A stretch of DNA of 54,919 nt from Spirochaetales bacterium (GTDB lineage: Bacteria; Spirochaetota; Spirochaetia; DSM-2461): NCBI GenBank assembly GCA_028532905.1, contig JAQQAM010000254.1, positions 1 to 54,919 of the forward strand, read 5' to 3'. Every line of letters starts with the position of its first letter. Positions within the stretch are counted from its first letter, which is position 1. The notes below the pieces were generated by a model. That model was not told the DNA's origin, did no database searches, and saw nothing but the letters and a program-made list of their open reading frames with translations. Positions 1 through 54,919 of this stretch are shown here, piece after piece. The translations under genes were made by a program, and so were the position numbers.

Positions 1-332
1 CGGGGCATGATAAAAGGGGGTGCCCCGAACAGGGACGGCAGGGTTCCCACTCCGAAATTGGGCCTGACAAACAGAAGACCGCCGCATCCGGTAGCCAGGT
101 TGGCGGAGACTGTGCTGAATTGATGAATCACCATGAGCTCATCACTTTCCAGACAGTCATTGATATTGATCTCAGGCCACTGTATGGAGGAGGGAGACTT
201 CTCCCGCTCGGGAGAGAAATAGGGTTCATTCCAGCGGCCGTTGACGAACTCTTCCCACTGGCGGAGGATCATCTGTTCCTGCTGCTCATTTAGTCTGCTT
301 TCGATGTCATCCAGAAAAGTCTTCAGTTCCAC
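1..332 (-). CDS. URO-D superfamily protein, N-terminal part (runs off left edge)
   Basis: This is the first ~110 codons of a gene read leftward off the window. It starts at a GTG (332-330) preceded by a GGGGG Shine-Dalgarno eight bases upstream. The visible protein has an acidic, Gln/Glu-rich N-terminus and then a block reading LLFVRPNFGVGTLPSLFGAP. That block resembles the conserved stretch of uncharacterised uroporphyrinogen-decarboxylase-like proteins (recalled as V-R-x-x-Y-G-x-G-x-x-P-S-L-F-G). The superfamily also includes corrinoid methyltransferases such as MtaA, so haem synthesis is not implied. The gene faces the AraC regulator at 464, like two further pairs in this window. The assignment rests on a short fragment, so the function is unknown. 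Confidence 0.55.
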   Translation of the reverse strand, partial: MELKTFLDDIESRLNEQQEQMILRQWEEFVNGRWNEPYFSPEREKSPSSIQWPEININDCLESDELMVIHQFSTVSANLATGCGGLLFVRPNFGVGTLPSLFGAPPFIMP

Positions 333-395
333 TGGAATGCCCCCTATTTATTTAGAATCAGTTTGTTTTCCTGACTCCCATCATAAACGCAGATA

Positions 396-442
396 TTTGC
401 ATAAATCTTTGCATTTTCACCATCTTTATATGCATTTTTCAC
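396..442. promoter_or_regulatory. Direct TTTGCAT repeats, probable AraC operator
   Basis: TTTGCAT occurs at 396-402 and 408-414, and TATGCAT at 429-435. The last two are extended by TTTTCAC / TTTTTCAC. Start-to-start distances are 12 and 21 bp, about one and two helical turns, as expected for direct half-sites of an AraC-family protein. They lie in the 131-bp gap between the divergent URO-D-like gene and the AraC gene. Confidence 0.5.
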
Positions 443-451
443 AAAATTCAG

Positions 452-457
452 TATAAT
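452..457 (+). promoter_or_regulatory. -10 box TATAAT of the AraC gene at 464
   Basis: A perfect TATAAT ends seven bases before the ATG at 464. There is no Shine-Dalgarno between them. Transcription would start at about the first base of the start codon, giving a leaderless mRNA. No good -35 is visible, so the promoter may depend on an activator bound to the repeats just upstream. Confidence 0.5.
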
Positions 458-463
458 TTTTCA

Positions 464-1330
464 ATGGAACCATCCAGAGAAACCTTTTCCGGCCCCTTCA
501 GCCTCAGTTCTCCAGTGAGCAAACCGGGCTTCGCTGCCCCCTGGCACTGGCATGAAATCAATGAAATTTACATCTGTGAAACCGACAGAATGAACTACAT
601 GGTGGGAAATATTCTCTATGAGATTCAAAAGGGCGACATACTTCTGCTGAACGCCCTGGACATTCACAGAGCGCTGCCCCCGGAACATGAAGACTACGCC
701 CGGAAGATCATTCTCTTTCACGATGATTTTTTAAGGGGATGGAAGTCAGAGGGCTACGATCTTTTTGCCTGTTTCAGGCACCGCAGTCCCGATTTCTGTC
801 ATCACCGGCATCTAAATCCTGGTGAATACGAGTCCATTCTGAAATATTATTCAGCTGCTCAAAGGGCTTTACAATCAGACCATCCGGCCGCTCTTATCCG
901 GCAGAAAATGATCCTCACAGAGTTACTCATCCTCCTCAATGACATTTATGCCGTTCCTGCCCGCAGGGATATGAAAACATTCAGCAGTTCAGAGGAAGAT
1001 TTTATCCGCAGGGTCCTTCTCTTTATTGAAGAGGGAATCAAAAACGATATCAGTCTGGACCTGTTGAGCAGGGAGTTCGGTATCTCGGTGAATTCACTGA
1101 ACAGCAAATTCCGGAAAGTCACCCGGATGACGGTTCATCAGTTTATCATCCACAGAAGGCTGCAGCTGGCCTGTGCTCTGCTGAAGCAGGGCTCAACCGT
1201 CAGCGATGCGGCTTATGATTCAGGATTCGGAGACCTTTCCCACTTTATCCGCTGTTTCAAAACCAATATCGGGACGACCCCGGGGAACTATGCCAGGAGT
1301 AACAGTTTACAGAATTATTCCTGGACATAG
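464..1330 (+). CDS. AraC-family transcription regulator
   Basis: This 288-residue protein has an N-terminal cupin-like sensor (HWHEINEIY near residue 28, followed by KGDILLLNALDIHRA) and two C-terminal helix-turn-helix motifs in the last ~100 residues (DLLSREFGISVNSLNSKFR, then SDAAYDSGFGDLSHFIRCFK). The gene is divergent from the URO-D-like gene at 332, so it probably controls that gene and itself through the TTTGCAT repeats. It has no Shine-Dalgarno and appears to be leaderless. The inducer is unknown, but the HWHE start resembles sensors that bind sugars or uronates. It converges on the MFS gene, with 35 bases between them. Confidence 0.9.
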   Translation: MEPSRETFSGPFSLSSPVSKPGFAAPWHWHEINEIYICETDRMNYMVGNILYEIQKGDILLLNALDIHRALPPEHEDYARKIILFHDDFLRGWKSEGYDLFACFRHRSPDFCHHRHLNPGEYESILKYYSAAQRALQSDHPAALIRQKMILTELLILLNDIYAVPARRDMKTFSSSEEDFIRRVLLFIEEGIKNDISLDLLSREFGISVNSLNSKFRKVTRMTVHQFIIHRRLQLACALLKQGSTVSDAAYDSGFGDLSHFIRCFKTNIGTTPGNYARSNSLQNYSWT

Positions 1331-1365
1331 GCCTCTGCCGGGGAAGGAGAGAGAATAATCTGAAT

Positions 1366-2622
1366 CTATGCATCTCCAAGAAGTTCAGCAACCCTCTTCC
1401 GGGGATCTTCGGTTCTTTTAAAGAAGAACAGGGAGATGAAAGAAAGGAAAAAACAGACAGCAAAAACTGGAATATACCCGTAAGCCTCCGCCAGGAGAGC
1501 AAAAAGTACGATTAAAAGAGACGAAGCTCCCACAAAAAGACCGATCAGGCCCGAATACAGGGGAATATCATGATCCTCCCCGAACTCCATGGGCAGAGCA
1601 AAAAAACTGACATTCTGAATACACATCATGGCAGCTCCCAGAACCATTATGGAAAGGGACACAATATAGGAATCTGAAAAAACAGCAATGCCCGTGGATG
1701 CCGCCAGCAGTAGGGATGCGGCAATATGATTGAACAGATGCCCCATCCTGTCGGCAACAATTCCAAGGACCGGATTGACCAGAAGAAATGTGGCCGCGGT
1801 CAGAATGGCAAACAGCCCCACAGAACTGCCGGGCAGATTAAATTTATCGACAAGATAGACCGCAAAATAGGTATAGGCGGAGAATCCCAGCGTATAAAAG
1901 ACCCGGCCGGCTATGTAATTCTGCAAGTCCCGGTTGCCTGCCAGAACATCTCTCAGATGGATGAAAAAATCCTTAAGGCTCTCATCACTGGAATCCACAG
2001 TCTTGCGGGCATCCGGTTCCACCTGAAACAGAAAAGCCGGCAGATAAATCATCAGGATTCCGAATCCGGTGAGAATAATAACGGCATAATTACGGGGAAA
2101 GGCAATGTTGGTGAGGAGCCAGGTGATCAGTCCTCCGCAGAGGATTCCGAAAAAATAACTGATCAGATTTCTCAGAGCAAAAAGCCGGCCCCGCAAAGAG
2201 ACTGGTATGGTTTTAGCCGTAAAATAGGAAAAGGAGGGAATAGACAGTCCTCCTCCCAGATTATTCAGAAATATGGCCAGCATTATGGAGAATACCGCCG
2301 CCCGGGGATGGGCAGAAGCAAAAAAGAAACAGAACAATCCACTCAACAGCCAGGGGAGCCTCTGAAACAGACCGGATTTGATTATCCACCCCTTTTGCTG
2401 GTTCAAACCCTGAATTTTCCTGACAATGAAAATGGACGGAATAAATACAGCAATATTTCTGATGGCAGGAATCAGAGAAATCCAGAACGGCCGGGCTCCC
2501 AGTTGTACCAGGTACACAGGAATTACATTTTCAAAGGAAATAAAGATCATCCCCATAAAATAGGTAATCCCGTCCAAAAGGCTTAAGGAGAAATTCCGCT
2601 TCAAGTACTGCTGTTCTGCCAT
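1366..2622 (-). CDS. MFS transporter
   Basis: This 418-residue membrane protein has about 12 hydrophobic segments in two halves joined by a charged loop (residues ~205-230), which is the major-facilitator pattern. It begins MAEQQYLKRNFSLSLLDG, and a start like 'N-x-x-x-L-D-G' is common in MFS proteins found beside glycosidase genes in spirochaetes and Firmicutes. It is the third gene of a leftward unit after the hydroxyacid dehydrogenase and TIM-barrel genes, with a 53-bp AT-rich gap before it, so it may take up or export a substrate of those enzymes. Its Shine-Dalgarno is weak. The substrate cannot be read from sequence. Confidence 0.8.
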   Translation of the reverse strand: MAEQQYLKRNFSLSLLDGITYFMGMIFISFENVIPVYLVQLGARPFWISLIPAIRNIAVFIPSIFIVRKIQGLNQQKGWIIKSGLFQRLPWLLSGLFCFFFASAHPRAAVFSIMLAIFLNNLGGGLSIPSFSYFTAKTIPVSLRGRLFALRNLISYFFGILCGGLITWLLTNIAFPRNYAVIILTGFGILMIYLPAFLFQVEPDARKTVDSSDESLKDFFIHLRDVLAGNRDLQNYIAGRVFYTLGFSAYTYFAVYLVDKFNLPGSSVGLFAILTAATFLLVNPVLGIVADRMGHLFNHIAASLLLAASTGIAVFSDSYIVSLSIMVLGAAMMCIQNVSFFALPMEFGEDHDIPLYSGLIGLFVGASSLLIVLFALLAEAYGYIPVFAVCFFLSFISLFFFKRTEDPRKRVAELLGDA

Positions 2623-2675
2623 AAACTTGATTTTACCAAGACATAATCAGACTGAATATATATAAAAAGAGATAA

Positions 2676-3476
2676 TTATTTTTTTTCCAGTATTTTACAG
2701 AAGGATTCCCAGTCCCGGCGCAGCTGCTGCGGATCATCCCCCTTAACAAACTCCAGAAAAGCATAATGGGTTCTGTTTCCCTCGAGGGCCGCCAGAAAAC
2801 GTCTCCACCGGGGGATGCCCACTTCCAGGGGAAGGCGTTCAATTCTTTTGTCCTGCTCTCTAAACTCCGTCAGCCTCCACTGAAAAACATGGATATTGGT
2901 CAGCCTCTCCCCCAGGTCAACCAGGGAATTCAAACAGGCCTGATCATTGAGAACATGTGGCGGCTGCCAGTAATACCGGACAGACTGACGGGACACAGCT
3001 TTATCCAGTGCCTCCACTGCTTCCGGCGTATGAGTCAGGCTGTTTTCATGGTACTCCAGAGAAACCGTCAGCCCTTCTGCAGACGCCAGATCGGCGATTC
3101 TCCGGAGATCCCTGACCGCAGCATCCAGCTCGGAAGGGCTGTACTCGGTATAATTCTTAATTCCTCCCCAGACCCTTACGGTCTCTGCTCCCAAAGCCCG
3201 GGCACTTGACAGAACATCTGAGAAGGGGAGACCTTGTGCTTCACTGATGCCGACCCGGTAATAGGAACCATAGGAAGGACAGGAAATCCCAGCGTCACGG
3301 CAGAGTCGGGACAGCTGTTTCCCTCGTGCCGCATCGCCATGGGGAGCATGTATATCACCGCCCCACTCAATGGCAGGGATGCCCAGTTCACGGCATAGAC
3401 TGATAATATCTTCCGCTTCAAGCTGTCTGAAAGATATGGAACACAGTCCGGGGATAATGTTGTTTGTGATTTTCAT
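2676..3476 (-). CDS. Sugar phosphate isomerase/epimerase, xylose-isomerase-like TIM barrel
   Basis: The 266-residue protein belongs to the AP-endonuclease-2 / xylose-isomerase-like TIM-barrel group. Supporting motifs are IPAIEWGGDIHAPHGD near the N-terminus, VSLEYHENSLTHT (a metal-binding Glu/His strand) in the middle and NIHVFQW in the second half. The start at 3476 was chosen because this ATG overlaps the upstream stop as ATGA, which implies translational coupling. The longer open frame to 3578 only reads through the neighbouring gene. Members isomerise or epimerise ketoses, inosose or similar sugars with a divalent metal. With the dehydrogenase upstream and MFS downstream it likely forms a small catabolic unit. 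The substrate is unknown. Confidence 0.8.
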   Translation of the reverse strand: MKITNNIIPGLCSISFRQLEAEDIISLCRELGIPAIEWGGDIHAPHGDAARGKQLSRLCRDAGISCPSYGSYYRVGISEAQGLPFSDVLSSARALGAETVRVWGGIKNYTEYSPSELDAAVRDLRRIADLASAEGLTVSLEYHENSLTHTPEAVEALDKAVSRQSVRYYWQPPHVLNDQACLNSLVDLGERLTNIHVFQWRLTEFREQDKRIERLPLEVGIPRWRRFLAALEGNRTHYAFLEFVKGDDPQQLRRDWESFCKILEKK

Positions 3477-4480
3477 GCCATAGTCTCCATCATTTTTTCT
3501 GTAACAGGCCAGAGAGGTTTCTCTCCGGCAAGAAAACGTCTGCACTCTTCCACAGCCATCTGCCCCATCCGTCTGCACTCGGTCTGCATGGAGCCTGCAA
3601 TATGGGGTGTAATATAGACATTGGGCATAAAAAGCAGAGGGTTATCCGCCTCTGGGGGGTCCTGCGTCAGAACATCCAGATAGGCTTCCAGATCGGGGCG
3701 GTTCTTCAGAACAGCGATCATCCCCTCTTCGTCGATAATAGCGCCCCGGGCTGTATTGATTAATGCCGCTCCCTTCTTCATAGAAGCCAGAAGGCCGGCA
3801 CTGATCATCTTCCGGGGGGACGGCAGATTCGCCGTATGCAGGGAAACCACATCACTGCTGGAGAAAATGGTCTCCAGAGAGACATACTCAAAATTTTTCT
3901 CCGATGCCAGGTCTTCATTTCTGACAATATCATACACCAGGATCTTCACATCCAGAGACTGAAGAAAATCCAGAACCCGGGAACCGATCATTCCCAGAGA
4001 GACCAGTCCCACTGTGGAGCCGTAACAGGCCGGTATGATTTGAGTCAGGGGAACCTGGTCTTCCCAGCGCTTGTTTTCCCTGCACAAACGGGTCAGGTAC
4101 TGCCCTTTTTTCAGAGCCATTATGATCTGGGCAAAGGTAAACTCAGCCACGGGAACAGCATTGGCGGCATAAGCGGTGGTAAGGGGGATTCCTGAATTCC
4201 AGAATGCCGGCGTAACAATATCTCTGACAGAACCGGCCCCGTAAAACACAGCCTTCAGTTCAGGAGCCGACGCCAGAAAAGTCTCATCCAGAATGCAGCT
4301 GTCCCAGCCGGAAAAAATAAAATTTACCTTCATCAGAAGATCAGGCCGGGCCAGAGCCTCCTCTTTTCCCATGGGGGAATGAAGAAGGTCCGTCATTCCT
4401 TTGATGGCAGAGACCTGCTCCGAGCCGTATATATTGTGAGTCTGGACAGGGTCCATAATGATAAGTGATTTATACTGCAT
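3473..4480 (-). CDS. D-isomer-specific 2-hydroxyacid dehydrogenase family
   Basis: This 335-residue NAD(P)-dependent oxidoreductase shows the family layout. The Rossmann motif is G158-LVSL-G163-MI-G166, the substrate-binding arginine is R245 in NTARGAIID, the catalytic acid is probably E277 in DPPEADNP, and the catalytic histidine is H293 in TPHIAGSM. Enzymes of this type interconvert 2-oxo acids and D-2-hydroxyacids. It is the first gene of the leftward operon and overlaps the isomerase gene by four bases (ATGA). A 214-bp intergenic region separates it from the divergent GPH symporter gene, suggesting shared control. The specific substrate is not determinable. Confidence 0.85.
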   Translation of the reverse strand: MQYKSLIIMDPVQTHNIYGSEQVSAIKGMTDLLHSPMGKEEALARPDLLMKVNFIFSGWDSCILDETFLASAPELKAVFYGAGSVRDIVTPAFWNSGIPLTTAYAANAVPVAEFTFAQIIMALKKGQYLTRLCRENKRWEDQVPLTQIIPACYGSTVGLVSLGMIGSRVLDFLQSLDVKILVYDIVRNEDLASEKNFEYVSLETIFSSSDVVSLHTANLPSPRKMISAGLLASMKKGAALINTARGAIIDEEGMIAVLKNRPDLEAYLDVLTQDPPEADNPLLFMPNVYITPHIAGSMQTECRRMGQMAVEECRRFLAGEKPLWPVTEKMMETMA

Positions 4481-4694
4481 TCAGACTGCTCCCATTTTGT
4501 TGCATACAATAATACCACAGGAGGGATTTCAGGGCAACTCGGATGTAAATAGCAGGAGCTTTTTCATTACTCATTCCCGTAAAATCTTGTGAACATATAA
4601 AATACACTATCAAAATGAGTGACAACTCACCGTCCTCATGCTATTCTGACATAATATCAAAATTAACATATCCAGCTGGATAGAAAGGCATTTT

Positions 4695-6110
4695 ATGGAA
4701 AAACTAAGTTTCAAAAACAAGATTATCTATGCCCTGGGAGGACTGGGCTATGCCCTGATAACAGTGATGCATATGCTGTACCTGGTCTGGTTCTTCTTTC
4801 CGCCGGCAGATGCGGGAATCCCCTATTTCATTCCCCAGGAAGCTGTATTTCTCAGCTTTACATTTATCGGTCTGGTAATGGCTCTGGGTCGTATTTTTGA
4901 TGCGGTGAGTGATCCCCTTATCGCCACATGGAGCGATAACACCAAGTCAAAACTGGGACGGCGGATTCCCTTTATGCGCTACTCCGCCCTCTTCGTGGGC
5001 TTGAGCTATGTTCTGGTATTCTTTGTTCCCGACATTTCAGGAATCAACGGCATCAATATGATATGGCTGGCAGTCTGGCTTTCCCTGTCCACCCTTTTCC
5101 TCACCAGCTACCTGATTCCCCAGACAGCCCTTATGGTGGAACTGGCGGTACACCCCGACGACAAGGTGGATCTGGCGACCTTGAACTCGGTTCTCTGGTT
5201 CGCCGGATTTCTGATTGTCTCCTTCTCCGGAAGCTTCTGGAATATCCTTCAGAATGCCTTCGGCCTGACCCGTCTAGAGTCCATACAGTACACATTTCTG
5301 GGAATTGCCGCCATGGGCGTCATCTTTATGCTGATCCCTGCGTTCCTTTTAAAAGAACCAGGAACAGATAAGATTAATAAAGAGAATATTCCCCGGCAGC
5401 CCCTGATGCCGGCAATTAAAAAGGTATTCAGAAACAAGGATTATGCTGTAGTGGTGGCATCAACCACACTCTACAACCTGGCCACAACCATGTTTGAAGC
5501 CGGGCTGATCTACTATCTGACTGTCCTGGCTCTGCAGGATGCTAAAGTTCAGGGTCCCCTGACAACGATCATCGGAGCTATAACCTTTGCCTCCTATCCC
5601 TTCCTTAACAAATTCTCCAAATCCCTGGGCAAAAAGAGGATTATGAGATTCGGATTCATTCTGTTCTTTCTTCTGTTTGTGGCCATATCCCTGCTGGGAG
5701 TCTCCTTTATACCCTACTGGCTGGCCATTGGACTGGTGATAGTCTTTGCTCCCCTCCCACAGTCTATTTTCGGCGTTCTGCCCAACGCCATTACAGCCGA
5801 CTGTGCCAGCTGGGACAAACATGAAACCGGGGAAGACAGTGCGGGAATGTACTTTGCGGCCAACGGCTTTGTCCGGAAGCTTGGACAGACCCTGGGAGCG
5901 CTGCTGTTCACCTCACTCCTGTTGCTGGGTAAAGATGTGGGACACGATGCTGGAATCAGAATGGCTGCGGTCTTCGGCGGAATATTCTCGGCTGCCGGAT
6001 TTGTTCTGATGCAGTTCTACAATGAAAAGAAAATGCTCAGCTATATGGATGAAGAACACCGGCCCGATTCTCACAGGGAAGTGAAGAGCGATCCCCTGCC
6101 GGAAGTGTAA
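4695..6110 (+). CDS. GPH-family sugar:cation symporter
   Basis: This 471-residue, 12-segment inner-membrane protein belongs to the glycoside-pentoside-hexuronide:cation symporter family (the MelB/XynP/UidB group). The signature loop after segment 2 is plain: GRIFDAVSDPLIATWSDNTK followed by SKLGRRIPFM. GPH members import glycosides, pentosides or uronides with Na+ or H+. The start ATG has AAAGG eight bases upstream. The gene is divergent from the dehydrogenase operon and convergent with the OmpG-like porin gene, so outer-membrane entry and inner-membrane uptake of one glycan may be encoded side by side. The substrate is unknown. Confidence 0.87.
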   Translation: MEKLSFKNKIIYALGGLGYALITVMHMLYLVWFFFPPADAGIPYFIPQEAVFLSFTFIGLVMALGRIFDAVSDPLIATWSDNTKSKLGRRIPFMRYSALFVGLSYVLVFFVPDISGINGINMIWLAVWLSLSTLFLTSYLIPQTALMVELAVHPDDKVDLATLNSVLWFAGFLIVSFSGSFWNILQNAFGLTRLESIQYTFLGIAAMGVIFMLIPAFLLKEPGTDKINKENIPRQPLMPAIKKVFRNKDYAVVVASTTLYNLATTMFEAGLIYYLTVLALQDAKVQGPLTTIIGAITFASYPFLNKFSKSLGKKRIMRFGFILFFLLFVAISLLGVSFIPYWLAIGLVIVFAPLPQSIFGVLPNAITADCASWDKHETGEDSAGMYFAANGFVRKLGQTLGALLFTSLLLLGKDVGHDAGIRMAAVFGGIFSAAGFVLMQFYNEKKMLSYMDEEHRPDSHREVKSDPLPEV

Positions 6111-6124
6111 AGGATTATAAATGT

Positions 6125-6154
6125 AAAAGCCCCCCCGGATAAATCCGGCGGGGC
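6125..6154 (-). terminator. Rho-independent terminator of the porin gene
   Basis: Read leftward, a GC-rich hairpin (CCCCG-CCGGAT, loop TT, ATCCGG-GGGG, with one bulged base) is followed by CTTTT. It lies in the 82-bp gap between the convergent symporter and porin genes and best fits the minus-strand transcript. On the plus strand the U-tract is missing. Confidence 0.7.
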
Positions 6155-6192
6155 AGGGGGTATATAAATAAATCTGAAATGATTTTATATGA

Positions 6193-7071
6193 TTAGAAAG
6201 AGTAGGAAACTCCGACCTTCCACATAACAGTGTTTACGTTCTGGTCTTCCTTCAGGTTGGTATTCTGATACCAGACTTCTGTGAAGGGAGAAACACCATT
6301 CTCAGCAGAGTAAGACATTTTCAGTCCGGCTCTCTGTCTCAGGGTATCCACAACATTTTCATCACCGTTGTAGTACTGTCTGTACAGTCCGATTCTGGCA
6401 TAAGGGTTAAAATTGATTCCGTTGCTGAACTGGTGGTTGTAGTAGAGACGGGCCTGAACTTCGTTGTAGAGACCGTCATTGTCAAAGTTTTCCAGCTCGT
6501 TGTAGAGGCCTAATGCAAAACTCTGGGTACCATTGAATCTGTAGCGGAAACCTGTTTCCACTTCATGGTAGTATGTATTGTCTTTACCGTTGTTCACTCT
6601 GTAAGTGGGCATCATGTTAAGATAGACATTGTGTTCTGATACAGGAAAATCAAAGTTCAGCTTGAATCTGTTCTCGTAGCTGTTTCCTTCGTAACCGATT
6701 CCGGCAGGAGTGTGAATACGCAGTTCATACTCAGGGTTGAATGCAATACCGCCGAGGCCGAACTTACCACCGAACATCAGTTTCTGTCTGACGGTGTGTC
6801 CCAGACGCTGACCTGTATCTTCTCTATAGTAGGATCCGGCCTGTCTGTTCTCAGCTTCCACTTTCATATAGAGGGGAATTTCATCATGAGAGATTCCGAA
6901 TGTAACTCCGGGAGAGATAAAGAGATCGCTATCCTTATCTGCTTCGTCGGTGTTCATCTCATTCTCCATATAAGTTCCAACAGAGAAGTTCCAGGGACTG
7001 CTGCTGTCAGCTGACAGGGTTGGAATAAAGACAGCCAGTCCGATAATCGCAAAAATCAAGCTTTTTTTCAT
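6193..7071 (-). CDS. OmpG-like outer-membrane porin
   Basis: The 292-residue precursor has a cleavable signal peptide of about 21 residues ending LSADS. The rest alternates polar and aromatic residues, as in a transmembrane beta-barrel, and it ends with the classic C-terminal phenylalanine (VGVSYSF). It resembles E. coli OmpG as recalled: HEVETGFRYRFNGTQ corresponds to the OmpG stretch VETETGLQYTFNET, and PYARIGLYR to PYTRIGLDR. OmpG is a monomeric 14-strand porin for oligosaccharides. A Shine-Dalgarno GGAG lies ten bases before the ATG. It follows the AraC gene at 7225 in the same direction and faces the GPH symporter gene, which suggests a sugar-uptake role. Confidence 0.8.
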   Translation of the reverse strand: MKKSLIFAIIGLAVFIPTLSADSSSPWNFSVGTYMENEMNTDEADKDSDLFISPGVTFGISHDEIPLYMKVEAENRQAGSYYREDTGQRLGHTVRQKLMFGGKFGLGGIAFNPEYELRIHTPAGIGYEGNSYENRFKLNFDFPVSEHNVYLNMMPTYRVNNGKDNTYYHEVETGFRYRFNGTQSFALGLYNELENFDNDGLYNEVQARLYYNHQFSNGINFNPYARIGLYRQYYNGDENVVDTLRQRAGLKMSYSAENGVSPFTEVWYQNTNLKEDQNVNTVMWKVGVSYSF

Positions 7072-7224
7072 TATTTGATACTCCAGTATTTTGTTTTAAT
7101 ATACAAGAATGTAAAACGAACGTGTAGGCCAGGCTTGTGGAGGAGAAGGATAATCTGTCAGGATTAAATGGGGCTGTATGAAGTTATTTGAGCAGAGTAT
7201 GAAGATATTGCAGAGTGACTTTGG

Positions 7225-7959
7225 TCAGGGACCCTGTACCGGATGGGTCCTGTAATAGCTAGGGGAAAAACCGGTATTTTTTCGGAAGGAACGGCTGAAA
7301 CTTTTCACATCACCAAAGCCGGTCTGATCAGAAATATCGGAAATACGCATTTCCGTTTTCAAAAGTGTTTTTGCCTTTTCCATACGCCGGGAAATGATGT
7401 ACTGATAGGGTGTAGTACCCAGCTCTTTTCTGAAAAGACGGATGAAATACTGAGTGTTGTATCCGGCCTTATTGCCCAGTTCTTCAATAGACAGATCTCT
7501 GTGCAGGTTCAGAGAAATATACTCAAGCAGAGGAGTCAGAGTGCTTTTGCTCGGTTTAACCAGCTCCTCTTCCCGGCAGTACTCGACCAGGGCGTCAGCC
7601 AGAACGGAGACCAGCCTGTCTCTTTTCCGGCCAATGCACTCAGTAATCGTTTCAAGAAGTGCAAAAAGCACCGGATCCTCTGAGGCATGTATTTCAGACA
7701 GGGATATCAGATTCTCAGGAAATACATCCAAATGCAGATAAACACAGAAAAAGGGGTTGCCGGGATTATGGCGGATACTGTAGGAACGTGCTGTCGGAAA
7801 AAAGTAAAGGGAGCCTTCCTGCAGCGGGAGACTTCCGGAGATATCCCTGTAAACCGCCTGTCCCCCTTTTACATAGTAAAGACGGGCATACCCGGGAGGA
7901 AGGGGCTCCTCCACATACCACCCGGGCGGACAATGGGCTATACCGAATGACTGAACCAT
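7225..7959 (-). CDS. AraC-family transcription regulator
   Basis: The 244-residue protein has a short N-terminal cupin-type sensor (PLQEGSLYFFPTARSYSIRH) and a canonical C-terminal double helix-turn-helix (LSIEELGNKAGYNTQYFIRLFRK, then ISDISDQTGFGDVKSFSRSFRK). It is divergent from the URO-D-family gene at 8084 across a 124-bp gap that holds two TTGCATAAT repeats, so that gene is its likely target. A TTGACT / GAGAAT pair (18-bp spacer) would place the transcript start at the ATG, and no strong Shine-Dalgarno is seen. The porin gene lies downstream on the same strand. Confidence 0.9.
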   Translation of the reverse strand: MVQSFGIAHCPPGWYVEEPLPPGYARLYYVKGGQAVYRDISGSLPLQEGSLYFFPTARSYSIRHNPGNPFFCVYLHLDVFPENLISLSEIHASEDPVLFALLETITECIGRKRDRLVSVLADALVEYCREEELVKPSKSTLTPLLEYISLNLHRDLSIEELGNKAGYNTQYFIRLFRKELGTTPYQYIISRRMEKAKTLLKTEMRISDISDQTGFGDVKSFSRSFRKNTGFSPSYYRTHPVQGP

Positions 7960-7996
7960 ACTTCATTCTCTACCTGAAATCTTCCAAAAGTCAATT

Positions 7997-8048
7997 ATTG
8001 CATAATGTAAATCATATTTTTCAGTTTTTAATATACTATTTGCATAAT
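7997..8048. promoter_or_regulatory. TTGCATAAT direct repeats 42 bp apart, probable AraC operator
   Basis: TTGCATAAT occurs at 7998-8006 and again at 8040-8048, exactly 42 bp apart, which is four helical turns. Both lie in the divergent promoter region of the AraC gene (7959) and the URO-D-family gene (8084). A TATACT at 8032-8037 could be the -10 box of the plus-strand gene. Confidence 0.5.
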
Positions 8049-8083
8049 ATCATCAGGACAAAACTGCAAAAAAGGATATTCAT

Positions 8084-9340
8084 ATGTCATACAATACAAT
8101 GCCTGGAAAAGAAGAAATTGCCGTACTGCGGGCTCTGGCAGAAGAATATATGGCCATCGCCACCCTCCCGATACAGCAGGAGAAGGTCGATTTATGGAAA
8201 TCACTGAACCGGATGAGCGGGCAGAGACCCATGGTCGTTATTGACCAGTTTCCCTGGAATGAACTGGAAGGAGCCAATGATAAGGCCTGTGTTGTAAAGG
8301 ATCCCTGGTGGAGAGCCTTTGAACTGAACCTGCGGCAGACCATCTATAAATGGAAGATATGCCCTGTGGACATGGTGGTGGAACCTTTTCTGACCATCCC
8401 CCTTTCTGCAGAATGCACCCGCTTCGGTCTGCATCACGATGAAGAGTCCATGGCTCTGGATGAGGATACCACCGCCCGTTCCCAGCACTACAGCCGGACT
8501 CTGAAAACCATGGATGATCTGGAAAAGATAAAAGACATGAAAGTGACTCATGATGAGGCTTTGAGTGCAAGGCATATGGAAGAGGCCAGGGAAATATTCG
8601 AAGGAACAGCCCCCCTTAAACAGGGACACGGCATCCAGTTTCATCTGGGAATCTGGGACGATCTGAGCCGCTTTATCGGGATGGAAGATGTGTATCTTGA
8701 AATTATGGATAATCCAGACTTTCTGCATGCCTGCATGAACCGTCTCACAGAATCGGCCATTGCCGGAATACGGGAAGCCAATGCCCTGCAGGTCCATAAC
8801 GATATAGCCAATACCTGCCACTGTTCCTATATCTATACAGATGAGCTTCTGCCCGGCTTCGGGGAAGGAAAAGGCCCTGTTTCGTCCAACAGCTGGGCCT
8901 TCGGAATGGCTCAGTTGTTTACCTCTGTATCACCGGTTACAACTCAGGAATTTGAAACACCCTATATCAGCAGAATGGCACAGGAGTTCGGAATGATCTA
9001 CTACGGCTGCTGCGAACGGGAAGATGACAGACTGGAGATAGTCAAACAGATACCCAATGTAAAGAAAATATCCTGCAGCCCCTGGAGCGACCGGAAGAAC
9101 TTTGCCCAGCAGATCGGACCTGGCCATATCATGTCCAACAAACCCAGTCCCGCCTTCCTGGCGACAGAATCTGTAAACTGGCAGGAAGTGGAGGACGATC
9201 TGAAACAGACCCGGGATCTGGCAAAAGCCAATAATGTGAATCTGGAGTTTATCCTCAAGGACGTCTCCACAGTCAAATACGACCCCTCCCGCCTGACAAA
9301 GTGGGCAGACATTGCCATGAGGGTGGCACAGGAGTGGTAA
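8084..9340 (+). CDS. URO-D superfamily protein (putative methyltransferase-like)
   Basis: The 418-residue soluble protein looks like an uncharacterised URO-D-superfamily subgroup. Its hallmarks are FHLGIWDDLSRFIGMEDVY in the middle, MIYYGCCERED near residue 305 (adjacent C309-C310), and the run IPNVKKISCSPWSDRKN, then SNKPSPAFLA near the end. HemE orthologues are shorter and lack the GCCE block, so a haem role is unlikely. Relatives in the superfamily transfer methyl groups between corrinoids and thiols, and the Cys pair could bind Zn2+, but no corrinoid protein is encoded here. The Shine-Dalgarno is AAAGGA, eight bases before the ATG. The gene is divergent from its own AraC gene, and vapBC follows on the same strand. 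Confidence 0.75.
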   Translation: MSYNTMPGKEEIAVLRALAEEYMAIATLPIQQEKVDLWKSLNRMSGQRPMVVIDQFPWNELEGANDKACVVKDPWWRAFELNLRQTIYKWKICPVDMVVEPFLTIPLSAECTRFGLHHDEESMALDEDTTARSQHYSRTLKTMDDLEKIKDMKVTHDEALSARHMEEAREIFEGTAPLKQGHGIQFHLGIWDDLSRFIGMEDVYLEIMDNPDFLHACMNRLTESAIAGIREANALQVHNDIANTCHCSYIYTDELLPGFGEGKGPVSSNSWAFGMAQLFTSVSPVTTQEFETPYISRMAQEFGMIYYGCCEREDDRLEIVKQIPNVKKISCSPWSDRKNFAQQIGPGHIMSNKPSPAFLATESVNWQEVEDDLKQTRDLAKANNVNLEFILKDVSTVKYDPSRLTKWADIAMRVAQEW

Positions 9341-9394
9341 ACTGGAGGCAAAACAAGTATAATATATAACATACTTGGACTAATGGAGGTGTTT

Positions 9395-9625
9395 ATGCCC
9401 CAATTATCACTCTATATAGATAAAGAGACAATGAAGGATCTCGAATCGGCTGCAAAGATGGAAAATCTATCCATTTCAAAATATACTGTCAAACTGATAA
9501 GAGAGTCGATTCATTCCAAATGGCCATCCTCCTACGGAGATCTGTACGGGAAGATAGAGGATGAATCTTTTGCTGCTGACAAAGCAGATGATTTCAGAAA
9601 AGACATTCCCAGGGAATCCCTGTAA
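9395..9625 (+). CDS. vapB: VapB-like antitoxin
   Basis: This 76-residue protein begins MPQLSLYIDKETMKDLES, a ribbon-helix-helix DNA-binding start (a beta strand and then a helix) of the kind found in toxin-antitoxin repressors. The acidic C-terminal part would wrap the toxin. The ATG at 9395 was chosen over 9385 because GGAGG at 9385-9389 sits at the right distance. Its stop overlaps the toxin start by one base (TAATG), the usual arrangement for a coupled antitoxin-toxin pair. It would bind VapC and repress its own promoter. Confidence 0.8.
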   Translation: MPQLSLYIDKETMKDLESAAKMENLSISKYTVKLIRESIHSKWPSSYGDLYGKIEDESFAADKADDFRKDIPRESL

Positions 9626-10023
9626 TGTACTGTCTTGATACAAATATCTGCATCTATTATTTGAAAGGTCTTTATCCCGGATTAAAATCCAGACTTCTTC
9701 TGGAAAATCCGGGAAATATCAGAATTCCATCTATTGTAAAAGCAGAACTTCTATACGGAGCAGAGAAAAGCCGACTGAAAGAAGAAAATCTGGAACTGAT
9801 CCGTCAGTTTCTCTTTCCTTTGGAAATTCTGGATTTCGGCAGCAGGGAAAGTGAAGAGTATTCCTTAATCAGGGCCTTTCTGGAATCCAAAGGTCAAGTC
9901 ATCGGTCCTAATGATCTCTTAATTGCTGCTACAGCCAAAGCCAGCAATGCGATCCTGATAACACACAATACAGGAGAGTTCAGCAGAGTTCCTGATCTGA
10001 AGATCGAAGACTGGACCCTCTGA
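9625..10023 (+). CDS. vapC: VapC-like PIN-domain ribonuclease toxin
   Basis: The 132-residue protein is a PIN-domain nuclease. It carries D5 in CLDTNICIYY, E41 in SIVKAELLYG, D97 in GPNDLLIAATA and E118 in LITHNTGEF, which together form the Mg2+-binding acidic site. VapC toxins cleave tRNA or rRNA when free of VapB. All four acids are present, so the toxin looks intact. Its stop codon ends at 10023 and the stop of the convergent URO-D-family gene begins at 10024, so there is no spacer at all. The pair sits as a two-gene insert between two URO-D/AraC modules. Confidence 0.9.
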   Translation: MYCLDTNICIYYLKGLYPGLKSRLLLENPGNIRIPSIVKAELLYGAEKSRLKEENLELIRQFLFPLEILDFGSRESEEYSLIRAFLESKGQVIGPNDLLIAATAKASNAILITHNTGEFSRVPDLKIEDWTL

Positions 10024-11139
10024 CTAGAAGGCCATCCGGGCCCAACCGGACTCGGGATTTTCCTCCAGTCCCAGGATCTCTCTGGCAGTTTTGACATAGT
10101 ATCTGTAATTCTCCAGAGGGGTTCCGTTGGGAATCCTGTGATCCAGACCGAAGACCATGCCCCCTTCCCGCATGGCAGGCTGGAGTTTGTACTCCAGCTC
10201 TTTCCGGATGGCTGCTTTGGACTGCCGGAGAACATGCTTATCAATCCCTCCGGACAGGGCCAGCCTCTTTCCGTATTTTTTACGGACCTCCACAATATCC
10301 ATACCCGCGGCAGGTTCCATGGGATACATTTCTGTCACCCCTGCCGCCAGCATACTGTCGATGACTGAGTTCATATTTCCATCCGAGTCCTGACGGAACA
10401 TTTTAGTTCCTCTGGATTCCAGAAGATCCCAGACTTTCCGGTAGTAGGGCTTCATAAACTCGTCAATCTGGGCAGGTCCGATCAGACAGCCGCTCTTGCC
10501 CGCCATATCCTCATGAACCGAGAGCTGGTCAATGGTGATTGCCGAACTGACCATATCAAGGACTTTATAGGCTGTGTCCCCAATGGTTCTCAGAATATCG
10601 TGAATCAGTTCGGGCTGTTCATAATAGGCATAACACAGATTCTCTTCTCCCAGCAGCTGCCGGGGCTCGTCAAACCCTCCGGGGATTTCCGCCACAATCA
10701 GAGAGTCAGAAGCCAGAGCCGACTCCGCCTTCTCCAGCCAGTCTGAAGCCAGCCGGTCTGCCCGGAACTCATAGCGGGGTTTTATCTTCAGCCAGCTCTC
10801 CATATCGGTAACAGGATGATCCAGGGGCAGGGGGAGTGTAGCTGTGGCCTTCACCATTTTCATGGTCCGTCCCATACTGTCTCTGGTCAGAATATACTCC
10901 TCATTCTCTTCCAGAATGACCTCTTCCGTCTGGTCCAGAAGAAAAGTATTTACATCCACATTGTGTTTTCTGACATAATCAAAGCCGAATGCCTCCATGC
11001 CGATCTCATCTTCCGATGCTCCTTGAGCCTTCCACTCTTCCGGAAGCCCGATCAGAGGGCCGAACAACTCCACAAGGATAGGCCGTTCCGCATTTTTAAA
11101 AGTCATATAATCAAGATACTGCTGTCTGTTCAATTCCAT
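10024..11139 (-). CDS. URO-D superfamily protein
   Basis: The 371-residue protein has the clear C-terminal signature of the uroporphyrinogen-decarboxylase fold: FRQDSDGNMNSVIDSML, then MYPMEPAAGMDIVEVRKKYG, LALSGGIDKHVL and GGMVFGLDHRIPNGTP. The superfamily covers HemE and the corrinoid-dependent methyltransferases. Where Zn-dependent MtaA-type enzymes carry H-x-C, this protein reads QDSDG, so the thiol-activating site seems absent (judged by eye). GGAGGG lies before the ATG. It is divergent from the AraC gene at 11257, the third such pair in 12 kb. The substrate is unknown. A hydrolase-, lyase- or demethylase-like role on a sugar or aromatic is possible. Confidence 0.85.
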   Translation of the reverse strand: MELNRQQYLDYMTFKNAERPILVELFGPLIGLPEEWKAQGASEDEIGMEAFGFDYVRKHNVDVNTFLLDQTEEVILEENEEYILTRDSMGRTMKMVKATATLPLPLDHPVTDMESWLKIKPRYEFRADRLASDWLEKAESALASDSLIVAEIPGGFDEPRQLLGEENLCYAYYEQPELIHDILRTIGDTAYKVLDMVSSAITIDQLSVHEDMAGKSGCLIGPAQIDEFMKPYYRKVWDLLESRGTKMFRQDSDGNMNSVIDSMLAAGVTEMYPMEPAAGMDIVEVRKKYGKRLALSGGIDKHVLRQSKAAIRKELEYKLQPAMREGGMVFGLDHRIPNGTPLENYRYYVKTAREILGLEENPESGWARMAF

Positions 11140-11205
11140 TTTGTCCCTCCACCCTTTTCCGGACGATGAATCCGCCTCAATGCTAATTGTATTATAACGA
11201 TATTT

Positions 11206-11250
11206 ATTGCAATTTTAATTGATTAAAATGACTTCTTATTGCACTATTGT
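11206..11250. promoter_or_regulatory. ATTGCA direct repeats 32 bp apart, plus -10 box of the AraC gene
   Basis: ATTGCA occurs at 11206-11211 and 11238-11243, 32 bp or three helical turns apart. TATTGT at 11245-11250 lies seven bases before the ATG at 11257, where the -10 box of a leaderless transcript would be. The half-site resembles those in the two other AraC/URO-D gaps. Confidence 0.42.
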
Positions 11251-11256
11251 GATATC

Positions 11257-12000
11257 ATGCTGCAAATAAACAGTGCGGAACATCATATATGTCACAAAGA
11301 GTGGTTCTGGGACACATCCATGACCGGCTGGCAGGATACAGACCTGTGGTATGTCAGCAGGGGATCAGGAGAAATCAGGACGCCCCGGGGCACTTTTCCC
11401 TTGTACAGGGGTGTCTGCTTTATACTGAAAGGAGATGAACGTTATATTGCCGGGCATGATCCCGAGGCAGCTCTTCAGGTTTATGCCGTTCACTTTGACT
11501 CTGACCCGGAACGGGATTTCAGCAGGTATCAGGTCAGGAATCCGGATTTCATGGATGAGCTGTGCAGAAGGATTGTGGAACACCATCAGAATAATGACGC
11601 CCGGAAAGCCCGGCTCTGGCTGCAGGGAGCCTTCAGTGAACTGGAGTGTTCCCGAGGGGAAACCGGAAGGACTCCCGATGTAAAACTGCGCCTTTCCGAG
11701 GCGGTGAGGCAGGCGGCTTTACGGAATTTTTCAGGTGTTTCTGTAGGGGATATGGCCTTCTGGTTCGGCAGCAGCAGAGAACACTTCTCCCGGATCTTCC
11801 TCCGGGAAAAAGGGATGACCGCTCAGGACTTCCTCCTCTCCCGGCGGATCGCCATGGCCTGCTCTCTGCTCCACTCAACCAACTACCCGGTCAGTATGAT
11901 ATCCGACAAACTGGGCTACAGCGACGTGGCCTTCTTCTCCAGGCAGTTTAAACAGAAGATGAAAGTCAGCCCCTCTCAATACCGGTCAGGAAAAATGTAA
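11257..12000 (+). CDS. AraC-family transcription regulator
   Basis: The 247-residue protein has an N-terminal sensor (residues ~15-90, with the cupin-like FPLYRGVCFILKGDERY) and a C-terminal AraC domain: VGDMAFWFGSSREHFSRIF, then SMISDKLGYSDVAFFSRQFK and the terminal P-S-Q-Y-R. The ATG at 11257 was chosen over a TTG at 11239. Neither has a Shine-Dalgarno, but a TATTGT box fits leaderless transcription from 11257. The gene is divergent from the URO-D-family gene at 11139, its probable target, and convergent with the sulfatase gene, with 16 bases between them. Confidence 0.88.
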   Translation: MLQINSAEHHICHKEWFWDTSMTGWQDTDLWYVSRGSGEIRTPRGTFPLYRGVCFILKGDERYIAGHDPEAALQVYAVHFDSDPERDFSRYQVRNPDFMDELCRRIVEHHQNNDARKARLWLQGAFSELECSRGETGRTPDVKLRLSEAVRQAALRNFSGVSVGDMAFWFGSSREHFSRIFLREKGMTAQDFLLSRRIAMACSLLHSTNYPVSMISDKLGYSDVAFFSRQFKQKMKVSPSQYRSGKM

Positions 12001-12016
12001 TTACCCGTAATCAGCA

Positions 12017-13486
12017 TCAGTCCCAGGGCTTGTAGCCCTTTGCCTTATGCTCCCGGCTCCAGGGACGGAAGGATTTATCGGGCTCCGGGATCTTTGCCCC
12101 TGTCTCGGCCTGCCATTGATGGAGCCTGGCGGCCATGGTCTGAACACGCTCCGGATGATCAGCGCTGAGATCTTTTTGTTCACCGGGATCATCTTCCAGA
12201 TGATACAGTTCGAGCCGCCGATCTTCAAAAAACTCGATAAGCTTCCAGGGGTGCATCAGAACAGAAGACCCTGGGGTACCGCCCTGGTTTCCGTAATGGG
12301 GATAGTGCCAGAAAAGGGCATCCCGTTCCGGAGCCTTACCACCCTGCAGATGTCCCAGCAGACTGACTCCGTCTTTATGCTGCTCCGGATTCAGAGGCAG
12401 GGAGGCGGCTTCCAGAAAAGTGGGATACAGGTCCGTTGTAACTATGGGAACGGCACTGCTGCTGTTCTCTTCAATTTTCCCCTTCCAGCTGATCAGCCAG
12501 GGTTCCCGGACTCCCCCTTCATACATCCAGCCCTTCCCTTCGGCCAAAGGCAGATTACAGGTGGGAGATCCTTCGGCGGTGGAGAGGCCTCCGTTATCAG
12601 AGGTGAATACAATCATGGTATTGTCCATCAGCCCTTTCTGTTCCAGAGCATCCAGTACCCGTCCGATATTCTCATCCAGAGATTCAATCATGGCCGCGTA
12701 TTTGGGATCATTCTGCACCAGCCGTCTTTTTATTCTGAAGAAACGCTTGTGAAAACAGGGGAATCTGTCACCTTTTTCAAAGGTTCTGACCTTATGAAGA
12801 CCCATGGCCTTTGCCTTGGCTTTATACTTTCTGATCTTCTCTTTTTTGGCCTGCACAGGCGTATGAACCGAGTAGTACCAGAGGTTCAGAAAGAAAGGTT
12901 TATCCTCATCCCTTCCCTCTATGAGTTCCAGAGTTTTATCGGTAAGATAGTCGGTCAGGTAGGTTCCCCGGGGAACATCCGCATCTTTGAGAGCCGGAAT
13001 GGTTGTCCAGGGACTGAAGTAGCCCCCCAGACCGGGAGATCCTTTATAACAACCGCCGATGTTCACATCAAAACCGTGGTGCTCCGGGTAATATGGTTCC
13101 TTCCCCAGATGCCATTTTCCCACATGCCAGGTCTGATATCCCCCTTCTTTCAGGGACGCGGCCAGAGATTTCTCTTCCAGAGGCAGGTGGTCCAGATAGG
13201 GCGCATCCAATAAATACCCTCTGGCATGGCCCCGGGGGGAGTCGGAAGGGCGGGCCTCGTTTATCCAGTCGGTCACCCCGTTGGAGACAGGATACTTTCC
13301 CGTCAGCAGGCTGGCTCTGGTGGGTGAACAAACCGGGCAGGGGGCATACCCACGGGTAAACATCATACCCTGCTTTCTGATCCGGTCGATATGGGGAGTC
13401 TCATAAAACTCACTTCCCGTACAGGACAGATCCTTCCATCCCATATCATCTATCAGAATCATTACAATATTCGGTTTTTCAGCCAT
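12017..13486 (-). CDS. Sulfatase, formylglycine type, apparently cytoplasmic
   Basis: The 489-residue protein is an arylsulfatase-superfamily enzyme. It has the N-terminal metal pair D13-D14 (ILIDDMGWKD), the modification site C53-S-P-T-R57 followed by ASLLTGKYP, a VGKWHLG block and FTSDNGGLSTAEG. C53 must be converted to formylglycine by an anaerobic or aerobic maturase encoded elsewhere. The protein starts MAEKPNIVMILIDD with no signal peptide, so it should act in the cytoplasm on an imported sulfated sugar, unlike most polysaccharide sulfatases. GGAGGG precedes the ATG. The gene is divergent from the AraC gene at 13558. The substrate is not predictable from sequence. Confidence 0.92.
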   Translation of the reverse strand: MAEKPNIVMILIDDMGWKDLSCTGSEFYETPHIDRIRKQGMMFTRGYAPCPVCSPTRASLLTGKYPVSNGVTDWINEARPSDSPRGHARGYLLDAPYLDHLPLEEKSLAASLKEGGYQTWHVGKWHLGKEPYYPEHHGFDVNIGGCYKGSPGLGGYFSPWTTIPALKDADVPRGTYLTDYLTDKTLELIEGRDEDKPFFLNLWYYSVHTPVQAKKEKIRKYKAKAKAMGLHKVRTFEKGDRFPCFHKRFFRIKRRLVQNDPKYAAMIESLDENIGRVLDALEQKGLMDNTMIVFTSDNGGLSTAEGSPTCNLPLAEGKGWMYEGGVREPWLISWKGKIEENSSSAVPIVTTDLYPTFLEAASLPLNPEQHKDGVSLLGHLQGGKAPERDALFWHYPHYGNQGGTPGSSVLMHPWKLIEFFEDRRLELYHLEDDPGEQKDLSADHPERVQTMAARLHQWQAETGAKIPEPDKSFRPWSREHKAKGYKPWD

Positions 13487-13557
13487 ATGCCCTCCTGACT
13501 ACAAAGAAGAATACCAGGTAAAATGAGAATTAAAATAACAATAATGAGTATATATTT

Positions 13558-14379
13558 GTGATATTTGAGCAACATCAGTTCAGAAGCCCTGATATAAAGG
13601 GTGTCCGTCTCTTCAACAATGCCCTGCGCTGCGGTCTGATCCGGCAGCCCTACAGAGATGTGGAAAACCATTTTGTGACCGATCAGTATGCCCTGGTTCT
13701 GATTACGGGAGGCAGGGCAGAATACACCGGCCCTTCGGGTAAAAAATGGCAGCTCCGGGAGGGGGATCTTTTTCAGCGCTTTCCGGGAGAGCCCCACAGT
13801 GTCCGTTTCCACCCCGGATGCAGCCGGGCCTATCTGGCTGTACCGGCAGAAGTTCTGGCACTGCTGAAGCTGACGGAAAGCAGCTTTATACAGAATCCCG
13901 TACACAGACTGGGCAGACGTCCCGATCTGGAAGAGGAATTCAGTAAGCTGCTGAGACTCTCTGAAACAGAAAATGAACTGTTCAGTCTTCTGGTATCCTA
14001 CCAGTCTCTTATTGCCCGGTGCATTCAATGTGCCTCAGACTGTATCAGCCCCGCATCACCCGAAGGCCGGATGCGACTGGCAGCAGAGCTTCTCTCAGAT
14101 CCGGACTGCACCCTTGGTCTGGAAGAACTGGCGGAAACTCTGGAAATGAATTATCACAGTTTCCGCCGGCAGTTCCTCTCCTGGTCAGGCAGTTCTCCGG
14201 GACAGTACAGAATTAAAGGAAGAATTGAACGGGCTCAGCAGCTTCTGCTCCGGCCCGGCAGCAGTGTCGGCCTCACCGCCGAACAACTGGGGTATGAAGA
14301 TATTTACAGCTTTTCCAGGCAGTTTAAAAAGGTCTGCGGTATATCACCGGGACAGTTCATAAAAAAAACAAGGACCTGA
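13558..14379 (+). CDS. AraC-family transcription regulator
   Basis: This 273-residue regulator has a cupin-type N-terminal sensor (WQLREGDLFQRFPGEPHSVRFH) and a C-terminal AraC DNA-binding domain (LEELAETLEMNYHSFRRQFL, then LTAEQLGYEDIYSFSRQFKK, ending ISPGQF). Translation seems to begin at a GTG (13558). No Shine-Dalgarno is present and the leader is very AT-rich. It is divergent from the sulfatase gene across 71 bp and therefore its probable controller. The EamA exporter gene follows 46 bases downstream on the same strand and may be co-transcribed. Confidence 0.88.
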   Translation: MIFEQHQFRSPDIKGVRLFNNALRCGLIRQPYRDVENHFVTDQYALVLITGGRAEYTGPSGKKWQLREGDLFQRFPGEPHSVRFHPGCSRAYLAVPAEVLALLKLTESSFIQNPVHRLGRRPDLEEEFSKLLRLSETENELFSLLVSYQSLIARCIQCASDCISPASPEGRMRLAAELLSDPDCTLGLEELAETLEMNYHSFRRQFLSWSGSSPGQYRIKGRIERAQQLLLRPGSSVGLTAEQLGYEDIYSFSRQFKKVCGISPGQFIKKTRT

Positions 14380-14425
14380 TCAGGAGCACTTCCCCAATAA
14401 GCAGGGAAGGACTACAATCGGATTT

Positions 14426-15262
14426 ATGGTAATCGTATACGCTCTTTTATCTGCCGTCAGCTACGGTGCTGCCGACTTTCTCGGGGGATTCTCTTCCAGA
14501 AAAAATTCGGCCACAGCAGTAGTTGCCTGGTCCCAGGGGATGGGACTTCTGACCGTTCTGGCAGCGGCTCCTCTGATCGGTGCAGGGACCGTACCGGTGA
14601 GTGACCTGCTCTGGGGAATGGCTGCCGGTACAGCCGGAGCCATGGGAGTGGGCATACTCTATTACGGTCTGGCCCACGGGCTGGCATCAGTTATCTCACC
14701 GGTGGCGGCGGTAACAGGAGCAGCCGTACCTGTTTTCTTCGGTGTCCTGTCCGGCGAACGTCCCGACACGGTTACCTGGGCGGGTATATTTCTGGCGTTT
14801 GCCGCCATTATACTGCTGTCCCGGGAAAAGAGTGAAAAAAAGGAACATGTCCTCCGATCCCTGCAGATCGGTCTTCTTTCAGGACTGGCCTTCAGCGGCT
14901 TCTTTATCATCATCGCCCGGACCAGTGAAGAGTCCGGCATGTGGCCCCTGCTGGCCGCCCGGTGTACGACAGTCCCTGTTTTCTTTCTGATTACCTTATT
15001 AAAGCGGGACAGAGTTAAACTGGTAAAGGGAACCGGAAAACTGACCCTGGCCAGCGGATTTCTCGATATGGCTGCCAATGTGTTCTACCTGCTGGCCGCC
15101 AGAACAGGGAACCTCATCCTGGCTGTCATTCTGACGGCCCTGTACCCTGCCCCCACCGTCTATTTCCAGAAGATATTCCTTAAAGAGAGGCTGACAGCAT
15201 CCCGGACAATCGGTCTGGTACTGGCCATAGCCGGAGCGGCGCTGATCGGGATCGGCGGCTGA
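14426..15262 (+). CDS. EamA/DMT-family transporter
   Basis: This 278-residue protein has ten predicted membrane segments in two repeats of five, the drug/metabolite transporter (EamA) layout. It opens MVIVYALLSAVSYGAADF, with GAADFLGG in place of the more usual helix-1 motif, and its second repeat ends with AGAALIGIGG. Such proteins usually export metabolites or amino acids, though some import. It follows the AraC gene at 13558 by 46 bases on the same strand, so it may handle a by-product of the sulfatase module. The substrate is unknown. Confidence 0.8.
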   Translation: MVIVYALLSAVSYGAADFLGGFSSRKNSATAVVAWSQGMGLLTVLAAAPLIGAGTVPVSDLLWGMAAGTAGAMGVGILYYGLAHGLASVISPVAAVTGAAVPVFFGVLSGERPDTVTWAGIFLAFAAIILLSREKSEKKEHVLRSLQIGLLSGLAFSGFFIIIARTSEESGMWPLLAARCTTVPVFFLITLLKRDRVKLVKGTGKLTLASGFLDMAANVFYLLAARTGNLILAVILTALYPAPTVYFQKIFLKERLTASRTIGLVLAIAGAALIGIGG

Positions 15263-15343
15263 GCAGATCTGTTAATTGTAGACAAAACAGACCTTCTGTG
15301 ATGGAATATACTTCAATCCACTTTATGACAAAAGGAAATAACC

Positions 15344-15760
15344 ATGACCCCCATGACCAATAATGTTGCCCCCGGTACATCGTTTCATCACATTGCCATT
15401 AAATGTACCGATTTTGACAAGTCCCAAAAATTCTATACAGAAGCCCTTGGAATGAATTCCGTCCTCAACTGGGGAGAGGGAGATGAACGGGGCTGCATGA
15501 TGGACATCGGCGGCGGCAGTTATGTTGAGATATTTGCCGGCGGAGAGAAGACAGACGCTCCGGAAAACTCCGTCATCCACTTCTGCCTGCTGGTTGAAGA
15601 CTGTGATCTCTATTACAAAAGAGCCCTTGATGCCGGCTGTAAAAGCAAAGATGAGCCCTTTGACCTTGTGATCAATGCAAAAGAAAAGGACCTCCCTATC
15701 CGGATCGCCTTTGTGTACGGACCGGATAACGAAGTGATCGAGTTTTTTCAGTACAGATAG
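15344..15760 (+). CDS. VOC-family (glyoxalase-like) protein
   Basis: The 138-residue protein is a single-domain vicinal-oxygen-chelate protein with two babababb modules. It starts FHHIAIKCTDFDKSQKFY, has SYVEIFAGG at the end of the first module, VIHFCLLVED at the start of the second, and EVIEFFQYR at the end. These supply His and Glu metal ligands at the usual places. Members include glyoxalase I, epimerases and ring-cleaving dioxygenases. Nothing here fixes the reaction. It converges on the GH4 gene with 21 bases between the stops. Confidence 0.8.
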   Translation: MTPMTNNVAPGTSFHHIAIKCTDFDKSQKFYTEALGMNSVLNWGEGDERGCMMDIGGGSYVEIFAGGEKTDAPENSVIHFCLLVEDCDLYYKRALDAGCKSKDEPFDLVINAKEKDLPIRIAFVYGPDNEVIEFFQYR

Positions 15761-15781
15761 GATTTACAGGGAGCCGCCCTT

Positions 15782-17191
15782 TCAGTCATCCAGATTATTG
15801 GCAGTAGCCGGATCGATGTGTTTTTCCACATGTTCCGGAGCCGGTTCCCTGTAGACAAGAGGTTTATCCTCCAACTCTCCCTTCAGACAGCTGATCCAGG
15901 GGCTGTGAGCCTCCAGAAGCTCTCTGGTCATGGCCCGGATTTCATCCAGAGTACAGCTTAAGGCACACAGGGGATCAAGGGCCATTGCCTGGAACACATA
16001 CTCAGGGTTACCGGTCTGTACGGCTCTCACAGCCAGTTCCTGAACATTCAGCTGAGCCCTGTTCAGGGCTGCCAGATGGGCGGGAAGCGCACCGGTCCGG
16101 ACGGGATGCATTCCGTTTTTATCCACCAGAATGGGCACTTCCACAAGGGCTCCGGAGGGCAGGTTATCAATATACCCCTCATTTTTCACATTCCCGTAAA
16201 TCACCGCAGGAACTCCGGTTTCTATGGCATTGATGATGATGGAACCGTACTCATGGCTCCGCTTCAGATCTACCGGTTCTTCCCAGCTGGCCATCTTCTG
16301 CATCTGTTCCTTCCAGTCGGGACGTTCATACAGTTTCTTGATAAAACCGCTTCCTCCGTTCCATTCGGAATACTCATCCTGGCAGTAGCGCTCAATGGTC
16401 TCTCTGTTCTTCCGGAACCACCAGTTGTACTCGGAGACATGGCCGCTTGATTCAGTCACGGGATAACCGAAATGCTTCACATACTCCATCCGGGTTGTGT
16501 CGCCGTACCAGATTTCCGGTTTTACAGCCAGCGCTCTGATGGCGGGCAGCATGTCTTTCCCTTTATGCTCGAACCGTGTAAACCAGGCCTGATGGTTTAT
16601 GCCGGAACACTGGTAATTGATCTCTTCCAGAGGGATTTCCAGCCGGTTGGCCCACTCTTCCACCGTACCCTGAACGGAGTGGCAGAGCCCCACATAGGAC
16701 ATACCGGGAGCCCCATCCTGAACTCCCCAGGAAAGCATCCCCATGGGATTGGTGTAGTTCAGGACATGAGCCTCCGGACAGAGTTCCATAATATCCGATG
16801 CCATATCCTGGAGAACCGGCAGGGTTCTGAGGCAGCGCATGATCCCGCCGGGAGTCAGGGTATCGCCTATACACTGATCTATACCGTACTTTGCGGGAAT
16901 ATCAATCTCTTTCTCAATGGCTTCATATCCGCCCACCAGAATACTGATGATAACATAGTCTGCATCCTTCAGAGCCTCTCTCCGGTCCAGAGTGGCTGTG
17001 ACGCTGGCCTTTGAGTAATCTCCTTCCTTGAAGATTCTCTGAACAATCTGCTCCGCATAATCCAGACGGTCCCGGTCTACATCAACCAGGGTTATACGGC
17101 TGTCTTCCAGAGCCGGATAAGTGAGTATATCTGCTGTCAGCCTGCTGGAAAAAACCAGACTGCCTGCACCGATAATTACAATATTTGCCAT
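15782..17191 (-). CDS. GH4 glycosidase, alpha-galactosidase (MelA)-like
   Basis: The 469-residue enzyme belongs to glycoside hydrolase family 4, which cleaves by an NAD+-dependent redox mechanism and needs Mn2+. The N-terminal Rossmann motif is IIGAGSLVFSS, followed by VLNYTNPMG (145-151), the metal-site block C170-H-S-V173 and GINHQAWF with H200. The CHSV tetrad is the one known from alpha-galactosidases and alpha-glucosidases that act on free, non-phosphorylated sugars. Uronidase subgroups carry other residues there (recalled, not checked). It has no signal peptide and is cytoplasmic. AGGAG lies six bases before the ATG. It is divergent from the AraC gene at 17311, with an MFS gene and a surface glycosidase gene beyond. 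Confidence 0.9.
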   Translation of the reverse strand: MANIVIIGAGSLVFSSRLTADILTYPALEDSRITLVDVDRDRLDYAEQIVQRIFKEGDYSKASVTATLDRREALKDADYVIISILVGGYEAIEKEIDIPAKYGIDQCIGDTLTPGGIMRCLRTLPVLQDMASDIMELCPEAHVLNYTNPMGMLSWGVQDGAPGMSYVGLCHSVQGTVEEWANRLEIPLEEINYQCSGINHQAWFTRFEHKGKDMLPAIRALAVKPEIWYGDTTRMEYVKHFGYPVTESSGHVSEYNWWFRKNRETIERYCQDEYSEWNGGSGFIKKLYERPDWKEQMQKMASWEEPVDLKRSHEYGSIIINAIETGVPAVIYGNVKNEGYIDNLPSGALVEVPILVDKNGMHPVRTGALPAHLAALNRAQLNVQELAVRAVQTGNPEYVFQAMALDPLCALSCTLDEIRAMTRELLEAHSPWISCLKGELEDKPLVYREPAPEHVEKHIDPATANNLDD

Positions 17192-17310
17192 TTGAAGCTC
17201 CTGTTTCGTTGAACTGATAAAAATAGTAGATCAGGGACGAGGGGAATAAAACTGTCATAATGTTGTTATTTTCAGTTATTATATTGCTATTAAATGTTAT
17301 TATAGCGTTT

Positions 17311-18105
17311 ATGAATGATTGGCGTTTTCTGTTCAGCGGTTCTGAAACATGTCCTCCGGGACATGAATACGGAGGAATCAGGGACTATTATCTTCTGCAT
17401 GTTATCACAGGGGGGAAAGGAGAATACCAGTGCGGCGGACGCCGATGGTCATTGGCAGGGGATGATGCCTTTCTGATCTTCCCCGGAGAGAAACATCTCT
17501 ACAGGGCCGACATAAAGGAGCCCTGGTCCTATTTCTGGATCGGATTCAGCGGCAGTTTTACAGAGCTGTTCACATCCCTCCGGCTGCTGCCGGAAAACCC
17601 TGTTCTCAGGGGCAGTGACTCATCAGAACTGCAGATGATTTTTTCAGGTATAACAGAACCAAGGATGTACAGGCATCCGGCAGAAGAACTGGAGAACCGG
17701 GGCAGGGTTCAGCTGATTCTGGGAAAGCTTCTGAGAAACCGAAGAGGCCCCCAGGCTGTACCCCGCAGATCCGACTCCCGGATCAGTCATCATGTCCACT
17801 CCATGGAAGCCTTTATCAATGAGTATTTTGATACCCCCGTACAGGTTCAGGATATTATTGATTTTGTTCAGCTTGAACGCTCCTATGCCTCCCGTATTTT
17901 CAGAGAAGCAACAGGAAGGTCTATCGGAGTAGCCCTGAGGGACAGACGGTTCAGACAGGCGGAACTATGCCTGCAGGACGGATGGAGTGTAAAAGAGACA
18001 GCCTACAGCTGCGGATTCCGGGACTACAACAACTTCCTGAAGGCCTTCAGAAAAAGGACAGGCAGAACTCCTACAGCCTGGAAGCTTGATTTTTCATCCC
18101 CATAA
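17311..18105 (+). CDS. AraC-family transcription regulator
   Basis: This 264-residue regulator has the classic arabinose-binding type sensor domain (AFLIFPGEKHLYRAD, then WSYFWIGFSG) and a C-terminal double helix-turn-helix (VQDIIDFVQLERSYASRIFRE, then VKETAYSCGFRDYNNFLKAF, ending R-T-P-T-A-W). The ATG at 17311 was preferred to 17260. The longer form adds a run of Leu/Ile/Val from an AT-rich promoter region, and a TATTAT box at 17298-17303 would start transcription at the ATG. It is divergent from the GH4 gene and precedes an MFS gene by 16 bases, so it probably controls both. Confidence 0.88.
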   Translation: MNDWRFLFSGSETCPPGHEYGGIRDYYLLHVITGGKGEYQCGGRRWSLAGDDAFLIFPGEKHLYRADIKEPWSYFWIGFSGSFTELFTSLRLLPENPVLRGSDSSELQMIFSGITEPRMYRHPAEELENRGRVQLILGKLLRNRRGPQAVPRRSDSRISHHVHSMEAFINEYFDTPVQVQDIIDFVQLERSYASRIFREATGRSIGVALRDRRFRQAELCLQDGWSVKETAYSCGFRDYNNFLKAFRKRTGRTPTAWKLDFSSP

Positions 18106-18121
18106 GGTATTTACTAATATA

Positions 18122-19363
18122 ATGAAACCCTCCGACAGCATCCTGAAAATTTTCGTACAAGACGAATATCTGAAACTTTCAGACCATGAGCGATCCACTT
18201 TTTTCCTGGACAGTTTCCGTTCGGGTGTGGACGGAATCATACAGACCTTCACAGCCTCTGTGTTTCTGCTGATAGGCATACGGTACTTTGGCATAAACGA
18301 CTTCTGGAAGAGTATCATCAGTTCCTCCATTCATTTCGGAATGATCATATCCCTGTTCAGCTCCTCATTTCTCTCCCATCACAAACCGAACCAGGTGGCT
18401 GGAATCTCCACACTGGCCGGGGGGTTACTGCTGGTGCTCTCCGCATTTTCCCGGAGTACAGCCGTCTATGCTCTGACCCTTCTTCTGTGCGGCATTTTTC
18501 TTAATATCCGGATGCCTCAGTTTACGGCAATATATGCCGAGAATTATCACCCTTCCCGTATGGGAAAACTCTTCGGAGCAGGGATTCTTCTTTCTGTCAT
18601 CACAGGACTGGCCTCGAATCTATTAAGCGGAGCCCTTCTGGAGGCAAACCTGGAATGGTTCCGATGGCTCTATGCGGTCAGCGGCAGCCTGGTGATTGTA
18701 AGCGGATTACTCCTTTTAAAAGTACCCTTTGATTATAAAAGAGTGCCCGTAAAATCCTCACCTCTGAAAAATCTGAGTCTCCTTATTAAATATCCTGTGT
18801 TCGGAAGAGTGTCCCTGTCATGGTTTATACTGGGATTCGCCAATCTGTGGAGTATCCCCTTGCGTACAGTTTATCTCGTTGAGAGTGAACGGGGTCTGGG
18901 TCTCAATCCCCTGACAGTCATGATTATTCTGGGTGTCATTCCCAGTACAGTCCGTTTTCTGTGCAATAATTACTGGGGCCGGATCTTTGACAGATTCAGT
19001 TTTCTCCCCATCCGGATGATCACCTCTCTTATGGTGGGAGCGGGAATTTTCCTGTTTTTCCTGACAGAGAATATAATTCTGATTATCGCAGGGCAGATTA
19101 TTATGAATATCGGTTTTGCCGCTGCTCCCTTCCTCTGGAATCTCTGGGTTACGAAGGTGGCTCCTCCCGGAGAAAGCCGGGCCTTTATGTCCGTCCATAC
19201 CTTTCTCTGCGGCCTTCGGGGGATACTGGGTCCTTTTCTGGGGTTTGCCTTTATCCAGACCTTTCCCATGCGTACTGTGGGAACCATCTCACTGGGGCTT
19301 ATCGTCTTTTCTGTCACTCTGCTGTTCCCCTTGCTGAACAGACCACTGGAGTCCCGCAGTTGA
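18122..19363 (+). CDS. MFS transporter
   Basis: This 413-residue protein of about 12 membrane segments has major-facilitator organisation, with a charged loop between halves near residues 200-220. It begins MKPSDSILKIFVQDEYLKLS, and its first segment follows FFLDSFRSGVDGIIQT, again the F-x-D-x-x-x-x-G-x-D start seen in MFS proteins beside glycosidases. The ATG at 18122 is used because a start at 18086 would overlap the AraC gene. Neither has a good Shine-Dalgarno. It sits between the AraC gene and the surface glycosidase gene and probably imports the released sugar. The substrate is unproven. Confidence 0.8.
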   Translation: MKPSDSILKIFVQDEYLKLSDHERSTFFLDSFRSGVDGIIQTFTASVFLLIGIRYFGINDFWKSIISSSIHFGMIISLFSSSFLSHHKPNQVAGISTLAGGLLLVLSAFSRSTAVYALTLLLCGIFLNIRMPQFTAIYAENYHPSRMGKLFGAGILLSVITGLASNLLSGALLEANLEWFRWLYAVSGSLVIVSGLLLLKVPFDYKRVPVKSSPLKNLSLLIKYPVFGRVSLSWFILGFANLWSIPLRTVYLVESERGLGLNPLTVMIILGVIPSTVRFLCNNYWGRIFDRFSFLPIRMITSLMVGAGIFLFFLTENIILIIAGQIIMNIGFAAAPFLWNLWVTKVAPPGESRAFMSVHTFLCGLRGILGPFLGFAFIQTFPMRTVGTISLGLIVFSVTLLFPLLNRPLESRS

Positions 19364-19440
19364 CAGCTGACAGGAAACGCCAATGGCTCTCAGGCCATAG
19401 CAGAGGGTCTGGGATACGAGTTCGTCTGGAGGACTTACGA

Positions 19441-20811
19441 ATGTACCCTGGGCTGAAAGGGAGTCTACCCGGGATCTTTCTGCTTCTACTGCTCCTGGGA
19501 AGCTGCCGCTCATTCACAGACAGCCGCTCTGCCCACTTCAATCCGGAGGAACACTACCCTGTTCAGTTCGGAATCTGTCAGGTCGGCTCCATGTGGCCCG
19601 AGGACAACGGCAGCTTCCGTTCCTCCCCGTCTGCCTATGAAACCGGAATTTGGAGGCACTACCAGGAAACCCCGTTAAAACTGGAACTCTTTGATCAGAT
19701 GGGGATTCAGTGGTGGCGTTCGGACTTTTCCTGGAGGCATCTGGAACCCATGGAAGGGCACTGGAGCTTTCAACGCTATGACTGGCTGGTGGAAGCAGCC
19801 GCAGAGAACAATAAAAAAGTACTGGCTCTTCTGGTATACGATACTCCCTGGCTCTACGGAGAAGAAAACAGAAGCCGGGATATCAGAGCCGGGGAGCTGG
19901 AACACTATCTTAATTATGCCCGTACCATGGCCGAACGCTACGGGGACAGACTGGGAGGGTTTGAAATCTGGAATGAGCCTAACTTCGGGCGGTTCTGGAA
20001 CGGAAGGGATGAGGATTTTTTCACCCTGACAAAAGAGACCGTCCGGGTTCTGAAAGAGGCAGCGCCCCATGTCCCGGTGGCTGTAGGTGCCCTCTCCTAT
20101 CATCCGGTTACCGGAGGGAAATCCTTTCTGAAGAAAATGATAGAAGCCGGAGCCCTGGAGGGTGCAGATGCTGTATCCATCCACCCTTACGGCGCCTCCA
20201 TTGAGACCGCTGCCCGGAGGGTGGCGGAACTGAGAACCCTTCTCCGGGATTCGGGCTATGACCACAGAATATGGATTACAGAAATGGGTTTTCCCACAAC
20301 CGGCCTTTATCCCCACAGAGTGGAGCTGGAGGATCATTATGCCAGTACCATAGAGGCACTGACCCTGATGTATGCCGCCGGAGCCGACTTGATCACCTGG
20401 TACAAGCTCCTTGATTCCTACAATCCCGAAGAGGCGGGACTGATTGTCCATTCCGAAAGGAGTTTCGGCCTGATGAGCCGGAAAAAGGAGTGGAAACCGG
20501 GAGCCCATGCCTATGCCCTGCTGGCAAGGGAACTGCAGGGTAAGACCTATACTCCTGATGACCTGATAATAGAAGGCGACTGGAAAAATTCAGTAAAGGC
20601 CTTTCTCTTCAAAGAGGGTGATGAGACTGCAATCGTTCTGTGGAGCCGGAATCCGGACAGGGATTTCCATCTCCGTGTTGAGGGACTCAATGAAATGACA
20701 ATAACAGGATATGATCCGCTGCTGCAGCAGACAGCAGCTGTTGAACAGATTCCCGGGGATTATCCTGTGGTCATCACAGGCACAGGCGGGGGCATAATTA
20801 CTCTGAAATAA
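19441..20811 (+). CDS. Surface glycoside hydrolase lipoprotein (clan GH-A, cellulase/GH39-like)
   Basis: The 456-residue protein has a lipoprotein signal peptide: a hydrophobic run of leucines and then LLGSC, with the lipid cysteine at C22. The catalytic part is a (beta/alpha)8 clan GH-A barrel with the acid/base in FEIWNEPNFG (E179) and the nucleophile in IWITEMGFPTTG (E281). A small beta domain follows, ending GGGIITLK. The family is probably GH39- or GH5-like, but that needs a profile search. The ATG at 19441 is fixed by GGAGG at 19428-19432. It would degrade a glycan at the cell surface and feed the MFS and GH4 proteins of the same module. Confidence 0.82.
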   Translation: MYPGLKGSLPGIFLLLLLLGSCRSFTDSRSAHFNPEEHYPVQFGICQVGSMWPEDNGSFRSSPSAYETGIWRHYQETPLKLELFDQMGIQWWRSDFSWRHLEPMEGHWSFQRYDWLVEAAAENNKKVLALLVYDTPWLYGEENRSRDIRAGELEHYLNYARTMAERYGDRLGGFEIWNEPNFGRFWNGRDEDFFTLTKETVRVLKEAAPHVPVAVGALSYHPVTGGKSFLKKMIEAGALEGADAVSIHPYGASIETAARRVAELRTLLRDSGYDHRIWITEMGFPTTGLYPHRVELEDHYASTIEALTLMYAAGADLITWYKLLDSYNPEEAGLIVHSERSFGLMSRKKEWKPGAHAYALLARELQGKTYTPDDLIIEGDWKNSVKAFLFKEGDETAIVLWSRNPDRDFHLRVEGLNEMTITGYDPLLQQTAAVEQIPGDYPVVITGTGGGIITLK

Positions 20812-20845
20812 AAAAAAGGAGCCTCACCAACGGAGAAGCTCCTCT
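20811..20845 (-). terminator. Rho-independent terminator of the PTS operon
   Basis: Read leftward, GGAGC-T-TCTCC, loop GTT, GGTGA-G-GCTCC is followed by seven T residues (20817-20811). It lies about 170 bases after the HAD gene, at the far end of the minus-strand PTS operon, and touches the last codon of the plus-strand glycosidase gene. Confidence 0.8.
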
Positions 20846-20884
20846 TCAAATTGTATAAATCACTACACCAATAGGAGGGGGTAG

Positions 20885-20919
20885 TTATTAAGATAACCCA
20901 CTCTCGGTTATCATAATAA
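20885..20919. repeat. Inverted repeat with 14-base arms, one mismatch
   Basis: The arms are TTATTA-A-GATAACC (20885-20898) and GGTTATC-A-TAATAA (20906-20919), with a seven-base loop CACTCTC. No U-tract follows on either strand. It lies in the 205-bp gap between the glycosidase and HAD genes, within the 3' untranslated region of the PTS operon. It may be an RNA processing or stability element or a protein-binding site. Otherwise this gap holds only the terminator at 20811-20845. Confidence 0.6.
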
Positions 20920-21016
20920 TCATTTTAGAGAATACAGTTGTTACTCTGTTGTAAAAGGATTGTAAGTTATGTAAAAAACAGGTGTAGATTAGGTGAATCT
21001 GAAACAGCGGTTCATG

Positions 21017-21646
21017 TTAATACCGCCCTGCTATGCTGACAAGATCTGACAGAGAGGAAATAACCTCTTCTGCCCCGCCCGATTCTCCGAAGCCGTATGA
21101 GGCATATACAAAGGGGATTCCAACAGCCCGGGCAGCCTCTGCATCTCCTTCTGTGTCACCTAAATAGATTGTGCTGTCAATTCCGTTACGATCCATCAGC
21201 ATACGGATATTTCTGTCCTTGGCAAGACCTGTATTCCCCGAACACTCATGGTCTTTGAAATACTTTTTCGTTTTATGATAATAATAAAATGACTCAATAT
21301 AGCCGGCCTGACAGTTGCTGACAATATAAAGATTGTACCTGGAAGACAGGGTTTCCAGGACTTGAATACAGTCAGGGTAAAGCCGTCCTCCCCTCTGTTT
21401 CAAATATCTGTTTTCAGCCAGATAGCAGAGGGCAAGCAGCTCATTCCGTCTGTTTTCATCGACTGAGGGGAACAATCGCTCCCCTGCCAGACTGTGCTGC
21501 ATCCCGCAGATACCCTGTATATCCTCCCGGCTGATGTCCCTCCTCACTCCGGGTATTTCCGCCAGTGTATCCACCCAGGCGGCGGCACAGCATTCTGTGG
21601 CATCCCAGAGTGTTCCGTCCAAATCAAAAACCAGATCTTTTATCAT
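21017..21646 (-). CDS. HAD-family hydrolase (phosphatase)
   Basis: The 209-residue protein is a haloacid-dehalogenase-type phosphatase with all motifs: nucleophile D8 and general acid D10 in LVFDLDGTLWD, the motif II serine in LYIVSNCQAG, the motif III lysine in GLAKDRNI and the motif IV acids in YLGDTEGDAEAA. An alpha-helical cap lies between motifs I and II, as in phosphoglycolate phosphatase. It is the last gene of the PTS operon, eight bases after mtlR, so it may dephosphorylate a sugar phosphate made by that pathway and prevent toxic build-up. The substrate is not proven. Confidence 0.87.
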   Translation of the reverse strand: MIKDLVFDLDGTLWDATECCAAAWVDTLAEIPGVRRDISREDIQGICGMQHSLAGERLFPSVDENRRNELLALCYLAENRYLKQRGGRLYPDCIQVLETLSSRYNLYIVSNCQAGYIESFYYYHKTKKYFKDHECSGNTGLAKDRNIRMLMDRNGIDSTIYLGDTEGDAEAARAVGIPFVYASYGFGESGGAEEVISSLSDLVSIAGRY

Positions 21647-21654
21647 GGCCTGCC

Positions 21655-23697
21655 TTATATAAATTCCTTGTAGATTTCCATCAGAGCTCTTCTAACCCGC
21701 CCGGGATCATCCCCCAGAACAGAGGCACGGAACCCGGAATTCTCCATAAAAGAGACGGTGATTTCACTGAGAATAATCCTTTCATCATCCGGACAGGGAG
21801 AAGGTGCTGCCAGAAAGATCATTTTCTGAGCCTGTCCGACATCAAATGACAGAACCCCTGCCACAGGTTTTTTAACAGCCCGGGAGCGGCAGTGAATGAC
21901 CCGTATGCCGTATTCCTCAAAGTAGAGCGCTCCCAGAGCCTCCCTGGCCTGAAAATCCTTAACCAGAAGTTTTGCATTTTTCTTTGAGTCTGTAATGTCC
22001 CGGGAGACGGTCTCAATAACGGCATCCAGATCATTTCCGTTACCGCAGCGGATAAACCGGAAGCGTTCAATAAATCCGATGAGAGTTGTGAAATCAATCT
22101 TCCTGGCTTCATTATCCGGGGCCGATACGGACTGAACACTTCCCTTCTCTTTTATCTGATGCAGACGCTCCACTTCCCTGCTGATATCCATTTTCAGGGT
22201 CTCCGAATTGATGGGGAGGGAAAGGCTGATCACCGGAGTGGTAATTCCGTCCAGAGGGTATGTGGAAAGAACCAGATCAATATGATTGCTGTCCAGGTAA
22301 TCCTGTCTGATTTTATATACAGCGGTGGCTTCCACCACATCCAGTTCATGAAACTCACGGTTCAGCCGGGACTGGAGGTAGGCAGCCAGACCGATTCCCT
22401 CAAAACAGCTGACCAGGCAGCGCAGTTTATGCTCCGGACGGTTCTGCTGCCGGATCATCAGAGCCTGAAAATACATAAGGAGGGTCAGGAGATCCCGTTC
22501 ATCCGCCTTCAGACCGAAGCGCTCTTCCAGCTCCTGGCGCAGAACTGTCTCTTTCTCTTCTTTATGGAGGATACCCGACTCCAGATGCCCCCAGTCTCCG
22601 TACCAGTAGGGTATATTGAACTGAAGCCGGGTTATAAAGGTGGAGACGGTCCGGGAGAACAGAAAACTCATCTGATCATCTAGATAATAAAGTTCCTTGT
22701 CGATGTCTCCAAAAGATTTAATGAGAAACTGACTGAAGGATTTCGCCTCTTCACTCATTTCAACGGCTATTTTGCCCGGAAGGGAAGAGGTATCATCTCC
22801 TGTCTCCAGAACTTTAAGAAAAAGCCCCAGAAACTCTGTTTCCGCTTCCGGAAGCCGGCCGCTGAAAATACGTTCTGTCAGACTGTCCAGGATATGCCCT
22901 GCCGCCTCCAGAAAACCGGAATCGGTGCAGGCTTCGCTTTTCCTGATCAGGGCCCCCGATTTTATTCGGTGAACTGTTATCTGCAGATAAAAGAAGAGCA
23001 GTGTTTCCCCGGACATGGTAAAACTGTACCCCAGCCGGTCGCTGGCAGAATGGATCAGATCAAGGATGGAATCGTTCCGGATATCCAGTTTCAGCCGGGA
23101 CATAATGAGTTTAAACTGATTGGTTTCAAGGGAACGGGGAATTTCATTTTCTGTTGGGTAGAACAGCGGAATGATGGTCCGGGAAGAGAAGAGACCGGAA
23201 AAGATTCTTAAGAATTCCAGCCGGAGGGCTGATTCTTCCCCGGTAAGGTGAAGTCCGACCCCCTTGGAGCGTTCCAGAAAGAAAGAAGGATGGGAAAAAC
23301 CCTTCTCAATCTGGTTCAAGTCATTCCAGACCGTGGTGTCTGAAGTAAAAAATGTATTGGCAATCTCGGAGATTTTAATCTCCCTGTTATTGAAGATCAG
23401 ATACAGAAGAGTCAGTTTCTGCCGCAGGTCGGGGGACAGGGTCTCCAGATAGGATTCCGGAGTATAGAGCTGCTCCAACAGGGTTTCCGGATCTTTACCG
23501 AAAGTCAAAACCTTTATACCGCTGTTGGGCTTTCTTTCCAGCAGCCCTCCCTTCAGAGAGAGCCAACGTTCCAGAACATCCAGATCTCTCGAGACAGTTC
23601 TCTTCCCGATGGAAAAGGCTGCCGCAAGATCATCAATTTTCAGAACTGTCCCGCTGCTGAGAAGCAGCTGGAGCATCTTCTTCTGCCTTTCCCTCAC
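21655..23697 (-). CDS. mtlR: MtlR/LicR-type PTS-regulated transcription activator
   Basis: The 680-residue protein has the MtlR layout: an N-terminal HTH (~1-60), a second Mga-like HTH (~85-150), two PTS-regulation domains (~190-300 and ~310-420), an EIIB-like domain (~425-515, cysteine in LVSCFEGIG) and an EIIA-like domain (~540-680, histidine in RVIHCRSR). It would activate the operon when the sugar PTS drains phosphate from its regulatory sites. By eye, the PRD histidines seem replaced (FYLQITVHRI and LLMYFQALMIR where HL..I and ..H.. are usual). It starts at a GTG that overlaps the ptsI stop as GTGA, so translation is coupled. Confidence 0.87.
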   Translation of the reverse strand: MRERQKKMLQLLLSSGTVLKIDDLAAAFSIGKRTVSRDLDVLERWLSLKGGLLERKPNSGIKVLTFGKDPETLLEQLYTPESYLETLSPDLRQKLTLLYLIFNNREIKISEIANTFFTSDTTVWNDLNQIEKGFSHPSFFLERSKGVGLHLTGEESALRLEFLRIFSGLFSSRTIIPLFYPTENEIPRSLETNQFKLIMSRLKLDIRNDSILDLIHSASDRLGYSFTMSGETLLFFYLQITVHRIKSGALIRKSEACTDSGFLEAAGHILDSLTERIFSGRLPEAETEFLGLFLKVLETGDDTSSLPGKIAVEMSEEAKSFSQFLIKSFGDIDKELYYLDDQMSFLFSRTVSTFITRLQFNIPYWYGDWGHLESGILHKEEKETVLRQELEERFGLKADERDLLTLLMYFQALMIRQQNRPEHKLRCLVSCFEGIGLAAYLQSRLNREFHELDVVEATAVYKIRQDYLDSNHIDLVLSTYPLDGITTPVISLSLPINSETLKMDISREVERLHQIKEKGSVQSVSAPDNEARKIDFTTLIGFIERFRFIRCGNGNDLDAVIETVSRDITDSKKNAKLLVKDFQAREALGALYFEEYGIRVIHCRSRAVKKPVAGVLSFDVGQAQKMIFLAAPSPCPDDERIILSEITVSFMENSGFRASVLGDDPGRVRRALMEIYKEFI

Positions 23698-25409
23698 AAA
23701 CTGATATTCCTCTCCAGGAGAAAACGCTGCAGACGGGCCCGGACACCTTCAGTTGTGGGGATTCGGAGGATTTCCTTCACCAGGTCCCGGGCATCCTTTA
23801 CATCAATCTTCCGCATCATGCTTTTCAGTTCCAGAATCCGGGAGGGGGTGGTACTCAGTTCATCCACACCGATTCCCAGAAAAAAGGGAAGAGCCAAGGG
23901 GTTTCCCGCCAGTTCGCCGCAGATTCCATTGAGTTTCCCCTTTTTTCCGGCCTGTTTAATAACATGGGCAATGGAGCGGAGCACAGCCGGATGAAACTCA
24001 TCATAATAGTCATGCATGGAGGGATTTCCTCTGTCTGCCGCCAGGGTATACTGAGTCAGGTCATTGGTTCCGATGCTGATAAAATCCACTTCATCCAGAA
24101 TCTCCTGAATCAGCTGAACCGCCGATGGAGTCTCTATCATCACGCCGATTCTCAGATTATCCGGACCTTTCCAGCCCAGAGCCTTTTTCTCTTCCTCCAC
24201 CAGACTGCGGACCGTCTCTATGGGCTTCAGTGAATTGACCATGGGAATCATCATGCCCACAGGACCGGCTTCACTGGCCTGCAGAAGAGCCTGAATCTGG
24301 GTTCTCAGAACATCCTCTTTCTGAAACAGGAGCCGGATTCCCCGGATTCCCAGAAAGGGGTTGTCCTCAATAGGAAGCTGCCAGTAGGGAAGTGGTTTAT
24401 CCGCCCCCGTATCCAGGAGTCTGATGATGACATTTTTACCTTTCAGAGCTTCCACAGCCGATCTGTAGACCTGGGTCTGCCGCTCCAGAGAGGGACTGCT
24501 CATGGTTTCCATAAAAAGGAATTCCGTCCGGAACAGGCCGATGCCGTCGGCATTATATTTAACAGCGGAGGAGATATCAAAACTGCCTCCCACATTGGCA
24601 TAGAGACCCACCTTCGTGCCGTCCTTTGTGACAGAAGGCTCATTCAGCAGTTTTAGAAGTTTCTCTTTCTCCTTTTTCAGCTGCTTCTTTTTCTTCTTCA
24701 GTTCCGAGACAATAGAAGCATCGGGGTTGATCCAGATGTCACCTGTTCCGCCGTCCATGGCCAGCTCATCACCCCCTCGAATAATGGCAAGTGGGTCCGG
24801 TTCTGTAAGGATCAGAGCAGGTATCTCCAGGGACCTGGCAATAATGGCGGCATGAGAGTTCCGTCCTCCGGTTTTGACGACAAAACCTTTGACCCGGCTC
24901 ATGTCCAGAGCTGCGGTCTGTGAAGGGGCCAGCTCATTACTGATCACAATGGCTTTCTCCGGGAGAACAGCCGACTCTTCCAGCCTGTCCATGATTCCCT
25001 TGACCAGCTGTTTTCCGATATCTCTGAAATCCTGTCCCCGTTCCCGGAAGTATTCGTCTTCCAGCTCTTCCATATCACGGGCATTGGTTTCGGCAAAGCT
25101 GAGAACCGCATTCTCGGCACAAACCAGTTCATCTCTGATGATCTGTATGACCTCTTCTTCCAGATCTTCCGAGGAGAGGATTTCCAGATGACCTTCAAAG
25201 ATCTCTGCTTTTTCATCTCCCATCTCATCACGGACTTTCTCAATCAGGTTTGTCAAATAGACCTCGGCCCTTTTTCTCCCTTCCAGAAGGCGTTCTATTT
25301 CACCGTCGATTCCCTCTTCACTGATGGTACAGCTTTCCGGTACAACATCCTCTTTAATAATATAAGCCTGTCCGAATGAGATTCCGCTGGATACTGCTTC
25401 GCCTTTCAT
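23694..25409 (-). CDS. ptsI: PTS enzyme I (phosphoenolpyruvate-protein phosphotransferase)
   Basis: This full-length 571-residue enzyme I takes phosphate from PEP and passes it to HPr. The phosphorylated histidine is H186 in GGRNSHAAIIARSLEIP, the PEP-binding arginine lies in GLFRTEFLFM, and the catalytic cysteine is C497 in NGICGELAG. The C-terminal barrel motif ISIGTNDLTQYTLAADRGN is intact. A lysine-rich coiled stretch (SELKKKKKQLKKEKEKL, ~residues 234-250) lies between the swivel and PEP domains. It is encoded seven bases after ptsH and overlaps mtlR by four, inside a sugar-specific operon rather than a general pts locus. Confidence 0.96.
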   Translation of the reverse strand: MKGEAVSSGISFGQAYIIKEDVVPESCTISEEGIDGEIERLLEGRKRAEVYLTNLIEKVRDEMGDEKAEIFEGHLEILSSEDLEEEVIQIIRDELVCAENAVLSFAETNARDMEELEDEYFRERGQDFRDIGKQLVKGIMDRLEESAVLPEKAIVISNELAPSQTAALDMSRVKGFVVKTGGRNSHAAIIARSLEIPALILTEPDPLAIIRGGDELAMDGGTGDIWINPDASIVSELKKKKKQLKKEKEKLLKLLNEPSVTKDGTKVGLYANVGGSFDISSAVKYNADGIGLFRTEFLFMETMSSPSLERQTQVYRSAVEALKGKNVIIRLLDTGADKPLPYWQLPIEDNPFLGIRGIRLLFQKEDVLRTQIQALLQASEAGPVGMMIPMVNSLKPIETVRSLVEEEKKALGWKGPDNLRIGVMIETPSAVQLIQEILDEVDFISIGTNDLTQYTLAADRGNPSMHDYYDEFHPAVLRSIAHVIKQAGKKGKLNGICGELAGNPLALPFFLGIGVDELSTTPSRILELKSMMRKIDVKDARDLVKEILRIPTTEGVRARLQRFLLERNISL

Positions 25410-25416
25410 AGTGTCC

Positions 25417-25677
25417 CTACCCTTCCAGACTCAGGATGAAACCGGTGAGGTGCTTCAGAGCCTCTTCCTCGTCCGGACCGTCACAGCACAACTCAATGCT
25501 GTGATTCTGTGAGATTCCCAGTTTCATCAGCTTCAGTAGACTTTTCAGATTGGCCTCTTTGTCCTGATGATACACGGTAATATCACTTTCAAACTTTTTC
25601 GCTTCTGCCACAACCTGCTTGGCCGGCCTGGTATGAAGCCCTGTGGGATTACTTATAATAATAGTTTCTTTGACCAT
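25417..25677 (-). CDS. ptsH: HPr phosphocarrier protein
   Basis: The 86-residue protein is a standard HPr. The catalytic histidine is H15 in NPTGLHTRPAK. S46 in NLKSLLKLMKLG matches the HPr-kinase site of Firmicutes and many spirochaetes, so regulatory phosphorylation is possible if HprK is present elsewhere. It passes phosphate from enzyme I to the EIIA encoded three genes upstream (26984-27442). A 46-bp gap separates it from the dehydrogenase gene, and ptsI follows seven bases later. It is slightly unusual in having two cysteines (IELCCDG). Confidence 0.95.
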   Translation of the reverse strand: MVKETIIISNPTGLHTRPAKQVVAEAKKFESDITVYHQDKEANLKSLLKLMKLGISQNHSIELCCDGPDEEEALKHLTGFILSLEG

Positions 25678-25723
25678 AAAATTCCTCTCTTCTTTAATCT
25701 GATGACTGATCCGGAGTACCGGC

Positions 25724-26983
25724 TCAGATAGGAGTTCCGTATTTCAACAGAAAATCTTCTGCCTCAACACTCCATAGACCTTTATTATCTTTGACCAGGG
25801 CTGCCAGACCGGCGTACAGGTCTGACTCACCGGCCTTGGATTCCAGATCTTCCAGTGCCGTCAGAGGCATGGAGATACCCGTATAAATCATCTTTTTCCC
25901 TCCCGGTATTTTAGGGAGGTTCACAGTGGCATCACCGGCAGCATCCAGACCGCCGATATGGGTGATCAGAACTTCAGGGGAAACCAGATCTTTCTCCATC
26001 AGCTCCAAACCTTCCCTCATGTCATCCACATTTCCTCCGGTGGTGCCGATCACATGTTTTTCCATATAGTGTACATCGTAGTAGTTCAGCCGGGCGGAAA
26101 ATTGTTCGTCTGTGGGGCCGGCAAAGAAGTTCAGACATCCGTTAAAACCGAGAACAGACTCTCCCAGTTCAAGGGCATCGGCAAAAGGAACCATCACCAG
26201 CATGTCAGAGAACCCCTCGTTTTCTGTCAGCTTCATCAGAGTATCCTTAGGATTATCCAGCTCTCCCGTATTGATAAACAGCAGGGAGATTCCTCTCTCT
26301 TCGGCAACAGGTGAAAACAGTTCCTGAGCCCTTTTGAGACGGACATTGTCCAGATCCGTTACAACCAGCTGCCGGGGACGGAACTCTCCGGCAAGAGCAT
26401 AATCGATGGCCGCCAGCCCCATAGGACCGCAACCGCCTATAATGGCCATTCTGCCGTTTTCTTTAATGCCCATATAGTGATTATGGTTCAGTCTGTCGGT
26501 TCTGTAGAGGGACCGGCAGGCCCCGATCACACAGGAGTAGGGCTCGGACAGGGCTGCTTTGAAATAACCTTTTCCATCATAGGGAAGCAGACAGTCCATA
26601 ATCATCACCTCAGGGGGCATAATCATATAGGTGGCATCCCCGCCACAGTAGGGGTAGGAATACCCGGGAGAATCCATGGACCCCTTGTAGTTCAGTGCAG
26701 GCTGCATGGAAAAGCGCTGTCCCAGGGTGTATTTATCCTTCCATTTATCCCCGATTTCAACAATTTCACCCGCCATTTCATGACCCACCATGACAGGATT
26801 TTCATGAACATTGTCGGGGACTCTCTTGTGGTCAGCACCCAGAACAGCCATTTTGTACGAACTCATACAGATGCTGTCGGAATAAACTTTGACAAGTATT
26901 TCATCATCTTTGATGGGCGGCAGTTCGAACTCTTCCATACGAAGGTCCATTTTGCCGTACATTCTAAGGGCTTTGGTTTTCAT
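25724..26983 (-). CDS. yggP: Zinc-type dehydrogenase, YggP / sorbose-1-P-reductase-like
   Basis: The 419-residue medium-chain dehydrogenase closely resembles E. coli YggP as recalled: GADHKRVPDNVHENPVMVGH corresponds to a similar stretch in YggP, and later CLNFFAGPTDEQF, GTTGGNVDDM and THIGGLDAAGDATVNLPKIPGG also match. The Rossmann motif is IGGCGPMGLAAIDYA, and GHEMAGEI holds the zinc-site H and E. In E. coli yggP lies beside the orphan cmtAB genes, and here the same three genes are adjacent. It probably oxidises the hexitol phosphate made by the PTS, replacing MtlD. It abuts the EIIA gene, whose stop ends at 26984. Confidence 0.85.
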   Translation of the reverse strand: MKTKALRMYGKMDLRMEEFELPPIKDDEILVKVYSDSICMSSYKMAVLGADHKRVPDNVHENPVMVGHEMAGEIVEIGDKWKDKYTLGQRFSMQPALNYKGSMDSPGYSYPYCGGDATYMIMPPEVMIMDCLLPYDGKGYFKAALSEPYSCVIGACRSLYRTDRLNHNHYMGIKENGRMAIIGGCGPMGLAAIDYALAGEFRPRQLVVTDLDNVRLKRAQELFSPVAEERGISLLFINTGELDNPKDTLMKLTENEGFSDMLVMVPFADALELGESVLGFNGCLNFFAGPTDEQFSARLNYYDVHYMEKHVIGTTGGNVDDMREGLELMEKDLVSPEVLITHIGGLDAAGDATVNLPKIPGGKKMIYTGISMPLTALEDLESKAGESDLYAGLAALVKDNKGLWSVEAEDFLLKYGTPI

Positions 26984-27442
26984 TCAGGACTCCTGATTTC
27001 TAATAATTTCCAGTATTTCTTCATCGCTGGAGGCCTTGATAAGGCTCTCCACAATGTCCTCTTCATCACAGAGGTCGGCTATCTGGCTGACCGCCGACTC
27101 GTTGTGTTCCTTTACACTGGGTGCCGCCATATAGATCAACAGCGATATAGGATCGTTATCGGGGTCTTCAAAGACCACCGGTGTTTTCAAAGTAACTATG
27201 CCGTAACCCAGAGCCAGGGCTCCTTCTTCGGGACGGGCGTGGGGCATGGCAATCCCCGGAGCAATAACAATATAGGGTCCGTTGTCTTCACATTTGCGGA
27301 CGATTGTTTCAAGGTATTCTTCGGTACAGGCGCCATGATCGGTCAGGACCTTTCCTCCCTGAATAATGGCCTGTTTCCAGTCACTGACTTCCAGACCGCT
27401 GATAACAGCTTTTTTCTCTAAAATATAGTCATTAAAACCCAT
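26984..27442 (-). CDS. cmtB: PTS EIIA, mannitol/fructose family (CmtB-like)
   Basis: The 152-residue EIIA accepts phosphate from HPr at H68 in IAPGIAMPHARPEEGAL and passes it to the EIIB cysteine of CmtA. The stretch NGPYIVIAPGIAMPHARP matches E. coli CmtB as recalled (NNGPYYILAPGVAMPHARP), so this is the cryptic-mannitol-type EIIA and not the MtlA-fused type. AAGGAG lies eight bases before the ATG. It is the second gene of the operon, 77 bases after cmtA, and its stop is directly followed by the start of the YggP-like gene. Confidence 0.9.
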   Translation of the reverse strand: MGFNDYILEKKAVISGLEVSDWKQAIIQGGKVLTDHGACTEEYLETIVRKCEDNGPYIVIAPGIAMPHARPEEGALALGYGIVTLKTPVVFEDPDNDPISLLIYMAAPSVKEHNESAVSQIADLCDEEDIVESLIKASSDEEILEIIRNQES

Positions 27443-27519
27443 GAAACTCTCCTTGGCTTAATAAGCCGGTGATCAGGACGGGAACATCCGTCAGACTGCC
27501 CCCGGTCCTGATTCTTTAA

Positions 27520-28911
27520 TTATTTATGACTCTCCAGAACAAGCTGTACAATATCTTTGTATTCAGGAGCATTGACAAGGTTTGTTACAGAGACACAGTG
27601 TGCCTTTGTACCGGACATTTTCACTCTTTCCATCAGGTCTCTGTGACAGATAACGACCTGGGCGGAAGCGGGGATATCATCAACAGAGCAGTGCTCTACT
27701 TTCACATCCAGATTTTCCGCCTTCAGGAGTTTGGTCAGTTTATTGGCACCCATGGCGCTGGAACCCATACCTGCATCACAAGCAAAAAGGATATTGGTTA
27801 TTTTTCCCTGGCCCTTGCTTTCTGCTTTCATGGATTTCATCTGATCCTGGGCATTTTCGAGGGCATTGTCTTCCTCGTCAGTTCCAAAGTTCCGTACGAA
27901 GGGCATGCTTATGATGAAAGAGACAGCAGTGGATACTATAACCGCAAGAAGGACACCCAGATGGGACCCTTTGGCTGTTACGGCCATCAGAGCAAAGATG
28001 GAACCGGGAGAAGGAGTGGCTACAGCACCGGTACTGAAGATCAGGTTGGTCAGGACTCCCGCTGCTCCGCCGCCGATGGCAGCAAGAATCAGGATGGGTT
28101 TCATCAGGATGTAGGGGAAATAGATCTCATGGATTCCGCCGAAAAAGTGGATAATAATGGCACTGGGAGCGGATGCTTTAATATTTCCCTTGGAAAAGAG
28201 CCAGTAGGCCAGAAGGATTCCCAGACCGGGTCCGGGGTTGGTCTCAAGAAGAAAAAGTATGGACCGGCCGGATTCCTGAACCTGCTGTATTCCGAGAGGG
28301 CTCAGTATACCGTGATTTATGGCATTGTTAAGAAAGAGGACTTTACCGGGTTCGATGAATATCGAAACAAGAGGAAGCAGTTTGGCGTTAATCAGGAAAT
28401 CCACTCCAACCTGCAGTACAGAGATAATGGCTGTGATGATGGGCTGCATAAGGTAGAAGCCGAACATAGCCAGGAGCATACCCAGGATTCCTGCAGAAAA
28501 GTTGTCCACCAGCATTTCAAATCCGACAGGAACCTTTCCCTCAACCAGCTTATCTGATTTCTTGATGACCCATCCGCCGAAGGGACCCATAATCATGGCT
28601 CCGATAAACATGGGGACTTCCGTACCAACGATAACACCCATTGCAGCAATAACGCCGACGACTCCGCCGCGTACACCCCAGACCATCTTACCGCCCGTAT
28701 AGGCTATGAGCAGGGGAAGCATGTAGGTAATCATGGGACCTACCATTTTGACAAGAGTTTCATTGGGGAGCCATCCGGTGGGGATGAAAAGAAGGGTAAT
28801 AAACCCCCATGCGATAAATGCACCGATATTGGGCATAATCATACCGCTCATGAAACGGCCGAACTTCTGAATGCCGGCTTTGGTTGACTTTGCACTTGAA
28901 GCGTTTGTCAT
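27520..28911 (-). CDS. cmtA: PTS EIICB, mannitol family (CmtA-like)
   Basis: The 463-residue protein has an N-terminal membrane EIIC domain of about eight segments (start FMSGMIMPNIGAFIAWGFIT; substrate motif GGIHEIYFPYILMKP; also NPGPGLGILLAY) and a C-terminal EIIB domain with phospho-cysteine C378 in LFACDAGMGSSAMG. Length and sequence match E. coli CmtA (~462 residues), which lacks the EIIA domain fused in MtlA. It imports and phosphorylates a hexitol, most likely mannitol, but the CmtA substrate is not firmly known. It is the first gene of the operon, with GGAGG before the ATG and a 5' region carrying TTGGCAT repeats. Confidence 0.93.
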   Translation of the reverse strand: MTNASSAKSTKAGIQKFGRFMSGMIMPNIGAFIAWGFITLLFIPTGWLPNETLVKMVGPMITYMLPLLIAYTGGKMVWGVRGGVVGVIAAMGVIVGTEVPMFIGAMIMGPFGGWVIKKSDKLVEGKVPVGFEMLVDNFSAGILGMLLAMFGFYLMQPIITAIISVLQVGVDFLINAKLLPLVSIFIEPGKVLFLNNAINHGILSPLGIQQVQESGRSILFLLETNPGPGLGILLAYWLFSKGNIKASAPSAIIIHFFGGIHEIYFPYILMKPILILAAIGGGAAGVLTNLIFSTGAVATPSPGSIFALMAVTAKGSHLGVLLAVIVSTAVSFIISMPFVRNFGTDEEDNALENAQDQMKSMKAESKGQGKITNILFACDAGMGSSAMGANKLTKLLKAENLDVKVEHCSVDDIPASAQVVICHRDLMERVKMSGTKAHCVSVTNLVNAPEYKDIVQLVLESHK

Positions 28912-28990
28912 AGAAATAACCTCCGATTTTTGTATCTGAGTTTATTATCTACCCGGTTTTCAGAATCCGTACAGGAATAGCACTTTTATA

Positions 28991-29022
28991 TTGGCATGAA
29001 TGATAAACATTAATTTTGGCAT
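28991..29022. promoter_or_regulatory. TTGGCAT direct repeats upstream of cmtA
   Basis: TTGGCAT occurs at 28991-28997 and 29016-29022, 25 bp apart, in the 288-bp region before cmtA. It is a candidate MtlR site, since Bacillus MtlR operators contain TTGnCA half-sites (recalled). A cluster of AT-rich -10-like hexamers lies around 29050-29070, but no promoter is clear. Apart from the Fe-ADH terminator at 29083, nothing else was seen in this gap. Confidence 0.35.
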
Positions 29023-29082
29023 CATTCCATCTGACACATATTATTCAATTATATCGTTTCTATATAATGATATAAGCAAGAT

Positions 29083-29124
29083 AAAAAAATCCCCTCTGCT
29101 CCGGCAACGCCGTATACAGAGGGG
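29083..29124 (-). terminator. Rho-independent terminator of the tct-adh operon
   Basis: Read leftward, CCCCTCTG (29124-29117) pairs perfectly with CAGAGGGG (29098-29091) and is followed by ATTTTTTT. It lies 76 bases after the iron alcohol dehydrogenase gene and insulates the PTS operon promoter beyond it. Confidence 0.85.
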
Positions 29125-29199
29125 AGGAAAACAAACTGACAGACGTCACAATTATGTCAAAGGATAGTCATCTGCCACTTTATATATATAATAATACTA

Positions 29200-30387
29200 T
29201 TAAACCGCCGCATTGAGAACATTCATGATATCTTCCCGGGACATAGGACGGGCACCGGGAACCTTGTTCCCTTCCAGAGTTCCGTACATGCGGATAATAT
29301 CATCAGCCAGCATATCATTGTGATCGCCCCCGATTCCCACACTTGTTAGGGTATGGTAGCTGTCAACGGACTTGAACCATTCGGTCACACGGGGAGCCAA
29401 CATTGCCGCGGCCTTATTGTCATCAGCTTCAACAACATCGAAACAGCGTCTGGCAAGTTTGGCCCAGCGGTCGGGACGGGCGTCGGCAAAATACGCCAGG
29501 TAGGGGGGGATCACGACGGCGATACCCTTTCCATGGCTGATATCAAAGTGTCCGCTCATCTGATGCTCAATAAAATGGATGGGTATGGAACCGGTTCGTC
29601 CCAGAGCCTGCAGTCCCGACCACCCCAGAATGGAACACAGCGAAAGCTGTCCTCTGGCTTCCAGATCTTCCGGATTGGCCAGAACCCTGTCCAGCATCTC
29701 CTTAACAGTCAGAATCATCCCTTCGGTCATTCTGTCGGCCACTTCAGACTCCGCAGCGGATGAAAGGTAGTGTTCAATCAGATGTGAGAAGATATCGATG
29801 GAACTGTCGATAGTGATATGCCTGGGCAGAGAGGCAAACACCTGAGGATCGATAATGGCAACCTGGGGAATACGGTATTCCGAACGGCAGAAGCTCTTCT
29901 CATTTGTCTCCCAGTTGGTTATGACACCACCGGCATTGGCCTCAGAACCGGAAGCCGCAACAGTGGGTACGGCTATGATAGGATAGGCACCGGTATAAAC
30001 TTTCTCTTTCCGCTCTTTCAGAATGACATAGTCCCAGCAGGAGCCGCCGCTGTGAGCTGTTGCAGAAATATACTTACCGGCATCGATGACACTACCCCCG
30101 CCAACGCCAATCAGAAAGTCACAACCTTCTTCCTTGAATTTCTGGACCCCCGCATCGATGGTTGTCACCCTGGGATTGGGTTCAATAGCATCGTAAAGGT
30201 AATAAGGAACTCCGGCATCTTCCAGAGACTTAATTGCTTTTTCAACAACCCAGACTCCGGCTCCGGGATTTCCATAGGAAACAACGAAAGCCTTTTTTCC
30301 GTACTGTTTACTCAGCTCCCCCACTTTCTCAAGGTTGCCTTCTGCATAGTTCAGTTTCGTGGGCAGATTCCACTCAAAATTCATCAT
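29200..30387 (-). CDS. Iron-containing alcohol dehydrogenase (BdhA/YqhD-like)
   Basis: The 395-residue enzyme is a group III NAD(P)-dependent alcohol dehydrogenase. It has the GVGGGSVID nucleotide motif (95-102), the VPTVAASGSEAN block and metal ligands near D198 and H202 (SIDIFSHLIEH), H275 (IEHQMSGH) and H285 (ISHGKG). AAAGGA lies before the ATG. It closes the leftward operon after tctA, with 29 bases between them, so it probably oxidises or reduces the substrate brought in by the TctCBA importer, for example a hydroxy acid or aldehyde. A strong terminator follows. The exact substrate is unknown. Confidence 0.9.
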   Translation of the reverse strand: MMNFEWNLPTKLNYAEGNLEKVGELSKQYGKKAFVVSYGNPGAGVWVVEKAIKSLEDAGVPYYLYDAIEPNPRVTTIDAGVQKFKEEGCDFLIGVGGGSVIDAGKYISATAHSGGSCWDYVILKERKEKVYTGAYPIIAVPTVAASGSEANAGGVITNWETNEKSFCRSEYRIPQVAIIDPQVFASLPRHITIDSSIDIFSHLIEHYLSSAAESEVADRMTEGMILTVKEMLDRVLANPEDLEARGQLSLCSILGWSGLQALGRTGSIPIHFIEHQMSGHFDISHGKGIAVVIPPYLAYFADARPDRWAKLARRCFDVVEADDNKAAAMLAPRVTEWFKSVDSYHTLTSVGIGGDHNDMLADDIIRMYGTLEGNKVPGARPMSREDIMNVLNAAV

Positions 30388-30416
30388 ATTATTATCCTTT
30401 CTCTTTTATTTACACA

Positions 30417-31952
30417 TTATTCAGACAGACTCTCATCTGCATCAGCCTCGGCCATGAGAGCCTTTTCTTTAGCATTGAGCTGCTTCATTTTCCTGTAACT
30501 GGTAATCGTAATAAACACAGTCAGAACCAGGAAGACGGCGGCAATGGGTCTGGTTACAAAAATCAGGGGATCACCATGGGAGAGCATCAGTGAGCGTCTC
30601 ATATTCTGCTCCGCCATAGGTCCGAGGATCAGAGCCAGAAGGATGGGGGAAACAGTGAATCCGCCGTATTCCATAAAATAGGCAATGATACCGACAATAA
30701 GAGCCAGTCCCACATCAAAGAAGCTGAATCTCATGGCATAAGAACCCATAATACACAGCAGAAAAATAACCGGCGTGAGAATCTTTCTGTCAATATTGAT
30801 CAGTTTGGCAAAAAGTTTTGCTCCGCTCAGACCAATCACCAGAAGAGCCAGCTGACAGAGGATCATTCCTGCAAATATGGGGAAAACAATGTCGATATGG
30901 TCTCTGAACAGAAGGGGTCCGGGCTGCAGACCGTGAATGGTCAGAGCACCCAGCAGAACAGCAGTGACCGCATCACCGGGAATTCCGAGAGTCAGCATGG
31001 GGATCATGGCTCCCCCGGTACCGCCGTTGTTGGCCGCTTCAGGGGCTGCGATCCCCACAAGGGAGCCCTTACCGAATTCTTCAGGTGTTTTTGAAGTTCT
31101 TTTAGCTTCACCGTAGGCAACAAATGCCGCCACATCACATCCCAGTCCCGGGACAGAACCGATAAAGGTTCCCATAGCTCCGGATTTCACCATTGTCGGC
31201 AAAAGCTTGAGAGTCTCTTTTCTGCCGGGAAGGATCTTACCCACCTTGGATTTCACATGGGGAATAATCTCCATCTTTTCCACATTACGGAAAACCTGTG
31301 CAAACCCGAACAGACCGATCAGAGCCGGAATAAACTCGACTCCCCCCAGAAGATTGGGATTACCGAAATGAAACCGGGGAACCCCGGACAGAGGATCAAA
31401 ACCAATGGTGGCAATGAGGAGTCCGAAGATGGCAGAGATGAATCCTTTGAGGATGGATTTTCCTGAAATTGAAACAATCATGGAGAGTCCGAAGATGGCC
31501 AGGGCAAAGAACTCGGGAGGACCGAATCTCAGACCGAACTTGGCAATCTGGGGAGAGAGGAAGGACATGATCAGCGCTCCCACTGTTCCTCCCACAAAGG
31601 AAGCGATGGTGGCAATACCGATGGCCTTGCCTGCCTCTCCCTTCTGGGAGAGGGGATGTCCGTCCAGCAGGGTAGCAGCCGCTGCCGGTGTACCGGGAGT
31701 CCGGATAAGGATACCTGAAATGGAACCTCCGTAGATTCCTCCCGAAAAAATACCCATCAGCATCACAAGCCCCTGAATAGGAGGAAGGCTGAAGGTAAAG
31801 GGGATCAGCAGGGCACAGCCCATGGTGGCTGTCAGACCGGGAAGAGATCCCAGAATAATTCCGGCTGTAACCCCGATAGTAACAAAAATAAGACTGATCG
31901 GATTCGTCAGTATCGACTCAAAGGCCGTCATTAGGTGCATAAAGCTTTCCAC
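30417..31952 (-). CDS. tctA: Tripartite tricarboxylate transporter, large membrane subunit TctA
   Basis: The 511-residue protein with about 12 membrane segments is the TctA permease. It shows LGSLPGLTATMGCALLIPFTF near the N-terminus, GSVPGLGCDVAAFVAYGEAK in the middle and MLTLGIPGDAVTAVLLGAL, all family hallmarks. It starts at a GTG with AGGAG seven bases upstream, 14 bases after tctB. With TctB and the binding protein TctC it forms a secondary, ion-driven importer of small carboxylic acids. It is in the IclR-controlled operon. A second tctCBA set is encoded at 40.5-43.7 kb. Confidence 0.95.
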   Translation of the reverse strand: MESFMHLMTAFESILTNPISLIFVTIGVTAGIILGSLPGLTATMGCALLIPFTFSLPPIQGLVMLMGIFSGGIYGGSISGILIRTPGTPAAAATLLDGHPLSQKGEAGKAIGIATIASFVGGTVGALIMSFLSPQIAKFGLRFGPPEFFALAIFGLSMIVSISGKSILKGFISAIFGLLIATIGFDPLSGVPRFHFGNPNLLGGVEFIPALIGLFGFAQVFRNVEKMEIIPHVKSKVGKILPGRKETLKLLPTMVKSGAMGTFIGSVPGLGCDVAAFVAYGEAKRTSKTPEEFGKGSLVGIAAPEAANNGGTGGAMIPMLTLGIPGDAVTAVLLGALTIHGLQPGPLLFRDHIDIVFPIFAGMILCQLALLVIGLSGAKLFAKLINIDRKILTPVIFLLCIMGSYAMRFSFFDVGLALIVGIIAYFMEYGGFTVSPILLALILGPMAEQNMRRSLMLSHGDPLIFVTRPIAAVFLVLTVFITITSYRKMKQLNAKEKALMAEADADESLSE

Positions 31953-31966
31953 TGAGTTCTCCTAAG

Positions 31967-32431
31967 TTAAAAAAGTCTCTGAAAGAGTCCCTCGGGCATG
32001 GGAATCTTCAGGAAGTTATTGAAAATGGCATATATAACGACGGACACGGCAAGAGTGCTGATAATTCTTTTCAGCTGCCCCTTCTGTCCGAGATAGGTCA
32101 TCATTACATAGAGAAAAATCACAGTTGACAGGAAAAATCCCAGAAACTGCATAAGAATTAGATAAATTATGGAAATACCGACAGTGATACCTGATCTGAT
32201 CAGTCCGGTAAGGTGAATTCCCTCAAGATCAGTCTGAGAGTTCCCTCTGACTGCATTCACCATAAGCAGTATGGAAGTAATAAAAAGAAGAATAGCCATA
32301 GCCTGCGGGAAAACGTTGGGTCCGTACTCACTGACACCTTTTCCCTTGTACTGGTTGGCATAGAGAAAAACTGCCGTGCTGAAAACAGAAAGAGCAGCTC
32401 CTACGGATATATCGATCCGTTTACTGTTCAT
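31967..32431 (-). CDS. tctB: Tripartite tricarboxylate transporter, small membrane subunit TctB
   Basis: This 154-residue protein has four membrane segments, as expected for TctB (ALSVFSTAVFLYANQY near the start and a C-terminal AIFNNFLKIPMPEGLF). The ATG at 32431 was chosen over an upstream start because AGGAG lies eight bases before it. It pairs with TctA downstream. The 122 bases before it, between it and tctC, hold three hairpins. Confidence 0.85.
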   Translation of the reverse strand: MNSKRIDISVGAALSVFSTAVFLYANQYKGKGVSEYGPNVFPQAMAILLFITSILLMVNAVRGNSQTDLEGIHLTGLIRSGITVGISIIYLILMQFLGFFLSTVIFLYVMMTYLGQKGQLKRIISTLAVSVVIYAIFNNFLKIPMPEGLFQRLF

Positions 32432-32450
32432 AAATAAAACTCCTAACAAA

Positions 32451-32542
32451 TCTGCAGATTTGGTCTGCAGAATGAACCCGGCCCTGGAGCCGGGTTCTGA
32501 AAATCATGTACCGTCTTCCGGATTCAGCCGGAACCGGACGGT
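32451..32542 (-). other. Three consecutive RNA hairpins between tctC and tctB
   Basis: In transcript order these are ACCGTC...GACGGT with inner TTCCGG/CCGGAA (32542-32510), GAACCCGGC/GCCGGGTTC (32497-32474) and TCTGCAG/CTGCAGA (32471-32451). None is followed by a U-tract, so they look like mRNA-protecting or processing structures rather than terminators. They could raise TctC over the membrane subunits. Confidence 0.65.
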
Positions 32543-32553
32543 CAATAGAATGC

Positions 32554-33528
32554 TTATTTCAGCAGTCCTACACTTTCAAGAGTGGGCTCAAGAACCTTTT
32601 CCATATTGGAGAGGAACTCCTCGTATCCGGCAGAATTCTTGTAAACCAGATTGAGACCGACTTCATCACAGAAAGCTCTGAACTCAGGATCGTCGAACAT
32701 CTTTTTGAAACCCTCTTCCAAAATGGCGACAACTTCGGGATCCACACCCTTGGGAAGAGCCAGTCCTCTCCAGTCCAGTACAGGAGCGGAGATATCGTAA
32801 CCGGCTTCTACAACAGTGGGGATATCGGGAAATCCGGCTTCTTCTACAACATTGTTAACAGAAAGAACCTTGACTTCACCTGCTTCATAAAGCTGTTTGA
32901 TTTCGGCAATTCCGGCTACAGCTACATCCACGTGTCCGCCGAGAACAGCAGAACGGGCGGGAGCGGCACCATCGAAGGGTACATAGTTGAACTCAATTCC
33001 CAGCTCTGTCGCCAGAGAGGCAGCAGAAAGGTGTTTGTCGCCACCGGCTCCAGTGTGTCCCAGAGAAACCTGTCCGGGATTGGCTTTGGCGTACTCTACA
33101 AGATCCTTAAGAGAGTCCCACTGAGAGTCAGCGTTTACATACAGAACAGCAGCACTCTGATTCAGGAGCTGAAGCAGTTCAAAATCTCTGTAAGTCATAT
33201 CAGACAGACCCATCAGGTTGTATGTACTGAGACCGAAAGTGATCATACCGACTGTGTATCCGTCAGGACGGGCAGCCATGGCAGCACCCATACCGACAAC
33301 ACCCTGTCCGCCGGTTTTGTTCACAACATTTACATTGACTCCGATATGCTCGGGAGCATTTTTAACAAGGGCACGGGCAATAGTGTCTGTTCCGCCTCCG
33401 GCAGACCAGGGAACAATCAGAGTAATGTCCTTATTGGGGAAAGAACTACCTTTGTCCTGCTGACCTTCAGCAGAGATCATTCCACCGAACAGAGCCAGTA
33501 CGATAAGTATCGCAGCAATTTTTTTCAT
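32554..33528 (-). CDS. tctC: TctC-type solute-binding protein
   Basis: This 324-residue periplasmic protein of the Bug/TctC family has a signal peptide (MKKIAAILIVLALFGGMISA, then EGQQD). The mature part shows the family opening DITLIVPWSAGGGTDTIAR, the ligand loop VNKTGGQGVVG and RPDGYTVG. Translation starts at 33528, since AGGAG lies seven bases before that ATG. The open frame to 33657 is only a read-through extension. It delivers a carboxylate or similar acid to TctAB. It lies 121 bases after the GlcG-like gene in the IclR-controlled operon. Confidence 0.93.
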   Translation of the reverse strand: MKKIAAILIVLALFGGMISAEGQQDKGSSFPNKDITLIVPWSAGGGTDTIARALVKNAPEHIGVNVNVVNKTGGQGVVGMGAAMAARPDGYTVGMITFGLSTYNLMGLSDMTYRDFELLQLLNQSAAVLYVNADSQWDSLKDLVEYAKANPGQVSLGHTGAGGDKHLSAASLATELGIEFNYVPFDGAAPARSAVLGGHVDVAVAGIAEIKQLYEAGEVKVLSVNNVVEEAGFPDIPTVVEAGYDISAPVLDWRGLALPKGVDPEVVAILEEGFKKMFDDPEFRAFCDEVGLNLVYKNSAGYEEFLSNMEKVLEPTLESVGLLK

Positions 33529-33649
33529 AGAAAACTCCTTATACCTTACCAGAGCCTTTTTTCCGGCAGTGGTAATTTTTAAATATTTGGACCCGAAGGC
33601 CAAAACGCATATATAATCAGCCCTCTCATGAGGGATAATTAACTTAGAA

Positions 33650-34123
33650 TCAATCAATATAGGGCTTCATGGGATTTTCAGATTTAAACTGTTCATATTC
33701 AGCCTGGGCAAACTGCTGTATGGCCACGGCAATCCAGCCGCTTACCATCACGTCATACCAGGGTTCCACACCGCTGGCAGCCACAATAACACCGTTATGC
33801 TCAAAAGAACCGTAAAAGGCGATATCTCCGTCCTGAAGGGTTGCAGGAGCCATAAGATGTTTCTCCTTGTTGCTCCTGCCGTCCCGCCAGGCCTGCTTTG
33901 CCTTGGCAAGGGCAAATTCATCAAAAGGAATCTGCCAGTTCGATTTATCAGTAGTGGAGTGTTCCAGAAGAATGGCTTCTTCAAAGGAACAGTCCCAGGG
34001 ATGAAGGAGAGGATTCATAATGACTATATGCATATCTTCCCGCTTGGCTTTTTCTGCCAGCAGCTTCTTGATAGCCGGCTCCAGGATCATAAGAGCTGTT
34101 TTGCATATAGATTCATGATTCAT
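33650..34123 (-). CDS. GlcG/HbpS-like (DUF336) protein
   Basis: The 157-residue soluble protein looks like a divergent member of the GlcG/HbpS family. It has a helical N-terminus, a strand HIVIMNPLLHPWDC, the helix ALAKAKQAWRDGRSNKEKHL, then DIAFYGSFEHNGVIVAASGVEPWYD, which resembles the family's G-G-x-P-x ... V-A-V-S-G-x-x core. Members bind haem, cobalamin or small acids, and are often encoded beside glycolate or propanediol genes. The ATG at 34123 has AAGGA eight bases upstream. It is the first gene of the operon under the TTGACA/TATCAT promoter and the GAAAC palindrome. The family call is moderate and the function is unknown. Confidence 0.55.
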   Translation of the reverse strand: MNHESICKTALMILEPAIKKLLAEKAKREDMHIVIMNPLLHPWDCSFEEAILLEHSTTDKSNWQIPFDEFALAKAKQAWRDGRSNKEKHLMAPATLQDGDIAFYGSFEHNGVIVAASGVEPWYDVMVSGWIAVAIQQFAQAEYEQFKSENPMKPYID

Positions 34124-34149
34124 TATAATCATCCTTAGTTTCATTATTC

Positions 34150-34203
34150 GAAACATCGTTTCTTTATTTCTCGATGATAAATTCCTTTTTTCTGATCTGT
34201 CAA
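34150..34203 (-). promoter_or_regulatory. Promoter and IclR operator of the glcG-like/tct/adh operon
   Basis: On the minus strand TTGACA (34203-34198) and TATCAT (34179-34174) are 18 bp apart, giving a start near 34167. Just downstream, GAAAC-ATC-GTTTC (34150-34162) is a perfect palindrome, well placed to block elongation or clearance. The same palindrome lies in the iclR promoter. Confidence 0.75.
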
Positions 34204-34236
34204 CCGAATTCTGATGATTTGAGGTACTTTTTTTCC

Positions 34237-34265
34237 TTGACGGAAACAGTGTTTCGTAATATGAA
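34237..34265 (+). promoter_or_regulatory. Promoter and operator of iclR
   Basis: TTGACG (34237-34242) and TATGAA (34260-34265) are 17 bp apart and would start transcription at about 34272, the first base of the iclR start codon. The spacer contains a second perfect GAAAC-AGT-GTTTC palindrome (34243-34255), so IclR probably represses itself. Confidence 0.65.
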
Positions 34266-34271
34266 ATATAT

Positions 34272-35099
34272 ATGAAAGATAAAAAAGAGAAACTGAATAC
34301 AATCGGAAAAGCGGTTGCCATAATCGAAACGATACAGAATGCCAACAGAGCTCTGAGCATCAAGGATATAGCAGAAACTCTGAGAATCAATAAATCATCA
34401 CTGCACCACCATATGAAAACTCTCTGTGAGTTCGGGTATCTGCAGAAGGATGAGGAATCAAGGAAGTATGATATAGGCCTCGCTCTTGTCAGAGTAGGAC
34501 AGTCCTATCTACAGAGGCTCGATGTCCGGGAGAGGGGTCATTATCATCTGGCAAAACTGAGTGAGCAGCTCAGTGAAACAGCCCATATGCTGGTTCTGGA
34601 TCAAACAGAGATAGTCTATGTGGACAAGGTGGATGTGAATCATCAGCCGGGAGCCCTGCAGTGTTCTTCCTATATCGGTCACCGGACGGATTTCTACTCC
34701 ACCGCTGCGGGTAAGATTCTGCTGGCTCATCTGGAAAGAGGCGACAGAGACAGAATTATTTCTGCTGTGGAAATAAGACCACTGACCGAATTTACAATTA
34801 AAGACAAGACGGATTATCTGAAAGAACTGGAAGAGGTGAGACTGAAGGGCTATGCTCTGGACCTTCAGGAGCATGCACTGGGACTCCAGTGTATTTCTGT
34901 TCCCATTCTGAATCTTCATTCCCAGTGTGTGGCAGCCATTTCTGTATCCTGTCCGGTGAGTATTATCAATAGAGAGACTCTCGAGGGTGAGATCCTGAAA
35001 AAGCTTAAAGAAACAGGATTGCAGATATCCATGACCATGGGATACATTCCCGAATCCGGCCACAATCAACCTTATATGTTCCGACTCTCCTCAGAGTAA
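34272..35099 (+). CDS. IclR-family transcription regulator
   Basis: The 275-residue protein has an N-terminal winged helix (IGKAVAIIETIQNANRALS, then IKDIAETLRINKSSLHHHMKTL, ~8-60) and a C-terminal IclR effector domain (YIGHRTDFYSTAAGKILLAHL, then GYALDLQEHALGLQCISVPI, ~80-255). It lies between two divergent importer operons, and matching palindromes are present at all three promoters, so it likely controls the tct-adh and dctPQM operons and itself. It has no Shine-Dalgarno and appears leaderless. The effector is probably a small carboxylic or sugar acid. Confidence 0.93.
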   Translation: MKDKKEKLNTIGKAVAIIETIQNANRALSIKDIAETLRINKSSLHHHMKTLCEFGYLQKDEESRKYDIGLALVRVGQSYLQRLDVRERGHYHLAKLSEQLSETAHMLVLDQTEIVYVDKVDVNHQPGALQCSSYIGHRTDFYSTAAGKILLAHLERGDRDRIISAVEIRPLTEFTIKDKTDYLKELEEVRLKGYALDLQEHALGLQCISVPILNLHSQCVAAISVSCPVSIINRETLEGEILKKLKETGLQISMTMGYIPESGHNQPYMFRLSSE

Positions 35100-35106
35100 C
35101 AACCTT

Positions 35107-35127
35107 GGGGGGAGGACTCTTCCCCCC
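35107..35127 (+). terminator. GC-rich hairpin after iclR
   Basis: GGGGGGA (35107-35113) pairs with TCCCCCC (35121-35127) seven bases after the iclR stop. No U-tract follows, so it is a weak terminator or an end-protecting hairpin. Confidence 0.5.
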
Positions 35128-35178
35128 TGATCATCCATTTCACATAAATAAACGTCCCTTCTCCTGCAAAGCGTTCTT

Positions 35179-35195
35179 GTTTCTACATTTGAAAC
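35179..35195. promoter_or_regulatory. GTTTC-N7-GAAAC site upstream of the dctP promoter
   Basis: GTTTC (35179-35183) and GAAAC (35191-35195) form an inverted pair with a 7-base spacer. The same GTTTC-N7-GAAAC pair recurs at 35293-35309. It may be an auxiliary IclR site about 80 bp upstream of the start. Confidence 0.4.
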
Positions 35196-35240
35196 GTAAA
35201 TCCGTATTTAAAAATTCCGTTCAGATATACGATTTTTTTG

Positions 35241-35309
35241 TTGACAGATCCGATTTAGTGAACATACAATAATTTTCATTCAACGAAATGTAGTTTCTAA
35301 TTACGAAAC
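35241..35309 (+). promoter_or_regulatory. dctPQM promoter with downstream IclR operator
   Basis: TTGACA (35241-35246) and TACAAT (35265-35270) are 18 bp apart, with a start near 35277. Downstream lie GAAAT-GTA-GTTTC (35285-35297) and a further GAAAC (35305-35309). The first ten bases, TTGACAGATC, are identical to those of the divergent glcG/tct promoter, so the two operons look co-regulated. The 323-bp gap between iclR and dctP is largely filled by this control region, a short leader ORF and a hairpin at 35371-35399. Confidence 0.75.
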
Positions 35310-35322
35310 AAAGGATCATATT

Positions 35323-35349
35323 ATGGCACAATTCTTAGGAAAATCCTGA
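35323..35349 (+). CDS. Eight-codon leader ORF upstream of dctP
   Basis: ATG at 35323 is preceded by AAAGGA seven bases upstream and encodes MAQFLGKS before a TGA at 35347-35349. It lies in the ~146-base dctP leader and is followed by a hairpin (GGATC-A-GCCGG ... CCGG-A-GATCC, 35371-35399) just before the dctP ribosome site. It could be a leader peptide linking translation to downstream expression. The short length makes chance occurrence possible. Confidence 0.3.
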   Translation: MAQFLGKS

Positions 35350-35422
35350 TATATCCTTTCGTTGTTCTGTGGATCAGCCGGTGTTAAATCCGGAGATCCC
35401 TTAATATCAAGGAGGAATGTAA

Positions 35423-36478
35423 ATGACATTCAGAATGAGAAATCTTGGAAAATCTTTTATGATCATGATGCTGAGCGCATCTGTATTCTTTGTCAGCACC
35501 GCTGTTTTCGCAGAGGGGCAGAAAGATACAACAGCCGGAAGCGGAGAAAAAAAGACTGTAAAAATTACAGCTGCGTCCATGTTTGATGAGAATCATCCCT
35601 TTACCCAGTCCTATTACAAATTCGAAGAACTGGTAAATGAATATCAGGACGAAGTAACCATTGAAGTTAAATATGCCCTGAACAAATCTCTGGGAATTGA
35701 AACAGACTACTTCCGCTTTATGAGCCAGGGAGAGTCTGTAGACCTTGCCATTCTGGCTCCTGCCAATATCGCACAGAGAGTCCCCAGCATTGCCATTGTA
35801 GATATGCCCCTTCTGTTCAAAGATGTAGAACACAGAAACAGAGTTCTTGACAGTGATTTGTTTCAGTCCATTGGTGATGATGTTGTTAAAAAGGCAAATA
35901 TACGGATGATCGGCTATGCCGGCGGTGCCAGCCGCAGCATTATATCCAACTATCCTATCAGTAATATGGATGAACTTCAGGGATTCAAACTGAGAGTACA
36001 GGGAGCCCCCATCTGGGCCAAAGTATTCGACGCTGTTGGCGCTCAGCCTTCCGTAATAGCCTATGATGAGGTGTACAGCGCCATTCAGACCGGTGTAATC
36101 CAGGGTCTTGAGAATGAAGTTGTGAGCTATGACCAGATGAGATTCTTCGAAGTAGCCCCCCACTATACAAGCAATGAACACTCTCTGACGGTTCGTCCTT
36201 TGTTCATGTCTGAAAAAACCTTTAAAAAGTTTTCTCCCACTGTGCAGGCAGCTATTCTGAAAGCCGGGAAAGAAGCGGGAGCCTACGGTTCTCAGCTGGA
36301 ACTGGATCAGTCCACTGTAGTCAGAGAAAAACTGATAGCCGAAGGTCTTGCCAGCTTCCACGAGTTCTCTGATGCCGATAAGGAAGAGTTTGTTAAAAGA
36401 GCAACTCCCGCTCTTCTGGAGTATGTAGAGGAAGCCGGATTTACCGACCTTTACGCAGGAATCCAGAAAATAAAATAA
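35423..36478 (+). CDS. dctP: TRAP transporter solute-binding protein DctP
   Basis: The 351-residue periplasmic protein has a signal peptide ending STAVFAEGQKD and the DctP fold. VKITAASMFDENHPF forms the first strand, GFKLRVQGAPIWAKVFDAVGA contains the family arginine that clamps the ligand carboxylate (R in KLRVQG), and YSAIQTGVIQGLENEV is typical. AAGGAGG lies before the ATG. It captures an organic or sugar acid for DctQM. It is the first structural gene of the plus-strand IclR-controlled operon, after a long leader with an upstream ORF. Confidence 0.95.
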   Translation: MTFRMRNLGKSFMIMMLSASVFFVSTAVFAEGQKDTTAGSGEKKTVKITAASMFDENHPFTQSYYKFEELVNEYQDEVTIEVKYALNKSLGIETDYFRFMSQGESVDLAILAPANIAQRVPSIAIVDMPLLFKDVEHRNRVLDSDLFQSIGDDVVKKANIRMIGYAGGASRSIISNYPISNMDELQGFKLRVQGAPIWAKVFDAVGAQPSVIAYDEVYSAIQTGVIQGLENEVVSYDQMRFFEVAPHYTSNEHSLTVRPLFMSEKTFKKFSPTVQAAILKAGKEAGAYGSQLELDQSTVVREKLIAEGLASFHEFSDADKEEFVKRATPALLEYVEEAGFTDLYAGIQKIK

Positions 36479-36493
36479 TCATCTGTTTCAAAC

Positions 36494-36522
36494 AAAAGGC
36501 CCTGATTCCATCAGGGCCTTTT
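36494..36522 (+). terminator. Terminator/attenuator between dctP and dctQ
   Basis: AAAAGGCCCTGAT (36494-36506) and ATCAGGGCCTTTT (36510-36522) form a perfect 13-bp stem with a three-base loop and a U-rich right arm. It would stop most transcripts after dctP and so keep the binding protein in excess of the membrane subunits. Confidence 0.85.
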
Positions 36523-36538
36523 ATGTTCAAGGAAAATT

Positions 36539-37048
36539 ATGTCTGATATACAACTGGAGGCAGGAGCCTCCCGACCAAAAAGAGTGATTCACACTCTCTA
36601 TAAAAGTCTGGTTCATCTGCAGACCACACTTCTGGCAGTGCTGCTGGTTCTGGTAACACTGCAGATTCTGGCCCGCCTTATCCCGTTTATGCCTCATATG
36701 CTGTGGACCGAAGAAATAGCACGATTTGTTCTGATCTGGATGATCTTTCTGGGCGCTGCGATCGGAGTCAGAGAGAATACCCATTTCACCGTTAGCCTTG
36801 TCCAGGAACCGGACTCCAAAATAGGAGCTGGCATTTGGGAACTTCTTATTGCTCTGGGTGTTTTTGTGTTTGCCGCAATATTTAGCTACAGAGGCTACAA
36901 ATACGCTATGGGCATGTTCTGGGATATCTCTGATATTGCTCAGATATCCATGTTCTGGGTAGGAAGTGCCATCCCCGTATTCGGTCTCCTGGCTCTGATT
37001 TTCATCCTGGAATCTGTAGTATCACAAATAAAAAAGATGAGGGCGTAA
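36539..37048 (+). CDS. dctQ: TRAP transporter small membrane subunit DctQ
   Basis: The 169-residue protein has four membrane segments and the DctQ signature LWTEEIARFVLIWMIFLGAA followed by G-V-R-E-N-T-H-F. It links DctP and DctM in the ion-driven TRAP importer. It follows the dctP terminator, and its stop is two bases before the dctM GTG start, so the two are tightly coupled. Confidence 0.93.
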   Translation: MSDIQLEAGASRPKRVIHTLYKSLVHLQTTLLAVLLVLVTLQILARLIPFMPHMLWTEEIARFVLIWMIFLGAAIGVRENTHFTVSLVQEPDSKIGAGIWELLIALGVFVFAAIFSYRGYKYAMGMFWDISDIAQISMFWVGSAIPVFGLLALIFILESVVSQIKKMRA

Positions 37049-37050
37049 CA

Positions 37051-38349
37051 GTGGCATCCATTCATATAGCATTAATACTTTTCGGTGTGTTTCTCTTTCT
37101 TGTATTCGCCCGTGTTCCCGTAGCCTTTGCTCTGGGGCTTTCCTGCATTCCCGTCATACTGCTCAGCGATACGGTATCACTGTTTGCACTGATTGACAGG
37201 GTTTATATCTCCTACAACTCCTTTCTTCTCCTTTCGGTTCCCTTCTTTCTTCTGGCAGCCAGCCTGATGAATGCCAGCGGCGTCACCGGAAAACTGATGA
37301 AATTGTCACAAACCTCGGTAGGTCATATGCCTGGAGGACTGGGACATGTGAATGTCTTTGTGAGCATGCTTTTTGCCGGTGTTTCCGGCTCCTCCACAGC
37401 CGATGCTGCGGGTATAGGAAAACTGCTGATTCCCGAGATGGTCAATCAGGGATATGACAGACGTTTTTCCATTGCCATTACAGCCTGTTCTTCTGTAATG
37501 GGAGTAATTATCCCCCCCAGTATTCTGATGCTGATCTGGGGAGGAACCATGTCCATATCGGTTGGTTCCCTCTTCCTGGCCGGAATTATCCCGGGGATAC
37601 TTCTGGGACTGTCCATGATGGTTACCGTTTATGTGTATGCAAAAAAGTATAACTATCCCGTCTATGACAGATCTTCGGTACTGGATTTTTTCAAAGCCCT
37701 ATTCGTGGCCATACCCGGTCTCATGACCCCTCTTATTATTCTGGGAGGAATTACTTTCGGGTGGTTTACACCTACAGAAGCTTCGGCCATTGCTGTACTT
37801 TATACTCTGGCACTGGGATTTGCCAATAAAAGCATCACTCTCCAGAATCTGAGAACCATACTGAGTGAAACTGCCAGACTGACCGGGATTTCTCTTTTCT
37901 GCGTGGGAACAGCATCAGCCTTCAGCTGGCTGCTGGCTTATCATGAAGTACCACAGGCCCTTGTCAGTCTTATTGCCTCTGCCAATGTGGGGACCATGGG
38001 AGTCACACTCCTCATTGCACTGCTCTTCCTGATCATAGGACTGTTTATTGATGCCATTCCTGCCATCATCATTATGGGAGGAGTTCTCTACCCCATTGCG
38101 CAACAGGCAGGAATCCATCCTATCCATTTTTCAATCATAGGAGTTGTCTCTCTGGCCTTCGGTCTGGTAACTCCCCCCTACGGTATGTGTCTTCTGATAG
38201 CAGCACGCATCGGAGAAATGGAAGTAAAAAAGGTACTGAAGGATGTGGCGATCATTCTCTTTCCCATGTTTCTGATTCTCGTTCTGATTTGCCTCATTCC
38301 CGATATTGCCATGCTTTTGCCCAGGCTGATCACTCCCCAGTTTCTATAA
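37051..38349 (+). CDS. dctM: TRAP transporter large membrane subunit DctM
   Basis: The 432-residue permease has about 12 membrane segments and the DctM hallmarks RVPVAFALGLSC, SVPFFLLAASLMN, GVSGSSTADAAGIGKLLIPEM and FGWFTPTEASAIAVLY near the middle. It starts at a GTG two bases after dctQ. It carries the acid released by DctP across the inner membrane, driven by Na+ or H+. A hairpin and then a PMI-like gene follow. Confidence 0.95.
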   Translation: MASIHIALILFGVFLFLVFARVPVAFALGLSCIPVILLSDTVSLFALIDRVYISYNSFLLLSVPFFLLAASLMNASGVTGKLMKLSQTSVGHMPGGLGHVNVFVSMLFAGVSGSSTADAAGIGKLLIPEMVNQGYDRRFSIAITACSSVMGVIIPPSILMLIWGGTMSISVGSLFLAGIIPGILLGLSMMVTVYVYAKKYNYPVYDRSSVLDFFKALFVAIPGLMTPLIILGGITFGWFTPTEASAIAVLYTLALGFANKSITLQNLRTILSETARLTGISLFCVGTASAFSWLLAYHEVPQALVSLIASANVGTMGVTLLIALLFLIIGLFIDAIPAIIIMGGVLYPIAQQAGIHPIHFSIIGVVSLAFGLVTPPYGMCLLIAARIGEMEVKKVLKDVAIILFPMFLILVLICLIPDIAMLLPRLITPQFL

Positions 38350-38374
38350 AACTTTTGATAATATAAATCTATCG

Positions 38375-38396
38375 CCGGAGTCTGTTCGGACTCCGG
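38375..38396 (+). terminator. Hairpin after dctM
   Basis: CCGGAGTC (38375-38382) and GACTCCGG (38389-38396) form a perfect stem with a TGTTCG loop, followed by TATTATT. The U-tract is poor, so partial read-through into the PMI-like gene, whose ATG is 20 bases on, is likely. Confidence 0.5.
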
Positions 38397-38415
38397 TATT
38401 ATTAGGAATAACAAA

Positions 38416-39519
38416 ATGAAAACCAATATAACTCACAGCGTTCTGCTGATGCATCCCATGCGTGTGGAACGTACATACACAGGAGGGAAACTCCTTGATC
38501 AGTGGCAGGGGATAGAGCCTGCTTCCGACGGACTGATGCCCGAAGAGTGGATTGCCTCCTCTATTCAGTCCCGATATGCTCCAGACCCTTCAACAGGATT
38601 GAGCCGGATTATTAATAAAGAAAATAGCGGGATGTTTCTTAGAGATTATATTTCCAAAGATCCTGAAGGAGTTCTTGGGGGTAAACACTATCGCAGATTC
38701 GGAGAAAACCAGGGATTTCTGACAAAAATCATTGATTCTGATAAAAGACTGAATATCCAGACTCATCCCGACAGAACCCGGGCAAAACTCCTTTTCAATT
38801 CAGAATATGGTAAATCAGAAGCCTGGTATGTCATGGGCGGCCGCACCATCAACGGAGTGGAACCGTATATTCTTATGGGTTTCAAACCCGGCATGACCAG
38901 GGAAAGATTCGAAAAAATGGTGGCGTCCCAGGATATTGAATCCATGGAAAGATCCCTCCACCGGATTCCGGTGAAAAAGGGTGATGTTTTTTTTATCCCC
39001 AGCGGTATGCCTCATGCGATCGGATCCGGCTGTATGATAGCTGAAATACAGGAACCCACAGATATAACCTTCCGGGTCGAAAAGATATCCCATCCCGGTA
39101 AAACCTACCCGGAAGAGACCTACCATCAGGGAGTAGGATATGAAAAAATGTTCGACTGTTTTGATTACTCCGGGTTTACCGAAGATGGTATACTGGAAAA
39201 GACCAGAATCAAACATCCTGCAGAGACTATTGCTGCCGGAACAACAAGAACTCCATTGATCAACAGTGAAGACAGTGATTTTTTTGCTATGGAGAGGATT
39301 CAGACCGACAGTTCCTGGCAATTGGACAATACCATCGGATTTTCGTCGGCAGTGGTGCTTGAGGGCAGCGGACTCATCAGACATTCAGGCAGTGAATATG
39401 CTTTGAAACGGAGCAGTGAAGTCTTTCTCCCCTGTTCTGATGAACCATATACAATATCTGCCGCCGGGGACCAAAACATGGACATCCTTATTTGTTATCC
39501 GCCGGGAAGAAGAATTTAA
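38416..39519 (+). CDS. Type I mannose-6-phosphate-isomerase-like protein
   Basis: The 367-residue cupin enzyme has the class I PMI metal site: Q115 and H117 in LNIQTHPDR, E135 in GKSEAWYVM and H200 in IPSGMPHAIGSG. A second cupin fills the C-terminal third, ending LICYPPGRRI. Classical ManA interconverts fructose-6-P and mannose-6-P, but this form diverges (MHPMRVERTYTGGKLL at the start), so it may act on another aldose phosphate or uronate. It is the last gene before a strong terminator and follows dctM closely, suggesting it processes the TRAP substrate pathway. Confidence 0.8.
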   Translation: MKTNITHSVLLMHPMRVERTYTGGKLLDQWQGIEPASDGLMPEEWIASSIQSRYAPDPSTGLSRIINKENSGMFLRDYISKDPEGVLGGKHYRRFGENQGFLTKIIDSDKRLNIQTHPDRTRAKLLFNSEYGKSEAWYVMGGRTINGVEPYILMGFKPGMTRERFEKMVASQDIESMERSLHRIPVKKGDVFFIPSGMPHAIGSGCMIAEIQEPTDITFRVEKISHPGKTYPEETYHQGVGYEKMFDCFDYSGFTEDGILEKTRIKHPAETIAAGTTRTPLINSEDSDFFAMERIQTDSSWQLDNTIGFSSAVVLEGSGLIRHSGSEYALKRSSEVFLPCSDEPYTISAAGDQNMDILICYPPGRRI

Positions 39520-39533
39520 TTTCCAGTTAAGAA

Positions 39534-39582
39534 GAAAGAGGCTGCCCTTTCCGGAGTTCTTCCGAAGGGGCAGCCTCTTTTT
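39534..39582. terminator. Bidirectional terminator between convergent operons
   Basis: The long stem AAAGAGGCTGCCC / GGGGCAGCCTCTTT with T-runs on both sides (TTTTTT on plus, TTTCTTCTT on minus) separates the PMI-like gene from the DapA-family gene. Confidence 0.88.
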
Positions 39583-39625
39583 TATATACATATAGACCAG
39601 AAACTGATCAAGGAGAAAATCAGCT

Positions 39626-40513
39626 TCAGGCTGTTAAACCCATTGTCTCCAGAATACTTTTCAGTTTGGCTCTATTGCTGTCTGTCATAGGTTGTATAGG
39701 GAGCCTTGCAGCACCGGCTTTCACACCGATTAATTCAAGGGCTTCTTTTACTACAACCGGGAAGCTTCCAAGGCTGAAAGCATCCCTTAAGGGCGCAAGC
39801 TGTGCCTGAGCCTTTCTGGCCCCCTCCAGATCCCCTTCCTGCACCAGATTGTAGATGCTGGAAACCAGAGCAGGGGCAACATTTGCCGTAGCAGCGACAG
39901 CCCCGACAGCACCGGAAGTCAGCTCATTGTATATACAGGTATCTCTACCGCAGAATACAGAGAAATTTTCCGTATTGTCCAGAATGCTGTTAACATAGGT
40001 CAGGTCTCCGCTTGAGTCTTTCATCCCCACTATATTTTCGATGGTCGACAATCTGATAATAACAGACACAGGAATCACACTCCCTGTTCGTCCGGGATTG
40101 TTGTACAGAAAAACGGGTATATCCACACTTTCCGCCAGGCTTCTATAATGATCAAAAAGCTCATCCTCGTTGAGAGTAATAAAATAGGGATTGATAACAG
40201 AGACGGAAGACAGACCTGCCTTAGCCGCAGCTTTGGAAAGAGCCACAGTCTCATCAGTAGTGATGGCTGCCGTTCCGGCTATTACAGGGTACTTTCCTCC
40301 TGCTTCATCCGCAGCAATTTCGTAAGTTCGAACCCTCTCATCAAAACTCATGGAGAAAAACTCTCCCTGGCTGCCGCCGACAAAGACTCCAGTACAACCA
40401 TTGGAGACAACATGACGCATTACTTTTCTGAGATTGTCCTCCGCAATATTCTTACCATCAGAGGTAAATGGTGTCACCACAGGAGGCAGTACACCATAAA
40501 AATCTTCTTTCAT
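39626..40513 (-). CDS. DapA/NanA-family aldolase or dehydratase
   Basis: The 295-residue (beta/alpha)8 enzyme forms a Schiff base with pyruvate. The catalytic lysine is K165 in IVGMKDSSGD, the tyrosine is Y138 in VFLYNNPGRTG, and the pyruvate carboxylate loop is GGSQGEF (46-52; GTTGE in true DapA). The family includes dihydrodipicolinate synthase, N-acetylneuraminate lyase, 2-keto-3-deoxygluconate aldolase and keto-deoxy-glucarate dehydratase. As the last gene of a tctCBA operon, a 2-keto-3-deoxy sugar-acid role is more likely than lysine synthesis. The ATG at 40513 has AAAGGA seven bases upstream. Confidence 0.88.
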   Translation of the reverse strand: MKEDFYGVLPPVVTPFTSDGKNIAEDNLRKVMRHVVSNGCTGVFVGGSQGEFFSMSFDERVRTYEIAADEAGGKYPVIAGTAAITTDETVALSKAAAKAGLSSVSVINPYFITLNEDELFDHYRSLAESVDIPVFLYNNPGRTGSVIPVSVIIRLSTIENIVGMKDSSGDLTYVNSILDNTENFSVFCGRDTCIYNELTSGAVGAVAATANVAPALVSSIYNLVQEGDLEGARKAQAQLAPLRDAFSLGSFPVVVKEALELIGVKAGAARLPIQPMTDSNRAKLKSILETMGLTA

Positions 40514-40547
40514 TTTATATCCTTTAAAATCACCGGAATCCGGCTGG

Positions 40548-42098
40548 TCAATCGTTACAACAAACAGGTTCTTCCTCTTCGAGGACAACTTTCTCATGAG
40601 ATTTTTTATTCACTCTGGGAAGAAAAATCGCAAAAAACAGTGTCAGAAGCAGAAAAAACAGGCTGTCCGGGCTTGTGAGAAATATCATTGGATTCCCATT
40701 GCTCAGAGACAGAGCCGTCCGTAGATACAACTCAAACAGGGGTCCCAGAATGACGCCCAGAATAAAGGGGACCTTCGGATAGTTCTGACGTCCCAGAAAA
40801 TACATCAGGACACCGATTCCAAGGGCAACACCCATCTGAAAGAAATCCAGGGTGGATGAATAAACACCCAGAATGGCAATCAGGCCGATACCGCTGTATA
40901 AAGGCATTCGGGGAATAGCCGCAATTTTCAGATAAAATGGGCCAAAGAGGAACAGAGACAGGGGAAGCAGAACCAGGGCTGCAATAAACAGTGCTATAAA
41001 CATGGGAGCAATATCGCCCATCTGATGGGTCAGCAGGGTGGGTCCTGGCACAATGCCGTAGATCATCAGTACACCCAGTACAACCGCTGTTACCCCGTCC
41101 CCGGGAATACCCAGAGAGAGCATGGGAATCAGAGCCCCACCGCAAACGGCATTATTGGCTGTTTCTGCGGCTACCATACCTTCATTGAATCCCTTACCAT
41201 ATTTTTCAGGGTATTTTGAGCTTCTTTTGGCTTCCGCATAGGAAACAAAGGCAGCCATTGAAGCGCCGCTTCCCGGCAGAACTCCAATAAGATATCCAAT
41301 CAACGCACTTTTCACATATGTAACAAAACCGATCTCTTTCATTTCGCTGAGAGAAGGGAAGAAATCTTTGCGTTTAAATCTTTTGGTATTGGCTTTTCTG
41401 ACCCGCTCCCTGTATTCAGCATTGTTGACAGTGGATTGTGCCAGGATTTCACTTAAGGCGAATGCTCCGATAATAATCGTTGTCAGCTCAATTCCCTGCA
41501 GCATGCTGGGAATCTGGAATGTAAAACGGGAGGCACTGCTCAGTACATCCATACCAATTGTGGAGAGCATACAACCAAAGACGAGAGAGATAAGCCCCTT
41601 AGCCTTACTGTCAGAGAGAAGAGAAACAACAACCAGTGCAAAGAAGACAAGGGCCCCCTTACCGGGTGTTCTGATTTTCAGAGCCAGTTCCATAGTGACT
41701 GGAGCAACCAGAATCAGAAGAATACTGCCGATAGTTCCCCCGATGGCAGAACCGATGGTTACAGAACCAATGGCTTTGGCCCCTTCTCCCCTGCGCATCA
41801 TGGGATACCCTTCCAGGTTAGTCATCATGGATGCGGGAGCACCGGGTATATTAATGGTGATAGCAGAAATACATCCGGAATAGGTACCGGCCATATAAAC
41901 ACCGGCACACATGACCAGTGCCTGAGAAAGAGGCATGGAGTAGGTCATGGGCAGAAGAAGAACTATTGCCAGTGTAGCTGTCAGCCCGGGAAGGCTTCCA
42001 AAAATAATTCCGATAAAAAATCCCAGACTGAGAAACATCAGGGACATAGGGTTTGTCAGGATGGAAAAACCCTGGAGAATTTGCATAAAACTTTCCAT
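40548..42098 (-). CDS. tctA: Tripartite tricarboxylate transporter TctA (second set)
   Basis: The 516-residue, ~12-segment TctA permease shows FGSLPGLTATLAIVLLLPM, GVLPGSGASMAAFVSYAEAK and LSLGIPGDGVTAVVLGVL. The ATG at 42098 lies one base after the tctB stop, and a longer open frame to 42164 would only overlap tctB. It ends with an acidic tail that includes a Cys pair (EEEEPVCCND). It belongs to the GntR-led operon and probably imports a sugar acid for the DapA-family enzyme encoded next, 34 bases on. Confidence 0.93.
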   Translation of the reverse strand: MESFMQILQGFSILTNPMSLMFLSLGFFIGIIFGSLPGLTATLAIVLLLPMTYSMPLSQALVMCAGVYMAGTYSGCISAITINIPGAPASMMTNLEGYPMMRRGEGAKAIGSVTIGSAIGGTIGSILLILVAPVTMELALKIRTPGKGALVFFALVVVSLLSDSKAKGLISLVFGCMLSTIGMDVLSSASRFTFQIPSMLQGIELTTIIIGAFALSEILAQSTVNNAEYRERVRKANTKRFKRKDFFPSLSEMKEIGFVTYVKSALIGYLIGVLPGSGASMAAFVSYAEAKRSSKYPEKYGKGFNEGMVAAETANNAVCGGALIPMLSLGIPGDGVTAVVLGVLMIYGIVPGPTLLTHQMGDIAPMFIALFIAALVLLPLSLFLFGPFYLKIAAIPRMPLYSGIGLIAILGVYSSTLDFFQMGVALGIGVLMYFLGRQNYPKVPFILGVILGPLFELYLRTALSLSNGNPMIFLTSPDSLFFLLLTLFFAIFLPRVNKKSHEKVVLEEEEPVCCND

Positions 42099-42099
42099 A

Positions 42100-42612
42100 T
42101 TACTTCCAAACCTCCGGAAACAGGATATTAAAAAAACCGACGTACAGAACATAAACAAATACACTTATGATCAATGCGGTAATTATTTTTCTGGGGAAAT
42201 GTTCCAGTTTGTCGTCATAAATCAACTGAAAGAGGAACAGATACAGGGGGGCGGTTAATGTATAACCGAGGAATTTAAACAGAATAATAAAAATAAAAGT
42301 TAACAGAGTAATCAGAACGGGCTTATGGGCCGGTTTTATTCCGAATCCCTCTGACTCAGTCTCTGAACAACCAGAACCCTCCCCGTCTGTCTGGACCGGA
42401 AGATTCTTTTTTGTTTCAAGAAGACCTGTCACCAACAGATAAACGGCAACGGGAAAACCGAGTAAAAAGATCACAAAGGGAAAAAAGGATGCTGTCGGAA
42501 GCCCCTGGTATATAAGGCCTCCCATCCTGAAAGTTTCTGCCACATAGCCCAGGAGTATTACCATAATACCTATGGGTGTCAGAACACTGGAATTTAAATA
42601 GGGGTTTTTCAT
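42100..42612 (-). CDS. tctB: Tripartite tricarboxylate transporter TctB (second set)
   Basis: The 170-residue, four-segment protein fits TctB by size, position and its end (SVFVYVLYVGFFNILFP). It has a longer central loop than the first TctB, rich in Gly/Ser/Glu (residues ~70-95). AAGGAG lies eleven bases before the ATG, directly after a terminator-like hairpin. Confidence 0.87.
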   Translation of the reverse strand: MKNPYLNSSVLTPIGIMVILLGYVAETFRMGGLIYQGLPTASFFPFVIFLLGFPVAVYLLVTGLLETKKNLPVQTDGEGSGCSETESEGFGIKPAHKPVLITLLTFIFIILFKFLGYTLTAPLYLFLFQLIYDDKLEHFPRKIITALIISVFVYVLYVGFFNILFPEVWK

Positions 42613-42629
42613 TTTTAAAATGACTCCTT

Positions 42630-42666
42630 AAAAAAAGGGTGACAGCCTACACCACAGCCATCACCC
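42630..42666 (-). terminator. Terminator/attenuator between tctC and tctB (second set)
   Basis: Read leftward, GGGTGA (42666-42661) pairs with TCACCC (42642-42637) and is followed by seven T residues. It lies between tctC and the tctB ribosome site, so most transcripts should end after tctC. Confidence 0.75.
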
Positions 42667-42682
42667 GTTTATCACAAATGGA

Positions 42683-43663
42683 TTAAATTAATCCTTTCTC
42701 TTTCAGTTCCTGAAGAGCTGAAAAGGCTCTGTCCTGAATATCTTTGATATAGACATTGACTTCCGCTCTATCCATAGATACAGGCGTTACACCAATGCTG
42801 TTGCAATAGTCGATAAACTCATCACCATCAACAGCCTTTTTGAAAGAATCGGCAAGCAGGTTGACAATGTTTTCAGGAGTTCCTTTGGGAACAGCCAGGG
42901 CAAAGAAAGAACCGCTCTGCATGCTGGCAGGCATCCCCAGATCGGGACAGGAAGGAACAGAAGTGTACTTACCATTGGTTTTAGGGCTGAACTCAACCAG
43001 ACCGACAGCATCACCGGAATCGATAATGGGAGAAAAGTCACCAAGGCTGTTCACACCCACAGCAAGTTCCTTATTCAGAATAGCCTCACGCATGGCACCG
43101 GAACCGTTGTAAGCAACATTGTTGAACTTGACACCATACATTTCTTCAACCTGACGGACAATCATATAGGTTCTGGAACCGGCTCCCTGGTCAGCAACAG
43201 TAATTGTGTTGGGAGCAGCCTTGGCCTTCTCAATCAGATCCTCAAAAGATGTGATACCACTATGAGTACCAGCAACAAAAGAGTCTGCCTCTGCAGAAAC
43301 CATACCGAAGATCTCAAGATCATTCAGGTCGTATCCGGGAAGTACTTCATCCCATACTGCAGTAACACAGGAACCGTACAGAAGCTGACCGACTGTATAT
43401 CCGTCGGGTTTTGCTTTCATCAGCATACTGGGACCGTTGGCATCGGAAGAACCGCCTTTGTTCACAATGTAAAAATCTTTACCAAGATCTTTCTGCACAA
43501 TGGAACAGATCTTACGGGACAGGGCATCTGCACCACCACCGGCATTACCGGCACTGATAAACTGAATGTCTTTGCTGGGATAGGTATCATCCTTCTGACC
43601 TTCTGCAAACACCATGGAACTTGTTAAAAGAACCAAACAAACCAGAGCTATTACTCTTTTCAT
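42683..43663 (-). CDS. tctC: TctC-type solute-binding protein (second set)
   Basis: The 326-residue Bug/TctC-family periplasmic protein has a signal peptide (MKRVIALVCLVLLTSSMVFA, then EGQKDD), the ligand loops FISAGNAGGGADALSRK and VNKGGSSDANG, and KPDGYTVGQLLYG. It differs at the ligand loops from the TctC at 32.5 kb, so the substrate is probably different. Its ATG overlaps the gntR stop as ATGA, so regulator and binding protein are translationally coupled. Confidence 0.93.
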   Translation of the reverse strand: MKRVIALVCLVLLTSSMVFAEGQKDDTYPSKDIQFISAGNAGGGADALSRKICSIVQKDLGKDFYIVNKGGSSDANGPSMLMKAKPDGYTVGQLLYGSCVTAVWDEVLPGYDLNDLEIFGMVSAEADSFVAGTHSGITSFEDLIEKAKAAPNTITVADQGAGSRTYMIVRQVEEMYGVKFNNVAYNGSGAMREAILNKELAVGVNSLGDFSPIIDSGDAVGLVEFSPKTNGKYTSVPSCPDLGMPASMQSGSFFALAVPKGTPENIVNLLADSFKKAVDGDEFIDYCNSIGVTPVSMDRAEVNVYIKDIQDRAFSALQELKEKGLI

Positions 43664-44346
43664 AAATCATCTCCTTCTAAAAAAATCATATCTTGAACAT
43701 CTACACCCAGTAGATTGTTGCAACCTAATTTGACAAAGGCGACACAGGTGGACTGAAGATGAGCTCTCATCGTTCTGGCGCATTTCATGCTGTCCCGTTC
43801 CGCCAGTGCATCCAGAATATCCCTGTGACCAATCCAGGACTCCTTCTCAATAGCCAAATAGGACTTTGTGGTATTCCGTATAATGGCTACAAGAGAATAG
43901 ATCCTTGTATTAAAGGCGCTTAAATATCTGTTATTCGCCTTCTCCTGAATAAAGCGGTGAACACTGCTACCGACTTCCACCATCCTGACCGGATCCTCAT
44001 CATCCTTTGCCTTCATAAGCTCTTTTCGAAGCTCCTCAATTCGGGACGAATAATCCTGATCTGTACTGAGGCAGGCCAGCCGGGCGCACTCACCCTCAAT
44101 AGCTTTCCGGGCATTAAATACTTCAATAATGTCGTTGATTGAGTATTTTACGACCCTGTATCCTCTGTCCCCGACGGCTTCTACAATATTCAGATTCGCC
44201 AGGTTCCAGAGAATCTCCCTGATAGGAGTACGGGACAGATTATATTTCGTGCTGATTTCTCTTTCTGTAAGCCACGAACCGGGTGCAATTTCACCACTGA
44301 CAATCCTGTCCTTCAGGTCTTCAAAAGCTTTTTCTTTTTTAGTCAT
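43660..44346 (-). CDS. GntR-family (FadR/FCD) transcription regulator
   Basis: The 228-residue protein has an N-terminal winged helix (KAFEDLKDRIVSGEIAPGSW, then LTEREISTKYNLSRTPIREIL) and a C-terminal all-helical FCD domain with its metal-binding His/Asp positions (EVGSSVHRFI, SWIGHRDILDAL). The ATG at 44346 is used because the predicted transcript starts near 44380, downstream of the longer open frame. It is the first gene of its operon (gntR-tctC-tctB-tctA-dapA-like) and probably auto-regulated through GTATAC sites. The effector is likely a sugar acid. Confidence 0.88.
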   Translation of the reverse strand: MTKKEKAFEDLKDRIVSGEIAPGSWLTEREISTKYNLSRTPIREILWNLANLNIVEAVGDRGYRVVKYSINDIIEVFNARKAIEGECARLACLSTDQDYSSRIEELRKELMKAKDDEDPVRMVEVGSSVHRFIQEKANNRYLSAFNTRIYSLVAIIRNTTKSYLAIEKESWIGHRDILDALAERDSMKCARTMRAHLQSTCVAFVKLGCNNLLGVDVQDMIFLEGDDL

Positions 44347-44375
44347 CCAATCAGCAACCCTGTACGTATTCCTTT

Positions 44376-44415
44376 GGTATACATTTAGAATACACCCGGA
44401 ATACGCATGAGTCAA
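44376..44415 (-). promoter_or_regulatory. Promoter and GGTATAC operator of the gntR-tct operon
   Basis: On the minus strand TTGACT (44415-44410) and TATTCT (44392-44387) are 17 bp apart, with a start near 44380. The start overlaps GGTATAC (44376-44382), a half of the GGTATACC palindrome seen at the HpaI-like promoter. Confidence 0.7.
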
Positions 44416-44461
44416 ATGATTTTTTCAGATTTATTTCTGATCGAAAAAAAGATGAAATTAT

Positions 44462-44495
44462 AAATAAAAAGAGGCCCTGATATATATCAGGACCT
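44462..44495 (-). terminator. Rho-independent terminator of the HpcH/HpaI aldolase gene
   Basis: Read leftward, GGTCCTGATAT/ATATCAGGGCC (44494-44473, with G-T pairing near the base) is followed by TCTTTTTATTTA. It lies 37 bases after the aldolase stop and just upstream of the gntR promoter. Confidence 0.8.
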
Positions 44496-44531
44496 GCACA
44501 TGATTTTTTTAGTTGTTGATTTCTCAGGCAG

Positions 44532-45290
44532 TCAGTTTTTAAACTTACGGGCAATGTCCCTCAGCCCGTCATATAAAATATGAATATCCATATTACTCAT
44601 TACCATTCCCATATTTCCGGTTATCCAGCGATCCATCAGCTCCCCACCGGCATGCATGGCAAAAATTTTATCATTTTTTTCCGCTGCATCAGCAACCTGA
44701 CCAATAGCATCCCCGACTTCAGATCCAGTCAAATCACCAGGAACTCCCAGAGATACTGCGAGATCATTAGGTCCGATAAGAAGTACATCCAGTCCGGGAA
44801 CAGAGGCAATCTCATTAATAGCGTTTACACCTTCAGAAGTCTCTATTTGAGCTATAACAAGGGTATTCCTGTTTTGCTGATCCATAAACTCTTCTACATC
44901 CTGTGGGCTTCTAACCATGGATGTATGTGGTCCTACGGTACTCAGTCCCCTCTTGCCAAGAGGAACATAGCGAGACCATGCAACCAGTTTCTCTGCTTCC
45001 TCACGGCTGCTGATCATAGGAACCATAACCCCGTCAGCTCCCAGATCCATTACTCTCGAGACCCAGGCTTTTGACAGTTCAGGAACTCTGACCAGTATTC
45101 CCAGATCTATGGATCTGGCCAGTCTGGCTGCATCCGAAAAAGTTTCCAGACTGTAATCACCATGTTCCATATCATACATTAAAAAATCCAGTCCAGCTGC
45201 TTTTGCAATCTGACAGATTCCGGAATTCCGGCTGAAACGGATCATGGTACCAACAATACGGCGCCCTTTTTTTACTTCATTGATATTCAT
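44532..45290 (-). CDS. HpcH/HpaI-family class II aldolase
   Basis: The 252-residue protein is a metal-dependent pyruvate aldolase of the HpaI / GarL / YfaU type. It shows FLMYDMEHGDYSLETF with catalytic H43, ILVRVPE with the pyruvate-binding arginine, DGVMVPMISSREEAE, the metal ligand Glu in IAQIETSEGV and Asp in LIGPNDLAVSLG. It splits 2-keto-3-deoxy acids into pyruvate and an aldehyde. It is a single-gene unit with its own promoter carrying GGTATACC and its own terminator. It fits the product expected from the nearby dehydratase (ManD-like) operon, but the substrate is not proven. Confidence 0.9.
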   Translation of the reverse strand: MNINEVKKGRRIVGTMIRFSRNSGICQIAKAAGLDFLMYDMEHGDYSLETFSDAARLARSIDLGILVRVPELSKAWVSRVMDLGADGVMVPMISSREEAEKLVAWSRYVPLGKRGLSTVGPHTSMVRSPQDVEEFMDQQNRNTLVIAQIETSEGVNAINEIASVPGLDVLLIGPNDLAVSLGVPGDLTGSEVGDAIGQVADAAEKNDKIFAMHAGGELMDRWITGNMGMVMSNMDIHILYDGLRDIARKFKN

Positions 45291-45367
45291 AATTGACTCC
45301 CTGGCTTCATCCCGGACAGTAGATTAATGGATGAAATCGAAACACCGGAACAAATTCTAATACCAAC

Positions 45368-45435
45368 GGTATACCATATTTTAAAAATCAGTCAATGAAT
45401 TTCTTTTATGATATGTCAAGATAGACAGGTATACA
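45368..45435 (-). promoter_or_regulatory. Promoter of the aldolase gene with two GTATAC operators
   Basis: TTGACT (45395-45390) and TATACC (45373-45368) are 16 bp apart on the minus strand. The -10 box is inside the perfect palindrome GGTATACC (45368-45375). A second site, AGGTATACAG, lies at 45427-45436, about 60 bp upstream. The rest of the 177-bp gap shows nothing else. Confidence 0.65.
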
Positions 45436-45467
45436 GAGTTATTAATGAATAAAGCAGAAACAATATC

Positions 45468-46124
45468 TCAAATTAGATTGGGGTAAAAGATTTTAGTGAT
45501 ATCGCGGCAGGTCTCTCTGAGGTGTTCTCTCATAAGTTTCTCTGCCAGCTCACCATTCCGGTCTTCTATGGCTTTCATAATGGCCAGATGGGAATCCCTT
45601 GAAACCATTTCAATTTCCCGGGACCGGCGAGTTATGTTTACCGTCAAAGAATACATATTTTTCAGTTTTGTATAAAAGCCTTTCAGAATACTATTATTGG
45701 CATGGCTGATGATATGGGAGTGCATCCGAGCCCCAATCTGTGGTCCTGTTTCCTGCAGCTCATCATCCTTCAGGGACTCAAGCTCCTTTCGCAGTTCACT
45801 AATGACATCAAAAAATGCCTGGTCATGAAGGTGGGACACGAGAAAAGCAGCCATACCCTCTACAGCTTCTCTGGCCTGGAAAATCTCCATAATCTCCTGA
45901 AGATTCAGCTCTCTGACCCGAAATCCCCTGCCGGGGCTCTGAATGAGGAGACCATCTTTTTCAAGATGCCAGAGAACTTCACGCATCGGTGTACGGCTCA
46001 AACCGAATTGATCACACAGATCCCTCTCGACCAGCCAGTCACCGGGAGCGAGCTCTCCCTCCTGTATCTGTTTCTGAATGGCATTATAGGCATCGTTTTT
46101 TGTAGGATTTTTTTCCTGGCTCAT
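45468..46124 (-). CDS. GntR-family (FadR/FCD) transcription regulator
   Basis: The 218-residue regulator has an N-terminal winged helix (AIQKQIQEGELAPGDWLVE, then RDLCDQFGLSRTPMREVLWH) and an FCD domain (IFQAREAVEGMAAFLV, MHSHIISHANN, SRDSHLAIMKAIED). It is clearly a paralogue of the GntR encoded at 43660. It follows the gluconokinase gene by 60 bases in the same direction but has its own promoter. TGTATACA lies three bases before the ATG, and no Shine-Dalgarno is present, so a leaderless self-repressed mRNA is likely. It may act on the aldolase promoter just downstream. Confidence 0.9.
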   Translation of the reverse strand: MSQEKNPTKNDAYNAIQKQIQEGELAPGDWLVERDLCDQFGLSRTPMREVLWHLEKDGLLIQSPGRGFRVRELNLQEIMEIFQAREAVEGMAAFLVSHLHDQAFFDVISELRKELESLKDDELQETGPQIGARMHSHIISHANNSILKGFYTKLKNMYSLTVNITRRSREIEMVSRDSHLAIMKAIEDRNGELAEKLMREHLRETCRDITKIFYPNLI

Positions 46125-46126
46125 TG

Positions 46127-46162
46127 TGTATACAACTTAAGTCAAATTAGAGAGGGCGTCAA
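46127..46162 (-). promoter_or_regulatory. Promoter and TGTATACA operator of the second gntR
   Basis: TTGACG (46162-46157) and TAAGTT (46139-46134) are 17 bp apart on the minus strand, which would start transcription within a few bases of the ATG (46124). The palindrome TGTATACA (46127-46134) covers that start. Confidence 0.5.
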
Positions 46163-46184
46163 GCAAAGTCTGTATGCGATTGAG

Positions 46185-46676
46185 TCAGGACTCTCTCAAA
46201 ACCTGTTCCAGATAATCAATTTTCTCATTAAAGGGAACAGCTATATCCAGATGGAGACCATATTCAGGTACTTCAAGTGTATCCAGCTGACTCCGAAGCA
46301 TTTCCTTTTTAAAAAAATGGTTATCCCTGTTTTCCATGCGCTCCGTCAGTAAATCATATGACCCTTTCAGATATACCCACTCCAGAGAGTCGGGTTCCCC
46401 TCCGGAAAGGATCTGCCTGTATGATTCCTTCAAAGCAGAACAGGAAAAGACAGCCGATCCTCCTGACTCCCTGTATTGGTCAATTTTCTTTTTTATCCTG
46501 TCCAGCCATGGTTTTCGGTCCGCATCATCTAAAGGTTCACCCTGACTCATTTTATCAATATTGGCTTTGGGATGAAAACTGTCAGCTTCCTCATAACAAA
46601 GGTTGAGCCTGTCGGCAAGCGCCTTTCCAACAGTGGATTTACCGCAGCCGCTGACACCCATAATCATGATGATCAT
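46185..46676 (-). CDS. gntK: Gluconokinase (GntK-like)
   Basis: The 163-residue P-loop kinase has MGVSGCGKSTVGKALA (G7-x-S-G-C-G-K-S-T), EEADSFHPKANIDKMSQGEPLDDADRKPWL given here in part as EEADSFHPKANIDKM, and the lid RMENRDNHFFKKEMLRSQ. All are standard for thermoresistant gluconokinase, which phosphorylates gluconate with ATP. The usual GHFM lid is DNHFF here, a mild change. Its ATG overlaps the isomerase stop as ATGA. As the last gene of the sugar-acid operon it may phosphorylate gluconate or a related hexonate. Confidence 0.9.
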   Translation of the reverse strand: MIIMIMGVSGCGKSTVGKALADRLNLCYEEADSFHPKANIDKMSQGEPLDDADRKPWLDRIKKKIDQYRESGGSAVFSCSALKESYRQILSGGEPDSLEWVYLKGSYDLLTERMENRDNHFFKKEMLRSQLDTLEVPEYGLHLDIAVPFNEKIDYLEQVLRES

Positions 46677-47488
46677 ACATATCTCTCCAGTAGTTCTTTG
46701 ACATAGGCTATATCTCTGCGAATCAGGGGGATCACATCATCTCCTTCCAGAAGGTTCTTCCCGTCTGAATATTCTGCATGAAGGCAAATATCCTTCAGAC
46801 ATTCAGCCTTTATCAGTTCTGTTACAACAGAACTCCAGGAGCAGAATCCTTCCCGTCCTTCTGTCCATCGAATTTGCCAGACAGTGTCCTGTGTCTCTGA
46901 TACAGGACATAATTCCCTGACAGCATTTTTCAGATTCATATAGAGAATACGATTATTCAAAATATCCAGAGCCATATCCACAGGTTCTCCCGAGAGTTGA
47001 CAATGGGCGAAATCGGGTACAGCACCAGCAATATCTTCCGGCAAATCCCTAATCAGATCCATTACCCCGACAGCACTACCGATAAAATAACTATGATGAT
47101 TCTGGATTCCGATCCTGACTTTATTCGCACGCAGTACATCCCCCAGACTTATAATTTTGTCCTTTACTGACTGTACAGATTTAAAATATCCCTGACCCAT
47201 ATTCACCGGAACCATAACTCTGAGAACCGGGATTTCAGCATCACCCATCAATTGGATGATCTCATCCGTAGGATCAGCTGAAACAGCAGCTACAGCCAAA
47301 CCTTTTTCAGAAAAAATATCCTTTGCCGCAGGCAGAGTATCTGCCGCATTTTCAGGTGTTATCTGAAAGCCGTCCCGTACCGGCAGCTCCACACCATCAA
47401 CACCTAAATCCAATGCCAGATCAGCCAAAGCTCTCAGGGAAAGAGATTTCCATGGTTTTGTAAACAGAATAATCCGGTTTGAATCCAA
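46673..47488 (-). CDS. Sugar phosphate isomerase/epimerase, TIM barrel
   Basis: The 271-residue xylose-isomerase-like TIM-barrel protein shows LGVDGVELPVRDGF at the start (Glu on strand 2), VRIGIQNHHSYFIG in the middle and GAVPDFAHCQLSG with the Asp/His pair, then CLHAEYSDG near the end. Members isomerise or epimerise sugars or cyclic polyols with a divalent metal. It lies five bases after the Gfo/Idh/MocA gene, a very common pairing in which the dehydrogenase makes a keto-sugar for the isomerase. The specific substrate is unknown. Confidence 0.8.
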   Translation of the reverse strand: MDSNRIILFTKPWKSLSLRALADLALDLGVDGVELPVRDGFQITPENAADTLPAAKDIFSEKGLAVAAVSADPTDEIIQLMGDAEIPVLRVMVPVNMGQGYFKSVQSVKDKIISLGDVLRANKVRIGIQNHHSYFIGSAVGVMDLIRDLPEDIAGAVPDFAHCQLSGEPVDMALDILNNRILYMNLKNAVRELCPVSETQDTVWQIRWTEGREGFCSWSSVVTELIKAECLKDICLHAEYSDGKNLLEGDDVIPLIRRDIAYVKELLERYV

Positions 47489-47493
47489 AACTA

Positions 47494-48627
47494 TCAGCTT
47501 AACTCCGTCCAGGAGCGGTTTTCCCTAATCAGATCAATAATTCTCTGATAAAGAGCACCGTCTTTAAAAGTCTGATAAGGTTCTACAGACTCACCATTCA
47601 AATCCTTTACGAACAGGCTGGCCAAATGAGTCCAATTCCTCTGGGTATCATCCTCGATATCCGGCAGAGAAGCTGCTATATCCTCTGGAAGGGGAAGTTC
47701 TTCCCACTCTCCTTTTGCATTATATAGATAAAGAGGGCCGGCTCCATAGTGCCCTTTGACAAAGAGAGCCCCTTTACTCCCGTAGAATACGATATGGTCA
47801 TCGGTAAAACGGGGGACCAGTCCGCCATGCTTGAATAGAACAGAAACCGGTTGAGCAGCAGGATAGTCACTCTCGATTTTAGCCATTACCGTATAGGACC
47901 ACTCGGCATTCACTTCTCCCCATTCCAGATCCGGATCATCCAGATTCTCGGGAATGAAGTCCCGTCTTGTCAGGAAGTTATGAACACCTTTTACAACTGG
48001 AGCCTTCTTCATATCATTTCTGACTTCACCACTGACAGCTGTAACTGTATCACCAAGAACGTAGGTTATGATGGATAGAAGATGGGTGAAGTTGTTATTT
48101 AAGCGACCGCCGCCCTGTTCAATTCTGTGAGACCAGCCAAAGGGAATATCAGGGTTCAGATTAAAATGAGAAATACTCTCTACTTCACGGGGTTCTCCTA
48201 TAACCCCCTGAGCCACAAGTCTTTTGGCGTGAATCACTTCAGGCATATAGCGATAGGAAGCGGCAAAGGCTGTTTTCACCCCTTTTTCAACTGATTTCCT
48301 GTATAGTTCTTCAGATCGTTCACTGCTCTCGGCCAGAGGTTTGTCACAGTAGACATGACATCCGGCTTCCAGTGCATCCAGAATCGTTTCGAAATGAGCG
48401 CCACCGGGTGTGGCGATGGAAACAATATCAGGCTGACAGGCTTTCAATGCCTCCTTCCAGTCTGTACCGTAATAAGGAATATTCATTTTTTCTGCGACTT
48501 CGGCAACAACCGATGGAGTTCTCCCTACAATACCGGCAATTTCAGCTCCTGCTTCCCGAAAAGCTTTGGCATGCCCCTGTCCGGCGAAACCGGTACCCAT
48601 AACAAGAACTGTTTTTTTATTACTCAT
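47494..48627 (-). CDS. Gfo/Idh/MocA-family oxidoreductase
   Basis: The 377-residue NAD(P)-dependent dehydrogenase has an N-terminal Rossmann fold (VLVMGTGFAGQGHAKAFREAG), the family motif as YCDKPLAES (EKP is usual) and the C-terminal alpha/beta substrate domain (GGGRLNNNFTHLLSI, with the catalytic His in the N-N-F-T-H stretch). Such enzymes oxidise or reduce sugars, inositols or sugar acids. It lies 59 bases after the second permease gene and five before the isomerase gene. The substrate probably comes from the ABC importer of the operon. Confidence 0.9.
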   Translation of the reverse strand: MSNKKTVLVMGTGFAGQGHAKAFREAGAEIAGIVGRTPSVVAEVAEKMNIPYYGTDWKEALKACQPDIVSIATPGGAHFETILDALEAGCHVYCDKPLAESSERSEELYRKSVEKGVKTAFAASYRYMPEVIHAKRLVAQGVIGEPREVESISHFNLNPDIPFGWSHRIEQGGGRLNNNFTHLLSIITYVLGDTVTAVSGEVRNDMKKAPVVKGVHNFLTRRDFIPENLDDPDLEWGEVNAEWSYTVMAKIESDYPAAQPVSVLFKHGGLVPRFTDDHIVFYGSKGALFVKGHYGAGPLYLYNAKGEWEELPLPEDIAASLPDIEDDTQRNWTHLASLFVKDLNGESVEPYQTFKDGALYQRIIDLIRENRSWTELS

Positions 48628-48667
48628 TTTAAATCCTTCTCATCCATTTTTTCAGCTTGGAATACAC

Positions 48668-48687
48668 ATGACCCTTTCCCGGGTCAT
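48668..48687 (-). other. Hairpin after the second ABC permease gene
   Basis: ATGACCC and GGGTCAT (48668-48674, 48681-48687) form a 7-bp stem right at the permease stop. No U-tract follows, so it is more likely an mRNA-stabilising structure than a terminator. Confidence 0.45.
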
Positions 48688-49523
48688 CAGCCTTTTACAG
48701 CCCCGGCAGTAACACCCTGTACAAACTGCTTTTGCAGCAGCAGATAAACAACTATAACCGGGAGGGTCAGAATCATAATTCCGGCAAACAGCTTTCCAAA
48801 AGCCATAGTTTCCTCACCCTGGAAAGCCAGAAGTCCGACAGGCAGGGTTTTCTTTGCCTGGGAACTCAGAAAAATCAGCGGAAACCAGAAGTTGTTCCAT
48901 ACAAAAACAATATTAAAAATGGCTACTGCAGTTATAGATGATTTACTTAAAGGAAGAATGATCTTTGTAAACAGAGAATACTGCGTTGCCCCGTCGATCA
49001 TGGCGGCCTCTTCCAGTTCCCGGGGGATTCCCTCAATAAAGCCGGTCATAATAAAAGTGGCAAAGGCAATTCTGAAAGCTATAAAAATCAGAACAACCCC
49101 GAAGATCGTGTTGTACAGACCCAGATTCCTGATCTGTACAAACAAAGGCATCAGGCTGACCTGAACAGGGACTGTAATACCGATGACCAGCAGAGTGTTG
49201 ATGAACTTTTTACCGATAAGATCCTGACGGCTCAGAGCAAATGCTGTCAGCAGTGAAAAAATCAGAATGAACCCTACTGAAGCCGTGGTGATTACGATAC
49301 TGTTCATATAGTACATTCCGAATTTGCCGTTGACCCAGGCGTCTGCATAATTGCCGAACTGAAACTGATTGGGCAAACCGAAAAGGTTTGTATAAATTTC
49401 TGTATCACCTTTGAGGGAATTGATAAAAACAAGCCATACGGGATACATAAAAACCATGGCAGCCAGAGTCATAATTGAATACTTGATGAAGTGTTTTCTT
49501 TTTTTTGTTTTAAGATAACTCAC
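48687..49523 (-). CDS. ABC sugar transporter permease (MalG-like, CUT1)
   Basis: The 278-residue protein has six membrane segments and the EAA loop that contacts the ATPase: EGIPRELEEAAMIDGATQYS, then FTKIILPLSKS. It ends GVTAGAVKG, the characteristic end of MalG-like permeases. It starts at a GTG overlapping the other permease gene (GTGA). With the binding protein and its partner it imports an oligosaccharide or sugar acid. No ATPase gene lies in the operon, so a shared MsmK-type ATPase encoded elsewhere is expected. Confidence 0.94.
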   Translation of the reverse strand: MSYLKTKKRKHFIKYSIMTLAAMVFMYPVWLVFINSLKGDTEIYTNLFGLPNQFQFGNYADAWVNGKFGMYYMNSIVITTASVGFILIFSLLTAFALSRQDLIGKKFINTLLVIGITVPVQVSLMPLFVQIRNLGLYNTIFGVVLIFIAFRIAFATFIMTGFIEGIPRELEEAAMIDGATQYSLFTKIILPLSKSSITAVAIFNIVFVWNNFWFPLIFLSSQAKKTLPVGLLAFQGEETMAFGKLFAGIMILTLPVIVVYLLLQKQFVQGVTAGAVKG

Positions 49524-50428
49524 GATTTAACTCCTTTATCCTCACGGAGAAACCATCTTTGTATGGCTGATGTCAGAACAACAACACAAAGGAGAATCAC
49601 TGCGATGGCATTGGAAAAACCGACCTTCCTGTACGTAAATCCCTGCCTGAAAAGAAGGGTCGTCAGAACTTCAGTTGTACCGAATGCCGATCCCCCTTCT
49701 GTCATGATAAAGATCAGGTCAAAAGATCTCATACCGAAAATTAGAACAAGGACCATAACCATGGCAGCCACACGTCTCAACAGGGGCAGGGTGACATGCC
49801 AGATGGTCTGCCATGAGCTCGCCCCCTCTATGGCAGTTGCCTCATACAGCTCTTCCGGGATTTCCTGAAGACCCGCAATATAAAGAATCATACTGAACCC
49901 GAGATTCTGCCATACATGCACCAGAGCCACACAGGCCAGGGCCGTTTTGGGATCTGCCAGCCAGGCAGTCGTTAAGGATTCAAGTCCTATAGCGCTCAGA
50001 GCCGTATTCAGAACTCCGAAATTGGGGTTGTAGATACCCAGGGTCCACATGGAACCGATGGCGACGGTAGCCAGAACACCGGGCAGATAAAATATTGTTC
50101 TGAATACATTGTTCAGTCGACTGGGTCTATGTATCAGAAGGGCTATAATCAAACCCATGAGGTTTGATCCGATCATCAGAATAAATGTATAGATAAAAGT
50201 ATTTTTCAATGCAATGTAGAAACGTGTGTCTTTTGTAAACAGATCCACATAGTTGCGGAATCTGACAAATTCCATTTCAGGAGCCATTCCATCCCATTTA
50301 AAGAAACTCCACACAAGGGCTTTCGCATTGGGAAAAATAAAAAAAACAAAATAAATAGTCAGAGGCAGCAGGAGAAACGAATAGTATGCTGCATTTCTCT
50401 TCAAAAGTGCCTTTGTGGATAATGTCAT
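49520..50428 (-). CDS. ABC sugar transporter permease (MalF-like, CUT1)
   Basis: The 302-residue permease has six membrane segments and the EAA loop IPEELYEATAIEGASSWQT followed by WHVTLPLLR. The opening Y-Y-S-F-L-L-L-P-L-T-I-Y and the DLIFIMTEGGSAFGTTEV stretch are typical of CUT1 MalF-type subunits. It is separated from the binding-protein gene by a strong terminator-like hairpin and overlaps the second permease gene by four bases. Confidence 0.94.
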   Translation of the reverse strand: MTLSTKALLKRNAAYYSFLLLPLTIYFVFFIFPNAKALVWSFFKWDGMAPEMEFVRFRNYVDLFTKDTRFYIALKNTFIYTFILMIGSNLMGLIIALLIHRPSRLNNVFRTIFYLPGVLATVAIGSMWTLGIYNPNFGVLNTALSAIGLESLTTAWLADPKTALACVALVHVWQNLGFSMILYIAGLQEIPEELYEATAIEGASSWQTIWHVTLPLLRRVAAMVMVLVLIFGMRSFDLIFIMTEGGSAFGTTEVLTTLLFRQGFTYRKVGFSNAIAVILLCVVVLTSAIQRWFLREDKGVKS

Positions 50429-50442
50429 AGCAAAACCCTCAC

Positions 50443-50495
50443 AAAAAAAATATAGAATCCGGAGCCGTAGCTCCGGATCTGATAATAATCAGATC
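50443..50495 (-). terminator. Terminator/attenuator between binding-protein and permease genes
   Basis: Transcript order gives GATCTGAT/ATCAGATC (50495-50476), then ATCCGGAGC-TACG-GCTCCGGAT (50478-50457), followed by TCTATA and eight T residues. The second stem is closed by a C(UACG)G tetraloop, one of the extra-stable UNCG class. The two stems share GAT, so they may be alternatives. Confidence 0.85.
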
Positions 50496-50504
50496 AGTAC
50501 AGAA

Positions 50505-51770
50505 TCAGCGTTCAATACCGTCGATTTTGGTCTGCATTTCAGCAATGACATCATCCGTATCCAGACCGATGGCAACCTTAGTAAATGTTTCGTACAGAGT
50601 CTGCTGCACTTCATTGTTTGTATTGGCCAGGTTGGGACCCAGAACACCTTCGCCCGAAGCCAGGAAGTCCATAACCATTTTGATAACGGGAGATTCAACT
50701 GGTGTATCTTTTACAGTGGGAACCATATTGGCCACATTGGCATAGATAGACTGTGATTCTTTGTTCATCAGGTGATCATAGAACTTCAAAGAGGGCTCGA
50801 TATTTTTGGACTGGGGGAAAATCAGGTGGGCCTGATTGGGGTGTACAATCCGAACAGTTTTGTCTGCGTCGCCTTTGTAGGGGAGAGCAAATAAACCGAA
50901 TTCAGGAGCCCCTTCAGTGCTGGCGATAGTATTGGTTCTCCAGGCACCTTCAACATTCATGGCAACTTTACCCTGTGCAAACAGAGCTGCAGCACCGTGT
51001 TTGTCTACACCTTCCACACCGCTGACATAATATCCCTGATCATACAGGAATTCGATGTCTCTCATGATTGTGGGCATGGGTTCATCAGCAAGAGTCATCT
51101 TCTTTAATGTGATGTTCTGCCAGTAGTCGGGAGACTCTTCGGGTTTCCAGTGGGCGGCCATCATTTTATAGAAATTCTGGGCAATATAGTGCTGGGACAG
51201 ACCCGCGACAAGGGGAGTTACACCATTGGACTGAAGAGTATCGCAGATAGCTATAAACTCATCCCATGTAGTGGGAATCTCAAGATTGTATTCAGCGAAG
51301 ATTTCTTTATTATAGAAAACACACATTGTACTGGTCGCCTGGGATACACCGTATGTAACACCGTCATAGGTCGCTGCAGCTTTGGCTCCGGGAAGAACCC
51401 TGTCAACAAAGGGCTGATCCGTAACATCCAGAGCAAAATTGGACTGTACATAGGCAGCCAGCTGACCACCGGGCTGAGCAGCATAGAAATCCAGCTCTCC
51501 ACCCATACCGCGGGTCGTTACAATACCATCATAGGTTGTACCGCCCTTAAAATATTCAACATTAACCTTGATGTTGGGATTAGCAGCCTCAAAGTTTTCA
51601 ATAATCAGATCATAAGCAGCCGAGTCATCTCCCCTCCATGTAATAAAAGAAAGTGTTTCCTGCTTCTCACCGCCAGCCTCCTGCTGACCGGTCGCTCCCA
51701 CATTTGCCAGAACTGCCATCGCAAGAACAGCAACCAAAAGAACAGATTTAATAAATCCTTTGCTCTTCAT
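50505..51770 (-). CDS. ABC sugar-binding protein (CUT1)
   Basis: The 421-residue extracellular binding protein has a signal peptide (MKSKGFIKSVLLVAVLAMAV, then LANVGATGQQE) and the type 1 fold of the MalE/UgpB group: LSFITWRGDD at the start, VFYNKEIFAEYNLEIPTTWDEF, then FAQGKVAMNVEGAWR. The ligand could be an oligosaccharide or glycoside, and sequence alone does not tell. It is separated from the aldo/keto reductase gene by 53 bases and from the permeases by a terminator-like hairpin. Confidence 0.93.
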   Translation of the reverse strand: MKSKGFIKSVLLVAVLAMAVLANVGATGQQEAGGEKQETLSFITWRGDDSAAYDLIIENFEAANPNIKVNVEYFKGGTTYDGIVTTRGMGGELDFYAAQPGGQLAAYVQSNFALDVTDQPFVDRVLPGAKAAATYDGVTYGVSQATSTMCVFYNKEIFAEYNLEIPTTWDEFIAICDTLQSNGVTPLVAGLSQHYIAQNFYKMMAAHWKPEESPDYWQNITLKKMTLADEPMPTIMRDIEFLYDQGYYVSGVEGVDKHGAAALFAQGKVAMNVEGAWRTNTIASTEGAPEFGLFALPYKGDADKTVRIVHPNQAHLIFPQSKNIEPSLKFYDHLMNKESQSIYANVANMVPTVKDTPVESPVIKMVMDFLASGEGVLGPNLANTNNEVQQTLYETFTKVAIGLDTDDVIAEMQTKIDGIER

Positions 51771-51823
51771 CTAAAATACCTCCATATTTTTCAAACTGCC
51801 TGTGGCAGTTTTTTACCAGATTA

Positions 51824-52804
51824 TCAGCGGGTTCTACCTTTTCCCCACATATCAATATCACTGCCCAGCTGAGCCTTCACCTCATCTGTTGCTGCAGTCA
51901 GTTTATCGATGATTCCCTGCTCCAGATTGACATCCATCAGCTTTGAGAGAGCTTTACTCTGCTCAGCGTTTCTTGTTCCGACAATAACGCCGCCCACAGC
52001 TTTTCGGGATTTAAGCCATCCCACAGCCAGTTCTTCCATGGACAGCCCGGTTTCATCCACGAGGGCCCATATATCATCCAGAGCCTTTTGTCCGGCTTCC
52101 TCTGCTCCGGGACGTGAGTGGGCGCATTCTTCCCATTTTTTATGATCAAAAAGAGTCGTTCTTGCCCGGTTTACCGGAAACTCGTCAAGGGATCTGTACT
52201 TTCCTGCCAGAAGCCCCTGCATCAAAGAGGAGTAGCACATGATGGGAACATTATTCTCTTCACAGAGAGACTGAACATCAAATTCGATAGCTCTGTGAAA
52301 CAGATGATAAGGAAGCTGATTAGCTACAATATCTCCACTGGAAAGGGCATCAGCAAGATCCAGTTTTCCAAAGTTTGAAACTCCGTAGTATCGAATCTTC
52401 CCCTGCTTTTTCAACGTTTCCAGAGTCTGAATTGTGTCTTCCAGAGGAACATCCCGATTGGGCCAGTGGAGCAGATAAATATCAATGTAGTCGCTCTGCA
52501 GATGCTTCAGACTCCTCTCACAGGAAGCAATCAGATCTGTTTCAGCAAAATTTTCTTTTCTGGGTTTGGATGAAATGACAATATCCTGTCTTTTATCTCC
52601 CAGAGCCTTATGAAGGAGCTGCTCTGAGTAGCCGTCACCATAGGCTTCTGCAGTATCAAAAAAGTTCAGACCTGCCTCATAGGCTCCTCTGAGGGCCTCA
52701 ATGGAATCCTTCTCTTCCTGAGCTCCGAAAGCACCGGCTCCGCCCATGCACCCGTATACGATGGGACTTGTCTTCAGATCAGTTTTCCCAAATTGTTTTT
52801 TCAT
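51824..52804 (-). CDS. Aldo/keto reductase
   Basis: The 326-residue NADPH-dependent reductase has the complete catalytic tetrad: D50 in FFDTAEAYG, Y55, K80 in VISSKPRK and H113 in IYLLHWPN. The cofactor site near the C-terminus reads GGVIVGTRNAEQ. Enzymes of this type reduce keto or aldehyde groups of sugars, or oxidise the reverse. It is the second gene after manD, so it may convert the sugar before or after dehydration. The substrate is unknown. Confidence 0.92.
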   Translation of the reverse strand: MKKQFGKTDLKTSPIVYGCMGGAGAFGAQEEKDSIEALRGAYEAGLNFFDTAEAYGDGYSEQLLHKALGDKRQDIVISSKPRKENFAETDLIASCERSLKHLQSDYIDIYLLHWPNRDVPLEDTIQTLETLKKQGKIRYYGVSNFGKLDLADALSSGDIVANQLPYHLFHRAIEFDVQSLCEENNVPIMCYSSLMQGLLAGKYRSLDEFPVNRARTTLFDHKKWEECAHSRPGAEEAGQKALDDIWALVDETGLSMEELAVGWLKSRKAVGGVIVGTRNAEQSKALSKLMDVNLEQGIIDKLTAATDEVKAQLGSDIDMWGKGRTR

Positions 52805-52889
52805 ATTCTACTCCTGTCTGCTCCGGATAAGAGATCCATCCGGGCATTACTTTTGATTACTCCGCCGGCCGCTCCTTTAACCAGGGGCT

Positions 52890-54107
52890 CTACCAGCTCC
52901 ACAAAGTCCCGTCTTCCAGTCTGCTGACAGGCAGATAGGAACGTTTGTAGGGATATTTCTTTGCTGCCTGTTCATCAAAATCCACGCCAAGACCGGGTGA
53001 ATCTCCGACAGAGACCATTCCGTCCTGGAGTTTCAGATCATATTTGAACACTTCATTGGACTGTTTTGTTCCGAATCCGACAAACTCCTGCACTCCGAAA
53101 TTGGGAGCCCACATATTGAGATGGCCATGAGCTGCATGACAGATGGGAGACAGGTCAGGAGCCCCATGAGGAGCTGTCCGGACATGATACATTGAAGCGA
53201 AATCAGCAATACGTCTCATGGCAGTAATTCCTCCTGCATGGGTGGCTGCCATCCTGATGTAATCAATCCACTGATTCTGAATCAAATCTTTACAGTCCCA
53301 GATTGTGTTGTAAATTTCACCCAATGCCTGGGGAGTTGTTGTGTGGTCCCGTACAATTCTGTAACTCTCCTGATTTTCAGCGGCAACCGCATCTTCAAGG
53401 AAAAGCAGATTATATGGTTCAAGCAATTTTCCCAGACGACCCGCTTCTATGGGAGTCAGGCGGCTATGGACATCATGGCAGAGATGAATATTGTTTCCAA
53501 AACGTTCCCTGGCTTTGGCAAAGAGTTCTTCTATCATGTTGAAGTACTTCAAAGTGGACCATGGCAGCTCCGGGGGGAGGGGTCTGTCACTCTGTAGCTC
53601 AAAATAATTTTTTTTATCTCCCAGAACGCCATAGGTTCCATCCAGGCCGGGGATGGCAGACTGAAGCCTGACAGCCTTGAATCCCTGATTTACCAGAAAC
53701 GCCATGTTTTCCAGGGTATCTTCAACAGTATTGCCGGTGGCATGACCGTAAAGGGTAAAAGCTTTTCTGCTTTTTCCACCCAGAAGCTGATACACCGGCA
53801 GACCGGCGGCTTTACCTTTAATGTCCCACAAAGCCATATCCACGGCCCCGATAGCGGCCATTGTAATAGGACCTTTTCTCCAGTAGACACCCTTGTAAAG
53901 ATACTGCCAGATATCTTCAATATCATGTGCGTTTCTACCGATGAGACAGGGAGCCACATGCTCTTCAAGGTAGGCAGCTACAGCCATTTCACGGCCGTTG
54001 ACAGTCCCGTCACCCAATCCGTAAATACCGGTATCTGTAATTATTTTAACTGTTACAAAGTTTCTACCCGGGCTGCTTACTATGACTCGGACTTCTTTAA
54101 TTTTCAC
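52890..54107 (-). CDS. manD: D-mannonate/D-gluconate dehydratase family (ManD, RspA-like)
   Basis: The 405-residue enolase-superfamily enzyme matches the ManD group. It shows [20 protein letters not shown], metal ligands D212 (CHDVHSRL), E238 ([12 protein letters not shown]) and E264 ([11 protein letters not shown]), H314 ([12 protein letters not shown]), and the Tyr159/Arg147 pair at the positions recalled for Novosphingobium ManD. ManD dehydrates D-mannonate and/or D-gluconate to 2-keto-3-deoxygluconate, although some RspA-like members are weak or have other substrates. It starts at a GTG with AAGG eight bases upstream. It is the first gene of the operon, opposite a LacI gene. Confidence 0.9.
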
Positions 54108-54128
54108 ATTTTCACCTTCTACAATTAC

Positions 54129-54203
54129 TAAACCGGTTTACTACTAAAACAAACGATATTCACCACAACTTCAATATATAAATCGGTTTAGTAAATCGGA
54201 TTA
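54129..54203. promoter_or_regulatory. Three LacI-type operators TAAA(C/T)CGG(T/A)TTA
   Basis: The sites are TAAACCGGTTTA (54129-54140, perfect palindrome), TAAATCGGTTTA (54179-54190) and TAAATCGGATTA (54192-54203), with 50- and 13-bp steps. The last one overlaps the expected start of the manD transcript. A further half-site, TAAACTG, lies at 54226-54232 in the -35 region. The divergent LacI protein probably binds them. Confidence 0.75.
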
Positions 54204-54209
54204 GCTCAG

Positions 54210-54237
54210 TCTATATCCACAACTACTAAACTGTCAA
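54210..54237 (-). promoter_or_regulatory. Promoter of the manD operon
   Basis: On the minus strand TTGACA (54237-54232) and TATAGA (54215-54210) are 16 bp apart. Transcription would start at about 54203, inside the third LacI site, leaving a ~96-base leader before the manD GTG. Confidence 0.7.
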
Positions 54238-54284
54238 GTTTTTTTTACCTTTACAGAATCAAAAAATAAGGGCACAGTATACAT

Positions 54285-54919
54285 ATGAAAAAAATCAGAA
54301 TCATTGATGTCGCTGAACATGCGGGGGTATCAAAAAGTACAGTATCCCAATACCTGAACGGACGGTTCAGCTATATGTCGCCAGAAACAAAAAAAAGAAT
54401 CAAAGGTGCCATTGAGGAACTGGATTACATACCCAATCCGATTGCCCGCAGTCTTAAGACGGACAAAACAAAAACAATCGGTGTTATCGTAAGCGCTATC
54501 ACTGGAGTTTTTACGGGCCGGGTCATCCGGGGCATTGATGATTACTGCAAAAATAACGGCTATAACGTTATGATCTACAACACCGATTTCGATGCAGAAA
54601 TTGAAAAAAAGTCTTTCGAGATGCTGAAACAGATGAGAGTAGACGGACTGATCATTGCCTCGACAGGAAAAAACAACGATCTTTTCGCCTCTCAGGTAAA
54701 AGCCGGTTTCCCCATCGTACAGGTCCATATTGAGTTTGATGACCTGAAAAGCAGCATTGTTCTCTCCGACTACAGAGCCGGAGGGTTCCTGGCGACTGAA
54801 TATCTGATAAAACTCGGCCATAAAAGAATCTGCTTTATAACCCAGGAGTATGAAAATGTCCGTTCCCGGTATGATCGTTTTCTGGGCTATAAGGAAGCCC
54901 ATGACAAATACGGCCTTCC
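54285..54919 (+). CDS. LacI-family transcription regulator (runs off right edge)
   Basis: The first 211 codons are visible. They encode the N-terminal LacI helix-turn-helix (RIIDVAEHAGVSKSTVSQYL, residues 5-24), the hinge (YIPNPIARSLKTDKT) and most of the periplasmic-binding-protein-like sensor (IGVIVSAITGVFTGRVIRGI, VLSDYRAGGFLATEYLI, GHKRICFI). It is divergent from the manD operon, and three operators lie between them, so it probably represses that operon until its sugar or sugar-acid ligand is present. The C-terminal part is outside the window. Confidence 0.93.
   Translation, partial: MKKIRIIDVAEHAGVSKSTVSQYLNGRFSYMSPETKKRIKGAIEELDYIPNPIARSLKTDKTKTIGVIVSAITGVFTGRVIRGIDDYCKNNGYNVMIYNTDFDAEIEKKSFEMLKQMRVDGLIIASTGKNNDLFASQVKAGFPIVQVHIEFDDLKSSIVLSDYRAGGFLATEYLIKLGHKRICFITQEYENVRSRYDRFLGYKEAHDKYGL

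Follow-up and report, generated by a model that had tools for sequence, protein, structure and literature searches.

Alginate is built of two monomers, D-mannuronate and L-guluronate. A mannuronate reductase activity (EC 1.1.1.131) has reportedly been obtained from a soil Aeromonas; we know of no gene for it, and our literature search did not find the term mannuronate reductase. For Caulobacter, D-glucuronate catabolism is said to involve a high-efficiency ManD that feeds KDG to KdgK and Eda. According to the available part of PMC12336832, a PL17 lyase cleaves disaccharides so that unsaturated and saturated monomers arise in equimolar amounts, and exo-acting oligoalginate lyases free one saturated monomer per disaccharide finished. 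In di- and trisaccharides, this saturated monomer holds a third to half of the carbon. As far as their available portions go, three alginate papers leave out the step that would use it: section 9 of PMC6353982 and the pathway section of PMC13390454 give the DEH route only, and PMC8286568 contains no word starting with 'saturated' or 'mannonate'.

In this work, we analyzed a window of 54,919 nt, i.e., contig JAQQAM010000254.1 of a Spirochaetales bacterium (GCA_028532905.1). Eight minus-strand genes at positions 46185–54107 form one compact operon with intergenic gaps of −4 to 85 bases. Our best explanation, held at roughly even confidence, is that this operon serves as the saturated-uronate arm within a locus for polyuronide utilization, with the polymer most likely of the alginate type. 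The operon starts with a 405-aa member of the D-mannonate dehydratase family of the enolase superfamily (ManD, 52890–54107, NF043051), followed by an aldo/keto reductase (AKR, 51824–52804, PF00248 with 219 bits) that we propose as a uronate (aldehyde) reductase. A CUT1-type solute-binding protein (SBP, 50505–51770, PF13416/PF01547) and the CUT1 permeases A (49520–50428) and B (48687–49523) come next. Downstream lie a Gfo/Idh/MocA oxidoreductase (47494–48627, PF01408), a xylose-isomerase-like TIM barrel (46673–47488, AP_endonuc_2/PF01261 with 42 bits) as an accessory gene and a GntK-type gluconokinase (46185–46676, TIGR01313). The Pfam and NCBIfam assignments hence bear out the gene list of the earlier note; with the same models, UxaC and UxuB were absent from the window operon. 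A LacI-family regulator (54285–54917, plus strand, PF00356) is divergently oriented and truncated by the contig end. The intergenic region contains LacI-type operator candidates at 54129–54203, namely TAAACCGGTTTA at 54129 with variants at 54179 and 54192, and the same palindrome is present between lacI and manD in a genome of the same genus (G001). A promoter-like TTGACA site on the minus strand at 54237 scores 10/12, in a region where site counts are at chance level.

The window stops inside lacI, and the remainder of the locus is found on other contigs. A 19-base exact overlap between the window end and contig C257 restores a single open frame for a LacI of 337 aa, and a 44-base exact overlap links C257 to C62. 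These two contigs carry two lyases of the heparinase/alginate-lyase fold, an AlgQ-like SBP, a KdgF cupin and an SDR. One lyase is PL17-like (57 bits with PDB AlgL17, 48–52 with other PL17-type entries), the other PL15/PL35-like (80 bits with dermatan-sulfate epimerase, 66 with oligoalginate lyase). AlgQ1/AlgQ2 are the best PDB matches of the SBP, at 103 bits and with the alignment in pieces; the cupin, located directly behind a heparinase-fold lyase, scores 77–104 bits against KdgF structures. Both lyases resemble alginate lyases at the superfamily level only, one of them being nearer to dermatan-sulfate epimerase, and a genome search found no PL7 gene in this genome or in G001. The polymer could thus be another polyuronide. 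We also considered that LacI co-regulates the lyase cassette via its operator but rejected this because the palindrome was not found at the cassette.

In G001, a PL17-like lyase, KdgF and SDR face LacI, behind which follow ManD, AKR, SBP, PermA, PermB, Gfo, GntK and the 6-phosphogluconate dehydrogenase Gnd. Over the part covered by the window, LacI is 72% identical between the two genomes. The locus context of the operon, next to the lyases, is well supported. Since the lyase/KdgF locus adjoins the operon in both genomes, a uronate is likelier to be the substrate than the glycoside or keto-sugar assumed in the earlier note. Two other relatives speak against the saturated-uronate reading: in G014, the ManD operon is on another contig than the lyase cassette, and in G012 the cassette is present without a ManD match. 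The ManD operon occurs in 3/26 family genomes, assuming that G018, G024 and G025 are without it; over the 23 genomes listed by name, the hand-computed p is 4/1771 (~0.002), with ancestry ignored.

In the saturated-uronate arm as we envisage it, the lyases, the AlgQ-like importer, KdgF and the SDR would take up oligouronides and convert their unsaturated ends to KDG. Every chain would also yield one saturated monomer, D-mannuronate or L-guluronate. AKR, Gfo/Idh or both might reduce its C1 aldehyde, giving D-mannonate from D-mannuronate and D-gluconate from L-guluronate. ManD would dehydrate D-mannonate to KDG, which could enter the unlinked KdgK and Eda steps, and GntK would phosphorylate D-gluconate to 6-phosphogluconate, to be used by 6-phosphogluconate dehydrogenase. 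We infer these enzyme steps, the substrate and the division of labor between the reductases from sequence. When all 16 hexuronates were enumerated, reduction of the aldehyde gave D-mannonate only from D-mannuronate and D-gluconate only from L-guluronate. The reverse oxidations are reported in the available part of PMC6011931, which names that of D-gluconate to L-guluronate and describes a DEH reductase SDR able to oxidize both aldonates in vitro. Because such an SDR acts on both aldonates, AKR or Gfo may have another role. It also speaks against the saturated-uronate arm that an importer of its own would be unnecessary if saturated monomers form intracellularly.

The earlier suggestion of a branch between dehydration by ManD and phosphorylation by GntK gains support from the G001 gene order, where gnd starts 33 bases past gntK and inside the operon. 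A more specific version, which we regard as tentative and rather less than probable, is a forked pathway common to spirochaetes and marine Rhodobacteraceae. Gfo/Idh would then be encoded by the missing D-mannuronate reductase gene and AKR would be the L-guluronate reductase, with D-mannonate passing through ManD and Entner-Doudoroff enzymes; for D-gluconate, GntK would be the entry to the oxidative pentose phosphate pathway.

At the level of the single enzymes, ManD passed the cut-off of the NF043051 equivalog model (674 bits, cut-off 550). R147, Y159, D212, H214, E238, E264 and H314, which we take to be the metal ligands and catalytic residues, are invariant in 23/23 aligned ManD proteins. 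The protein is 86% identical to its G001 and 71% to its G014 counterpart. At position 316 it has Ala, where G014 has Pro, presumably a marker of high versus low efficiency and no proof of activity. GntK likewise exceeded its model cut-off (167.5 bits, TIGR01313 cut-off 113.75), contains the Walker A motif GVSGCGKST, matches PDB gluconate kinase 1knq with 120 bits and is 53% identical to the gluconokinase of the G001 operon. In AKR, the tetrad D50-Y55-K80-H113 is kept in 10/10 aligned orthologs. Both AKR and the operon SBP remained below every NCBIfam equivalog cut-off; the SBP, 77% identical in G001, has generic PDB matches.

The core shared among the relatives consists of two redox enzymes and ManD. 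Such a core would also fit a redox epimerization, in which Gfo and AKR interconvert an imported hexonate of the L-gulonate/L-idonate type with D-mannonate or D-gluconate, using enzyme families unlike those of the known L-gulonate and L-idonate operons. As far as the available texts go, known operons link a ManD-type dehydratase to hexonate catabolism (Wichelecki 2014, cited in PMC5507952), and the L-gulonate pathway of H. influenzae consists of UxuB, UxuA, KdgK and KdgA (PMC5788505). The known pathways, however, use TRAP importers and other hexonate dehydrogenases; these hallmarks are absent from the window operon, which has CUT1, AKR and Gfo instead and adjoins a lyase locus. We consider such an epimerization quite unlikely.

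In Gfo, D95-K96-P97 and N177..H182 are invariant in 21/21 aligned proteins. By fold, it is closest to structural-genomics entries and to levoglucosan dehydrogenase, at about 22% identity. The latter is also among its best NCBIfam relatives, with a score of 96 bits where 650 are required. The TIM barrel found no match in a PDB sequence search. Its predicted structure (pLDDT 94.9) is nearest to sugar 3-epimerases and isomerases at 9–18% identity; these are general relatives that include 3-keto-glycoside enzymes among many others. Together with the CUT1 importer, these likenesses might point to 3-keto-glycoside chemistry of the levoglucosan/ThuAB type, where Gfo oxidizes a glycoside, the TIM barrel isomerizes or eliminates and AKR, ManD and GntK take over the released aldonate. 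This appears improbable, given the missed Gfo cut-off and a TIM barrel gene that neither the G001 nor the G014 operon possesses and that none of the ten type II loci described below contains. On account of these absences, we do not count the TIM barrel among the core steps; its family is also widespread, with 80 loci in unrelated contexts. The same lack of conservation of the TIM barrel led us to drop inositol and L-glucose pathways.

The window's contig has no Eda-family or PfkB-family match, so the earlier note is right, as far as the window goes, that KdgK and Eda are lacking. For the genome, this is not the case. A search found two Eda-family genes on contigs beyond the window. One of them, on C127, is immediately followed by a PfkB kinase, so that the two form a kdgA-kdgK pair; the kinase scores 437 bits with the kinase portion of the KHG/KDPG aldolase-sugar kinase fusion family. 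Genome-wide loss of kdgK and eda was hence rejected, and a 6-phosphogluconate dehydrogenase gene is present as well. The earlier note had the ManD product split by a nearby HpaI-type aldolase, which would require no phosphorylation. This aldolase gene (44532–45290) lies on the gntK strand, 894 bases beyond gntK and behind a GntR-type gene, with no terminator-like site between gntK and the GntR-type gene. Its product scores 116 bits, below equivalog cut-offs of 369 and above. As a conserved operon partner it was rejected, since neither the G001 and G014 regions nor the related loci compared contain it. With kdgK and eda encoded in the genome, cleavage by this aldolase seems highly improbable.

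Outside the spirochaetes, the Gfo gene was found in 13/295 Rhodobacteraceae genomes. PL7 alginate lyase was above its cut-off in 9/295, comprising 6/13 Gfo carriers versus 3/282 non-carriers (Fisher p 1.6e-7, with shared ancestry ignored), a statistical link in another phylum that favors the alginate reading. PL7 is absent, on the other hand, from 4/8 seed genomes. Every one of ten further loci, of type II, pairs Gfo with ManD, here of a second type. Beside Gfo, these loci have a heparinase-fold lyase (3/10), an oligouronide-type SBP (4/10) or a PL7 gene, the latter identified by the genome search (1/10). The nine type I Rhodobacteraceae loci have no lyase, KdgF or GntK nearby, which also speaks against this reading; their counts are lower bounds, because L077 is cut by a contig end and L159 by the limit of the examined stretch.

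Besides AKR and Gfo, the type I loci contain a D-2-hydroxyacid dehydrogenase and an SDR. This is in line with a bacterial form of the fungal D-glucuronate route, for which the available part of PMC6353982 names D-glucuronate reductase, 2-keto-L-gulonate reductase, L-idonate 5-dehydrogenase, 5-keto-gluconate reductase and gluconokinase. AKR would reduce D-glucuronate to L-gulonate, further redox steps would lead to D-gluconate, which GntK would pass into the pentose phosphate pathway, and ManD would serve a side branch; GntK and Gnd within the G001 operon would agree with this. Yet no L-idonate 5-dehydrogenase-type gene was recognized in any operon examined, the spirochaete operons are without a D-2-hydroxyacid dehydrogenase and ManD is left without a clear substrate. 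We therefore consider this route unlikely.

If the saturated-uronate reading is true, the operon supplies candidate genes for the reduction of D-mannuronate and L-guluronate, and the odd pairing of ManD with a gluconokinase is explained. The conversion of D-mannuronate to D-mannonate, the reaction of EC 1.1.1.131, is the step proposed here. Like the Caulobacter system, the locus has a ManD-family protein whose active site is intact and which is predicted to supply KDG to KdgK and Eda, but the operon has two other redox families instead of UxaC and UxuB. The Luteolibacter L-glucose/L-galactose pathway (PMC12632266, available part) is alike in its redox enzymes, a KDG-forming dehydratase and a kinase gene outside the cluster; its dehydratase and substrate differ, and this part of its description contains no lyases, GntK or Gnd. 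The fungal D-glucuronate pathway, in the portion of PMC6353982 at hand, similarly reduces a uronate aldehyde and then employs gluconokinase and the pentose phosphate pathway, but it begins at D-glucuronate, takes several more steps and proceeds without ManD. Alginate loci such as that of Vibrio sp. C42 resemble ours in lyases, oligouronide importer, KdgF, an SDR as DEH reductase candidate, and KdgK and Eda in the genome. In the available sections of PMC13390454, however, the published scheme runs via unsaturated monomers only, whereas here an additional ManD-AKR-Gfo-GntK operon is attached.

The eight genes of the operon, coding for ManD, AKR, an SBP, two permeases, Gfo/Idh, a TIM barrel and GntK, lie in a tight row on the reverse strand (46185-54107) with -4 to 85 bases between neighbors; lacI (from 54285) is divergent to them. 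All enzymes that an earlier note had placed here (ManD, AKR, Gfo/Idh, TIM barrel and GntK) were found together with the importer. ManD and GntK exceeded curated cut-offs; AKR, Gfo and SBP were assigned to families without an equivalog, and the TIM barrel matched PF01261 only (42 bits). The positions that we take to be catalytic in each family were intact in 23 of 23 aligned ManD and 21 of 21 Gfo proteins (lysine and histidine), as was the AKR tetrad in all ten sequences aligned. Where the SBP gene gives way to the permease genes (50456-50479, reverse strand), a strong stem-loop followed by a T tail is a possible partial terminator, with overall stem-loop counts at chance level.

Beyond the window edge, the operon adjoins a lyase cassette. 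A heparinase II/III family search of the window's own genome pointed to three places, one of them on contig C257 (4967 bases). The end of C257 overlaps the window end by 19 exact bases, joining into one 337-aa LacI, and its start overlaps the end of contig C62 by 44 bases. The assembled order is a regulator (IclR-like by eye), a 669-aa lyase, two permeases, SBP, small membrane proteins, ATPase, a 629-aa lyase, cupin and SDR. LacI faces the cupin/SDR end, with the window operon on its other side. The window and the same-genus relative G001 have the operator palindrome TAAACCGGTTTA in common in their lacI-manD regions; a search at the lyase cassette did not find it. Among solved relatives, the 629-aa lyase was closest to PL17 alginate lyases (48-57 bits), the SBP to AlgQ1/AlgQ2 (103 bits) and the KdgF-like cupin to unnamed cupins (118 and 112 bits), followed by a pectin degradation protein and KdgF (77-104 bits). 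For the 669-aa protein, dermatan-sulfate epimerase (80 bits) came before an oligoalginate lyase (66). Since its closest PDB entry is this epimerase, the lyase-fold protein (L165:2655-4664) might act as a C5-epimerase on uronates or as a lyase on a different polyuronide.

G001 features the same cassette-LacI-operon arrangement, including LacI, with identities of 86% for ManD, 77% for AKR and SBP, 84% and 79% for the permeases PermA and PermB, 74% for Gfo and 53% for GntK. Its gene directly after GntK exceeds two 6-phosphogluconate dehydrogenase cut-offs. In G014, of the same family, the operon is limited to ManD, AKR, SBP, PermA, PermB and Gfo, and the lyase cassette lies on a different contig. 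Because G014 has those genes only, and GntK and the TIM barrel vary among the three, gene content identifies ManD, AKR, importer and Gfo as the operon core. By the same comparison, GntK is an extra that two of the three operons carry (window and G001), with Gnd in one (G001). Only in the window is a TIM barrel gene inserted, between Gfo and GntK. ManD was found in 13 of 297 genomes in the class search (1e-80), and the TIM barrel in 4 of 98 relatives searched (1e-10), own genome counted. Gfo matched one of 392 genomes of the phylum at 1e-60, namely the window's own; since the operon comparison finds Gfo in G001 and G014, both were evidently not drawn or scored there. Orthologs of the 629-aa lyase (at least 56% identity) occur in 4 of 26 family genomes, among them all three with the ManD operon (p about 0.002, for genomes that are not independent, two sharing a genus). 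G012, also of this family, has the lyase-KdgF-SDR cassette (L172) without the lacI-ManD operon and gave no ManD match among the 297 genomes at 1e-80; it provides a natural comparison.

Reduction of a hexuronate aldehyde, with renumbering from the carboxylate, yields a hexonate, and D-mannuronate and L-guluronate are the two monomers of alginate. An enzyme activity of this kind, reducing a saturated alginate monomer, is already known. Enumerating all 16 hexuronates, we obtained D-mannonate only from D-mannuronate and D-gluconate only from L-guluronate; these hexonates would be the substrates of the operon's two committed enzymes, ManD and GntK. In excerpts of published work, an alginate-pathway SDR oxidizes D-gluconate and D-mannonate at C6, L-guluronate being named as the D-gluconate product (PMC6011931), a PL17 enzyme splitting disaccharides gives equimolar saturated monomer (PMC12336832), and saturated M and G are among exo-lyase products (PMC5809466). 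Together with the enumeration, this leads us to propose a reductive scheme of which we infer every catalytic step. Saturated monomers would be reduced by AKR and/or Gfo; D-mannonate would be converted by ManD to KDG and further by KdgK and Eda, and D-gluconate by GntK to 6-phosphogluconate, which 6-phosphogluconate dehydrogenase would process further.

The proposal is directly testable. Excerpts of two reviews (PMC8286568, 2021; PMC6353982, 2019, section 9) and of a 2026 study (PMC13390454) give the unsaturated route alone, and those of PMC7953866, PMC4476818, PMC5385347, PMC13377030 and PMC11381880 hold nothing on a reductive fate of saturated alginate monomers. Neither a gene cluster reducing these monomers nor the term 'mannuronate reductase' was found in the non-subscription literature searched. 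Not yet fitting the reductive scheme are the presence of two redox enzymes where a single one might suffice, the operon's own CUT1 importer, the TIM barrel, and UxuA adjoining ManD in two loci. Also not yet fitting is that the lyases could act on another polyuronide.

The alginate link was also seen in a second phylum. PL7 (Alginate_lyase2) exceeded its cut-off in 9 of the 295 Rhodobacteraceae genomes, the set in which the Gfo search found 13 carriers; it was present in 6 of these 13 versus 3 of 282 others (p 1.6e-7). In a check of 23 genomes, 22 with ManD and/or Gfo and one (G012) without, PL7 was found in 11 of the 22, with eight matches in G014. The window's genome, G001 and four of eight type I seed genomes gave no PL7 match. 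The alginate link is with carriage of the gene, not with each single genome.

A TIM-barrel scan, with 80 loci kept, yielded eight Rhodobacteraceae loci with ManD. They combine LacI, SBP, two permeases, TIM barrel, ManD (77-80%) and AKR (67-71%; one locus, L077, ends before AKR); Gfo (61-65%) is present in seven, and D-2-hydroxyacid dehydrogenase, SDR and ATPase genes in all. The Gfo search added eleven loci, one of this operon-like type I and ten of type II, where Gfo (61-65%) directly adjoins a ManD of a different subclade (48-51%), and AKR and GntK are both absent. Type II neighbors include a heparinase-fold lyase (3/10), an oligouronide-type SBP (4/10), a KdgF-like cupin (2/10), PfkB kinase, SDR and beta-hydroxyacid dehydrogenase (3/10 each) and UxuA (2/10); in one, G776, genome-search coordinates place a PL7 gene roughly 1 kb away from Gfo. 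Within the stretch examined, none of the nine type I loci showed lyase-locus genes of this kind. UxuA and the other-subclade ManD share one Rhodobacteraceae cluster in L151 (5700-6848 and 8633-9859) and also in L157; in this ManD, Ser replaces Asp just past the conserved Ala-Pro, and the C-terminal residue is Tyr. Because UxuA is in its cluster, this ManD may use a substrate other than D-mannonate. Further alphaproteobacterial loci (L029-L037, L045, L048, L086 and similar, from Microvirga, Inquilinus and others) contain LacI, the TIM barrel and mostly CUT1 permeases, and no operon-type ManD, AKR or Gfo orthologs. On closer look, L031, L036 and L048 have an SDR, and L036 and L048, by eye, a D-2-hydroxyacid dehydrogenase-like gene. 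Perhaps these loci represent a separate pathway that merged with the operon type in Rhodobacteraceae.

Elsewhere in the window, there are two TctABC-type transporter sets (40548-43663 and 30417-33528), the first accompanied by GntR/FCD regulators, HpaI and a DapA-family protein. An excerpt of PMC13390454 (2026) describes TctABC for alginate oligosaccharides in Vibrio. Sulfatase-like and GH4-like genes, from translations read by eye (12017-13486, 15782-17191), suggest further polysaccharide use nearby.

The absence of KdgK and Eda, as stated in the earlier note, holds for the window but not for the genome, an assembly of 4.98 Mb in 296 contigs (95% complete), where both types are present elsewhere. 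Searches gave two genes of the Eda family and eleven matches to the PfkB family. On contig C127, a PfkB kinase gene lies behind one of the Eda genes and scores 437 bits against the aldolase/sugar kinase fusion family. Divergent to both is a KdgR-like IclR gene, whose score of 161 is below the equivalog cut-off of 275. A 6-phosphogluconate dehydrogenase gene lies on contig C249. Location of the putative KDG kinase gene away from the dehydratase, here on C127, resembles Luteolibacter, where, in an excerpt of PMC12632266, the KDG kinase gene lguH likewise lies apart from its dehydratase.
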